Position numbers and translations under genes: made by a program. Below, one piece after another: positions 1-37,595 of a stretch of DNA of 37,595 nt (its first letter is position 1; each line of letters begins with the position of its first letter). The notes under the pieces were generated by a model. It worked only from the letters and a program-made list of their open reading frames with translations, was not told the origin of the DNA and made no database searches. The DNA is taken from the IMG/VR virus record IMGVR_UViG_3300045919_000046, positions 1-37,595 of that record; one strand, given 5' to 3'. This DNA is from a virus.

Positions 1-2
1 TT

Positions 3-413
3 GTGCTACTGCCACCAGCCAGTAGTCTCATTCTCACCGAGTGGGAATACAAGAATTATTTGGAGCGGCTAGCTTTCAAGGTGGGGGATGTGATGACGTT
101 GTGTGCCACAGCAGCGACACAACCACAGCAACTTAGCATGCTGATACACATTCAGACGGATTTCAACAAGGTGATCTTTCGTATGCCGTCACAGCCCAAT
201 GCCATGCTGATGGTGCAGATTGAGGCTGCTGAAATGATGGCAGATAAGCCGTGGGTAAGGTGGGACAGCCCCAATGGCTGGCGCAAAATCACCATCAAGG
301 AGTATGAACAGTTCATCAAAGACAAGGACAACTATGCTCGTCTACAAGATCGTTGTATCGCCGCCGCGAGACAAGCCGGTCACCTCGACCGTCCTTCGCA
401 TACATCCCTCTGA
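3..413 (+). CDS. Hypothetical protein, 5' end cut by window edge
   Basis: The reading frame is open from the first bases of the window, so the true start may lie upstream; the GTG at position 3 is only the first possible start codon inside the window. The visible 136 residues are a soluble-looking mixture with no signal peptide, membrane segment or motif I recognise. The last roughly 80 bases overlap the beginning of the next gene in another frame. It is the first visible member of a closely packed rightward operon of small accessory genes. No function is proposed. Confidence 0.6.
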   Translation: MLLPPASSLILTEWEYKNYLERLAFKVGDVMTLCATAATQPQQLSMLIHIQTDFNKVIFRMPSQPNAMLMVQIEAAEMMADKPWVRWDSPNGWRKITIKEYEQFIKDKDNYARLQDRCIAAARQAGHLDRPSHTSL

Positions 414-645
414 TCCTGACTATCGGCAGGTGGTGTTGCAACGTAACCTCAATGGTTGTCAACTCAAAGAAGGAGAGCGAGTAAAGATCAGACGCGGACA
501 TAAGAGGGGGACAATAACAAAGTTATTCAACACCCCTGATGATGTCAATTGGGTGCAGAACAGACCCCACTTCATTCAAGTGAAGTTTGATGATGGGGTG
601 TTCATGATGTGTGCCCTTGGTCAATTGAAACGGAGTAAGGTATGA
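334..645 (+). CDS. Small basic protein with a KOW-like segment
   Basis: About 103 residues from the ATG at 334; an upstream in-frame extension to 274 exists but would overlap the previous gene even more. The middle carries GERVKIRRGHKRGTITKL, which has the shape of a KOW/SH3-like strand pair (hydrophobic residues, then a conserved-type glycine after a basic loop). Such folds bind RNA or proteins, but this is only a resemblance. The stop overlaps the next start as ATGA, so the two are probably translationally coupled. The start is uncertain because no strong ribosome binding site precedes 334. Confidence 0.6.
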   Translation: MLVYKIVVSPPRDKPVTSTVLRIHPSDPDYRQVVLQRNLNGCQLKEGERVKIRRGHKRGTITKLFNTPDDVNWVQNRPHFIQVKFDDGVFMMCALGQLKRSKV

Positions 646-836
646 AGTTCAATATCGGTGACTATGTTCGGGTCGATCATCCAAACTGCGGCACTTGGAC
701 CGGAAAGATTTATCGCCGTGCCCTGCCGTTCGAGTTGCTGGAGGCGGAATACTGGGTGACAGGTGCCCCCGAAATAGTGAGGGGCATTCCTATCCTCGCA
801 TGGGAATCTGAAATTACCAAACTTGAGGACCAGTGA
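642..836 (+). CDS. Small hypothetical protein, 64 aa
   Basis: A 64-residue protein beginning MKFNIGDYVRVDHP. The opening GDYVRVDHPNCGTWTGKIYR has the look of a small SH3-like or KOW-like beta-barrel (VGDYVRV...G..GKI), similar in style to the upstream gene, so the pair may be distant relatives. It overlaps both neighbours by four bases (ATGA at each junction). Function unknown. Confidence 0.7.
   Translation: MKFNIGDYVRVDHPNCGTWTGKIYRRALPFELLEAEYWVTGAPEIVRGIPILAWESEITKLEDQ
671..682 (+). repeat. GGTCGATCATCC dispersed motif, copy 1
   Basis: Exact 12-mer found three times in 3.3 kb (also 1536-1547 and 3222-3233), each time in a different codon register, so it is not explained by shared protein sequence. 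Confidence 0.45.
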
Positions 837-1159
837 TGAAATATATTGCTGTTATTAAGGTGGATGAAGATGCCACCGCAGGGTCATTCTTCTACAACAG
901 GCGGCCTGTAGGCCCGTTGTCCGGTGTTGCTCACCCCCAAGAGGGGCAAAAGCACGACCGGCAATATGGTGCTTTGTCGGATGATTGCTCTGTGTATTGG
1001 GTAGACACTGAGCCAGATGCTGAGGAACTGGCAAAGAAACTCACCGAGTGGTTCCCGGCCAACACCTATGGTGTTGCAATCATGTCTACCATCTATCGCC
1101 GTGACCCCGGCCCTGTGGTCAAATCCATTGTCAGTGAAAAGGGAGTTTTGCCAGCATGA
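833..1159 (+). CDS. Hypothetical protein, 108 aa
   Basis: A 108-residue soluble protein starting MMKYIAVIKVDEDA. I see no catalytic motif, zinc site or membrane segment. It overlaps the previous and following genes by four bases each, which supports its reality and its place in the same operon. Function unknown. Confidence 0.7.
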   Translation: MMKYIAVIKVDEDATAGSFFYNRRPVGPLSGVAHPQEGQKHDRQYGALSDDCSVYWVDTEPDAEELAKKLTEWFPANTYGVAIMSTIYRRDPGPVVKSIVSEKGVLPA

Positions 1160-1377
1160 GTTACTTGAAGCAGTCGCATGGAATGGGTAGTTGGAAGTCG
1201 CGCAAGATTCAAAAGGGTGCCCGCGCATCTCGTGAATCTGGCCGCAAGAAGGGACTTGTTCCTCCGTCCTGGGCACGAGCATGTGCCCGTATGGCAAGGG
1301 CTTACAAGAATAATCCGCGTTATTCGGATTGGAATGCAAAGTGTGATGGTGGCAAAGTCAAGTGGAGTGGTGCATAA
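1156..1377 (+). CDS. Small, strongly basic hypothetical protein
   Basis: A 73-residue protein rich in Lys and Arg (for example SWKSRKIQKGARASRESGRKK), with tryptophans spread through it. The charge suggests nucleic-acid binding or binding to an acidic surface, but there is no recognisable domain. Its TAA stop shares a base with the ATG of the glutamine amidotransferase gene (TAATG), so its translation is probably coupled to the amidoligase operon. Confidence 0.65.
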   Translation: MSYLKQSHGMGSWKSRKIQKGARASRESGRKKGLVPPSWARACARMARAYKNNPRYSDWNAKCDGGKVKWSGA

Positions 1378-2027
1378 TGAGACTTGTTTCCGCAATTTAC
1401 AACGACTTCTATCCTTTTGAAGCGTTGGACCTGTTCGATGATTTCATTGCCACTACCAACCCGGATGACCTCAATCCGGGGGATGTCCTTGTGGTGTGGG
1501 GTGGTGACGACATTTCCCCGGTCCTGTACAAGCATGGTCGATCATCCCGGTCACATGCGTGGCATCAAGGCATGAGCAAGCGTGATGCCATCGAGTGGGC
1601 GCTCATGCAAAAGGCGCGCAGCATGAATATTCCCATTATTGGAATCTGCCGTGGCGCGCAAATGTTGTGCGCGCTGGCTGGTGGGCATTTGGTGCAGGAT
1701 GTCAACAACCATTTCGGCTCACACAAGATGGACACCCCTGATGGCACGAAACTGCGTGCCAACAGCATTCATCATCAGATGATGGTGCCCCACGGCACTG
1801 CACATGAAATGCTGGCGTGGACTAAGCCTCTGTCCGAGCAATATGTGGTGTGTCCACATGACAAGGATGTTGTCTATGCGAAGATGAGCAACGAGGTTGA
1901 CCCGGAGTTTGTATACTTCAACGATGTCAAGGGCTTTGCTGTGCAATGGCATCCTGAAATGATGGATGTGAAGGAGAAAGCCACTCAATATGTATTCGAT
2001 ACAATTGAAAGGAAAATTGGGCAATGA
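1377..2027 (+). CDS. Class I glutamine amidotransferase-like hydrolase (peptidase C26/PuuD type)
   Basis: A 216-residue single-domain class I glutamine amidotransferase. The nucleophile elbow GICRGAQ holds the catalytic cysteine at residue 91, and AVQWHPE near the C-terminus supplies His192 and Glu194, completing the Cys-His-Glu triad of the family. C26 members cleave gamma-glutamyl amide bonds or release ammonia from glutamine. The ATG at 1377 is preferred over in-frame codons from 1362 because it forms a TAATG junction with the upstream gene and matches the expected beta-strand start. It lies at the head of an operon with two amidoligases, a class II amidotransferase and an ATP-grasp enzyme, so it probably trims a gamma-glutamyl product or feeds ammonia to a ligase. 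The family call is firm; the substrate is unknown. Confidence 0.9.
   Translation: MRLVSAIYNDFYPFEALDLFDDFIATTNPDDLNPGDVLVVWGGDDISPVLYKHGRSSRSHAWHQGMSKRDAIEWALMQKARSMNIPIIGICRGAQMLCALAGGHLVQDVNNHFGSHKMDTPDGTKLRANSIHHQMMVPHGTAHEMLAWTKPLSEQYVVCPHDKDVVYAKMSNEVDPEFVYFNDVKGFAVQWHPEMMDVKEKATQYVFDTIERKIGQ
1536..1547 (+). repeat. GGTCGATCATCC dispersed motif, copy 2
   Basis: Second exact copy, inside the class I amidotransferase gene, where it encodes parts of Gly-Arg-Ser-Ser. Confidence 0.45.
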
Positions 2028-2308
2028 AACCTATTCGTTGGCAAGAGCAGGAGTATTTGTATCAGGAAACTGTTTGCGGCTGTTGTGGGAGTGAGTTGTG
2101 CTTTACCCGAGAATCATTTGATGAAATCAACAGGGGGGTGATGTTCTTCGAGAGTGCTACCAAGTTGGATATTCCCCCTGAACCGTGGGAGTACGACATT
2201 AATGAAATTATTCAGCCTGATGGCACTTTCCTCTACATCAAGAGCTGTCTGCCCGGGGCTCATGGCCCGTGGGACAGGGACAGGGACAACGACGACAACG
2301 ACGACTAA
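2024..2308 (+). CDS. Small protein with CGCC motif and acidic tail
   Basis: A 94-residue protein. The N-terminal part contains VCGCCGSELC, a Cys cluster that could bind zinc or act as a redox pair. The C-terminus is an extreme acidic low-complexity tail ending DRDRDNDDNDD, encoded by short GAC-rich tandem repeats at about 2275-2306. The gene overlaps the amidotransferase stop by four bases. It is conserved in place within the amidoligase operon but I do not recognise the family. Confidence 0.7.
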   Translation: MKPIRWQEQEYLYQETVCGCCGSELCFTRESFDEINRGVMFFESATKLDIPPEPWEYDINEIIQPDGTFLYIKSCLPGAHGPWDRDRDNDDNDD

Positions 2309-2321
2309 TCGGAGCATCAAT

Positions 2322-2771
2322 ATGCAAAGTTTTTACATGTATTTGTCCGGCCTGTCTAGCATTTTTTACACAAAGCGATATTTCGAGACTTGTCCTGACG
2401 TAGTAGGGGCCTGCCCCACTAACCAAATCATTGTGTGGGCTCGTAGCAAATACGGTACGTATATCATGAGAGGCACCCAGTATGATCATTTACGTATCTA
2501 TGCTGACATCACTTCTAAACAGAAGGAAGAATACGCCGCGACGGATAAAACAATTATTCCCACGTTTCTTGAGAAGTTACTCAAGTATGAGCAGGTGGTG
2601 ATTATCACTGCTCGGGAGCAGGACAAGTTCATGGATGACACCATTGAAATGTGCCCTGAAATGAAAGCTATGCTGGTGTTCCGGCAAGCTGAACGATATC
2701 AGAACAACAACTATCCTGATGATGAGCCTGCTCTCCGTACATACATTTTCCAGAAAGGAAATGCCAAATGA
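2322..2771 (+). CDS. Hypothetical protein, 149 aa
   Basis: The frame is open further upstream, but the ATG at 2322 (MQSFYMYLSGL) follows the previous stop by 13 bases with a GGAG ribosome binding site, and the upstream extension only shadows the previous gene. The 149-residue product has no clear motif. It overlaps the start of the COOH-NH2 ligase gene by four bases, so it is likely co-translated with it. Function unknown; a partner of the amidoligases is possible only by position. Confidence 0.75.
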   Translation: MQSFYMYLSGLSSIFYTKRYFETCPDVVGACPTNQIIVWARSKYGTYIMRGTQYDHLRIYADITSKQKEEYAATDKTIIPTFLEKLLKYEQVVIITAREQDKFMDDTIEMCPEMKAMLVFRQAERYQNNNYPDDEPALRTYIFQKGNAK

Positions 2772-3559
2772 AGTTCTCCCTGGGAGCTGACCCCGAACTG
2801 TTCATGAAGGATGCTAATGACGCATTCTTCTCTGCCATTGGCATTGTTGGTGGCACCAAGATGATGCCCCGCAAGCTGGATGGACTTCCCGATGGCTTCG
2901 CTGTGCAAGAGGACAACGTGGCTGTTGAGTACAACATCCCGCCGAGTGCAACGAAGGACCAGTTCATTCAGAACATTGGACAAGCAATGTCCTACTTGTC
3001 CGACGAGGTGTCCAAGCGTGGGTTGTACTTTGTCAATGTGTCGGCAACGAATGAGTTTCCCGATTGGCAACTGGACATGCCAGCAGCCAAGGTGTTTGGG
3101 TGTGACCCCGACTACAACGCGTGGGACAATGGCCGGCGCAACCCACGCCCCAAGGCCACTGACGCTGCCTTGCGCACCTGTGGTGGTCATGTCCACATCG
3201 GTGGTATCTCTCTGGACAAACGGTCGATCATCCACTTCATGAAGCACATGGACCTGTTCGCTGGAGTGCCTAGTGTTCTGATGGACAAGGGTGAGCTACG
3301 CAAGCAACTGTATGGCAAGGCAGGCGCCTATCGGCTGAAGCCCTATGGGGGCGAATATCGTAGTCTGTCCAATTTCTGGGTGTTTGATCCGAAGTTGTGT
3401 GAATGGGTTTGGAATGCCACTGATATGGCCGTGAACGCATGGCAAGACGGAAGCGTCGCAATTGATCAGGATGGCCCGATGATCCTTGAAGCAATCAACA
3501 ACAATAATAAAGATATTGCAATGCACCTTGTTCACAAGTACAATCTGCTGGTGGTGTGA
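2768..3559 (+). CDS. COOH-NH2 ligase type 2 (phiEco32-like amidoligase)
   Basis: A 263-residue protein resembling the phage phiEco32-like COOH-NH2 ligase type 2 family, which has a glutamine-synthetase-like fold and is predicted to join a carboxylate to an amine using ATP. Visible hallmarks are GADPELF (residues 6-12), the acidic strand EDNVAVEYNIPP (49-60), FGCDPDYNAW (110-119), CGGHVHIGG (138-146) and YGGEYRSLSNFW (193-204). These acidic and His residues match the metal and nucleotide sites expected of the fold. The gene sits between two unknown genes and shares an operon with a second amidoligase, two amidotransferases and an ATP-grasp protein. The substrate is unknown; identification is by recalled motif, not a search. 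Confidence 0.85.
   Translation: MKFSLGADPELFMKDANDAFFSAIGIVGGTKMMPRKLDGLPDGFAVQEDNVAVEYNIPPSATKDQFIQNIGQAMSYLSDEVSKRGLYFVNVSATNEFPDWQLDMPAAKVFGCDPDYNAWDNGRRNPRPKATDAALRTCGGHVHIGGISLDKRSIIHFMKHMDLFAGVPSVLMDKGELRKQLYGKAGAYRLKPYGGEYRSLSNFWVFDPKLCEWVWNATDMAVNAWQDGSVAIDQDGPMILEAINNNNKDIAMHLVHKYNLLVV
3222..3233 (+). repeat. GGTCGATCATCC dispersed motif, copy 3
   Basis: Third exact copy, inside the COOH-NH2 ligase gene, where it encodes Arg-Ser-Ile-Ile. Shorter matches (GGTCGATCA) occur at 5413 and 15092 on the plus strand and in sense orientation on the minus strand at 22438-22446. Confidence 0.45.
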
Positions 3560-3562
3560 CAC

Positions 3563-4132
3563 ATGATTGAAACATTTACGTCAGAGAACTCGGGTGACTT
3601 CCAAGCCCGATACGCTGAGACATTTGGTTGGCTACATCGAACGGATAGGAAGCAGTTCATCAATCTTGAGTCTGTGATTGAAGACAAGGTGTCATTTTCC
3701 ATTGGCACCCATCACAAATACTCTGTGAACATCAACTCGGGCATTAACTTTGAGTTCATTCCGGTTGATCGTGGATGGTTTAACACCACCAATGGTGAGG
3801 TGGTGTATTTGCAGCGTCGTCCTGCCCGTCAATGGAAGCGTGGCATCAGCGAGAGCAATACAGAAATATATGATGCCTATCGAAGTAGGGTTGATCTGAC
3901 GTTTGCTCGGCTGTCCTCCATCTTTGAGAATCCCAATAAGTGGGGCATTAAGCCCAGTCAATGTGCCATTTCAAAGCAGTTTGCAATGCTCCCTGATGGC
4001 ACTGTGTATTTCTACCTCCATTGTGTTGGGCGATGGGTAGATAACACAATTATTCTGGACAACTCCATTGTTGAACAAGAGCTGCGAGATCAGCTCACTC
4101 GACAACAATCAACCATTGAGGTGAAAGTATGA
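3563..4132 (+). CDS. Hypothetical protein between the two amidoligase genes
   Basis: A 189-residue soluble protein starting three bases after the COOH-NH2 ligase stop and overlapping the second amidoligase start by four bases. No signal peptide, membrane helix or known motif is visible; the first half is rich in aromatic and polar residues and the second half is probably helical (YDAYRSRVDLTFARLSSIF). Its position between two ligases makes it a candidate substrate, carrier or regulatory subunit, but that is inference from context alone. Confidence 0.75.
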   Translation: MIETFTSENSGDFQARYAETFGWLHRTDRKQFINLESVIEDKVSFSIGTHHKYSVNINSGINFEFIPVDRGWFNTTNGEVVYLQRRPARQWKRGISESNTEIYDAYRSRVDLTFARLSSIFENPNKWGIKPSQCAISKQFAMLPDGTVYFYLHCVGRWVDNTIILDNSIVEQELRDQLTRQQSTIEVKV

Positions 4133-5142
4133 GTAGTATTTCTTCGTTGTGGGGACGCCTGACACCCCCCTCCTATCACTACAAGGACGCCCCCAAGCTG
4201 GATGCACCAGACAGCACTGGGCTGTACGGCATTGAGCTTGAGATTGAGGATGTTCACGAGGATATGGTGGTGAAGGGCTTCACTGCCACCACTGACGGGA
4301 GTCTGCGTAACAGCGGACTTGAGTTCATCTCTGCCCCAATGAGCTATCACAACATGGTGCATGGCTTGAACCTGTTCTTCTCCAAGAATGAACTATCTGA
4401 GGACAACTACTCCGACCGGACATCCATTCACATTCATGCCAATTGCCTGGACATTTCCCTCAGCCAGCTCGGGTCTGTGCTGATGGTGTATCAGGTGTTT
4501 GAAGAACTGCTGTTCATGTTTGTTGGGGAGGATAGAAATAAAAATATTTTTTGCACCCCTCTGAGTGAGTGTGCTGTTGTCTTCGGCATGTGTGAGCGGC
4601 TTCATGCAGGGGATCATAGTGTGATTAGCGGTTGGCCCAAGTACACTGCTCTCAACCTGCATCCGATTTGTGAGCATGGCACTGTGGAATTTCGACACAT
4701 GGCCGGTACACATGATGTGGCAAAGATTGTTCGGTGGCTGCGTCTCATTGGGCACATCATTGCCTATGCCAAGGCTCACACGTATGAGGCCATCAAGACC
4801 ACATTGATTAGCCTCAACACTACGTCTGAGTATCAGCAACTACTCACGGCGGTGTTTCATGAGGACAGCATTATCCTGCAACAGAATGGATATCAAATGA
4901 TGATGGAATCTGGAGTGTTGAATATGAAATATAGTGTGTTGAAGAAACCCCTGTCGCCTGGGTTTATGCTCCTTGATTCCAATTTGTGGGCAACCATCCA
5001 TGAGGCACCGAGGTTTGAGCAAGGCCTCACTGATTTGCTGAATGACGTACGAAACCCTGCGGGGGCATGGGCACGTGACCCACCCATGGCTGAAGAAGAC
5101 ACCCGAGCACAAGTCGCTCGTCCGATTCGGAGGCCCGCCTAA
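4129..5142 (+). CDS. Putative amidoligase (Amidoligase_2 family)
   Basis: A 337-residue protein with the hallmarks of the Amidoligase_2 family, a glutamine-synthetase-fold group predicted to form amide or peptide bonds. Visible motifs in order are GIELEIE (34-40, metal-binding acidic strand), DGSLRNSGLEFISAP (56-70), SIHIHAN (99-105) and the paired NLHPI and GTVEFRHMAGT near 176-194, which carry the His/Arg nucleotide site. The last 40 or so residues are proline- and arginine-rich and may be disordered. It overlaps the class II amidotransferase by one base (TAATG), so the two are coupled and may act together, the amidotransferase releasing ammonia or transferring a glutamine-derived amide. 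The substrate is unknown. Confidence 0.87.
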   Translation: MSSISSLWGRLTPPSYHYKDAPKLDAPDSTGLYGIELEIEDVHEDMVVKGFTATTDGSLRNSGLEFISAPMSYHNMVHGLNLFFSKNELSEDNYSDRTSIHIHANCLDISLSQLGSVLMVYQVFEELLFMFVGEDRNKNIFCTPLSECAVVFGMCERLHAGDHSVISGWPKYTALNLHPICEHGTVEFRHMAGTHDVAKIVRWLRLIGHIIAYAKAHTYEAIKTTLISLNTTSEYQQLLTAVFHEDSIILQQNGYQMMMESGVLNMKYSVLKKPLSPGFMLLDSNLWATIHEAPRFEQGLTDLLNDVRNPAGAWARDPPMAEEDTRAQVARPIRRPA

Positions 5143-6437
5143 TGTGTGGCTTGGTTGCATTTGTGTCTGCCTATTCCAATGGGTTTAGCACAGAGGAAGC
5201 TGATACCTTCCGTGACATGCTTGTGATTGACACCCTACGGGGCTTTGACAGCACTGGTGTGTGTGGCATTGAGAATAATGGAAATATTACCACTGTCAAG
5301 GACGCCATCAATGGTGCTTCCTTTGTTCAGACAAAGGAATTCTCCTCCTTTAAGACGGACATGATTTACAAGGGCATCTTTATGTTTGGTCACAATCGGG
5401 CTGCAACCCGAGGGTCGATCACAGACAGGAATGCCCACCCTTTCTGTGTAAATGATAACATTATTCTCGCTCAGAATGGCACCTACAACGGGGACCATAA
5501 ACACCTGAAGGATACTGACGTTGATAGTGAGGCACTGGCCCATGTGTTGGAGGAATATCCCAATATTGAAGATGCGCTACAGCGTGTCAATGCTGCATAC
5601 TCACTCATTTGGTACAACGTGAAGGAGAGTACGCTGTACTTCATTAACAATGGCAAGCGGCCAATGCATGTGACCTACACCAAGGACGGTGGCGCATTGT
5701 TTGCCTCTGAGAGTGAGACAATCTTGGCTGCTGCATCACGCAACATGTTGACATTGGACAAAGCCCCATATCCTATTGCTGAGAGTGCCCTGGTGTCGTT
5801 CAAGTTGGACAAAGCCACTCGCTCTTGGTCAAGCGATTGCAAGAAGAATATGAACATTGACTTCGACTACAAGCACTCTCCCTTTCGTAATTACACGCAT
5901 AGCCCAGAAATGGGGAATATTGGGGGTACTTGGCGCGGCTGGCCTAATTACCGAACTCCAGAAACGCCTGTCACCCACACCGCGCCCAAAGCGTATCAAG
6001 AACATCCAAACTCGATGCTGAAGAACATTCATGACTTTGTTGGCACTGGTGCTCTTGATGAGTATCATCTGAGTCCTCATGAGTGCACCGTTATTCAGGA
6101 TTCTATGCGGATGACTCCCCGCAGCAAGCCGACGTTCATTGAGGCTCTTGACTATTTCCCATGCAATCATCATGCCGATTGCACCTCATGGATTGTTTAC
6201 GGGGTGTCAGTGAACGCTTCACTGGGGTCCAAGTCTGCTGTGTATTACAAGGTGTTCTTCGACAAAACGGAAAAGGAGATCATTGACATCACAGCTCACA
6301 CTTGGTTTGAGGTGAATGGCAACAATCCTGTCACTCACATGTATCGTGATGAAAAGACGAGTGACAATCATCGTGTTGTCACGGTGTTCTGCCCGGAAAT
6401 GGAACCCATTGATATGGAAAAGACTGGAACACAATGA
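5142..6437 (+). CDS. Class II glutamine amidotransferase (Ntn-type), GATase_6-like
   Basis: A 431-residue protein whose N-terminus is MCGLVAF: once Met is removed, Cys becomes the N-terminal nucleophile of the class II (Ntn) glutamine amidotransferases. The other expected elements are present: GHNRAATRG (83-91) with the substrate-binding Arg, NGTYNG (112-117) with the oxyanion Asn-Gly, and VDSEAL (127-132). ASESETILAA near residue 190-200 also fits the family. Residues from roughly 220 to 431 are an additional region that I cannot assign; it could dock to a synthetase partner. Class II domains normally deliver ammonia to an attached or separate synthetase, and here the adjacent amidoligases and ATP-grasp enzyme are the obvious partners. 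Confidence 0.9.
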   Translation: MCGLVAFVSAYSNGFSTEEADTFRDMLVIDTLRGFDSTGVCGIENNGNITTVKDAINGASFVQTKEFSSFKTDMIYKGIFMFGHNRAATRGSITDRNAHPFCVNDNIILAQNGTYNGDHKHLKDTDVDSEALAHVLEEYPNIEDALQRVNAAYSLIWYNVKESTLYFINNGKRPMHVTYTKDGGALFASESETILAAASRNMLTLDKAPYPIAESALVSFKLDKATRSWSSDCKKNMNIDFDYKHSPFRNYTHSPEMGNIGGTWRGWPNYRTPETPVTHTAPKAYQEHPNSMLKNIHDFVGTGALDEYHLSPHECTVIQDSMRMTPRSKPTFIEALDYFPCNHHADCTSWIVYGVSVNASLGSKSAVYYKVFFDKTEKEIIDITAHTWFEVNGNNPVTHMYRDEKTSDNHRVVTVFCPEMEPIDMEKTGTQ

Positions 6438-7147
6438 AACCATTTGACATTGTTGTCGACCCAGTGGGGTCGAAGTTTGCCAAGTCCCTACAGCAGGCGT
6501 TGAGGGACAAGGTAAATAATAAAGTTTTTCGTCGTAGTACTCCACACCCAGGGGGACGAGTGTATTTCTCTGTCACCCAACGGGCACTTAACAAGGTAGA
6601 ACAGTTTGAGCGATTCAGACATTTCGGGGTTATTCATCCTCCCTTTCACACTACACCTGATACGATTGAGAGAAGCCCTACTCGAACCATCTTTGCGAGA
6701 ACACTTATCAACGCGACAAATGGAAGAGGCATTGTCGAGTTTACAACAGATATCAGTTCATTCCCAAATAGTCCGCTCTATACTGAGTACATCCCAAAGA
6801 AAGCTGAATACCGATTCCACGTCTTCCACGGAAAAGTAATTGATGTTCAACAAAAGAAAAAGAGTAGGACATTCGACAACGACCAGCGAAATAGTCGTGT
6901 TCGTAATGTCGCTAATGGTTACGTGTATTGCCGGGACGGTATTGACATTCCTGATGGTGCTAGCTCTCTTGCTATTGACGCCGTTAAGGCTTTGGGCTAT
7001 ACTTACGGCGCGGTGGACATGATTTACAATGAGAAGCGGGCTCAATGCTATGTTCTTGAGGTAAACAGTAGACCCGGTCTGATGGGTACCACCCTTGATA
7101 AATATGCTGATGCAATTATTAACCAATACAATTTGCAAAGGAAATAA
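6434..7147 (+). CDS. ATP-grasp ligase-like protein
   Basis: A 237-residue protein with the C-terminal half of an ATP-grasp fold. EYRFHVFHGKVIDVQQK (125-141) is the typical strand pair, ARG-rich loop RNVANGYVY follows, and AVDMIY (193-198) plus YVLEVNSRPGLMGTT (206-220) contain the Asp, Glu and Asn that bind the two magnesium ions. ATP-grasp enzymes activate a carboxylate as an acyl phosphate and couple it to an amine or thiol. The N-terminal domain is short and partly unrecognisable, as in phage-type members of the group. It overlaps the amidotransferase by four bases and ends the recognisable amidoligase operon. Confidence 0.87.
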   Translation: MKPFDIVVDPVGSKFAKSLQQALRDKVNNKVFRRSTPHPGGRVYFSVTQRALNKVEQFERFRHFGVIHPPFHTTPDTIERSPTRTIFARTLINATNGRGIVEFTTDISSFPNSPLYTEYIPKKAEYRFHVFHGKVIDVQQKKKSRTFDNDQRNSRVRNVANGYVYCRDGIDIPDGASSLAIDAVKALGYTYGAVDMIYNEKRAQCYVLEVNSRPGLMGTTLDKYADAIINQYNLQRK

Positions 7148-7148
7148 T

Positions 7149-7475
7149 ATGAGTATGCATAAAAGTATTATTGGACAAACTGTTGGTGGAGCTTCTGTGA
7201 AAACTGACACAGGAAGTTTTGACCGATATCCCTACATGAAGCATTCCACTGCTGAACAGACACTTGGTGACTATGTTGCCCGTAAGATACAACATGAGGG
7301 GCTGCAAGCCGTTAGTGTTGAGCAACAGCGTAAGAAATTTGAAGAATGGTACAACGGCCAGCGACACAATGAGCCTTGGAACCTTCCCCACATCGAACGT
7401 ATGTGGCAATGCTGGGCAACAGCCCAAGGACGATCATCAGAAGAAATCTTTGCAGAGACACAGAAACATGTCTGA
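7149..7475 (+). CDS. Small phage protein, 108 aa
   Basis: The frame is open from 7095, but the ATG at 7149 follows an AAAGGA ribosome binding site just after the ATP-grasp stop. The C-terminal half, EQQRKKFEEWYNGQRHNEPW followed by MWQCWATAQGR, resembles the short phage domain in which a Phe-Glu-x-Trp segment is followed by a Trp-rich helix and a final Gly-Arg; such proteins are common in early regions and have no settled function. It overlaps the next gene by eight bases. Confidence 0.75.
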   Translation: MSMHKSIIGQTVGGASVKTDTGSFDRYPYMKHSTAEQTLGDYVARKIQHEGLQAVSVEQQRKKFEEWYNGQRHNEPWNLPHIERMWQCWATAQGRSSEEIFAETQKHV

Positions 7476-7710
7476 TACCCACATCAATTTTGATAAGCAA
7501 GCTGAAGCACTTGGCCTGGAGAAAAGGGACACTCACATGGGATTCGGACCTGAGTTTAATAATAGGAACACAATGTTCTGGTTTCTTGAAGATGAGCCCC
7601 TGGCTTATAAGTACGTCGGAGAGTACTCCTCCTGGCTTGTCACCGAGTATGACGACTATGATCTGTCAGAAATTCAACCCATGTACGCACCTATTGAAGA
7701 CGAGGAGTAA
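7468..7710 (+). CDS. Hypothetical protein, 80 aa
   Basis: Starts at the ATG at 7468 (MSDTHINFDKQAE); the upstream extension of the frame to 7264 shadows the previous gene and is not used here. The 80-residue product is acidic and aromatic, with a C-terminal DDYDLSEIQ and EDEE end. Its TAA stop is fused to the putative ATT start of the next gene (TAATT), and the GAGGAG at 7702-7707 inside its last codons can serve as the ribosome binding site for that gene. Function unknown. Confidence 0.65.
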   Translation: MSDTHINFDKQAEALGLEKRDTHMGFGPEFNNRNTMFWFLEDEPLAYKYVGEYSSWLVTEYDDYDLSEIQPMYAPIEDEE

Positions 7711-7934
7711 TTAAAATTCGCTGCCAATGCTGCAATCGCAACCTATCCGACTATGAGAGTCGTTTGCGCCACCCAGTCACTAATGAGTTTCTCGACATTT
7801 GCAAGAAATGCCTCGATGATATTCCTATTATTCCTGTGGCCCCAACAGACATGGATGACAGTATGCTTGTGAATGACGACGATGATTTCTGTGTCAACTA
7901 TCTCCTAGCTGATGATGATGAGCAACAGGTATGA
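7710..7934 (+). CDS. Small CxxC zinc-binding protein, apparent ATT start
   Basis: An open frame of 74 codons with no ATG, GTG or TTG at its beginning. It reads IKIRCQCCNRNLSDYESRLR, followed by a second pair CKKC (31-34), a pattern typical of small phage zinc-finger proteins with two Cys pairs about 25 residues apart; the tail is very acidic (NDDDDF, ADDDEQQ). The first codon that would give the usual M-K-I-R-C beginning is ATT at 7710, overlapping the previous stop as TAATT. An ATT at 7716 is also possible and is better spaced from GAGGAG at 7702-7707. The frame is closed upstream by TGA at 7695. It overlaps the primase start by 23 bases. Confidence 0.65.
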   Translation: MKIRCQCCNRNLSDYESRLRHPVTNEFLDICKKCLDDIPIIPVAPTDMDDSMLVNDDDDFCVNYLLADDDEQQV

Positions 7935-8652
7935 ACCATGCCCAAGATGTGTTAGAAATGGTCGGGACAGTCGTGGAGACAATCTTGTGCTATGGCCTGA
8001 TGACAGCGGGCATTGTTTCAGTTGTGGCTATCATCGTATGGCCCCTGGTTTTACACGCTTTGTTGCTAAGGAAAAAGTAAATGGCTCAGAAAGTTTGCGC
8101 CCTGTTGATTTCACGCGAGAGTGCCCTAGAGTTGCTATTCAGTGGCTCCTCCAATACGGAATTCCTTGGTCCTATTGGAAAGACAAAGTTGGCTACTCTC
8201 CTTCAGAAGAAAGACTCGTCTTCCTCGTTGAGTCAGAAGGACACCTCCGATTCAGCATCGGACGATATGTTGGTCCCTTGGAGGGACGAGACGCCCCACG
8301 CAAGTGGTACGTCTGGGGCAACTCACACAAACACGCCCATGTGCTGCATCCCAGAGAGGAAGGAACAAACAATTCCCTTGTCCTGGTGGAAGACCTGCTC
8401 TCCGCAGAAAAGCTAGCGTATAATGGGTTTATTTCCCTCCCTATATTCGGGACTAAGGTTCATCCTTGCCACCTTTACTATCTTATCCATACTAATTTGG
8501 ATATCTGTCTATGGCTAGACAAGGATCAAGAGTTCCCCTGTCGGGGCCAAGCTATGCGCTTGGAATCTATTATCAATCGGAATATTAAAGTTATTACCAC
8601 GGACAAAGACCCCAAGTGGTTGTCTAAAGAGGAGCTTACAAATGCAATTTAA
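7912..8652 (+). CDS. DNA primase (zinc finger plus TOPRIM-like)
   Basis: A 246-residue bacterial-type primase. The N-terminus has a zinc-binding site formed by CPRC (10-13) and CFSC (35-38). The later half shows TOPRIM features: LVLVEDLLSAEK with the catalytic Glu near 160, and CLWLDKD (199-205) with the Asp-x-Asp metal site. It would synthesise RNA primers for the helicase encoded downstream at 9213. Three consecutive ATG codons (7912, 7915, 7918) are possible starts; no strong ribosome binding site separates them. It is shorter than cellular DnaG and lacks a helicase-binding C-terminal domain, as usual for phage primases with a separate helicase. Confidence 0.87.
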   Translation: MMMSNRYEPCPRCVRNGRDSRGDNLVLWPDDSGHCFSCGYHRMAPGFTRFVAKEKVNGSESLRPVDFTRECPRVAIQWLLQYGIPWSYWKDKVGYSPSEERLVFLVESEGHLRFSIGRYVGPLEGRDAPRKWYVWGNSHKHAHVLHPREEGTNNSLVLVEDLLSAEKLAYNGFISLPIFGTKVHPCHLYYLIHTNLDICLWLDKDQEFPCRGQAMRLESIINRNIKVITTDKDPKWLSKEELTNAI

Positions 8653-8965
8653 TAAATTTATTATCGCTGCTGTGCTGTCACTGGCGAGTGTAGTTTGTGT
8701 CAGCAAACCCATCCTGTCTGCGTCTTCAACGGATGGACGTAGTGTCCTCACCTTGTCTGATGACAAGTGCACCAATCAACCCGCGCTTGCGCGAATTAAG
8801 CCTGAGTTCAAGGATCAGTTCTTTGCTGGTGAGTATGCTCGTCAAGGGCAAAAGACGTTGCAACTCTGCTGGTCCCCACATGATGGCAACGTGTACATCA
8901 TGGATGAAGAAGGCACTCGTGGTGTTGTCACTCAAGATGCTTTCCAAGATGTGGAGGGTGTGTGA
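8642..8965 (+). CDS. Small exported protein with signal peptide
   Basis: A 107-residue protein whose first 24 residues form a signal peptide: a basic start (MQFNKF), a hydrophobic core (IIAAVLSLASVVCV) and a probable cleavage site near Ser-Ala-Ser. The mature part contains two Cys (DKC, LCW), possibly disulphide-bonded in the periplasm, and ends VYIMDEEGTRGVVTQDAF. This looks like a conserved small exported phage protein, perhaps acting on the host envelope or against superinfection, but I do not know its function. It overlaps the primase stop by 11 bases and is an unusual place for an exported protein, between primase and helicase. Confidence 0.75.
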   Translation: MQFNKFIIAAVLSLASVVCVSKPILSASSTDGRSVLTLSDDKCTNQPALARIKPEFKDQFFAGEYARQGQKTLQLCWSPHDGNVYIMDEEGTRGVVTQDAFQDVEGV

Positions 8966-9138
8966 GAGAAGTAAAACTGCCGCCGCTGACTCCGCTGACG
9001 GATGAGCAGATCGACGTGGTGTTTCTGCGGTTCTGCGGCTCGAACGATAACGATGTGCCGTACCTGCGCACCTACGGCGAAGGCTTCCGCCCTATCGCCC
9101 GCGCCATCGAGCGTGCCCACGGCATCGGAGTAAAATAA
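8962..9138 (+). CDS. Small GC-rich cassette gene, 58 aa
   Basis: An open frame starting at a GTG that overlaps the previous stop (GTGA). The 58-residue product begins VREVKLPPLTPLTDEQIDVV and ends IARAIERAHGIGVK. The combination of an LTDEQI helix and an ARAIE..HGI helix is a pattern I associate with small hypothetical proteins of Burkholderiales phages and prophages. Base composition is strikingly different: 42 of 60 bases at 9061-9120 are G or C, against 24 of 60 at 9301-9360. It was probably acquired from a phage of a high-GC host. Function unknown. Confidence 0.75.
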   Translation: MREVKLPPLTPLTDEQIDVVFLRFCGSNDNDVPYLRTYGEGFRPIARAIERAHGIGVK

Positions 9139-9142
9139 AGTT

Positions 9143-9157
9143 GTCAACCCCCTTGAC
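9143..9157. repeat. Inverted repeat overlapping the -35 box
   Basis: GTCAA (9143-9147) and TTGAC (9153-9157) form a perfect five-base inverted repeat separated by five cytosines. The right arm is the -35 element of the promoter at 9153-9181. It could be a repressor operator, but five-base arms also occur by chance. Confidence 0.35.
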
Positions 9158-9181
9158 TTCTTGAAAAATCTATGCTATTAT
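9153..9181 (+). promoter_or_regulatory. Probable sigma70 promoter for the replication block
   Basis: TTGACT (-35, 9153-9158) and TATTAT (-10, 9176-9181) are separated by exactly 17 bases, each one or two bases from consensus. The promoter lies in one of the few intergenic gaps of the left half (9139-9212) and points at the helicase gene starting at 9213. A GC-rich run (CCCGCCCCGCCGGG, 9190-9203) follows the -10 box and lies in the short leader. Confidence 0.75.
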
Positions 9182-9212
9182 ATTAGCTCCCGCCCCGCCG
9201 GGTAAGCTATAT

Positions 9213-10502
9213 ATGTCCGTGGCTACGAACCAACAACAGAGAGGAACAGCTATCTACGTACCAGAACAACACCTACTTGTGTTGCTACTCACCAAGAGTA
9301 GCTATGACAAATATAAAGATTTTATTGACCTTGACAACCTTAGGTCCACCTACCGTGAGCTAAGTTACATCTATCAGACGCTGGTGTCACTCCATGACAC
9401 CTACAATCAAGACCTCACCATTGGTGAGTTGCAGGCTGCCTTCTTTGTCAAGTATCCCGACTCTGATCGTGTGGTGTATGACAACCTCTTTAATCAGCTT
9501 TCTAGCATCCATATCAGTGAGGACGTAGGTCAGGGTATCCTGGCTGACGTTAGGCGCAGGAAGGGGGCTTTAAAGCTGTCTGAGAGTGCTTTCAAGCTGG
9601 CTCAAGGACTCATTGAGCCATCTGCCCTACAGGAAACGTATGAAGAGTGTTTTGGAGGGACGGACGATCATCAACCCGAGGACACCCTCACAATGGTGTC
9701 CGACAACTTGGAAGAACTCATTGAACAAAACTACTCAGAGCAAGGACTCCGATGGAGACTTGACTGCCTTAATAAGTCACTTGGAAGCCTTAGAGTCGGA
9801 GACTTCGGCTTTATTTTTGCGCGTCCCGAAACTGGTAAAACAACCTTTCTTGCAAGCGAGTGTACTAGTTTCCTTAGCCACTGTTCAAGACCTCTTGTAT
9901 GGTTTAACAACGAGGAGCAAGGCCATAAAGTCATGCTCCGAATCTACCAAGCCTACTTCGGAGTAACAACAGATCAACTCCTTGCCAATCCGGCAAAATA
10001 TCGTACAGCGTTTATTGAGCAGACTCAAGGGAGGTTTAAACTCTTTGACTCCGCAACCATCTCTCGAAGGGATGTGGAAACTATTGTACAAAAGTATCAA
10101 CCAGAACTCGTTATCTATGACCAAATTGACAAAATCAAAGGTTTTACCTCTGACCGCGATGACCTACGACTTGGAGCTATTTACCAATGGGCTAGAGAAC
10201 TCGCTAAAGGAAACCATGCCGCTATCGGAGTATGCCAAGCTGACGGACACGGAGAAGGAGTTCGTTACCTCACTATGGAGCATGTTGCCAACGCTAAAAC
10301 GAGTAAACAGGCAGAGGCAGATTTTATTGTTGGAATTGGGCGAAGTCACAAAGAAGAAGATCAAGAAATCCGCTACCTGAACATCTCTAAGAACAAGTTG
10401 CTCGGTGATAAGGATAGCCTACCTGAGCTACGACATGGACATTTTGAAGTGCTGATTGAAGCACACCTAGCACGTTACAAGGACATCATAAATTATGCCT
10501 AA
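9213..10502 (+). CDS. Replicative DNA helicase, DnaB-like
   Basis: A 429-residue RecA-fold hexameric helicase. Residues 1-150 are an N-terminal helical domain of the DnaB type (hydrophobic and charged helices such as ELSYIYQTLVSLHD). The Walker A loop is ARPETGKTTF (203-212) and the Walker B strand LVIYDQID (299-306). Downstream, IGVCQADG and the helical segment ending RYLNISKNKLLG match the sensor and DNA-binding loops of the family. It would unwind DNA ahead of the split polymerase and work with the primase at 7912. It is the first gene after the promoter at 9153-9181, and its last bases overlap the following gene. Confidence 0.92.
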   Translation: MSVATNQQQRGTAIYVPEQHLLVLLLTKSSYDKYKDFIDLDNLRSTYRELSYIYQTLVSLHDTYNQDLTIGELQAAFFVKYPDSDRVVYDNLFNQLSSIHISEDVGQGILADVRRRKGALKLSESAFKLAQGLIEPSALQETYEECFGGTDDHQPEDTLTMVSDNLEELIEQNYSEQGLRWRLDCLNKSLGSLRVGDFGFIFARPETGKTTFLASECTSFLSHCSRPLVWFNNEEQGHKVMLRIYQAYFGVTTDQLLANPAKYRTAFIEQTQGRFKLFDSATISRRDVETIVQKYQPELVIYDQIDKIKGFTSDRDDLRLGAIYQWARELAKGNHAAIGVCQADGHGEGVRYLTMEHVANAKTSKQAEADFIVGIGRSHKEEDQEIRYLNISKNKLLGDKDSLPELRHGHFEVLIEAHLARYKDIINYA

Positions 10503-10833
10503 TATGGTATGGGGCTGGTCTGATAAACCAGCTGATAAAGATATAGTTATTCGTTGTGCCCCAGAAGGGTGGCGGCACATTGTCTCTAACTTAATTGATG
10601 ATTTGTTTACACTTGGCTGGAACGGGACTGTCTTTCAAGTCAAAGAAAAGTTTGGTGGTCTTCGTTTTTATATTGGACAAGGTAATAATGAAATTTTTGC
10701 ACGCATCGAAGAGGCTTCCGAGTTAAGCTTACAGACATGTCAAGATTGTGGAAAGCCAGGGGTGCTACGTGGTGGCGGCTGGATTCAAACGCTATGTGAT
10801 GAACACGCTAACGGGATAGAACCAATTGAATAA
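10495..10833 (+). CDS. Small CxxC zinc-ribbon phage protein
   Basis: A 112-residue protein. The core VKEKFGGLRFYI followed by ARIEEASELSLQTCQDCGKPG and TLCDEHA is a pattern found in many phage and prophage hypothetical proteins: an alpha-beta segment followed by a zinc ribbon whose ligands are CQDC and C..H. It overlaps the helicase stop by eight bases. The function is unknown; the zinc ribbon and location suggest a nucleic-acid or replisome accessory role. Confidence 0.82.
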   Translation: MPNMVWGWSDKPADKDIVIRCAPEGWRHIVSNLIDDLFTLGWNGTVFQVKEKFGGLRFYIGQGNNEIFARIEEASELSLQTCQDCGKPGVLRGGGWIQTLCDEHANGIEPIE

Positions 10834-11026
10834 TTTGTTTAATGAGAGATCGTTGTTTACAGAAGACGATTGGATTGATGAACTACACGACGCATATTTT
10901 GCAAACATGGATCAAGGTGTTAAGTGGCTGACGGAACAATACACTGAGAAGTGGGAGAAAGAAAATAAAATCCTTGCAGACACAATCAATCTTATTCTTA
11001 GACGTAGAAACCTCGACACACAATAA
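10826..11026 (+). CDS. Small hypothetical protein, TTG start
   Basis: A 66-residue acidic helical protein from the TTG at 10826, overlapping the previous stop by eight bases and the polymerase N-part by 53. It fills the only stretch (10834-10973) between two confident genes, and its sequence (DDWIDELHDAYF, TEQYTEKWEKENK) looks protein-like. A shorter form from the ATG at 10907 is possible. Function unknown. Confidence 0.5.
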   Translation: MNNLFNERSLFTEDDWIDELHDAYFANMDQGVKWLTEQYTEKWEKENKILADTINLILRRRNLDTQ

Positions 11027-12191
11027 GGGACACTATGCAGACCCTAGAAACATACTGGTCAGTTTTGCTACGTATTGTCAGCAGTCCGGTATTAACTTTA
11101 AATATTATCGTGATCCTGACTTCATTAGCTCTTTGCGTGCTGACGTGGAATCTGCCGATGTCGTGGTTGGCTTCAACATTAAGTTTGATCTTCATTGGTT
11201 ACTCCGTGAGGGAATTGAAATTAAATTGGACCAGCGAGTATGGGATTGTCAACTTGCCGAATTCATCTACTCAGGACAAACACTAGCCTATGACTCCCTC
11301 AATGCAGCGTTGGAACGCTATGGTCTACCACTTAAGCACGACGCCGTTGCTGAGTATTGGGACCAGGGAATTTCAACAGAGAACATCCCGATTGAAGTAT
11401 TGCAAGAGTACAACATTTGGGATGTCGTTCCTTCCACTACAGAACTATTTCGCATCCAACAGGAGTTGTTGAGTGATGAACAAAAGCAATTGGTTTGGCT
11501 CGAAGGTGAAGACCTTAAAACTCTCCTTGCTGCAGAGCATGCAGGAATGCTATTTGATGTTGCTGGAGCAAATGAAAAACTATCCAGGTACAACAACGAT
11601 TTGGCTACTATCGGTAGTAGCCTTGCTGCTTATCTTCCTGGGGCAATGCATGAGCTGGGTAGGGAGTACCCTACCTGTCAGTTCAATTGGGACTCTGGTG
11701 ACCACCTAAGTGCCTTTCTATACGGAGGTAAACTTACTTTCTCCTATGCGATATCTAACACAGCGGTCTATAAAAGTGGGCCGAATAAGGGCCAGTCGTA
11801 TGAGAGGAATAAGTGGCATGAAGCAACCGTGGCCTTTGATCAGCGATTTAGGCCGCTTGAGGGTACGGAGGTTGCGAAAACTAAAGCCAATCCTAACGCG
11901 GAGGTTCGTTTTTACCAAACCGATGGGCCCACGCTATCACAGCTATCAGCTCGTAAGACCGAACAAAAACATATATTGGGGCTACTGGCCGAACGGTCAG
12001 CTAAGGTTAAGGTCGTTGAAATGATTGCCAGCGTCTTGGCAAAGATGGAGGAGAAGTATTGGGAGAACAACCTTGTACATGCACAGTTTAACCAAAATGT
12101 TGCTGTGACAGGACGACTTAGTTCATCACAACCCAATTTGCAGAATACACCACCTGAACTGGATGAACTATTAGTGAGTAGATATGGATGA
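10974..12191 (+). CDS. Family A DNA polymerase, N-terminal part (3'-5' exonuclease and thumb)
   Basis: A 405-residue protein carrying the proofreading half of a Pol I-type polymerase. The exonuclease motifs are complete: LFLDVETST (Exo I, Asp10 and Glu12), GFNIKFDLHWL (Exo II, Asn68 and Asp72) and EYNIWD (Exo III, Tyr146 and Asp150). Near the end is TGRLSSSQPNLQNTP, the conserved segment just before the palm. The reading frame stops after LLVSRYG, before motif A; the catalytic half resumes in a different frame at 12338. The start is a TTG at 10974, the only start codon shortly before Exo I. The split is described separately below. Confidence 0.9.
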   Translation: MQTQSILFLDVETSTHNKGHYADPRNILVSFATYCQQSGINFKYYRDPDFISSLRADVESADVVVGFNIKFDLHWLLREGIEIKLDQRVWDCQLAEFIYSGQTLAYDSLNAALERYGLPLKHDAVAEYWDQGISTENIPIEVLQEYNIWDVVPSTTELFRIQQELLSDEQKQLVWLEGEDLKTLLAAEHAGMLFDVAGANEKLSRYNNDLATIGSSLAAYLPGAMHELGREYPTCQFNWDSGDHLSAFLYGGKLTFSYAISNTAVYKSGPNKGQSYERNKWHEATVAFDQRFRPLEGTEVAKTKANPNAEVRFYQTDGPTLSQLSARKTEQKHILGLLAERSAKVKVVEMIASVLAKMEEKYWENNLVHAQFNQNVAVTGRLSSSQPNLQNTPPELDELLVSRYG

Positions 12192-12348
12192 TAACCAACT
12201 AATAAAACAAATTTCCCAGATGAGTTCATGGGAACTTCTTGAATGGGTTCTTAGTAGCCCGACAGACCTTACAGATTCATATTATTTAAAGTTTCGCACT
12301 GCGATTATGAATCGTTATGAAGAGTTGAAGAAAATTCGTGCTGGTTAA
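12184..12348 (+). CDS. 54-aa protein interrupting the DNA polymerase gene
   Basis: A complete ORF from ATG 12184 to TAA 12346-12348, overlapping the polymerase N-part by eight bases and the C-part by 11, in the third reading frame. The product, with SWELLEWVLSSPTDLTDSYY in the centre, is an acidic helical mini-protein. It resembles the small phage protein at 16391 (shared LLE...STDL.D pattern), so it may belong to a family of short phage proteins. It has no HNH, GIY-YIG or LAGLIDADG motif and so is not a homing endonuclease. Function unknown. Confidence 0.6.
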   Translation: MDDNQLIKQISQMSSWELLEWVLSSPTDLTDSYYLKFRTAIMNRYEELKKIRAG

Positions 12349-13057
12349 CGCCGATGTGAAAGGTCTTGAACTGTTTGTCGCTGCCGACCTATCAGGCGAC
12401 GAGACAATGCGAGAAGAACTCAGAAACAAGGTGGATTTGCATGCTGCAAATCAGCTTCGCTTTAGACTACCTGATCGAGTTACGGCGAAACGTTTTGTCT
12501 TTAAGTTATTGTACGGAGCTTCCGCATATGGATATTTCACAGACGCAGACTTCATCGGAGTTGGGTACTCCCAACGACAATGGCAAGCAGTAATTGATGA
12601 GTTTTACGCCAAATATACAGGTATTGCTAAATGGCACATTGAAATCATTAAGCAATCTAAAAGAGATGGATACCTCTCAATACCCTCTGGTAGATATTAC
12701 AATTTCCCTGCAAGAAAGGACAAGTGGGGACGATGGGGATGGCATGAGCAAGCCATCAAGAATTACCCCGTACAAGGATTTGGAGCGGATATTGTCAAAC
12801 TGGCAAGAGTGGAATTCTTCAAGCGTTTTGTAGCGTCTGGGTTGCCTGGAGAATTTATTTGTACGGTACATGACTCACTTGTGGTTGACACACCGCAAGA
12901 AGTGTGCTATACTATAGGTAGGATGTTAAAAGAGTCGGTGGAGAGTACTCCCCTCCTGATGAAACAATGGTTCAACTACGATTTTAGCCTCCCCATGTTC
13001 TGTGAAGTTTCGGTTGGTTCGAACATCAGGGACATGAAAGAAATAAACTTTAATTAA
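12338..13057 (+). CDS. Family A DNA polymerase, C-terminal part (palm and fingers)
   Basis: A 239-residue protein with the polymerase active site. LVNADVKGLEL (2-12) is motif A with the catalytic Asp6; RVTAKRFVFKLLYG (47-60) is motif B, the fingers O-helix with Arg, Lys and the Tyr-Gly pair; TVHDSLVVD (176-184) is motif C with His178 and Asp179, where Ser replaces the more usual Glu. KNYPVQGFGADIVK (141-154) is the conserved Q-helix region. The first usable start is GTG 12338; a TGA at 12326-12328 closes the frame upstream. It needs the N-part in trans for proofreading, so the two chains probably associate. A strong promoter-like sequence lies inside this gene at 12885. Confidence 0.9.
   Translation: MLVNADVKGLELFVAADLSGDETMREELRNKVDLHAANQLRFRLPDRVTAKRFVFKLLYGASAYGYFTDADFIGVGYSQRQWQAVIDEFYAKYTGIAKWHIEIIKQSKRDGYLSIPSGRYYNFPARKDKWGRWGWHEQAIKNYPVQGFGADIVKLARVEFFKRFVASGLPGEFICTVHDSLVVDTPQEVCYTIGRMLKESVESTPLLMKQWFNYDFSLPMFCEVSVGSNIRDMKEINFN
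12885..12913 (+). promoter_or_regulatory. Probable sigma70 promoter inside the polymerase gene
   Basis: TTGACA (12885-12890) matches the -35 consensus exactly and TATACT (12908-12913) matches five of six -10 bases, with the optimal 17-base spacer. It lies about 150 bases before the SSB-like gene at 13067 and would give a leader of roughly that length. It coincides with codons after motif C, so coding constraint may explain part of it. Confidence 0.6.
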
Positions 13058-13066
13058 AGGAAACAA

Positions 13067-13573
13067 ATGTCAATTATTACAGTTAAGTCCGTAAGTACGG
13101 AGTTCATCAAGAAGGGTAAGACTGGCTACAGTGTTGCCACCGTTAGTTACACCGACAACGGTAAGGAATTTAGCAAGAAGATTATGTCCTTCACCAATCC
13201 CACGGTGTTTGCTGCTGTGAAGGATGCAAGTCCTGGTGACAACCTGGATGTCACCGTCACCAAGGAAGGTGAATACTACAACTGGACTGGTGTCAAAGTT
13301 GCTGATGCTACGCAAGCAGCACCCCGTCAAGGTAGCACGGCCACAGCCCCAGCGCGTTCCGCGCCAAGTACATACGAAACTGCTGATGAGCGTAAGATTA
13401 AGCAGTTATACATTGTTCGCCAGAGTTCTATTGCCAACGCCATTGAGTATCTAAGCAAGACAGCCATTGCTCACGACTACGGCATCACTGCCGTTCTAGG
13501 TGTAGCACAGGAGTTTGTTGATTTTGTCTATGGCACTGATGAAAACTTGGCAGAGAGCAACCCAGAAGACTAA
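13067..13573 (+). CDS. Single-stranded DNA-binding-like protein
   Basis: A 168-residue protein beside the polymerase. The first 85 residues are strand-rich (ITVKSVSTEF, YSVATVSYTDNG, NLDVTVTKEGEYYNWTGVKV) as expected of an OB-fold; residues 87-105 are a Pro/Ala/Ser-rich linker; the helical C-terminal part ends in an acidic tail ESNPED, as in SSB proteins that recruit partners through the tail. An AAAGGA ribosome binding site precedes the ATG at 13067. The fold call is inference from composition, order and context rather than a sharp motif. The promoter at 12885 probably raises its expression, which suits a protein needed in stoichiometric amounts. Confidence 0.7.
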   Translation: MSIITVKSVSTEFIKKGKTGYSVATVSYTDNGKEFSKKIMSFTNPTVFAAVKDASPGDNLDVTVTKEGEYYNWTGVKVADATQAAPRQGSTATAPARSAPSTYETADERKIKQLYIVRQSSIANAIEYLSKTAIAHDYGITAVLGVAQEFVDFVYGTDENLAESNPED

Positions 13574-13793
13574 ACAATTTCCTAGCAAGAAATATGGCTT
13601 CTCTGACTACCTGAAAACCACAGGTAGTTATCTGATCACTGAGTCCATGACAGATGCAGCGTATCAAAAAATTAAAGATGCTGCTAAGTTCTGGGCTTGG
13701 TATCACGACAAGCGAGTGACTATTAGGAAGAATAAGAATGGTGATGGCACATGTTTTGTAGTCATCACTCTGGTTGCACATCACCGGAAGTAA
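13539..13793 (+). CDS. Small basic phage protein, 84 aa
   Basis: The frame opens at 13515 with several possible starts; ATG 13539 (MKTWQRATQKTKQF) is chosen, ATG 13530 is an alternative. The product has a helix-turn region SYLITESMTDAAYQKIKDAA followed by FWAWYHDKRVTIRKNKNG and a final strand FVVITLVAH. Short phage proteins with a Trp-Ala-Trp-x-x segment followed by basic strands are common; function unknown. It overlaps the SSB-like gene by about 35 bases. Confidence 0.65.
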   Translation: MKTWQRATQKTKQFPSKKYGFSDYLKTTGSYLITESMTDAAYQKIKDAAKFWAWYHDKRVTIRKNKNGDGTCFVVITLVAHHRK

Positions 13794-13840
13794 CAATATT
13801 TTCGACTACAAGCAATCAAGTCACATTAAAAGAAAATACA

Positions 13841-14200
13841 ATGTCTTTTAGACTTGCAGAGAAAACGGCTCGTAAGAGCCAACATAGTAAACACCGTATG
13901 GGAGCCGTCATTGTGAAAGGCTCCCGCATTCTTAGTACAGGACACAATGAACTTCGATACTCTCATCTCATTAAAGAACCAACTCTCCACGCTGAAGCTG
14001 CAGCCGTTTTGGGACTTCTTAAAGAAGGTAGACTTTCTGATCTCGTGGGGAGTGAGATTTACGTTACTCGGTTTACTCGTGGCGGTCGCGTTGGGATGGC
14101 AAAGCCCTGCCCCAAGTGTATGGGCCTTCTTAGGAGTGTGGGCGTGGGCCGATGTCATTGGACTACTAATGAAGGAACAACTGAGGAACTTCGTCTTTGA
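13841..14200 (+). CDS. Cytidine/dCMP deaminase-like zinc enzyme
   Basis: A 119-residue deaminase-fold protein. The zinc site is complete: HAEAAAVL holds His50 and the proton-shuttling Glu52, and KPCPKCMGLL holds Cys90 and Cys93. The N-terminus, HRMGAVIVKGSRILSTGHN, is the typical strand pair with the substrate-binding Asn. The ATG at 13841 is preferred over an upstream extension. It could deaminate dCMP to dUMP for thymidylate supply, but the substrate cannot be told from sequence and it is shorter than T4-type dCMP deaminase. It overlaps the exonuclease start (TTGA). Confidence 0.83.
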   Translation: MSFRLAEKTARKSQHSKHRMGAVIVKGSRILSTGHNELRYSHLIKEPTLHAEAAAVLGLLKEGRLSDLVGSEIYVTRFTRGGRVGMAKPCPKCMGLLRSVGVGRCHWTTNEGTTEELRL

Positions 14201-14895
14201 TCGCTCTAATTGATGCAGACAATGTAGCCATTGCGGCTGCATTCTCTGCCGAGGATCAACCCGAGGCAATTGCATGTGCTAGAGCGGGAGAGATGATACT
14301 CGGTATCTTGGCAGACTCCTCGGCAGACAAATACGAGTTGTGGCTCACAGGACCTAACAACTTCCGCTATAACATCTACCCAGAATACAAAGGGGACCGC
14401 ACTGATAAGAAACGTCCCAAGTGGGAAAAGCAAGTAAAGCAATATTTCCGGGATCAGTGGAATGCCAACACAACAGATGGCATTGAGGCTGATGACATGC
14501 TAGGTATTCGCCTCACGGAGGAGGGAAATAATGGAATTATGTGTCATTTGGACAAGGATATGAATTCCATTGCTGGCAATCACTTTAACTGGGAACTACG
14601 TCGAAAGGGAAATGTTGTTCGGGAGAAACGAAACTATTATGTCACGCCTGAAGAAGCGGATTATTTCTTCTTTTATCAACTACTTGTTGGCGACGGGACA
14701 GACTTCATCAAAGGAGCATCTGGGATCGGCCCTAAGAACGCGGCCCGGATTTTACAAGATTGTTACACCAATGCCGAACGTTTGGCTGCTGTACAAGACT
14801 ATTTCTCCTGTGAAGAAGAACTAGACATGACCGCCCAGTGTATCTACATCTGGAGAAAGCGAGAAGACAACTGGAAAAACATTCTAAAGAGTTAG
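14197..14895 (+). CDS. 5'-3' exonuclease (flap endonuclease family)
   Basis: A 232-residue PIN-like nuclease. The acidic metal ligands are visible in order: ALIDADN (Asp6, Asp8), DGIEADDMLG (Asp99, Asp100), and HLDKDMNSI (Asp119, Asp121). YKGDRTDKKRP is the arch/basic region, and GDGTDFIKGASGIGPKNAARIL (166-187 region) is the helix-3-turn-helix with the Gly-Ile-Gly loop that holds the DNA backbone. It would remove RNA primers and flaps, a job normally done by the exonuclease domain of cellular Pol I; here it is a separate gene like the T7 and T5 enzymes. The start is TTG 14197, overlapping the deaminase stop. Confidence 0.9.
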   Translation: MIALIDADNVAIAAAFSAEDQPEAIACARAGEMILGILADSSADKYELWLTGPNNFRYNIYPEYKGDRTDKKRPKWEKQVKQYFRDQWNANTTDGIEADDMLGIRLTEEGNNGIMCHLDKDMNSIAGNHFNWELRRKGNVVREKRNYYVTPEEADYFFFYQLLVGDGTDFIKGASGIGPKNAARILQDCYTNAERLAAVQDYFSCEEELDMTAQCIYIWRKREDNWKNILKS

Positions 14896-15251
14896 TCGAA
14901 GGATGGACAGAGGGGCGTGTACATGGATACATTGTGAACACTCTCCGATATGGTAGTAGGAAATGGCCCCCTAAGTTTCAAACACTTAACGAGGCTAAGA
15001 CTGAAAAGAAAATCTCTGTTAAGTCAGGACGGCTAGCACAGCACTTTCGTTGTGCCTCCTGCTCAGAGGAGTTCACCAGTAAAGACATTGAGGTCGATCA
15101 TATTAAGCCAGTTGTAGATCCAAAGGTGGGGTTTGTCGATTGGAACACATACATCGAACGAATGTTCTGTCCTAAAAGTAATTATCAAGTTTTGTGCACT
15201 ACGTGCCACAAAGCCAAAACAAAACAAGAAAAACAAAAAGGCAATAAATGA
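14838..15251 (+). CDS. HNH endonuclease
   Basis: A 137-residue HNH nuclease. A zinc site (CASC and CTTC) flanks the HNH core: EVDHIKPVVDP gives the first His pair, and CHKAKTK the last. The sequence KTEKKISVKSGRLAQHFRCA, then VGFVDWNTYIERMFC, is a pattern typical of free-standing phage HNH proteins. The start is a GTG at 14838 overlapping the exonuclease by 58 bases; no later start precedes the conserved Trp-Thr-Glu-Gly-Arg region. It could act as a homing endonuclease or in packaging or DNA processing. Confidence 0.85.
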   Translation: MYLHLEKARRQLEKHSKELVEGWTEGRVHGYIVNTLRYGSRKWPPKFQTLNEAKTEKKISVKSGRLAQHFRCASCSEEFTSKDIEVDHIKPVVDPKVGFVDWNTYIERMFCPKSNYQVLCTTCHKAKTKQEKQKGNK

Positions 15252-15430
15252 AAATAATTGAAGTAGCACAGTTTAATGATGATGGCAGTGTGGAATGCAC
15301 AGCACTCTACACACCCGAAGAAGCCACTAGGCTATTGCAGTTTGCTGTTAATTTCATGCTAGCCGTTGGTAATACAGCTTCCATTCAACAATCCCATGAG
15401 GGTCAACTAGATTTGGAGTTTGACGATTAA
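15248..15430 (+). CDS. Small conserved-type phage protein, 60 aa
   Basis: A 60-residue acidic protein, MKIIEVAQFNDDGSVECTAL at the N-terminus. The pattern of a QFN.DGS strand followed by TPEEAT.LLQFAVNF is recurrent in small phage proteins of replication regions. It overlaps the HNH gene by four bases and the metallophosphoesterase by 11. Function unknown. Confidence 0.75.
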   Translation: MKIIEVAQFNDDGSVECTALYTPEEATRLLQFAVNFMLAVGNTASIQQSHEGQLDLEFDD

Positions 15431-16190
15431 ACACTTTGTCATTCCCGACACTCAGGTCAAACCAGGAGTAGATTTTGGATATCTCAAACACATCGGTCAG
15501 TACATTGTTGACAAGCAACCAGAGGTGGTTGTCTGTATTGGGGATTTTGCAGACATGCCAAGCCTCAGTTCGTATGACGTTGGCACTAAATCATTTGAAG
15601 GCCGCAGGTATCGTGCCGACATTGAAGCAACGTGGGGAGCTATGGAATGCCTGTTGGGTCCTATCCGGGAGTTCAATGCGAAAGCTAAGCGCGGACATCG
15701 TGAACGATATAACCCAAGACTCGTACTTACCCTTGGAAACCACGAACATCGAATTACCAAAGTCGTCAACACCGACCCCAAGCTGGACGGAACCATAGGT
15801 CTTGACGACCTTCGATACAAGGAGTATGGTTGGGAGGTTGTTCCATTTCTTGATGTCATTGTCATTGATGGTATTGCTTACAGTCACTATTTTACTTCCG
15901 GTGTTCTTGGTAGACCTTGTGGTTCGGCCGCCGTTCAACTTAACAAGAAACATATGTCATGCGTGGCAGGACACCAACAAGGGTTCCAAGTAGCTACGTC
16001 ATATCGTGCTGATGGTAAGCGGCTGACAAGTATTATTGCTGGCAGTTGTTATGAACACAATGAAGACTACATGGGACCCCAGGGTAACAACCATTGGCGA
16101 GGTGCTTTAATGCTGCACAATGTTAATGATGGTGAGTTTGACTTGGTACAAGTGCCCTTAGGTTATTTGGAGAAGAAATATGGCAGCTAA
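15420..16190 (+). CDS. Metallophosphoesterase
   Basis: A 256-residue calcineurin-like phosphoesterase. The dimetal motifs appear in order: IPDTQ (Asp10; Gln where many enzymes have His), CIGDFADM (Gly-Asp at 41-42), LTLGNHEHRI (Asn-His) and VAGHQQG (Gly-His). Enzymes of this kind hydrolyse phosphomonoesters or phosphodiesters, including nucleotides and nucleic acid ends; which one cannot be told here. The start is a TTG at 15420, directly before the first beta strand. It overlaps the DUF3310 gene by 11 bases. Confidence 0.9.
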   Translation: MTIKHFVIPDTQVKPGVDFGYLKHIGQYIVDKQPEVVVCIGDFADMPSLSSYDVGTKSFEGRRYRADIEATWGAMECLLGPIREFNAKAKRGHRERYNPRLVLTLGNHEHRITKVVNTDPKLDGTIGLDDLRYKEYGWEVVPFLDVIVIDGIAYSHYFTSGVLGRPCGSAAVQLNKKHMSCVAGHQQGFQVATSYRADGKRLTSIIAGSCYEHNEDYMGPQGNNHWRGALMLHNVNDGEFDLVQVPLGYLEKKYGS

Positions 16191-16404
16191 TGATGTTCAA
16201 CATGGTGGAAATCACTACAAACAATTCAAGGGCTTTGAGCCCTGGGATGTCATTACAGCGTGGGACCTAGGCTATTTGGAGGGCACTGCCCTCAAATACA
16301 TTGCCCGCTGGAAGCACAAGAATGGTGTGGAGGATTTACGTAAAGCACTACATTTCCTACAAAAGAAGATTGAAGTGGAAGAAAACAAAAATGAACAAGG
16401 TTGA
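16180..16404 (+). CDS. DUF3310 protein
   Basis: A 74-residue protein with the full DUF3310 signature: an opening DVQHGGNHYK, then FEPWDVITAWDLGYLEG, then LKYIARWKHKNGVEDLRKAL. The family is common in phages and often annotated as a nucleotide-kinase-like or MazG-adjacent protein, but no biochemical role is settled. Its place between the metallophosphoesterase and the methyltransferase, close to NrdJ, fits nucleotide metabolism. It overlaps the next small gene. Confidence 0.88.
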   Translation: MAANDVQHGGNHYKQFKGFEPWDVITAWDLGYLEGTALKYIARWKHKNGVEDLRKALHFLQKKIEVEENKNEQG

Positions 16405-16543
16405 GCTATTGGAAGAACTACGTAAACTGGATGAAATCACTCTGTTGGAACTACTCGAAATTAACAGTACAGACCTTGTGGATGCTTTCCTAGAAAAAAT
16501 CAATGACAAAGAAGAGTATATTCGTTCCAATTTACAGGGATAA
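16391..16543 (+). CDS. Small acidic phage protein, 50 aa
   Basis: Starts at ATG 16391 (MNKVELLEELRKLDEITLLE); the upstream extension of the frame shadows DUF3310. The pattern LLELLEI..STDLVDAF..KI...EYI is one I associate with small helical phage proteins that sit next to a basic partner gene, as here. It resembles the 54-residue protein that splits the polymerase. Function unknown. Confidence 0.72.
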   Translation: MNKVELLEELRKLDEITLLELLEINSTDLVDAFLEKINDKEEYIRSNLQG

Positions 16544-16685
16544 ACGAGACAAATCTGATGATTTGTCGAAAAACCACAGCAAGTCTGTGAAGTTTAGACT
16601 ACGAGTGCAGCAGCAACAAGAAGCTGAAGAAGAAGTAAAACGATTTCTGGAGGATGATAGTGGAACTACTACTCGGGTCGGGTAA
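16503..16685 (+). CDS. Small charged protein, 60 aa
   Basis: A 60-residue protein from ATG 16503, overlapping the previous gene by 41 bases. It is basic in the first half (IYRDKRDKSDDLSKNHSK) and turns into a charged helix (QQQQEAEEEVKRFLED). In other phages the acidic LLE-type protein upstream is followed by a similar basic/charged partner, so the two may interact. The last codons overlap the methyltransferase start. Confidence 0.65.
   Translation: MTKKSIFVPIYRDKRDKSDDLSKNHSKSVKFRLRVQQQQEAEEEVKRFLEDDSGTTTRVG
16649..16653 (+). promoter_or_regulatory. Ribosome binding site that sets the methyltransferase start
   Basis: GGAGG at 16649-16653 abuts the in-frame ATG at 16654 with no spacer, but lies six bases before GTG 16660. 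The spacing favours GTG 16660, which also gives the expected MELLLGSGN opening. Confidence 0.6.
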
Positions 16686-17172
16686 TGCCCTCAACAAGAA
16701 GCTTTGCTTTGAGAATGACAAAGAATGGGAAAATGTTGTCAGGCTTGACATTGATGAAGGATGCAAGCCAGATGTACTTTGGGACTTGAACGACAGGCCA
16801 CTTCCATTTGAAGACAACCAGTTTGACGAACTGCACGCCTATGACGTACTAGAGCACATTGGTAGGCAAGGAGATTGGCGTGGATTCTTTGCAGAGTTCA
16901 CAGAGTATTTCCGCATCATCAAGCCCAATGGTCACTTCTTCATCATTGTGCCCCGAGCCGCAGATGTGTGGGCTTGGGGTGATCCAGGACATACACGAGT
17001 GCTTCCTTTGGAAGTGTTTACATTCCTAGATCAAAATGCCTACAAGGAGGTTGGTGCAACTGCACGAACCGACTATCGTAGTGTGTGGCAAGGAAATTTT
17101 GAAACTATTTGGGCTAAGGAAGAGGGTGCTGCACTCCTTCTTATTTTAAAGGCAATTAAGGATGCAAATTAG
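16660..17172 (+). CDS. Class I SAM-dependent methyltransferase-like protein
   Basis: A 170-residue Rossmann-fold methyltransferase-like protein. MELLLGSGNALNKK is the glycine-rich SAM loop, VVRLDID holds the acidic residue that binds the ribose, and DLNDRPLPFEDNQFDELHAY with DVLEHIG is motif III/IV of small UbiE-like phage methyltransferases. No target-recognition domain is present and no DPPY-type motif is visible, so DNA base methylation is not supported; a small-molecule or cell-envelope substrate is equally possible. It overlaps the LAGLIDADG gene by 11 bases. Confidence 0.82.
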   Translation: MELLLGSGNALNKKLCFENDKEWENVVRLDIDEGCKPDVLWDLNDRPLPFEDNQFDELHAYDVLEHIGRQGDWRGFFAEFTEYFRIIKPNGHFFIIVPRAADVWAWGDPGHTRVLPLEVFTFLDQNAYKEVGATARTDYRSVWQGNFETIWAKEEGAALLLILKAIKDAN

Positions 17173-17512
17173 TCCAGAATATTTAGCGGGCTTTTGGGAT
17201 GGTGAAGGTTGTTTTTATATGGGACTACAAAAAGCAAAACATCCCGATAATCCAAAGTTGTATCCTAAAGCACAGGTGTTATTGTCTCAATCTGGTGATG
17301 ATGGTTTAAAGCTGCTTGAAGCCATACAAGCACAGTATAAAGGCTCTATTTACACACATCTTAAGCCTGGACAGCATAGAGCGAAGAAAACGGCATACAA
17401 AATTTGGTGGAATAAAGGTGAAGCAATTCAGCTCATTCATATTTTACTTCCGTACCTAATTCTAAAGAAAACTGAAGCGGAAACAGTTCTGCAATACTTG
17501 ACAAGGGAATAA
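17162..17512 (+). CDS. LAGLIDADG-type homing endonuclease
   Basis: A 116-residue protein opening with YLAGFWDGEGCFY (7-19), a clear LAGLIDADG motif whose Asp/Glu bind the catalytic metal. Only one motif is present, so it should act as a homodimer. It lies between the methyltransferase and nrdJ, ending exactly at the nrdJ start, in a slightly more AT-rich stretch. Free-standing endonucleases of this kind cut phage genomes that lack the gene, spreading themselves and neighbouring alleles; nrdJ or the adjacent junction is the likely target. Confidence 0.87.
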   Translation: MQISPEYLAGFWDGEGCFYMGLQKAKHPDNPKLYPKAQVLLSQSGDDGLKLLEAIQAQYKGSIYTHLKPGQHRAKKTAYKIWWNKGEAIQLIHILLPYLILKKTEAETVLQYLTRE

Positions 17513-19186
17513 ATGATTCGACAATATTTTAAGACACCATTTGCAGAACAGATTTTTCGTGCAAAATACAGCCAGGGCCCAAATGATGACTGGGGTGCTT
17601 TAGCCGAGAGAGTTGTTGATGATGTATGTGGTACACATCAAGGAAAAGGCCCAATGTTAATGTCAGATTCTGACAGAAAAGACCTGCTAGAGCACATTAA
17701 ATCATTTCGCTTCGTGCCAGGTGGCAGGTATCTTTATTATAGTGGGCGACCATATCATGCTTGGAATAACTGTTACCTTCTCCGTGCTGAAGAAGACACC
17801 CGAGAAGAGTGGAGCGCAGTAACATGGCGAGCAATGAGTTGTTTAATGACTGGCGGAGGTATTGGCGTTGATTACTCACGAATTAGACCAGCGGGTCGAC
17901 CCCTTTCTCGTACCGGCGGAATTGCTTCCGGACCTATCCCACTTATGGCAGCAATCAATGAAATTGGGCGTAATGTTATGCAGGGTGGATCAAGACGCTC
18001 TGCAATCTATGCTAGTCTCAATTGGCAACATGAGGACATTCCTGACTTCCTTAGAGTCAAAAATTGGGATGATGGTACAAAGCAACGAAAGCTAGATAAC
18101 TTTAATGCTTCTGCTCCACTGGACATGACCAATATTAGCGTCAACTATGATGACGCTGCTCTGAGGCAGACATGGAACAGTACTACAGGATATACCAATC
18201 ATCTAGAGGACAATCCCATATTCCTCCAGAATGTTCGTCAGGCAATGGAGACAGGTGAACCTGGGTTTAGCTTTAACTTTGGATTGAAACAGAATGAAAC
18301 CTTGCGAAACGCGTGTACAGAAGTTACATCGGAGGATGATTCTGACGTATGCAATCTTGGCAGTATCAATCTTGGCAATATCACGAGTTTGGAAGTATTC
18401 AAGAATGTCGTATCTCTCGCTTCCAAGTTCTTGGTATGTGGAACCTTACGAGCCGATCTTCCCTACGACAAAGTATATAAAGTTAGGGAAAAGAACCGTC
18501 GCCTTGGGCTTGGACTCATGGGAATTCACGAGTGGCTACTCCAACGAGGAAAGAAGTACGAAGTAGACGATGAACTACGCATATGGATGGAGGTTTACAG
18601 AAGTGAATCAGAACGAGCAGCCAATGAACATTGTGATCGGTTCTATATCAGCCGCCCTGTCGCGTATCGGGCAATTGCACCAACCGGCACAATTGGAATT
18701 CTTGCATCCACAACTACAGGAATTGAGCCGCTATTTGCGGTTGCTTACAAACGTCGCTTCCTCACTGAAGGAACGAAGTGGAAATATTCCTACGTAGTAG
18801 ATGCAACAGCCGACCGACTAATTAAAGAATATGGAATCACCCCGGACACCATTGATACCGCCTATAAGCTTGCAGGAGACTATGAGCGGCGTATCAAATT
18901 CCAAGCAGACATTCAAGACTTTGTTGACATGTCAATTTCAAGTACAATCAATCTCCCAGCTTGGGGAAGCAAAGGAAACAATGAAGGCAGCATTGGAGAA
19001 TTTGCAAAGGTACTTGCAAGCTATGCACCCCGTCTTCGAGGATTCACTTGTTATCCAGATGGAAGTCGAGGAGGTCAACCTATCACAGAGTGTGACTACA
19101 GCACAGCCATCCAGCACAAAGGAGCTGTGTACGAAGAACACGACGTGTGCGACATTACAGGGCATGGTGGCTCCTGCGGCGTTTAA
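17513..19186 (+). CDS. nrdJ: Adenosylcobalamin-dependent ribonucleotide reductase (class II)
   Basis: A 557-residue class II ribonucleotide reductase that converts ribonucleotides to deoxyribonucleotides without a separate radical-generating subunit, using coenzyme B12 from the host or medium. FVPGGR and NNCYLL (Cys87) mark the N-terminal redox cysteine; RNACTEV (265-271) holds catalytic Asn266, Cys268 and Glu270; VCNLGSINL (279-287) holds the second redox cysteine; APTGTIGILASTTTGIEPL (389-407) is the phosphate-binding loop. The C-terminus CDITGHGGSCGV carries the mobile Cys pair that re-reduces the active site. The length is compact but all key residues are present, so it should be active. 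Confidence 0.94.
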   Translation: MIRQYFKTPFAEQIFRAKYSQGPNDDWGALAERVVDDVCGTHQGKGPMLMSDSDRKDLLEHIKSFRFVPGGRYLYYSGRPYHAWNNCYLLRAEEDTREEWSAVTWRAMSCLMTGGGIGVDYSRIRPAGRPLSRTGGIASGPIPLMAAINEIGRNVMQGGSRRSAIYASLNWQHEDIPDFLRVKNWDDGTKQRKLDNFNASAPLDMTNISVNYDDAALRQTWNSTTGYTNHLEDNPIFLQNVRQAMETGEPGFSFNFGLKQNETLRNACTEVTSEDDSDVCNLGSINLGNITSLEVFKNVVSLASKFLVCGTLRADLPYDKVYKVREKNRRLGLGLMGIHEWLLQRGKKYEVDDELRIWMEVYRSESERAANEHCDRFYISRPVAYRAIAPTGTIGILASTTTGIEPLFAVAYKRRFLTEGTKWKYSYVVDATADRLIKEYGITPDTIDTAYKLAGDYERRIKFQADIQDFVDMSISSTINLPAWGSKGNNEGSIGEFAKVLASYAPRLRGFTCYPDGSRGGQPITECDYSTAIQHKGAVYEEHDVCDITGHGGSCGV

Positions 19187-19191
19187 GCCAA

Positions 19192-19641
19192 ATGACCACT
19201 GTAATCGTAACTAAAGACCTAATGGTGGGTGACCGACAATTCACCCATTCATCAGGTATGAAAATGACTGGAAAGACAAAGATTTATGAAATTCCTGAAT
19301 TCACTGCAAACAGCATATTTGAAAGTAAAAGAGTATTCATCGGCTTTGCCGGTGACACGGGCTCATTTGGTAACATTCTTAATTGGCTTTATGACCCCAC
19401 TGGTCGTGTACCTAAGCTGGGTAATGTTGACCTAGTGATGCTCAACCATAGGCACGAGATATACACTGCCATTTCACTCACCAATTGGCTACAGATGAGT
19501 CAGCCCTTCTATGCCATTGGTAGTGGATCAGAGTATGCCATGGGTGCTATGGAGGCTGGTAAGACACCACAGGAAGCTATTAAAGTTGCTTCCAAATTTG
19601 ATAGTAGTACAGGTAAAGGTTTTACGGTGTTAACCATGTAA
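19192..19641 (+). CDS. HslV/proteasome-like Ntn hydrolase
   Basis: A 149-residue protein beginning MTTVIVTKDLMVGDRQ. The bacterial peptidase HslV begins with the same Thr-Thr-x-Val pattern, in which Thr exposed after Met removal is the nucleophile, followed by a Gly-Asp about 11-13 residues on. The later YAIGSGSEYAMGAMEAG and TPQEAIKVASKFDSSTGKG segments also match the HslV/proteasome beta-subunit layout. No HslU-like ATPase is visible in the window. Similar small proteins occur in other phages, but their role is not established; it may process phage or host proteins or be catalytically silent. It is the last rightward gene before the terminator. Confidence 0.8.
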   Translation: MTTVIVTKDLMVGDRQFTHSSGMKMTGKTKIYEIPEFTANSIFESKRVFIGFAGDTGSFGNILNWLYDPTGRVPKLGNVDLVMLNHRHEIYTAISLTNWLQMSQPFYAIGSGSEYAMGAMEAGKTPQEAIKVASKFDSSTGKGFTVLTM

Positions 19642-19657
19642 TAGTTTAGACAACAAA

Positions 19658-19681
19658 AAAGGGGACCATGAGGCCCCCTTT
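19658..19681. terminator. Bidirectional Rho-independent terminator
   Basis: AAAGGGGACC (19658-19667) pairs with GGCCCCCTTT (19672-19681) over ten positions with one A-C mismatch, around an ATGA loop. A T-rich run (CCTTTTTCT) follows on the plus strand and an A-rich run precedes it (T-rich on the minus strand), so it can stop transcription from both sides. It lies between the converging rightward replication and leftward virion blocks. Confidence 0.85.
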
Positions 19682-19699
19682 CCTTTTTCTACTTAACGT

Positions 19700-20212
19700 T
19701 TAAGGCGTTTTAGCCTTTAGAGCAACAAGCTCATCACGCACTTGTGCAAGTTGATCACGCACTCCGCGTGCCTCAACTTCCAGGATGAGTGCCTTGACAC
19801 TACAAAACCCTTCTGCAATCCCTGCTTGTACCGCCGCTGTGTTGAAAGCAGCCTGTAAGGCAGCCGCAGCCGCAATCTTCTCCACAGCCAGAGAGGTAGC
19901 TGCTGCTGTTTTCTCAGTAGCCAGTTCACCACTCTTAGCACCACTCAGCACCACATCAATCATGTGACGATCAGACTGGGCGTTGAAGTTAGCATTTAGG
20001 TAAGAAACATCCTTACCTTCCAGACCATAATGTTGGTTGTTATTATTACCAGAGGTCACAATGCTCTTACCGGGATCAGTTACAATATCAGTCATTTTAT
20101 TTCCTTCCAAAAGACAACAGGACTTATCAACTGGTGATTCCGCCTGATTGGAATCGCCCATAACGTTCCTAGCCCTTTGTGCAGCCAGAAATCGTTTAAT
20201 ACTTAGTCCCAT
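19700..20212 (-). CDS. Alanine-rich virion-module protein, 170 aa
   Basis: The last gene of the leftward block. Two starts are plausible: ATG at 20212 (GGGAG ribosome binding site, 170 aa) and an in-frame ATG at 20095 (MTDIVTDPGK, well spaced AAGGA, 131 aa). The long form avoids leaving an unusual gap. The C-terminal half is an alanine-rich helix (KTAAATSLAVEKIAAAAALQ and LILEVEARGVRDQLAQVRDE) that probably forms a coiled coil. Similar Ala-rich small proteins lie near the end of podophage structural modules; function unknown. Confidence 0.65.
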   Translation of the reverse strand: MGLSIKRFLAAQRARNVMGDSNQAESPVDKSCCLLEGNKMTDIVTDPGKSIVTSGNNNNQHYGLEGKDVSYLNANFNAQSDRHMIDVVLSGAKSGELATEKTAAATSLAVEKIAAAAALQAAFNTAAVQAGIAEGFCSVKALILEVEARGVRDQLAQVRDELVALKAKTP

Positions 20213-20220
20213 TATCTCCC

Positions 20221-20240
20221 GAGGTACTTTAGTACCCCTC
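20221..20240. other. Small RNA hairpin in the gap before the 170-aa gene
   Basis: GGTACT (20223-20228) and AGTACC (20231-20236) form a perfect six-base stem with a TT loop in the 39-base gap 20213-20251. No T-run follows on either strand, so it is not a strong terminator; an RNase III site or translational element is possible. Confidence 0.4.
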
Positions 20241-20251
20241 TCCTATTCCGA

Positions 20252-20905
20252 TTATTTCGGTATATTAATACTCACGTCTCGGCTTCTATTACCAAGATAT
20301 TTTCTAAACAAGACTTCCCCGAGCGACCCCGGCTGGTCATAGTATTTTTTTATGATTTCGGGAAGCGTGTTGTTTTCGTTTACACGATACAACGGACTTC
20401 CATTAAACTTATATTTATCTTGTACTTCATAGTGGTCCCCACGGTCATATGCATTGGCACTACCAAGCGTTGCGGCCATACGAAACGCTGGATCAAATGC
20501 ACTTTGTTCTAGCATGGATTTCCATCCCTGCCCAACAGGAGCTGCATTTTCACCTGATGCTATAGGGTAGTCACCGTACCCAAAAGAAGTTTTTGATCTA
20601 TCTTTTGAATAACTGTCAATTTTATTTTGTAGATTTTGTTGTGCTTGAACATAGGGCACATCTTGTGATGTGAAAGACTTTCCATTCTGCACCATCTCTT
20701 TATCTGGATTTAACCGATATTCTTGTGGTGTATTCAATTGTAGATTCTTGAGATTTTCCTCGTTCTCACGATTTGCTTTCAACCTCTGTAACACCGTTTG
20801 TTTAAGTGCTCCAAGCTCCGACGCGTTAAAGTTCTTCTCTGTAATGGGAGAAGTGTTTCCTCCCACCGTGTCCAAGAATGTTTGAATGTTAACGGGAAGT
20901 GGCAT
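20252..20905 (-). CDS. Hypothetical virion-module protein, 217 aa
   Basis: A 217-residue polar protein from ATG 20905, with an AGAGG ribosome binding site. It is helical in the first half (ELGALKQTVLQRLKANRENE), then carries an extended, Gly/Asn-rich C-terminal half. It follows the 1468-residue protein directly and is probably expressed with the ejection proteins. No catalytic motif is seen and I do not recognise the family; a small virion or scaffold protein is the best guess. Confidence 0.7.
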   Translation of the reverse strand: MPLPVNIQTFLDTVGGNTSPITEKNFNASELGALKQTVLQRLKANRENEENLKNLQLNTPQEYRLNPDKEMVQNGKSFTSQDVPYVQAQQNLQNKIDSYSKDRSKTSFGYGDYPIASGENAAPVGQGWKSMLEQSAFDPAFRMAATLGSANAYDRGDHYEVQDKYKFNGSPLYRVNENNTLPEIIKKYYDQPGSLGEVLFRKYLGNRSRDVSINIPK

Positions 20906-20907
20906 AG

Positions 20908-23900
20908 TTACCTCTGTTGTCGTGTTCCATACAATCGGCGAATGTTTTCAATTTCTTGTAGTGTGTTTGCAAGAACAATGCTCCGTTCGGTTGGTAGCAT
21001 TGAACTACCCATAATACGCTTAGTAATGTCAGCGTTTAGTGCATCTGAGTTTGGATTGATTTTTAAGTATGAAATTATATCATCCTTTAGCGCGTCTTTA
21101 CGCCCCGTATGAATATCATCGTAGATATGCACCCCTAGTTTATCAGTAGCCATTTTAATACGTTTACTCTCTTGACTATTCATGTAGCCCGTCTGAGTAT
21201 CTTTCGCCTCAGCTAAACTAGTGGCGCCAGCATAACGATACCCTTGGTCAGCGGCGTCACGTCTATGATCCATAGCCTGATGTTCCATCAGATTGTTGGG
21301 GTTATGAATTGTTTGTTTCCCATCTACCACTGGGCCCTTAAACACATCCATGTTATTTTCCATAGCACCCTTGACGGCAGCAGGCATCTGCTGGTATACA
21401 GCCTCGGTGGCTGTAGTGCTATTAAGATGGGCTAGCGCCTTAGTGGCACTAGACAACTCTTTAACATCCTGGTACATAGGAATAATGTTGTGTAAAGGAT
21501 CAGTAGGGTCACCAAGTTCAGGGGCCAGTCTGCTTTGTAAGTTCATTCCTGTCATTGTAGAGGCAAGTCCATATGACGCAAAGTCAGGTAAATGGGCAAT
21601 AATCTGCTCTTTAACACCACGACCTTGAACAGCGTGATACCATTCCGGCTTATTCTCCGCAATATGGTCTTTAAAGGCACCCCAAAGATGGTCAGCCTCA
21701 TTAACACCAACAACAGACAACGTACCGCCGACTGCAGCAAGTCCAGCAAGATGGTACAGCAAAGGCTTTACATTGCCTTGCCCGGCCAGCCGAGTAAATT
21801 GGGATAGTTGATTAAACTCATTAAACAAGTAGCTTTTGAATGTATACGCTGCTTGACCAGCAGCCCCGGCCTTATTTACAATCATAGGCCGATCAGCAGG
21901 ACGGTAGCTTGTAAGTGTGTTATCAGTCATCTCTTCCGCTTTGCGGAACATCTCCATATGGTCTGTAAACTTACCACTGTCATTGAGATGATGTACAAAA
22001 GAAAAGAACGTAGACATACGGGCCATCTTTTCAGGAAGGCTAATTGTAGGTGAGGTAATTGCTTTAGCTACATCCCCAAACACATTGTGTCCAAGGCTAG
22101 TACTCTCATTGTAAATGTTCTTTACGAATGTACCATTGTCTTCCCCATATTTAAGCGCCATGCTGCCAATTTTAGACATTGTGGATAGCTCCACTTTGTC
22201 ATTCACAAAGTTGTGCAACTCATGCTGAATCATACCACTGGCAAAATCATTCATTGTCTTGACAAAGATTTTAGCAGGATTGGCTTTAAATCCTTCTGCT
22301 GCCAACACAGCATGTTGGGCAGGAGCATTAATAAATGGTGTGGCTAACGTTGCCATAAAGTGAGCAGCATTTAAACCTAGGGTTTGTAGATATAGTGCTG
22401 ATTTAAATCCTGTAACACCTTTGTACAATGTGCTTTGTGATCGACCCAAAGCAATTTTACCCTGCGAGTATGCGGGCATCACTTGGGCAAGTACATTCTC
22501 CAGAGCCGTTAATACACCCTTGTTCGCACCAAACTGGCTATCCACTACTTGCTTAACGTACTGTACAGCATTGGAGTGGTTAGCAATAACATTTTCATCA
22601 TTGAGTAATGGCTTTAAACTAGCCATTGCATCCTGGGCTGCATTCCACCTCATCGCATTCTTCGCGTAATTATTCTGGGCGTCCATGAGACGCTTGGAAT
22701 TCTCAGCAGTATCCAGCCAGGGCATGTCGCCCTCAAATCCCCTTACGTTTGTTTTATCAATGAAGTGGCCTTTATGGTTTAAAGTACCATGCCCCTTCTC
22801 AGTCAGGAATTTCTCTAGTCCCTCTTTGATGGCACTAGTGAGTTGTGGATTGTCAGTGAAATGCTCAAGCATATCCTGATAGGCCCCCATAACATCACGA
22901 GGAACATCGGGATTGTACTTACTACCATCTTTCGCAAACTTAGGCTCAACTCCGTCAAACTGTAGCTTGTCACCAAAGTTCTTCTTTAAATAAGCCTGAG
23001 CAGCCAAAGCCTCAGCTTTGCTGACACTGCGGATATACCATGCGGGCTTTCCTGATTTATCAAGGATGGACAGACTCCAGTCACCATAGCGGCTAGCCGC
23101 CATATAAGCATTCCGCTTTGTAATAGGCTCTTTACCTAAAGCAGCCCGAGCAGCATTAGTCTGCTCATGTAGTCCATCCATCATAGCCCGATGCATCTGA
23201 TAGGCAGCAATGCCCCGCTCAGACATACCAGCCGCTTTCAGTTCCTCAACAGAGGAACGGACATTTCCTTCAGTGTCTTCCCATTTAATAATGTCAGACA
23301 CATCTTTAAGTTCAGCAGGCTTTAGTTTCGACATGGCTTTGTACACCGGCTCTACAATAGTTTTAATATTATAGTCAGCAGTCTTAGACATGTGGTTTAA
23401 AATACGACCGGCACCAAGCACCAAAGGATGGTTACCAAACTTTGCTGCGGTGAGAGTAGGACCACTCTGTAGATTGGACGTAATGACACCTAGCTTGGGA
23501 ATGTCTTTCCCATGTGCCATAGTGTCTGCAATAATATCTTCTGCCTTAGGGGCGGATGTAATCACATCGGCAAGGTCTTTCTTTAGCCCAGGAATTGTCT
23601 GAGTAATGTAGTCTTCAGCCGCCGTTTGATGTGGTACTTTAGAACTACCAATGTTGTGGAACTTATCCACCAGTTTCGACACCTCATCACCAATATCCTT
23701 GATGTTTAGGACACCGGATTGTTTACCGCCTTTAATGCCGGTAAGGATTGGTTTTGGTTGTACCAGATCAGGTGTAATCTCTGTGGCTTCACCAATAGGA
23801 ATCTTTTGCCTATCTTGGATATTCGCAACACCAGGAGTAATACCCTTAGCACGATCAATAAGGTCTTGAATCCCCTCATTGATGGCATTGGTGTCTACAG

Positions 23901-25314
23901 CACCCCGCTGTCGTCCCTTCTTACTACCACGGGGTGCTACACCTTCATTCGTAAGGCCAAGGCCAGCATTAGCTTCATTAGCCATTGTGGCTCGCGCAGC
24001 ATTATTCTCAGGAGTGTTAGGCTCACGTGAGAGAATACGATTGGCTTCATTCTTTGGAGATTGTCGATCAAATGCATCAGGAGTTCTATCTCCTGTGCGA
24101 AGCATGTCTGCCACAGTAATTGGTAGTGCTGCTTGCTCATTACGCCCAGCATAGAAATCCACCATGTTGTCATGTTGGAAGGGAGCATCTTGTAATAGCC
24201 CAGGAAAGTCGTTTACATCTGGATACTGCGATGCCTTGGTAAGGCGACTAGGCCCCAAGTCCAATGGAGTATTGTCCCCAGGAAGCCGTGTATTAGCCTG
24301 CTGGCGCTGTTGTTCGGCCCAATCTGTGCTTCCGGTAGAAGCACTCTCTTGGCGAGCCCTTTCAGCAGCATTGCGGTCAAGACCACCCTGGCGGGCTACG
24401 TCTTGTTCTAGGGCCCTTTGCCGGGCTTCTATAGCATTTTGAGCAGCCTGACGCTTTGCAGCATCCACACCATCTTGTAACGACTGCTGTACAACTTGTT
24501 CATTTGCTTTCCATTCTGGAGTGTAGTCTCGACCAGGGGTGCCACCCACTTGTCGATTGGCGGTGTCAGAAGCAAATAAATCTGTTTGCCCGGTACCACG
24601 GGATTGCATCTCCGCAACACTTTGGGACGATGTCTCTAATGGAAGTTCTAGTTGCTCGGGTGCATTTGGTACTTTAGGTGCCTCAGGAATCTTGTTGGCT
24701 TTGAGAGTGTCCAACACAGACGTGTTTGGAGCAATTTCCTTAGGCCCGATTTTACTGATGAGTTTACCGGCGCCCTTAAGCGGGAGTGTTACACCAAGAT
24801 GTAGTGGTAAAAAGTTTAAGGCAGCATCAACGGGTAATTTGGCCGACAGGCGACCAAGCTCTTCGTTGCCGAGTGCTTTACCAATCGGACCACCAACGTA
24901 GTCAGCCGCAGCCTCGCCTGGCATTGCCATAACTTCACTAGCTTTTTGTACTGCGCGTTTACCTGGGGCTGTAGACCCCTCATATGATCCAAACCCAAAA
25001 TTATTCTTTTGGATGCGTGTCACAGCATCCCCGGCCTTATCAAGACCTTGCCCAGACAACAGGGTGCCCAGGCCGTACAAACCACCGGCAATTTGTGATG
25101 GAATACCGGCTACCATAGACAATCCCGCCTCGGGAATACCCATATAAGCTGGGGCCTTCATGTCATCCACAGCCTTTGGCTTCATACCAAGTTTCTTAGC
25201 AAAATCCTCGTAAGGCAAGTCGCTGTAAAACTTCTTATGAAATGCTGACGCAAAGTCATCGTCAGACATATCATTATACTGCGGATATGTCTTACGGATT
25301 TCTTGAAAGTCCAT
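20908..25314 (-). CDS. Large internal virion/ejection protein (1468 aa)
   Basis: The largest gene of the window. The N-terminus reads MDFQEIRKTYPQYNDMSDDD and continues AFHKKFYSDLPYEDFAKKLG, the small domain found at the start of many podophage ejection proteins and large polyvalent proteins. Residues 60-200 contain hydrophobic segments (GLSMVAGIPSQIAGGLYGLG, ALNFLPLHLGVTLPL). Residues 200-500 are polar, Gln/Asn/Arg-rich and probably disordered. The second half is a long helical region (around residues 620-1290) resembling large helical phage proteins of the PLxRFG type, with another hydrophobic stretch LLYHLAGLAAVGGTLSVVG. Such proteins are stored in the capsid and ejected to form a conduit across the host envelope. 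I see no lytic transglycosylase motif. Confidence 0.75.
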   Translation of the reverse strand: MDFQEIRKTYPQYNDMSDDDFASAFHKKFYSDLPYEDFAKKLGMKPKAVDDMKAPAYMGIPEAGLSMVAGIPSQIAGGLYGLGTLLSGQGLDKAGDAVTRIQKNNFGFGSYEGSTAPGKRAVQKASEVMAMPGEAAADYVGGPIGKALGNEELGRLSAKLPVDAALNFLPLHLGVTLPLKGAGKLISKIGPKEIAPNTSVLDTLKANKIPEAPKVPNAPEQLELPLETSSQSVAEMQSRGTGQTDLFASDTANRQVGGTPGRDYTPEWKANEQVVQQSLQDGVDAAKRQAAQNAIEARQRALEQDVARQGGLDRNAAERARQESASTGSTDWAEQQRQQANTRLPGDNTPLDLGPSRLTKASQYPDVNDFPGLLQDAPFQHDNMVDFYAGRNEQAALPITVADMLRTGDRTPDAFDRQSPKNEANRILSREPNTPENNAARATMANEANAGLGLTNEGVAPRGSKKGRQRGAVDTNAINEGIQDLIDRAKGITPGVANIQDRQKIPIGEATEITPDLVQPKPILTGIKGGKQSGVLNIKDIGDEVSKLVDKFHNIGSSKVPHQTAAEDYITQTIPGLKKDLADVITSAPKAEDIIADTMAHGKDIPKLGVITSNLQSGPTLTAAKFGNHPLVLGAGRILNHMSKTADYNIKTIVEPVYKAMSKLKPAELKDVSDIIKWEDTEGNVRSSVEELKAAGMSERGIAAYQMHRAMMDGLHEQTNAARAALGKEPITKRNAYMAASRYGDWSLSILDKSGKPAWYIRSVSKAEALAAQAYLKKNFGDKLQFDGVEPKFAKDGSKYNPDVPRDVMGAYQDMLEHFTDNPQLTSAIKEGLEKFLTEKGHGTLNHKGHFIDKTNVRGFEGDMPWLDTAENSKRLMDAQNNYAKNAMRWNAAQDAMASLKPLLNDENVIANHSNAVQYVKQVVDSQFGANKGVLTALENVLAQVMPAYSQGKIALGRSQSTLYKGVTGFKSALYLQTLGLNAAHFMATLATPFINAPAQHAVLAAEGFKANPAKIFVKTMNDFASGMIQHELHNFVNDKVELSTMSKIGSMALKYGEDNGTFVKNIYNESTSLGHNVFGDVAKAITSPTISLPEKMARMSTFFSFVHHLNDSGKFTDHMEMFRKAEEMTDNTLTSYRPADRPMIVNKAGAAGQAAYTFKSYLFNEFNQLSQFTRLAGQGNVKPLLYHLAGLAAVGGTLSVVGVNEADHLWGAFKDHIAENKPEWYHAVQGRGVKEQIIAHLPDFASYGLASTMTGMNLQSRLAPELGDPTDPLHNIIPMYQDVKELSSATKALAHLNSTTATEAVYQQMPAAVKGAMENNMDVFKGPVVDGKQTIHNPNNLMEHQAMDHRRDAADQGYRYAGATSLAEAKDTQTGYMNSQESKRIKMATDKLGVHIYDDIHTGRKDALKDDIISYLKINPNSDALNADITKRIMGSSMLPTERSIVLANTLQEIENIRRLYGTRQQR

Positions 25315-26324
25315 TATCTAATTCCTAGTGGATCAGCTTTCGGCTGGTTAGATTGTTCCCCACGTAATGGCATTCCACCGGCGGAAGAATTGACAGCTCG
25401 TCCTGGATTAATCGTTGGAATTGCACCATTAGTAAGTGCAGTGGGATCAACCTTACCTTGGTTAGCAGTGTTGGGGCCAACAGCAGGTAGTGCCATAGCG
25501 GCTTGATTAAGACGTTGCGCTTCGGCATCAAACTTACGACCTTGTTCTTGATCACCATCTTCATAGGCTTGCCGGGCAAGCTCAGTGTAACGACTTGAAA
25601 GACCCTGATACGTTGGTTTATCTAGCTTCATCTTGGTGTCTAGTTCAGCCATCTTCATTTGACGTGCAGTGCCTAAACGATCGTTAGAAAGTTGCATTCT
25701 ACCACGTTGCTTAATTTCTTCCATCTGTGCTTCACGCTGGAGGCGGGCTTCATTTTGTCGAATGGCAAGTTGTACCTTCTGCGAAGAAGTAGCTACGGCT
25801 TCACCATATTGTTGCAGCTTCTTAGAAAGCTGCTGTGGATTCATGGTGTCCCAGGAAGGGTCCCAAAGACCCGAGGATTGCATCATTTCCCGTGCAGCGG
25901 GGATACCCCCTACCGGGTTAGCATTAATGGCCGCAGCAGCCTGCATTGCCATCTGACCATGTGCAAGACCCCCGTCTGCTTGACGTTGTAGATCATCAGC
26001 ACTGTATTTGCTCAGGAGGTCTTTAACATGGGCATCACTAAGTAAACCACCCTCACGATTGTTACGCTGTTGGGTTTCTGCCTGAGCACGAATGCCAGGA
26101 AGCTGAGCAAGGCTAGTGTCATTACCAATCTGTGCTTGCTGCTCACGAAGTGGCCGCATTGCCTGCTCATGTGCAATCATCCCAGGTAAGTCTTGGTATT
26201 GCTGATTGTCGGCTTGCTGTGCTTGCGCCACACCATTCTGTGCCTCAAGGGTCATACCCAATGGAACATTGCCCAGATTGCTCAATGTCTGGGGTGTTAC
26301 ATTAGGTTGAAAGAGCATTCCCAT
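25314..26324 (-). CDS. Probable internal virion/ejection protein, 336 aa
   Basis: A 336-residue Gln/Ala-rich protein, predicted from composition to be almost wholly helical (for example KKLQQYGEAVATSSQKVQLA, RQAYEDGDQEQGRKFDAEAQ). There is a hydrophilic Pro/Asn-rich tail at the C-terminus. The stop shares a base with the start of the 1468-residue gene (TAATG), so the two are co-translated; a GGAGG ribosome binding site precedes its own ATG. Its position between two ejection-type proteins makes it a likely member of the same ejectosome. No specific family assigned. Confidence 0.72.
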   Translation of the reverse strand: MGMLFQPNVTPQTLSNLGNVPLGMTLEAQNGVAQAQQADNQQYQDLPGMIAHEQAMRPLREQQAQIGNDTSLAQLPGIRAQAETQQRNNREGGLLSDAHVKDLLSKYSADDLQRQADGGLAHGQMAMQAAAAINANPVGGIPAAREMMQSSGLWDPSWDTMNPQQLSKKLQQYGEAVATSSQKVQLAIRQNEARLQREAQMEEIKQRGRMQLSNDRLGTARQMKMAELDTKMKLDKPTYQGLSSRYTELARQAYEDGDQEQGRKFDAEAQRLNQAAMALPAVGPNTANQGKVDPTALTNGAIPTINPGRAVNSSAGGMPLRGEQSNQPKADPLGIR

Positions 26325-26326
26325 AA

Positions 26327-27760
26327 TTAACCTCCACCCCCAAACTTACGTTTTGGGTCAAGTGAGTAGTCCATTCCAGGTGAGTTATTTAATGATGGCA
26401 AATTGATTTGATAATTCGGCATTGTTGGATTTGTGGATGGCATAGTATTAGCTGGGCTATCACCAAACCAGCCCTGTTTATTACCTAGCCACAGACCATT
26501 CTGGAACATGCCCATACCACCCTGTAGACTCTGGTTATTTAGATTGGCTACGGCGGGAGCATTCCGACTATCTAGTTCTGCAAGAGATGACTGTAGTGCT
26601 TGTGCTTGACCACCAACATCGGACCTACGACCACCAGCAGCAAACTTACGGGCCAGATTACTTTCCATTTGCTTAGAGTATGCACTACGATTGCCAGCAA
26701 TCTGGTTTAGATAACTATTCGCCATTTGGCGTTGCTTGTTAGCCATGTACATACCAGCAAGTCCTTCGGCCCAATTGCCCATACTCTTGCCCCCCGGCAT
26801 AGAGGGGCCGCTACCATTATTACCAAAGATGCTCCCTGCAATAGATTTAATATGGTCTAAAAATCCACCACCCGCAGGGGCACTAGAGTCTAGTCCTGTT
26901 CCGTTGTTCCCAGCCCAAGGAGAGGGAGAGTAGTTATTGGCCGTACCTAGTTCCTGCTGCACTGGGCTACCACCAGACTGCATCCAAGGCGCAGGGCTGT
27001 ACCCATTGGTTGTGTCGTCAAATAGTCCCATCTTGTCTGCTCCATAGTTAACTGCCCCAGGTAAGGCTCCCATTACACCTGCTGATACTGGATTGCTACC
27101 GCTAGCGGCTGCTAACGTGGCACCAGTAATACCACGATTGATACCTGCTGATAAATTGGAATCGGTGACTCCGGCATATCCAGCAGGATTGAATTCGTTG
27201 ATTGCACTACCAAGCCCACCACTTAGAGCCCCTTTAAACGCCCCACCAAGGGTTGGAGTTCCACCAGGACCTCCTGCAGAAGACATGGCTCCCTGAAGGG
27301 CCCCTAGGCCCGTAGACTGGCCTAATGTCATAGCAGCAGGTAATCCTTCAGCCACATTCATGGCACCCATTACACCGCCACCTACGGCCCCGGTAGCAGC
27401 CATAGCAGCCAGCCAGAACTCAGGATCATCATTAGAAACACTAAATTGTGAGTTAGCGACTGGATTACCAGCTCGGTCTAAAAAAGAATTTTCTGTAGTG
27501 TTGTATGCCCCGTTTCGGGATGCAGGGGTGTACCCCATCTTACTAAGCCAGTTATCTACACCCCCTGGTGTTTGTCCAGAGTTACCCTGGGCGTCAGTTT
27601 GACCACTACCAAAATCATTACCGTCATACCCAACACCCTGCCAGTAGGAATCTGGCATCCCCTGGCTGTAGTCCCATGCACCCATTGTACTACCAGAGTC
27701 TTGGGCGTCGCTATAACCCCCTTGTGAGGGCATAGAGGTCATCCAGGAAGTGTCAGCCAT
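26327..27760 (-). CDS. Gly/Asn-rich probable internal virion protein, 477 aa
   Basis: A 477-residue protein. Residues 1-90 are polar and Gly/Gln/Asn-rich; residues 110-250 hold small, hydrophobic Gly/Ala segments (AAMAATGAVGGGVMGAMNVA, GALSGGLGSAI) that could insert in a membrane; residues 340-410 are helical and basic (YMANKQRQMANSYLNQIAGN, SNLARKFAAGGRR); the C-terminus is Asn/Pro-rich with KRKFGGGG at the end. This mix is typical of the first ejected proteins of podophages. Its stop is two bases from the next start. Confidence 0.72.
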   Translation of the reverse strand: MADTSWMTSMPSQGGYSDAQDSGSTMGAWDYSQGMPDSYWQGVGYDGNDFGSGQTDAQGNSGQTPGGVDNWLSKMGYTPASRNGAYNTTENSFLDRAGNPVANSQFSVSNDDPEFWLAAMAATGAVGGGVMGAMNVAEGLPAAMTLGQSTGLGALQGAMSSAGGPGGTPTLGGAFKGALSGGLGSAINEFNPAGYAGVTDSNLSAGINRGITGATLAAASGSNPVSAGVMGALPGAVNYGADKMGLFDDTTNGYSPAPWMQSGGSPVQQELGTANNYSPSPWAGNNGTGLDSSAPAGGGFLDHIKSIAGSIFGNNGSGPSMPGGKSMGNWAEGLAGMYMANKQRQMANSYLNQIAGNRSAYSKQMESNLARKFAAGGRRSDVGGQAQALQSSLAELDSRNAPAVANLNNQSLQGGMGMFQNGLWLGNKQGWFGDSPANTMPSTNPTMPNYQINLPSLNNSPGMDYSLDPKRKFGGGG

Positions 27761-28134
27761 TATACAATACCGATTTCACCTTCGCCCTGAATCGTCAGGG
27801 ACGTTGCAGCACTCGCACCACCGACAAGGAAATCAGCCGGTTCCATACGTAGCATACCGTACCAATCAACATAGCTATTAGCCGCTACCGAAGTAGCTGT
27901 GCCAATTACTTCCGTGCCCGCTGCGTTGCCACCAGTGGCACCGAGCCATAAACTGAAAGTCACAGCACCGGCCGTCTTATTGACAATACGGATGTGACGT
28001 AGGATGAGATAGGTGTTGGCATTAGTACCAGCAAGACCAGTGCCACCAGTCAGAGTTGGTGAATTCAGAATGTTGGTGGTCAAGACATTGGACATTGCAA
28101 CAGGTCCAAATCGAATAACTTTATTAGCAGCCAT
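27760..28134 (-). CDS. Small virion protein, 124 aa
   Basis: A 124-residue strand-rich protein with many Gly, Ala and Thr (TLTGGTGLAGTNANTYLILR, TFSLWLGATGG). No signal peptide is seen. Small beta-rich proteins of this composition beside fibre genes are usually virion or decoration proteins. An AAGGAG ribosome binding site precedes the ATG and the stop overlaps the next gene (TAATG). Family not recognised with certainty. Confidence 0.7.
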   Translation of the reverse strand: MAANKVIRFGPVAMSNVLTTNILNSPTLTGGTGLAGTNANTYLILRHIRIVNKTAGAVTFSLWLGATGGNAAGTEVIGTATSVAANSYVDWYGMLRMEPADFLVGGASAATSLTIQGEGEIGIV

Positions 28135-28143
28135 GTAAACTCC

Positions 28144-28923
28144 TTAAGGGGCTAGATAGTAATATGCAGTGACACGCCACAAGACAGCCAACCCTGCCGC
28201 TGGGCAGACGATGGTAGTTGCCGTGTTCTGGGCGCTGGATTGAAGTGGCTGTGTGAAGTCCCGTGCAACGTCAATTTGGGTTCCACCCGCCGCCATAGCA
28301 TTACCCACGCTCCAGGCTAGCGAGCCTGGAAGATTGGTTGTCGTAACAACTAGAGTGGCTGTGCCAGCAAGGGCTGCGGTGGCATTTCGTGTAATTTCAA
28401 TGCCAGTAATATAATGTCGAAGACCAGCACCTGGAGCAGCAATCGTAAGAGTTGTTGCCGTGTTGGCTGCAGCAGTTGTTGTTGCAGCCAAAACAGGAAG
28501 AGCTGCTGAGTTAATAATGTAATCAGCAAAAGTAGCACGAGCCGCAACTACCACTGTACCAGAAGTAAACGCGCTTACCCTGACTCGGATGCGTTTGAAT
28601 CCTCCTGCGGTTAGAGCATACTGCTTTGAAAGCGTTGTTGTGACTACAACTGATGCAACATACACGGACGCCTGCACGTCAAATGCATTTGTGGCAACAT
28701 AGTTTGTACCATCAATTGTTCCCTCAAAAACCAATGTTGCCGCCATTGCTGCTGTTCGCAAGTCAGCCATAACAATGGCTTGTCCATTCAGATCAACAAT
28801 AGCTTCTGCATTAAGAGCTGACAGCGTGACTGTCTGTGCACGCGCGTCAGTAACTGTCGTTTGGACAATTGAGTCCAGACAACCCGCAAATTCATTACCC
28901 CGTGCGTCATAAAGAACACTCAT
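28144..28923 (-). CDS. Probable virion structural protein, 259 aa
   Basis: A 259-residue beta-rich protein, dominated by Ala/Thr/Val strands (ATLVFEGTIDGTNYVATNAF, VYVASVVVTTTLSKQY, TATLVVTTTNLPG). Composition and position between the fibre and the small virion protein suggest a beta-sandwich capsid-decoration or tail protein. The opening VLYDARGNEFAG is a short linker-like stretch. No catalytic residues are apparent. Confidence 0.7.
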   Translation of the reverse strand: MSVLYDARGNEFAGCLDSIVQTTVTDARAQTVTLSALNAEAIVDLNGQAIVMADLRTAAMAATLVFEGTIDGTNYVATNAFDVQASVYVASVVVTTTLSKQYALTAGGFKRIRVRVSAFTSGTVVVAARATFADYIINSAALPVLAATTTAAANTATTLTIAAPGAGLRHYITGIEITRNATAALAGTATLVVTTTNLPGSLAWSVGNAMAAGGTQIDVARDFTQPLQSSAQNTATTIVCPAAGLAVLWRVTAYYYLAP

Positions 28924-28926
28924 GTA

Positions 28927-30021
28927 TTACCCCACCAAATAGTTAAATTTAAAAGGTCCACCAATGGTTCCCACTAAAGCTGATACCTCTAGCAAAAACG
29001 AACCAACTGCTACAGTTTCAACATGGAACCCAATATTGTCTACATCAGGGTCATTAGTGTCTACATCAGTATAGTGTCCATGCTGTACAATAATGAATGA
29101 TGCACCCGTTACCGAAGCGTCCGTCACCGTGGCTGCGTAAGCAGAACTACCATATGGGACAGTAAGTGTTGTCGTCTTAATGGTTGCTGAACCACCACCA
29201 CCACTTCCTGCTGGTCCTGTTGGTCCGGCAGGACCCGGAATTAAGAACATCTCAGGCTCGTAAATCTCAGCCTCTAAAAATATAGCAGGCCCTGGGGGGC
29301 CTGCAGCGCCAGCTACTCCTGAGATTCCAGCAACACCGGGAGGGCCTGGAGGTCCCATAGGACCTTCATCACCTTCGGGGGCATCAAGAAATACAGGTGG
29401 GCCCATAGGACCACTAGCACCAGTGCTGCCTGTTACACCTGCTGCCCCTGCGGGGCCCGCAGGACCTGGGATAGGCCAGGCATCTTGTCCGTCTTCACCA
29501 TCAAACCCAAACCCAGGAGCACCTTGTATACCCGCTGCTCCAGCAGCGCCTGTGGCACCAGTAGCACCTGTGGGGCCGGGAACACCAGGAACAAGAAACA
29601 TTTCGGCTTCTTGATAGTCAGCTTCAAGGAATACGGCAGGACCAGCAGGTCCTTGTGCACCTAATCCACCACCTCCTGGTGGAGCTGCCCATGAACCATC
29701 CGCACGAAGGAAGTTAGTTGTACCCCCACCAGAAGCAGGAACTACCCCTGCGCTACCAGCAGCAAATGACGATACAGATAGTGTCCTATCAACAGTTAAA
29801 TCACCACCACCGGTTAGTGGTGCAGTGGTTGAAATTGTTCTTGATGTAGATAGGGCGTCAACAATGCCATATCCGGCAATCGTTGTGGGTTTGCCTGTAA
29901 TAGCAGCCCACGCCACATTCTGTGACGCGTTGATAACGTTCCGTACCTGCTGATACCAGTTGGCCCAGTTGTATGAACCAAAGGGTGCATCAATAGGGGC
30001 TGGCGGAAGAATATCAGCCAT
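28927..30021 (-). CDS. Collagen-like tail fibre protein
   Basis: A 364-residue fibre. Residues 1-30 (NWANWYQQVRNVINASQ) probably attach to the tail. Residues 35-118 carry widely used phage fibre elements (AITGKPTTIAGYGIVDA, TAPLTGGGDLTVDRTLSVSS, GGGTTNFLRADGSWAAPPGG). Residues about 121-275 are collagen-like Gly-X-Y repeats, interrupted at 129-145, 171-184, 209-219 and 246-262; two interruptions share an xFLEAxxxExEMFLxP pattern. Residues 280-364 form a beta-rich C-terminal tip (TLTVPYGSSAYAATVTDASV) that may set receptor specificity. It follows the beta-helix tailspike (TAATG junction). Confidence 0.9.
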   Translation of the reverse strand: MADILPPAPIDAPFGSYNWANWYQQVRNVINASQNVAWAAITGKPTTIAGYGIVDALSTSRTISTTAPLTGGGDLTVDRTLSVSSFAAGSAGVVPASGGGTTNFLRADGSWAAPPGGGGLGAQGPAGPAVFLEADYQEAEMFLVPGVPGPTGATGATGAAGAAGIQGAPGFGFDGEDGQDAWPIPGPAGPAGAAGVTGSTGASGPMGPPVFLDAPEGDEGPMGPPGPPGVAGISGVAGAAGPPGPAIFLEAEIYEPEMFLIPGPAGPTGPAGSGGGGSATIKTTTLTVPYGSSAYAATVTDASVTGASFIIVQHGHYTDVDTNDPDVDNIGFHVETVAVGSFLLEVSALVGTIGGPFKFNYLVG

Positions 30022-31838
30022 TATGCAGTTGTTGCTCCATATTGTTTCCAGGTCCCCGGACTACCTGCGGTAACACATACGGTACCAATATAGCTTGAAG
30101 ATGTAGGATTTACATATTCAATTCTATCCCCTACAACCCAAGCGCCTGTTGTTGGAGTAATATCTCCGGATAATGAAAGTCTCTTTGCTCGCCAAGTAGT
30201 TTTAACAGTAAAATCAATGGGATCAATTGTTCTTTCAATTGGAACAATGTTTTGACCACTATACTGTGTGGTAACAGATGTGTTTACTTTGTTATTTTTA
30301 AATAACCAAACACATCCGTATGTTGTGCTAGATGCAAGGCCGTATGCAAAAGCTACCGAGGCTTCGACATAATTGTCTTGTACATCGGCTTCAACTGCTG
30401 ACGTTGTTACATAAATACCGTAATCTTGTGTGGATTCACCAGTAACGCCAAGAATACATTTAGTTACCTTTGCCCTTACACAACTATCTAAAACAATGCC
30501 CCCTGTCGTTGTTGCTGCTGTGTCATTATTATATACTACCGCATTATCAATATGAATATCTTGGGGAGGAGAAGAAGAATGGTGTACGTAAATACCTTTT
30601 GTTCTATTTGAATAAAATCTCCCCCGCTGAACAAATGCTTGGTTGACCCCCATATCAAATAAAATTCCGACGCTATGTCCCGACGCTTCGCAGTCAAATA
30701 GTCCCCCACCGATTTGATTTTGGAATCTAAATCCTTCTTGAACTGATGCTCCACCTGCCGAGTAAGTATATACTTGTGTGAACTTTATATCAGTTTGATT
30801 AATTGGAGCAAGAATGTTTACATACCCAAGATTGGTAATTGCAGAGGCGACATTATCGGCGTACGCATCACAGAATACACCCCAACCGTTATTTGCTGCT
30901 TTAACCGTGTAGTTATACAGACAAATGCCTTTATGCCGGAAGGGTTTAATACTTGTTGGAGCAAACTCAAACCCAGCATCTCCTGCTGTATGATAAAATC
31001 CGGCGTATGTTGTAGATGCAATCTCAACATTTCGTACGGTGATATTATACACACCAGACATACGCACACCCATACTTTGGGTGTATGATAAATTTCCAAT
31101 TTTAATATCAGAAATTGTAATATCATGGGGATGGGTCGTATACATTGTGCTTGCCAAAAAAGCAATTTTTCCTGCCACAATTCCAGCATCGGTGGCAGTA
31201 TTAAGTGTGCCCACATACCCCCAGTCCATACCAATTGCTGCACTTATTGTACTTGAATCAGGAAACGTAATATTACGAATTGTGCCGTGGGATGCTCCAC
31301 CAAGAATTGTAAGGGCTTGTTTCCCAACACCTGACGTTGAAATTGTCCCATTTTCAATAGACCACCCATAAACACCCTCATCTACTGAGGGGGAGGCCAC
31401 TGTACCACCATTGCCATACAAAGGACCAATAGTAATACCTGAATGAATCCCGCCTTGTGAACCAGGGGAACCAGAGGATGTAGTATTAATCACAAAGTTA
31501 ACAAGTCTTGAATTTGTGCGAAGTTTTACACCTTCTGAATTAGTTCCAGAAAGAGTTAAATGCAACGTACTCATTTGCATATCAAGAGTCACATTGTTTT
31601 TAATAATAGGTGCAACTGTACATTTATAAATCTTATTAGGTACAGCTAATACCGTACCACCACCAAGAAGTGCAACTGCATCAATCGCATTTTGGATTGC
31701 AGTAGAATCGTCTGTGCTGTCGTCACCAACGGCCAAATACAATTTTAGTGTTGGTAAAGTACCCCAAACTAATGTATTTACTTCATTAAGCCATGTTGAG
31801 GCAACGACAGTGCCTGAACTAAATGTCGTATTAGCCAT
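30021..31838 (-). CDS. Tailspike-like protein with pectate-lyase-type beta-helix
   Basis: A 605-residue protein. The N-terminus, TFSSGTVVASTWLNEVNTLV, is a short phage adaptor segment; DDSTDDSTAIQNAIDAV (39-55) is the motif at the start of pectate-lyase superfamily beta-helices. It is followed by repeated hydrophobic strands rich in Asn, Thr and Gly (GIHSGITIGPLYGNGG, VRNVEIASTTYAGFYH, VQDNYVEASVAFAYG) as expected for a right-handed parallel beta-helix, and a C-terminal strand-rich cap (GDRIEYVNPTSSSYIGTVCV). It may bind or depolymerise host surface polysaccharide; catalytic acids cannot be picked from sequence alone. Confidence 0.87.
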   Translation of the reverse strand: MANTTFSSGTVVASTWLNEVNTLVWGTLPTLKLYLAVGDDSTDDSTAIQNAIDAVALLGGGTVLAVPNKIYKCTVAPIIKNNVTLDMQMSTLHLTLSGTNSEGVKLRTNSRLVNFVINTTSSGSPGSQGGIHSGITIGPLYGNGGTVASPSVDEGVYGWSIENGTISTSGVGKQALTILGGASHGTIRNITFPDSSTISAAIGMDWGYVGTLNTATDAGIVAGKIAFLASTMYTTHPHDITISDIKIGNLSYTQSMGVRMSGVYNITVRNVEIASTTYAGFYHTAGDAGFEFAPTSIKPFRHKGICLYNYTVKAANNGWGVFCDAYADNVASAITNLGYVNILAPINQTDIKFTQVYTYSAGGASVQEGFRFQNQIGGGLFDCEASGHSVGILFDMGVNQAFVQRGRFYSNRTKGIYVHHSSSPPQDIHIDNAVVYNNDTAATTTGGIVLDSCVRAKVTKCILGVTGESTQDYGIYVTTSAVEADVQDNYVEASVAFAYGLASSTTYGCVWLFKNNKVNTSVTTQYSGQNIVPIERTIDPIDFTVKTTWRAKRLSLSGDITPTTGAWVVGDRIEYVNPTSSSYIGTVCVTAGSPGTWKQYGATTA

Positions 31839-31840
31839 TA

Positions 31841-33346
31841 TTAAACTCCATATACATTAACGTCCATCGTGGCACCAGCCATGAAGAACGGGTAGTTGTC
31901 GGCATACTCAAACCGGAAACTGATATTGCGAAACTTGCCAAGACGGAATGCACATGGAGAGCTACTGAACACATTAATAGTTCTTGTGCCTACAACACCT
32001 GTGGGTGACCAATCATCTACTGAGTAATATAACGTTAGGTTACTGGTTCCAGTAGACGCATGCATTGAGCAGTCAAGTGCAAGTCGATGCCCGATTTTCC
32101 AATTGAATGTGTCAAACAACATATTCTCCGTGGTATACCGGCATGTAAAATTACTTCCAAAGTCTTGATATACAGTGGGGGACATTACGGAAATGTAGTC
32201 TTGGTTTGCAACAGCCAAGTAGTTTGCACCGTTGTACATTCCCCAACTACCTTCAATGGCAAGTCCAGTGGCATCAGAACCTTTCCATTCATACCAAATA
32301 TGGTCATCCACTTCATACACCCAAGTCGTTTGGGTAGTCGGAACAACATAGAATGTGTGTCCATCAGACGAGATGGAGAAGCCATTCTTGGATAGGTTTA
32401 CGTTGGACTTGGAGTTGGACGTACTTGAGAATGTTTGTAGTGTTCTGTCTACAACGCTGTTTGAAATTCTGTCTACTTTAAAGCTGTTTACAGCATACAC
32501 AGACACGTTCTGATTGTGATCTTGTCCTACAAAGTACACAGTATCCCCAATCTGATGCCCGTTGGTTATGTACCCAACACCTCTGAATGGACTATCCTGC
32601 CGACTTAGCGGAGAAGATGGGGCAGTGTTCGCAGCATCCCAGAAGTATTCAATTGAGTTTGACCCTAAGCAAATAATGTAGTTCTTTACCTTGTATAGCT
32701 TTAGCGCGTAATCTGCGTTAATCTCAGCAGACACTACACCAGAGATATTCCAACTTGTGGGAGTGTCCAGATCACTGTTGTAGATGTCACCAGTGTTGTG
32801 CTTGATTAGAAACACATAACCATCTAGATACAAAGGACATGGCTCATGTGGTGTGGGCATATCAACGTCCACTACCTTAGTACAAGATACAGCTACATAG
32901 TCATCAATCCATAGGTCTGTGCCATCAGAGATGAGCACATAGCGTGTACCATTGCTTTTCAGGAATGTGCAAAAGCCAACAAGACCAGACGATGTTGATA
33001 AGGTGGTTACGGTTCTAACTGTTGTTCCAACATCTGGAGATACAGAGTAAACCTTTGTACCAACAACCCAATAGAAAGTGTTTTGGTTTACATCGTTAAA
33101 GTTGCCCCGAATGGTGTTAGAGCTAGTTACTTTAGTCAGGGAATAACTACTGGTAGTGATCCCAGGCCGCTTCTTTACTTGAGTAAACCTTTGCTTGTTT
33201 TCCTGTGAAATACGGTCGTAGTACATATTGATGATGTTAGCATCTCGCTGTACTGTCAAATCTCCTGAACGATAGGTAGACTCAGCGTTGAATTTTATAT
33301 CAACGGTTTTGTACGTATTGAATTCAGGAGAATTAGTTCGGGCCAT
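31841..33346 (-). CDS. Tail nozzle-like protein (P22 gp10 type)
   Basis: A 501-residue protein from ATG 33346 (MARTNSPEFN); the upstream 38 residues of the frame shadow the previous gene. NIINMYYDRISQENKQRFTQ and KKRPGITT are the opening segment seen in phage nozzle/packaged-DNA-stabilisation proteins. The rest is made of repeating four-strand blocks (VLISDGTDLWIDD, GYVFLIKHNTGD, YIICLGSNSIEYFWD, HTFYVVPTTQTTWVYEV), consistent with a beta-propeller of the P22 gp10 kind. It overlaps the adaptor gene by 14 bases, the expected order. It closes the distal end of the tail channel. Confidence 0.8.
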   Translation of the reverse strand: MARTNSPEFNTYKTVDIKFNAESTYRSGDLTVQRDANIINMYYDRISQENKQRFTQVKKRPGITTSSYSLTKVTSSNTIRGNFNDVNQNTFYWVVGTKVYSVSPDVGTTVRTVTTLSTSSGLVGFCTFLKSNGTRYVLISDGTDLWIDDYVAVSCTKVVDVDMPTPHEPCPLYLDGYVFLIKHNTGDIYNSDLDTPTSWNISGVVSAEINADYALKLYKVKNYIICLGSNSIEYFWDAANTAPSSPLSRQDSPFRGVGYITNGHQIGDTVYFVGQDHNQNVSVYAVNSFKVDRISNSVVDRTLQTFSSTSNSKSNVNLSKNGFSISSDGHTFYVVPTTQTTWVYEVDDHIWYEWKGSDATGLAIEGSWGMYNGANYLAVANQDYISVMSPTVYQDFGSNFTCRYTTENMLFDTFNWKIGHRLALDCSMHASTGTSNLTLYYSVDDWSPTGVVGTRTINVFSSSPCAFRLGKFRNISFRFEYADNYPFFMAGATMDVNVYGV

Positions 33347-34034
33347 ACCTATGTTCCATCTGGATAAACAAACTACCGTCTTCGTCCCCGAAGCCCTTAG
33401 CCATTGCCCAATACTCAGCAGCTTCGGCACGAAGTGCCTGTCTATCTGGCAGAGGGGCACCCCATTCAGGAGCTAAGATAGAAGCAAGCTTGTATGTAAG
33501 AGCGAGCGTCCAATATGCTGGGAAATCAAGGGTGTCTGTAGAAGACACCATGTTATCATATTCCTTCTGATAAATGATGTCAATCACTTTACTACTCACT
33601 GTCGTGGTATCTGATAACAGAGGCCACATAGATACTGTGTATCCTTGGATAATTGGCTGTGCTGTCCAGTGGACAGGAATACCGGGGCCTGACAATGTGG
33701 GAAGAAACTTGAAGTCATACAAACTCTTCTCACGTAAGGCGTATGATACACCTGACGTTGTATCCCTAATATACACAGCAGCAATCTTCATAGCATCTGT
33801 TATTGTGTATACTTGGCTAGTGGCCGAAGGTGTCTCGGACACCGTAGTACGCTTCCAAAGAGGCATACCATCTGTTACAGCTAGTTGAATTACTGCGTTG
33901 AGGTTCTCAGAGCCATCTGTAATTTGTGTTGTAGTTAAAGAGTTATCTTCACCAGGAATGCCAAGCTTTGAATAAGCCCGGGTAATAATTTCATTACGGG
34001 TAAGTTCCCACGCTGTTGATCCAGAAGTAGCCAT
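33333..34034 (-). CDS. Head-to-tail adaptor protein (P22 gp4-like)
   Basis: A 233-residue protein. ELTRNEIITRAYSKLGIPGE, followed by TTTQITDGSENLNAVIQLAV and DGMPLWKR, is the helical opening typical of podophage adaptor proteins (P22 gp4 and relatives) that join portal and nozzle. The C-terminal part contains AYWTLALTYKLASILAPEWG and a helical tail (RQALRAEAAEYWAMAKGFGD). A CTAAGGA ribosome binding site precedes the ATG. It lies directly upstream of the nozzle gene. Confidence 0.85.
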   Translation of the reverse strand: MATSGSTAWELTRNEIITRAYSKLGIPGEDNSLTTTQITDGSENLNAVIQLAVTDGMPLWKRTTVSETPSATSQVYTITDAMKIAAVYIRDTTSGVSYALREKSLYDFKFLPTLSGPGIPVHWTAQPIIQGYTVSMWPLLSDTTTVSSKVIDIIYQKEYDNMVSSTDTLDFPAYWTLALTYKLASILAPEWGAPLPDRQALRAEAAEYWAMAKGFGDEDGSLFIQMEHRYGPN

Positions 34035-34043
34035 GTATATTCC

Positions 34044-34391
34044 TTAGGTTGGGGTAGCATCACGCAGGCTAAGCAGGAAACTATACGTCTGTACCGTATT
34101 CCCCACAATCATACAATCAGCAGTACCCATGTCAGCATACGCTGATCGTGCCCAGATATAGCAGATGGTGAGGAATGTGTCATCATTCTGTTTGCGCACG
34201 TAAGGAACCGTCTGCCGGTCTTCAGGTACTCGTAGGAATTTCTGGGGATGATCCATCTCCCAGTCTTCTACACATACCATGAGGCCGTCCCAACGCTTCT
34301 TAATGTCTGTAGACTTAAATTTAAATCCGCAAACATCACAATGCACATTGTGAGCGCCATCAAGAAAATAATTTCTATTTTCATACGACAT
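34044..34391 (-). CDS. CxxC neck-type protein, 115 aa
   Basis: A 115-residue protein found just before adaptor genes in many podophages. It begins MSYENRNYFLDGAHNVHCDV; CDVCGFKFKSTDIKKRWDGL and VCVEDWEMDHPQKF contribute four Cys/His residues that could bind zinc. Its ribosome binding site (AAAGGA) and ATG lie inside the 3' end of the upstream HNH gene, with which it shares 11 bases. Its first 18 codons are paralleled in that HNH gene (see the finding). Probably a virion or neck component; not proven. Confidence 0.8.
   Translation of the reverse strand: MSYENRNYFLDGAHNVHCDVCGFKFKSTDIKKRWDGLMVCVEDWEMDHPQKFLRVPEDRQTVPYVRKQNDDTFLTICYIWARSAYADMGTADCMIVGNTVQTYSFLLSLRDATPT
34338..34391 (-). repeat. 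Duplicated N-terminal coding segment, copy in the neck-type gene
   Basis: The first 18 codons of the 115-residue gene. Compared with 34816-34869, 16 of 18 residues are identical yet 11 of those 16 codons differ at the DNA level. The DNA has diverged while the peptide is conserved, so it is not a fresh duplication. Confidence 0.75.
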
Positions 34392-34869
34392 ACAAATTCC
34401 TTTTGGCTAGATTTTCTCTTGCTGGTAAACATTGTAGATTATTTTCTACATGAAGTCCTGCAACAAGTTTTCCTTTTAAAGGAATAATATGATCCACATG
34501 ATATCCTTCCGGGCAGTTTAAATAAATTTCTTTAATCTTGTCTAAATTTGCCCAGGATGGTGTTTGATTTAACTTTCTCGCCCGATACGTGGCAGCTCTA
34601 AATCTATCGTAATCGAGATTGTTCTTTCTCCAATTTCTTGCCCAGGCCAGACACTTCGCATTGTTTCGCTGTCGATAAGCATCTGAAGACTTTTTACGTA
34701 TTGCGGGAGCAAGTTTGTTCCGGCGAGTGAGAACACATGCTTTACACTGTGCGCGTGGTTTTCCGTTACTGTGTATGTAATATTTATCAATAGTTTTGTC
34801 CTCACCACAACTTGAACAATGGACGTTCCATGCACCGTCTTTAAAATAGTTGCGGTTTTCGTATGACAC
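34381..34869 (-). CDS. HNH endonuclease with captured structural-gene N-terminus
   Basis: A 162-residue protein starting at GTG 34869, which directly follows the previous stop (TAAGTG). Residues 1-18, MSYENRNYFKDGAWNVHC, match the N-terminus of the next gene. After that it is a normal free-standing HNH protein: a zinc pair CSSC and CKAC, a long basic helical stretch (AWARNWRKNNLDYDRFRAAT), then the HNH core YHVDHIIPLKG and HVENNLQCLP. The stop overlaps the start of the 115-residue gene, whose ribosome binding site lies inside this ORF. It is a homing-type insertion in the virion module. Confidence 0.88.
   Translation of the reverse strand: MSYENRNYFKDGAWNVHCSSCGEDKTIDKYYIHSNGKPRAQCKACVLTRRNKLAPAIRKKSSDAYRQRNNAKCLAWARNWRKNNLDYDRFRAATYRARKLNQTPSWANLDKIKEIYLNCPEGYHVDHIIPLKGKLVAGLHVENNLQCLPARENLAKRNLYVV
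34816..34869 (-). repeat. Duplicated N-terminal coding segment, copy in the HNH gene
   Basis: Codons 1-18 of the HNH gene, paralogous to 34338-34391. It starts with GTG rather than ATG and keeps 16 of 18 residues with mostly different codons. The similarity ends at the first CxxC pair, where the endonuclease sequence takes over. Confidence 0.75.
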
Positions 34870-35124
34870 TTAGGCAGACTCTCTTAAGCTGCGAATGTCT
34901 GATTTAATCTCTTCAAACATACCACGAAGTTCTTGCTTGAATTCCTTGAAGTCATCTTTGTGCAGATAATTGCGCTTGGTATCTTGTAGGTCAGACTGCG
35001 TGTTATGCAACTCCTGCTTAAGTTCCACAATTTTTAAATCCTGTTCTGTTATGCTGCGTTTCATAAGATACCCTAACACTCCAAAAACAGTTAATGCTAA
35101 ATAATTGATAAGTTCAGCGTTCAT
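34870..35124 (-). CDS. Small membrane-anchored coiled-coil protein
   Basis: An 84-residue protein. Residues 6-21 (INYLALTVFGVLGYLM) form a single membrane segment with few charges before it; from residue 28 on the sequence is a highly charged helix (DLKIVELKQELHNTQSDLQD, FKQELRGMFEEIKSDI) with heptad-like spacing, hence a coiled coil. The layout recalls XhlA-type or other lysis accessory proteins and some holin-like proteins, but there is no direct evidence. It sits between the GC-rich tailspike and the HNH gene. Confidence 0.75.
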   Translation of the reverse strand: MNAELINYLALTVFGVLGYLMKRSITEQDLKIVELKQELHNTQSDLQDTKRNYLHKDDFKEFKQELRGMFEEIKSDIRSLRESA

Positions 35125-35154
35125 TTTTATGCAATAAAAATACTGGGGTGGGGG

Positions 35155-37595
35155 TCATGCTGCCAGCAGCGCCATGTTGTTCGGGCCACGCGCATACAGC
35201 CCGGCCCCACGAACTGCGCTGCCGAACGTGATCGTTGCGTCGCCAGTGCCAGTGACCTTGGTCAGCGTGCCGGAAGCCAGCGGCGCCCCCGAACCAGAGC
35301 ACACCACCGTCCCAACCCGCGAGCCTGCTGTGCCCGTTAGCTGGGCGCTGACCACCGTGTAGGTGATGGCGTTGTTGGTGAAGGTCGCGCCGGGAGTCGG
35401 GTCGGTAGTGACGGCCGAGACGTTGAACACCGTGGTGTTGGCGTTGGTCTGCTGAATGAGGCTATTGGCCGCAACGGCAATTTGCAGGTCGGTGGAAGAC
35501 GGGGCCAGGTCGGCATACAGATCCAGGCAACTGCCGATCAGGTTGAGCGTAATGCCGGTGTTGCCGCCGATGGGACGAACAACGCTGTTGTTGCCGCTGG
35601 TGCCCGTGTTGTCGCCCGAGGTTCGGACGTTGATTGCGCAGCCTGTGGTGACCTGAGAAGCGTTCGGCGTAATGAGCGACTGCGCAGCCTGGAAGCGGTT
35701 CCCCTTGAGCCAGAGGTTCCATGTCGTGGTGTTGAAGCACGCGCCTTGCGACAGGTTGAAGGTGGTGTTCTGCAGATCGCAGTCGGTCATCTGCAGGTCC
35801 ATGTTGGCGCTGGCCACTGTGGATCCGAAGATGCTGTACAGGTCCAGCGTGCAGCGGGTCATGCGGAGCATGGTCGTGCCGCCGCTACTCGCGCCCCGGC
35901 CAATCGACGCATTGCGTGCCGCGCCGTTGTACGAGAAAGCCACATCGAGGTCGGCCAGATGGCATCGCTTGATGAGCGAGTTGGTGACGCTGTGCAGGAA
36001 GAAGGACCACCCGAACGACGTGCTTGTGTACGTGAAGGTAAAGCCCGAGCCGGCCCCGGTCACAAAGCTCGTGCCAACGGTACCTGAGGTCAGCCCGTTG
36101 TTGCCCTTGTAGGAACCCGGCTCGATGATGGCGAACGTCAGGATTGCGCCGCTGCTTACCGTCAGCACCTTGATCCGCATCGGGCGATCCCAGACAGTGC
36201 CCGTGGCCGGCTGGACGATATCGCCAATCGCGTATCCAGTACCTCCCGAGACGAGGACCAGATTCTGGTAGGTCAACAGCCCCTGAATCTTTCCACCGAG
36301 GATCTGGAAATCATCGAGCGTGGTGTTGTTGTTGATGTTGATGAGGCGCGGAGCACCCGCCATGTTCAGGGAATCTAGGGTCCAGTTGGCGTTCTTGACC
36401 GTGATCTGTCCGATGGTCAGCGGGGTCGAGCCAGTCGCGTTGCCACCCAGGGACGCCAGAAACGCGCGCAGACCCAAAGCTGGGCCGACCTTGGACGGCT
36501 TGATGTTGAAGTTGTCGACGCACACGCCTTCCCAGCGCAGCCCGCTGCTGGGCGTCGTGCTGGTGTAGTGCTTGAATAGCGCATCGGGCGGCGTGGCCGC
36601 GCTGCCGTTGTCCTCGTAGTAGAGGTTGCCGATGCTGATCAATCCGACGTTGCCGCCAGCCAGGCCCGCGGCGGTGGTGATGTTGTCGGTGCAGACGTGG
36701 AAGATCGCGCCGCCCGCTGCGTTGCGGATGTGCATGTTGTTGAAGCGGATGCCATCGATGCGGCGCACCAGCTTCGTATCGTTCAGGTCGCCAGTGGCGA
36801 AGATACCCACGCCACGAGGCGACGCGCGCTCGCCGAAGAAGTGGTCCACCTCGCAGCCCACGATGTCACCCGAAGCCATCGTGCCGTCGCTGTCCTGGGC
36901 GCCGTTGCTCACGCCAGCGTTGTTGCTGACGTTCTGAAGGATGATGGCGTCCTCGCCGCCTTCGTCGTACAGCGTGCCGATCTTGATGTCACGCGTCGGG
37001 CCGAAGAAGCAGACGCCTGCGCCCACCATTTTTTTGCTGATGACCGGGCACCGTGGGCGGTATGCGTTCCAGAAGCAGGCCATCTTGCCAAAGCCGCCGC
37101 CGCTGTAGTCGCGGAGGGTCAGTTCCGCATCGACCACCTTGTTGAACATGAAGGTGGCACGCTCACCCTGGCCCGGGTTCGCGTTCGTGATGCTGCCTGG
37201 CACGCTGCCGCTGACCCGGCCATAGACATTGACGCTGAAGTTGCCGTCCGCCTTGTATGCAATGACCGTGTCGTTGGCGTTGATGCTGATGCCGTCGAGT
37301 TCGGTCTTCCACACGCGAAGGGTGAACTGGGTCGCGGCGTTCGGCACGTCCACCGCTTCCACGCGGTAGCCGTTGTCCCATCCGAACTGCGTATCACCTC
37401 GCACGATCACCCAGTCGTTCACGTCAATCGCCAGCGTGCCACTGCTGAGCGTGAAGGTCACCAGCTTGAATTCCGCTTCGGTCAGTCCACCGACAGACCA
37501 GGAGCCGACGATGGCCTTGTTGAGAATGAACGACTTGTTACTGATGAACGCGCTGTAGGTCGTGCCCGGCGCCGGGAAGAAGTTGACGCCTTCGG
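35155..37595 (-). CDS. GC-rich tailspike-like protein, 5' part beyond the window
   Basis: The frame is open to the window edge, so the 5' end is missing; the GTG at 37461 is only an internal codon. The visible part exceeds 800 residues and ends GLYARGPNNMALLAA. It is strand-rich with repeated Asn/Thr/Gly rungs (IDGIRFNNMHIRNAAGG, LTIGQITVKNANWTLDS, MRMTRCTLDLYSIFG-like), as in parallel beta-helix tailspikes; residues near the start (SFILNKAIVGSWSVGG) look like a carbohydrate-binding or linker domain. Base composition differs sharply: 39 of 60 G+C at 35221-35280 versus 25 of 60 at 32881-32940. It is probably a host-range gene taken from a phage of a high-GC host. Confidence 0.82.
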   Translation of the reverse strand, partial: EGVNFFPAPGTTYSAFISNKSFILNKAIVGSWSVGGLTEAEFKLVTFTLSSGTLAIDVNDWVIVRGDTQFGWDNGYRVEAVDVPNAATQFTLRVWKTELDGISINANDTVIAYKADGNFSVNVYGRVSGSVPGSITNANPGQGERATFMFNKVVDAELTLRDYSGGGFGKMACFWNAYRPRCPVISKKMVGAGVCFFGPTRDIKIGTLYDEGGEDAIILQNVSNNAGVSNGAQDSDGTMASGDIVGCEVDHFFGERASPRGVGIFATGDLNDTKLVRRIDGIRFNNMHIRNAAGGAIFHVCTDNITTAAGLAGGNVGLISIGNLYYEDNGSAATPPDALFKHYTSTTPSSGLRWEGVCVDNFNIKPSKVGPALGLRAFLASLGGNATGSTPLTIGQITVKNANWTLDSLNMAGAPRLININNNTTLDDFQILGGKIQGLLTYQNLVLVSGGTGYAIGDIVQPATGTVWDRPMRIKVLTVSSGAILTFAIIEPGSYKGNNGLTSGTVGTSFVTGAGSGFTFTYTSTSFGWSFFLHSVTNSLIKRCHLADLDVAFSYNGAARNASIGRGASSGGTTMLRMTRCTLDLYSIFGSTVASANMDLQMTDCDLQNTTFNLSQGACFNTTTWNLWLKGNRFQAAQSLITPNASQVTTGCAINVRTSGDNTGTSGNNSVVRPIGGNTGITLNLIGSCLDLYADLAPSSTDLQIAVAANSLIQQTNANTTVFNVSAVTTDPTPGATFTNNAITYTVVSAQLTGTAGSRVGTVVCSGSGAPLASGTLTKVTGTGDATITFGSAVRGAGLYARGPNNMALLAA

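Follow-up and report, generated by a model that had tools for sequence, protein, structure and literature searches.

Discussion of the phage amidoligase cassette reportedly goes back to Iyer 2009 and Hardies 2013. The cassette is annotated in hundreds of phages, for example in the E. coli phages Bas86, Bas88, Bas89 and Bas94 (BASEL-collection names), and also occurs in common Pseudomonas phages. Its COOH-NH2 ligase family, PF14395, was detected in 317 of 50,697 phage records, and the ligase of this family (D) and the ATP-grasp protein (H) occupy nearly identical sets of phages: D is present in 317 and H in 311 records, and their counts per genus match. All named bacterial hosts among the records listed are Gram-negative. 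In later papers the set bears the name putative "peptidoglycan modification cassette" (PMC5498523, with reference to Hardies 2013 and Iyer), and the hypothesis of a wall modification is already published (PMC5498523, PMC11945000).

The cassettes of RIO-1/PSA-HP1 and of phiEco32-like, LUZ24-like, PA11-like and CW02-like phages comprise the same enzyme families as the locus analyzed here and lie beside primase and helicase genes. In the members examined, the same protein, here called E, is positioned between the two amidoligases. The window, a stretch of 37,595 nucleotides from an IMG/VR virus record, likewise harbors two amidoligases, an ATP-grasp protein and a glutamine amidotransferase clustered near replication genes; the cassette adjoins primase, helicase and polymerase genes and is not located beside lysis genes. 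Judged by its gene content, the cassette itself is the already known phage amidoligase set. The order of its genes is A-D-E-F-G-H, whereas Zobellviridae show A-G-D-E-F-H. LUZ24-like and phiEco32-like members lack a recognizable A, in contrast to the cassette described here, and the gamma-glutamyl cyclotransferase (GGCT) of the published cassettes is missing in the window.

Gene content and organization of the cassette

A sequence-only reading of the window had proposed a complete, tightly overlapped operon of five enzymes. All five were found between positions 1377 and 7147 of the plus strand with scores far above chance (Table 1). Searches against Pfam and PHROGs profiles assigned each of them to the expected family, with a marginal score for RimK, and the key residues are intact in all five and nearly invariant over 83-92 related loci. 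The operon had not been described completely, as a conserved sixth protein, E, was overlooked. The tight arrangement was confirmed by overlaps of 1-4 bases and gaps of 3-13 bases, but the run of genes extends past both ends of the cassette. The chain of overlaps begins upstream, at 642-1377, and the next gene starts 2 bases past 7147, which indicates that the cassette is part of a longer gene run.

Table 1. Proteins encoded in the cassette region, with positions in the window.
Protein	Assignment	Positions	Strand	Basis or features
A	Class I glutaminase-fold protein (Peptidase_C26)	1377..2027	+	Triad Cys91-His192-Glu194
B	94-aa ORF with CxxC motif, passenger between A and D	2024..2308	+	Two related loci contain weak relatives
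C	149-aa ORF, passenger between A and D	2322..2771	+	Related loci contain no relative
D	COOH-NH2 ligase type 2 (PF14395), predicted glutamine synthetase/glutamate-cysteine ligase fold	2768..3559	+	Pfam, PHROGs, AF2, Foldseek
E	Sixth module protein, mostly beta	3563..4132	+	Motifs RxPxRQWKRGIxxxN (85-99) and QExxD (172-176)
F	Amidoligase_2 (PF12224), predicted glutamine-synthetase-like amidoligase	4129..5142	+	Pfam, PHROGs, motif residues
G	Class II glutaminase with N-terminal Cys as nucleophile, stand-alone, without synthase domain	5142..6437	+	GATase_6, PHROGs, PDB
H	Basic ATP-grasp ligase of the RimK type (pI 9.8)	6434..7147	+	Pfam, PHROGs, PDB profiles, motifs

A, D, E, F, G and H are inherited together. 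Their pairwise identity matrices correlate at 0.38-0.69 across 65 loci, a level that was reached in 0 of 200 permutations. B and C were rejected as parts of the module, as their relatives over about 100 related loci are weak (B) or absent (C). GGCT was not found in six frames of the 37.6-kb record, which may be a fragment. It is present in 15 of 92 related loci and thus is not a core part. In LUZ24, CW02, phiM6, SU10, Lbo-JY46 and others it lies inside or adjoins the cassette. By comparison of these loci, the core is A, D, E, F, G and H, and GGCT is optional. None of the cassette proteins contains an obvious membrane segment.

The adjoining replication genes and the presence of two glutaminase-fold proteins would fit a salvage of nitrogen and glutamate, in which glutaminases and ligases shift the pools of glutamine, glutamate and ammonia for nucleotide synthesis. 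Such a function is very unlikely, because it would not call for a block of jointly inherited genes with two divergent amidoligases, a RimK-like ligase and E. Even less probable is the attachment of an amino acid or amine to phage DNA or to tRNA. The same neighboring genes and the basic character of H are compatible with it, but no thymidylate synthase, base hydroxylase or base transferase family was found among the window proteins scanned, which covered some of the ORFs of a probably partial record.

Related architectures

Among the cultured phages of the collection, Alcaligenes phage vB_Af_QDWS535 (OK172329) is the closest relative. It shares the order A-D-E-F-G-H, but the identity to the proteins of the window is only 43% in D and 29% in F, and a GGCT that is lacking here is located upstream of its A. 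Four IMG/VR contigs (L013, L014, L016 and L019) show the same order and similar spacing, with 50-61% identity in D and a recognizable E at 32-42%, whereas the ORFs in their A-D gaps differ from B and C. No Pfam family was assigned to LUZ24 gp14/gp15 and similar upstream ORFs, and some ORFs of this group are related only among Zobellviridae-like phages.

Larger phages possess a second architecture without E. This type II cassette, present in crAss-like cr108_1, Leptolyngbya phage Lbo-JY46 and larger contigs, harbors the same A, D, F, G and H families, often together with GGCT, arranged as GGCT-H-A-D-G-F or in a similar way. Its F and G are mostly longer than in the window, and E is not detectable. 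A fusion of E into these longer proteins was rejected, as no profile match was obtained (hhalign probability <1%). Bacterial homes of the cassette were rejected as well: most of the 11 cassette contigs in bacterial or archaeal MAGs carry phage-like cassette gene sets, and these contigs are taken as putative phage contigs.

Amidoligases and glutaminases

D matches Pfam PF14395 (5.5e-12, 45.9 bits with a cut-off of 25) and, over nearly its full length, phrog_3815 (COOH.NH2 ligase, 9.9e-77), and it keeps E10, E54, H141, H143, E196 and R198. Its fold was checked by structure prediction, and the glutamine synthetase/GCS fold is present in the AF2 model (pLDDT 95.4). All 50 Foldseek matches listed are glutamine synthetase (GS) homologues or glutamate-cysteine ligase (probability 0.98-1.00, TMq at most 0.52) and include gamma-glutamyl-methylamide synthetase and 1-naphthylamine GS. 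F matches Pfam PF12224 (9.6e-7, 29.4 bits with a cut-off of 22) and phrog_7469 (amidoligase, 8.8e-35); its residues E36, E38, H101, H103, E187 and R189 are invariant in 90 of 90 sequences. D, by its predicted fold, and F, by its family, are thus two ligases of the GS superfamily.

A was assigned to Pfam PF07722 (C26, 7.9e-21) and phrog_7218 (1.6e-31). The Cys, His and Glu residues named in the sequence-only reading are present, as expected for Peptidase C26/class I glutaminases, and are kept in 78, 81 and 83 of 83 homologues, respectively. G matches GATase_6 (2.8e-13) and phrog_4736 (GATase-II, 4.1e-50), has the glutaminase domains of PurF/GlmS as PDB relatives and keeps Cys2, Arg86, Asn112-Gly113 and Asp128, the residues of a class II (Ntn) enzyme. 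Its C-terminal Cys pairs are degenerate in the alignment, unlike those of most relatives. A and G are both stand-alone glutaminase-fold proteins and, as amidotransferases, putative. In the profile search the Lin1909 protein, SpuA and PuuD were the best PDB relatives of A. An ammonia donor is therefore not the sole reading of A, and these matches agree equally well with an enzyme that hydrolyzes gamma-glutamyl amides. A role as gamma-glutamyl hydrolase would alter the choice of metabolites to search for. The assignment of the set to the phiEco32-like/LUZ24-like lineage was supported, but no class I protein was detectable in the cassette region of either kuravirus SU10 or its relative, Cronobacter phage A24. 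This shows that phiEco32-like sets are not exactly the same as the set in the window.

The Puu pathway uses GS-like PuuA and the C26 hydrolase PuuD, ergothioneine synthesis EgtA and the class II GATase-fold hydrolase EgtC, and butirosin synthesis the ATP-grasp protein BtrJ and the cyclotransferase BtrG. Each pair combines a ligase with an enzyme that removes gamma-glutamyl groups, and their broad fold classes are those of the cassette, whereas D and F belong to other branches of the GS superfamily. A gamma-glutamyl cycle on a small molecule, in which the ligases attach glutamate to an amine as handle or protection and A, G and, if present, GGCT remove it, is possible but rather unlikely. It would agree with the best profile matches of A, the nearest folds of D and the GGCT of several phages; the absence of GGCT in the window and its presence in few type I loci argue against it, the substrates are not fixed by sequence neighbors, and the scheme leaves E without a role. 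If such a cycle operates, its product would be a metabolite or modified polyamine for replication, packaging or defence evasion.

H and the fast-evolving protein E

The Pfam RimK match of H is marginal (2.4e-4, 21.2 bits versus a cut-off of 21), and its match to phrog_2599 (ATP-grasp) reaches 4.2e-48. Its top PDB profile matches are RimK/alpha-L-glutamate ligases (best 2.3e-12), and it keeps K54, E125-x-R127, K141, D195 and E209-x-N211, including the ExR and ExN motifs. The relatives of H are mostly basic (median pI 9.5). ExR has been assigned to those ATP-grasp ligases that form peptide linkages (PMC4431377).

E, a conserved partner assigned to no enzyme family, is located between D and F in all 73 loci in which the three were found, in 72 of them inside a strict spacing window. 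Its rate of evolution is about double that of its neighbor. Its AF2 model (pLDDT 94.5) did not match any solved fold significantly (best PDB match only E 0.1), and the viral structure matches include the E protein of another cassette phage. Comparison of the model with RapA yielded tandem SH3/Tudor-like matches (TM 0.34-0.36), which are a hint only. A single-sequence scan for E without D gave no match, and a motif-pattern search gave seven, comprising four true E proteins beside D and three chance matches to a non-E protein. A LysW-type amino-group carrier was rejected, since the C-termini differ among 74 E homologues and contain no conserved acceptor residue.

These features bear on a tagging of proteins or peptides, in which H would add glutamate or another amino acid to a protein terminus in the manner of RimK, D and F would form isopeptide or capping amides, and E would be the substrate that is carried or an adaptor to the target. 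The RimK-type matches and ExR motif of H, its basic character, which may fit a macromolecular partner, and a fast-evolving E always positioned between the ligases are consistent with this. However, E lacks a conserved C-terminus of the kind found in LysW-like carriers and is dispensed with in the second architecture, so that tagging appears unlikely. More doubtful still is a new amide-ligation system encoded by the virus, in which E, with a previously unseen fold, would bind the target or be carried itself; its quick evolution would then result from E facing the host. If true, this would be an E-centred phage system for peptide tagging or conjugate making, with the amidoligases and the ATP-grasp protein acting on or through E.

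Proposed function of the cassette

We tentatively prefer, while holding it to be far from certain, a soluble, ATP-driven pathway of six proteins that forms gamma-glutamyl or aminoacyl amides in mid-infection, with the peptides of peptidoglycan precursors as leading target. In this pathway D and F would convert a carboxylate, probably the gamma-carboxyl of glutamate, to an acyl phosphate for coupling with an amine or ammonia. H would add an amino acid, probably glutamate, onto a carboxylate. A and G would supply ammonia or remove gamma-glutamyl groups, and E may bring together the enzymes or their target. The timing is based on PaP3, where ORF32-48 form the middle expression class (PMC4707531) and ORF47 is the E homologue according to the UFV-P2 table (PMC3890496), which places the cassette in mid-infection. 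The ATP-grasp, GATase-II and GGCT proteins were detected in SU10 preparations (PMC4281155).

The target is most likely, though on slender grounds, the peptide of cytoplasmic peptidoglycan precursors. The position of the cassette beside replication genes and away from lysis genes counts against a wall target. No specific close kinship to the wall enzymes MurC-F, MurT/GatD and AsnB/LtsA was found, the best PDB neighbors being RimK, PuuD/SpuA and PurF/GlmS. In agreement with the earlier statement that no product has been identified, neither substrate nor product was found in the literature searched, which did not cover Iyer 2009 and Hardies 2013, and this literature yielded no experiment on a peptidoglycan change or a superinfection block by the cassette. 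Phages of Gram-negative bacteria adsorb mostly to outer-membrane structures, and a changed wall would thus not block adsorption. Altered new wall in infected cells might hinder the lysozymes of other phages or tune the phage's own lysis.

The additions to the known cassette are E as a module protein, B and C as passengers, a second reading of A and a second architecture without E. With the core defined, the passengers separated and E named as its fast-evolving constant partner, a concrete list of genes is available for knock-out or purification.

Organisation of the cassette

The virus record measures 37,595 bases and, as no end repeats were found when it was searched for them, it is probably partial. 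Early genes are carried on its plus strand and late genes on its minus strand. The sequence-only reading described a single, tightly overlapped operon. The junctions from A to H are indeed tight, adjacent genes overlapping by 1-4 bases or standing 3-13 bases apart, but the gene chain begins 5' of A and resumes 2 bases past the end of H; the cassette is thus a section of a longer gene run and not an isolated operon. The two short ORFs B and C are passengers rather than cassette members. Zobellviridae-type cassettes share a further uncharacterised protein 5' of A, and in two phages NAD-salvage genes precede the cassette at a distance of no more than several kb.

Coordinates of cassette genes, other genes of the window and neighbouring genes in related loci
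Feature	Position	Strand	Remark
Cassette region, gene order A-B-C-D-E-F-G-H	1377-7147	+	
A, class I glutaminase fold (C26)	1377-2027	+	
B	2024-2308	+	short ORF
C	2322-2771	+	short ORF
D, COOH-NH2 ligase type 2	2768-3559	+	PF14395
E	3563-4132	+	no enzyme family
F, Amidoligase_2	4129-5142	+	PF12224
G, class II glutaminase	5142-6437	+	
H, RimK-like ATP-grasp	6434-7147	+	
56-aa ORF	7764-7934	+	immediately 5' of primase
DNA polymerase, first ORF	10974-12191	+	phrog_17 positions 669-986
DNA polymerase, second ORF	12338-13057	+	phrog_17 positions 1008-1238
dCMP/cytidine deaminase	13751-14200	+	PF00383, 3.2e-15
5'-3' exonuclease	14197-14895		follows deaminase
HNH ORF	14838-15251		
Metallophosphoesterase	15420-16190	+	phrog_221, 2e-59
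LAGLIDADG endonuclease	17162-17512	+	
Ribonucleotide reductase, large subunit	17513-19186	+	
Proteasome subunit (Ntn hydrolase), weak match	19147-19641	+	18.6 bits, under cut-off
Protein 5' of A	L010:6107-7039; L008:1138-2529; L012:2331-3815; L097:4822-5709; L102:3953-4777		related loci
PRPP synthetase, nicotin(amid)e phosphoribosyltransferase	L005:1-2267; L009:3739-7948		Cronobacter phage A24, Leptolyngbya phage Lbo-JY46

Elsewhere in the window, the polymerase matches extend over two ORFs about 150 bases apart, which could reflect a gene that is genuinely split, an intron or the scar of a homing element. The LAGLIDADG endonuclease directly abuts the reductase. The 56-aa ORF has no Pfam match; homologues occur in 58 loci, and the single one inspected contains paired Cys motifs.

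Enzymes of the cassette

Scores far above chance (Pfam, PHROGs) assigned A, D, F and G to their families, while H barely exceeded the Pfam RimK cut-off, yet was secure against PHROGs. Each protein was aligned with phage homologues and its key residues were counted in up to 92 loci. The catalytic triad of A and the Cys-Arg-Asn/Gly-Asp set of G were nearly invariant, as were, in D and F, the acidic residues, His and Arg and, in H, Lys and the residues of the ExR and ExN motifs, bearing out the earlier claim of intact key residues in all five enzymes. The PDB matches listed for the AlphaFold2 model of D (pLDDT 95.4) were all glutamine synthetases, their homologues or glutamate-cysteine ligase. 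Based on these residues, and for D also on the model, all five enzymes look active. Family membership establishes ATP-driven amide formation as the predicted chemistry of D, F and H, and cleavage of glutamine or gamma-glutamyl amides as that of A and G. Solved relatives of A were, in order, the Lin1909 protein (best), SpuA (which we take entries 7d4r/7d50/7d53 to be) and PuuD; those of G were the glutaminase domains of PurF and GlmS, and those of H RimK-type alpha-L-glutamate ligases. Most H proteins among the relatives have a basic pI (median 9.5), whereas A, D, F and G range from acidic to nearly neutral; the difference may hint at a polyanionic partner.

Distribution and architectures

Among 50,697 phage records, D occurs in 317 and H in 311, with almost identical counts per genus (Pseudomonas 121/120, Escherichia 93/93, Vibrio 22/22). 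At the DNA level the window resembles this collection only in stretches of <100 bases; judged by D, the closest cultured phage is Alcaligenes phage QDWS535. A scan of IMG/VR yielded 80 loci, which together with 11 phage-record loci and the window form the 92-locus set. Profiles matched D in 92, F and G in 90 each, H in 87, A in 83, E in 74 and gamma-glutamyl cyclotransferase (GGCT) in 15 loci, some absences being due to contig ends. The cassette adjoins a primase in 68 loci and a DnaB-like helicase in 60. In the 65 loci harboring all six proteins, the pairwise identity matrices of A, D, E, F, G and H correlate (r 0.38-0.69), which none of 200 permutations reached. This suggests that the six were largely inherited together, although the test is also compatible with shared phage ancestry.

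Two architectures occur. Type I, in the window and most 45-50 kb phages seen, comprises A, D, E, F, G and H, whose order varies. Type II (crAss-like cr108_1, Lbo-JY46, other contigs) is often ordered GGCT-H-A-D-G-F; its F is about 480-600 aa long and its G mostly 450-730 aa. E was not detected in type II cassettes, nor was its fusion into the long F or G. No recognisable A was present in the cassette region of LUZ24, A24 or SU10. Two contigs binned with Stahlbacteria and Parcubacteria (L104, G006:C350; L105, G003:C2) encode long PF14395 proteins (about 390-440 aa) beside H and G homologues; one has two copies plus a shorter third match.

Protein E

E lies between D and F in every locus with all three; the allowed spacing was kept in 72 of these 73 loci, and in the remaining one E is in a longer open frame. 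In annotated phages this slot is filled by an ORF that carries no name and measures about 180-205 aa (LUZ24 gp17, CW02 gp8, TC6_050, VPp1 gp50, Klyazma orf053, A24 gp33, phiM6_75, SU10_087), and in three loci scored without E (L058, L077, L086) the D-F gap is about E-sized. Median identity of the window protein to other loci is 0.20 for E versus 0.44 for D; the motifs RxPxRQWKRGIxxxN (85-99) and QExxD (172-176) are conserved. The predicted model (pLDDT 94.5) found a best PDB match of only E 0.1; weak similarity to the tandem SH3/Tudor-like parts of RapA is a lead only. Viral predicted structures gave 11 matches at E <= 0.001, among them the CW02 E protein and a RIO-1 protein. In the SU10 proteome, ATP-grasp, glutamine amidotransferase and UPF0131 (GGCT) are classed among the early products, and one peptide is given for 'CDS 86' (23.3 kDa; PMC4281155). 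'CDS 86' may be the E homologue SU10_087 (23.2 kDa in the present record), although the numbering disagrees.

Probable place and possible target of the pathway

The UFV-P2 homologue of E corresponds to PaP3 ORF 47 (PMC3890496). Membrane segments are not obvious in the cassette proteins, and PaP3 ORFs 32-48 reach their maximum at 10-30 min (PMC4707531). The most likely setting of the pathway is therefore the cytoplasm in mid-infection, although the SU10 authors class its products as early. The five enzymes very probably act in one pathway.

Three points keep peptidoglycan peptides, tentatively, as the leading target: their precursors occur in the cytoplasm, enzymes with these types of fold act on such precursors in other systems, and the named hosts seen are all Gram-negative. 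A gamma-glutamyl cycle acting on a small molecule is an only slightly less favoured alternative, retained because the closest solved relatives point there and the cassette often comes with GGCT, an enzyme that cleaves gamma-glutamyl bonds. That the pathway tags proteins is unlikely. For peptidoglycan peptides, modification that stops superinfection or tunes lysis has been proposed as a guess (PMC5498523; PMC11945000; PMC10580990).

This kind of cassette is known and widespread, and the window is a divergent new member. E was probably already counted in the 'seven-gene cassette' of earlier authors (PSA-HP1 ORFs 40-47). New are its fixed position, fast evolution and fold without match; further additions are the recognition of B and C as passengers, the distinction of two architectures and an alternative reading of A.

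Follow-up and report, generated by a model that had tools for sequence, protein, structure and literature searches.

How does an endonuclease gene come to begin with the N terminus of its neighbor, and how does that neighbor come to be complete? This question is raised by an HNH endonuclease ORF on the minus strand of IMG/VR virus record IMGVR_UViG_3300045919_000046, analyzed here over a stretch of 37,595 nt (the window). The gene immediately downstream, called gene 2 here, and the other features of the locus are as follows.

33333..34034, minus strand: tail-adaptor-like gene, found directly after gene 2 in relatives
34044..34391, minus strand: gene 2, encoding a 115-aa zinc-knuckle phage protein (CxxCG...RWDG..VC..DWE..HPQ)
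34308..34391, minus strand: gene 2 codons 1-28, the putative replacement 5' end brought with the HNH gene (GC3 0.25 versus 0.53 in the rest)
34381..34391, minus strand: overlap of the HNH stop and the gene 2 start, 11 nt
34398..34404, minus strand: AAAAGGA, in the HNH frame, a probable ribosome-binding site for gene 2
34381..34869, minus strand: HNH endonuclease ORF, 162 aa with a GTG start, PHROG 1035 "endonuclease VII"-like, with a leader apparently derived from gene 2
34477..34503, minus strand: HNH catalytic motif YHVDHIIPL, containing residues invariant in homologs
34804..34818, minus strand: left junction, zinc-knuckle codons C18-x-x-C21-G22, found in both protein families
34816..34869, minus strand: leader, 18 codons homologous to gene 2 codons 1-18, the putative displaced native 5' end, matching HNH-free relatives in position and residues
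34870..35124, minus strand: gene for an 84-aa membrane/coiled-coil protein, found directly before gene 2 in HNH-free relatives

The duplicated N terminus

Pairwise alignment within the window shows the N termini of the HNH protein and the gene 2 product to be identical at 16 of 18 residues, with the common pattern MSYENRNYF[K/L]DGA[W/H]NVHC, and different codons are used at 11 of the 16 conserved residues (GTG/ATG counted). This duplicated start was the central observation of the original prediction and was confirmed. In the corresponding 54-nt stretch 36 nt are identical (67% nt versus 89% aa identity), and downstream of it identity drops to 10 of 36 nt. A match of at least 16 of 18 residues has a probability of ~2e-18 by chance, and BLAST inside the record recovered it with an E value of 7e-8. 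The match had been described as stopping at the CxxC pair; it does end at the zinc knuckle, but not before it, since C21 and G22 are also identical and identity extends through CxxCG. The HNH stop lies inside the first codons of gene 2 (ATGTCGTATGA), and the AAAAGGA located 6 nt 5' of the gene 2 ATG is likely, from its sequence and position, to be the ribosome-binding site of gene 2; the overlap and the placement of this site within the HNH frame both agree with what had been predicted. Overlap of the stop with the next gene's start is ordinary in this HNH family, occurring in 29 of 51 members.

The HNH ORF matches the PHROG 1035 profile (E 8e-14), retains an intact HVDH...N...N motif and carries V125, D126, H127, P130, L131, N144 and N153, which are invariant in an alignment of about 30 homologs; cutting and homing activity are predicted for the protein. 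It resembles other phage HNH genes of PHROG 1035 and PHROG 26577 in combining a zinc ribbon with a HVDHI-PL...GLH...NLQ...N core, but those have their own N terminus or a longer N-terminal domain, and a neighbor's N terminus was found in none of those screened. In the structural model of the HNH protein, residues 1-6 are disordered and strands at residues 13-17, 24-26, 30-32 and 38-42 form the zinc ribbon. The gene 2 model has strands at 15-17, 24-26, 30-32 and 38-40, the same zinc-ribbon start pattern, so that in these models a join at CxxCG would exchange the first strand of one zinc ribbon for that of another.

The gene 2 family is widespread in phages, and at least 108 distinct members bearing the CxxCG...RWDG..VC..DWE..HPQ motif were fetched. 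C18, C21, W34, C40 and E45 are invariant in the 46-47 members aligned, residues 1-11 are variable, and conservation begins at G12-x-W-N. Solved-structure and fold searches with gene 2 returned nothing beyond weak zinc-ribbon matches; its motif had one match in GTDB genomes, and the HNH protein had no match among 385 GTDB genomes. Gene 2 had been described as a virion structural gene, which is not established: it belongs to an uncharacterized zinc-knuckle family whose members adjoin tail-adaptor genes.

Relatives lacking the HNH gene, and the probable native 5' end

The original prediction held that an endonuclease cassette had been inserted into gene 2, re-creating an intact copy downstream, and proposed a comparison with HNH-free relatives. 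These relatives support it, with the insertion at the gene's 5' end. Their gene order is a 77-84 aa gene followed by gene 2 and then, in most, by a tail adaptor (48-63% identity), with no HNH gene between the 84-aa homolog and gene 2 in L216, L217, L222, L223, L224, L225, L185, L218 and L219. In L216, L217, L222 and L223 the 84-aa homolog is 44% identical to the window gene, gene 2 comes one base after it, and the tail-adaptor homolog following gene 2 is 55-56% identical. Gene 2 starts 1 nt past the upstream TAA in L216, L217 and L223, and overlaps the 84-aa gene in L224, L225, L185, L218 and L219. In the window it is the HNH leader that starts 0 nt past the stop codon of the 84-aa gene, at the position of the gene 2 start in the HNH-free relatives, and no differing start was found among them. 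Across the full 52.6-kb record from which L185 comes, the HNH protein matches at the gene 2 N terminus only. Comparison with otherwise syntenic relatives gives both an occupied and an empty state of the site, as sought for a homing endonuclease. HNH homologs elsewhere carrying the same leader would have spoken against the insertion; none was present among about 110 HNH ORFs screened. Two further loci bear on the site itself: an HNH ORF of the same family, without the leader, lies directly upstream of gene 2 at L237:3745-4344, and another small HNH ORF lies directly upstream of a gene 2 homolog at L112:5607-5870, so HNH genes may have inserted repeatedly at the start of gene 2.

The two copies differ at two residues, K10 and W14 in the leader and L10 and H14 in gene 2, and the closest alignable relatives, L225 (MSYINNNYFKRGSWNVIC) and L185 (MSYASNNYFKHGSWNIIC), have K10 and W14 as in the leader. 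The leader is 72% (aa) and 65% (nt) identical to L225, versus 61% and 52% for the 5' end of gene 2. The leader has the look of the original, resident gene 2 start. A GC3 change-point search covering the HNH body and gene 2 placed the best single break within gene 2, at its codon 28, and not where the two genes meet (permutation p 0.0055), with GC3 of 0.28 before and 0.53 after it; when gene 2 was tested by itself the change point was not significant (p 0.13). A 5'-low GC3 gap like the 0.28 of the window gene is absent in 108 gene 2 family members, in which the largest is 0.215. As the break falls inside gene 2, its first ~28 codons look like DNA of the HNH element. Both the residue and the GC3 data would fit a leader of native origin and a gene 2 start that was imported, although with a repeat of 54 nt this polarity rests on few sites, and when synonymous sites alone are counted several relatives fail to favor the leader over the gene 2 5' end. 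IMG/VR scans with the leader and gene 2 5'-end patterns yielded chance or distant family matches only, and no donor phage combining the HNH gene with this 5' end of gene 2.

Proposed origin of the shared N terminus

The arrangement is probably best explained by insertion of an HNH element at the 5' end of gene 2, carrying a replacement end with it and leaving the displaced end fused to the HNH protein. A mobile HNH gene would have entered gene 2 at about codons 18-22, bringing with it a substitute 5' end acquired from a related phage. The native end that it displaced would have remained upstream, in frame, to become the start of the HNH protein, which would use the native start site just past the 84-aa gene, and the replacement end would have restored a full gene 2 with its ribosome-binding site in the 3' end of the HNH gene. 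A likely route would be breakage of a gene 2 copy that lacked the HNH gene, followed by repair on an HNH-bearing donor template, the co-converted tract extending to about gene 2 codon 28. Cutting activity, the target site, the donor phage and an immunity of the divergent replacement end to cutting are presumed parts of this scheme.

A different order of events is conceivable though unlikely, in which the HNH gene first sat between the 84-aa gene and gene 2, as it does in L237, and later acquired the gene 2 N terminus by recombination at CxxCG, the two copies then diverging in place. The leaderless HNH gene of L237, the small HNH gene at the gene 2 start in L112 and the shared opening strands of the two folds are all in keeping with such a swap. 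Divergence in place, however, would require selection to hold 16 of 18 residues in a nuclease leader through codon changes at 11 of 16 positions, and family pairs this divergent in codons share a median of 0.33 of these residues (90th percentile 0.5); the native position of the leader and the GC3 break would also go unexplained. The codon differences were originally attributed to recoding of the DNA so that the target was no longer recognized. Active recoding of the two 5' ends under selection, avoiding either HNH cutting or deletion of the cassette by recombination, seems improbable to us. In its favor, codon identity is at about the saturation level (5 of 16), direct repeats would favor deletion, and the insert in T4 gene 60 is thought to protect against a local endonuclease (PMC5009743). 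Ordinary alleles nonetheless show the same pattern: 21 of 143 gene 2 family pairs with at least 85% N-terminal identity differ at 60% or more of their identical-residue codons, so two natural alleles from different phages suffice and active change is unnecessary. Protection from self-cutting is a possible effect of the divergence.

Retention of amino acids despite the codon differences could also suggest that the leader is a functional tag sending the nuclease to the site of the gene 2 protein, such as the virion neck, and delivery of this kind had been proposed. This proposal found no support and we regard it as very unlikely: residues 1-11 differ from one gene 2 family member to another, the HNH model shows disorder at residues 1-6 and has the rest (13-17) as the first zinc-ribbon strand, and gene 2 is not an established virion protein. 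An assembly artifact or chance similarity is least credible of all. The record is a metagenomic contig whose far end (35155-37593) is of very different composition, yet the probability of the match is ~2e-18, the frame is open, the flanks are syntenic with relatives, and the two copies differ in codons, which a mis-joined repeat cannot produce.

A second locus, known systems and other features of the contig

Termini shared with neighboring genes were screened for by pairwise score in 85-99 HNH ORFs, and in 12 HNH loci of phage records. The window ranked first and L168 second; the next-scoring entries, L107 and L194, were judged spurious regex matches and the others noise, and none of the 12 phage-record loci shared an end with a neighbor. 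At L168:390-1737 (IMGVR_UViG_3300027896_000623), an HNH gene of the same family as that in the window overlaps the 3' terminus of another gene, itself upstream of the gene for the major capsid protein. The HNH C terminus, KEQYVSDYSWD, is a second copy of the C terminus of this overlapped gene. In the HNH-free relative MW202796.1, where the next gene is homologous (55% identity), the gene ends in KEQYVAEYSWD. The HNH tail matches this end at 10 of 12 positions (30/36 nt), versus 8 of 12 (25/36 nt) for L168's own gene end, KEDYVRDYDWD. As the tail is nearer to the relative than the current gene end is, the most fitting reading is that it is the original gene end, displaced; L168 would then be a mirror image of the window with C-terminal polarity. 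The tail is 11 residues long, and of about 110 HNH ORFs only L168 provides a second case.

Gene hybrids formed by mobile ORFs (mORFs) are known in fungal mitochondria, in atp6 of Allomyces macrogynus and in atp6, atp9, cox2 and nad3 of Glomus (PMC3630166). There an endonuclease ORF stands between a displaced native end and an inserted foreign copy (PMC3630166), the arrangement proposed here for the two phage loci. The ends are similar in protein and divergent in DNA, with 63.5% nt and 91% aa identity between native and inserted C termini of Glomus atp6 (PMC3630166), and the ORF can share the reading frame of the gene. A second copy of one host-gene end beyond the endonuclease ORF, as expected of such hybrids, was found in both phage cases, N-terminal in the window and C-terminal in L168. 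The fungal cases reported differ from the window in being C-terminal and mitochondrial, with the one named type being LAGLIDADG, whereas the window is N-terminal, HNH and phage; L168 shares the fungal polarity, but in a phage. Among phages, free-standing T4-type endonucleases split genes, as mobE does in Aeh1 nrdA and mobA in T4 topoisomerase 39/60 (PMC2988022). The window locus is like these in having a free-standing HNH gene in a coding sequence, with neighbor overlap and possible translational coupling, but T4-type insertions leave the gene in two pieces and gene 2 is whole again, presumably via a replacement end. The portions consulted of a survey of phage homing endonuclease genes (HEGs) report domain swapping and HEGs that lie inside or close to essential genes; they contain no description of replaced gene ends (PMC10448857). 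Targeted literature searches also returned no phage case, which is not proof of absence.

We tentatively suggest that this HNH family consists of gene-end-swapping mobile elements, which would home to the 5' or 3' ends of structural-region genes and replace that end, the old end becoming fused to the nuclease. If true, such elements would both move themselves and reshape virion-region proteins. The insertion proposed for the window would itself bring a mode of endonuclease mobility from fungal mitochondria to phages, in an N-terminal form, and show how a selfish gene may enter coding sequence without an intron, an intein or gene loss. Some phage gene ends are then predicted to have been imported by adjoining nucleases. 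With two loci of opposite polarity, the suggestion is testable by screening HNH genes for ends shared with their neighbors.

Other features of the contig were also recorded. An 812-aa spike-like ORF (35155-37593, minus strand), open at the contig end, has GC of 0.62 and GC3 of 0.83, versus 0.38-0.52 and 0.26-0.46 for the remaining late genes, and had no tblastn match in phage records; it may be an imported receptor-binding gene or a chimeric contig end. Family A DNA polymerase is encoded at 10974-13057 (plus strand) in two ORFs (10974-12191 and 12338-13057), split by a 54-aa ORF (about 12186-12350) that overlaps both pieces; BLAST matched this small ORF to a tiny one at about 16394-16543 (E 5e-5). 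The split region gave no Rfam intron match; polA may contain a small cassette-like ORF or may be a fragmented gene. One more HNH endonuclease ORF (PF01844, E 8e-7) lies at 14838-15251 (plus strand), and a LAGLIDADG endonuclease ORF (Pfam E 1e-6) is located at 17162-17512 (plus strand), its stop directly abutting the start of a ribonucleotide reductase gene (17513-19186).
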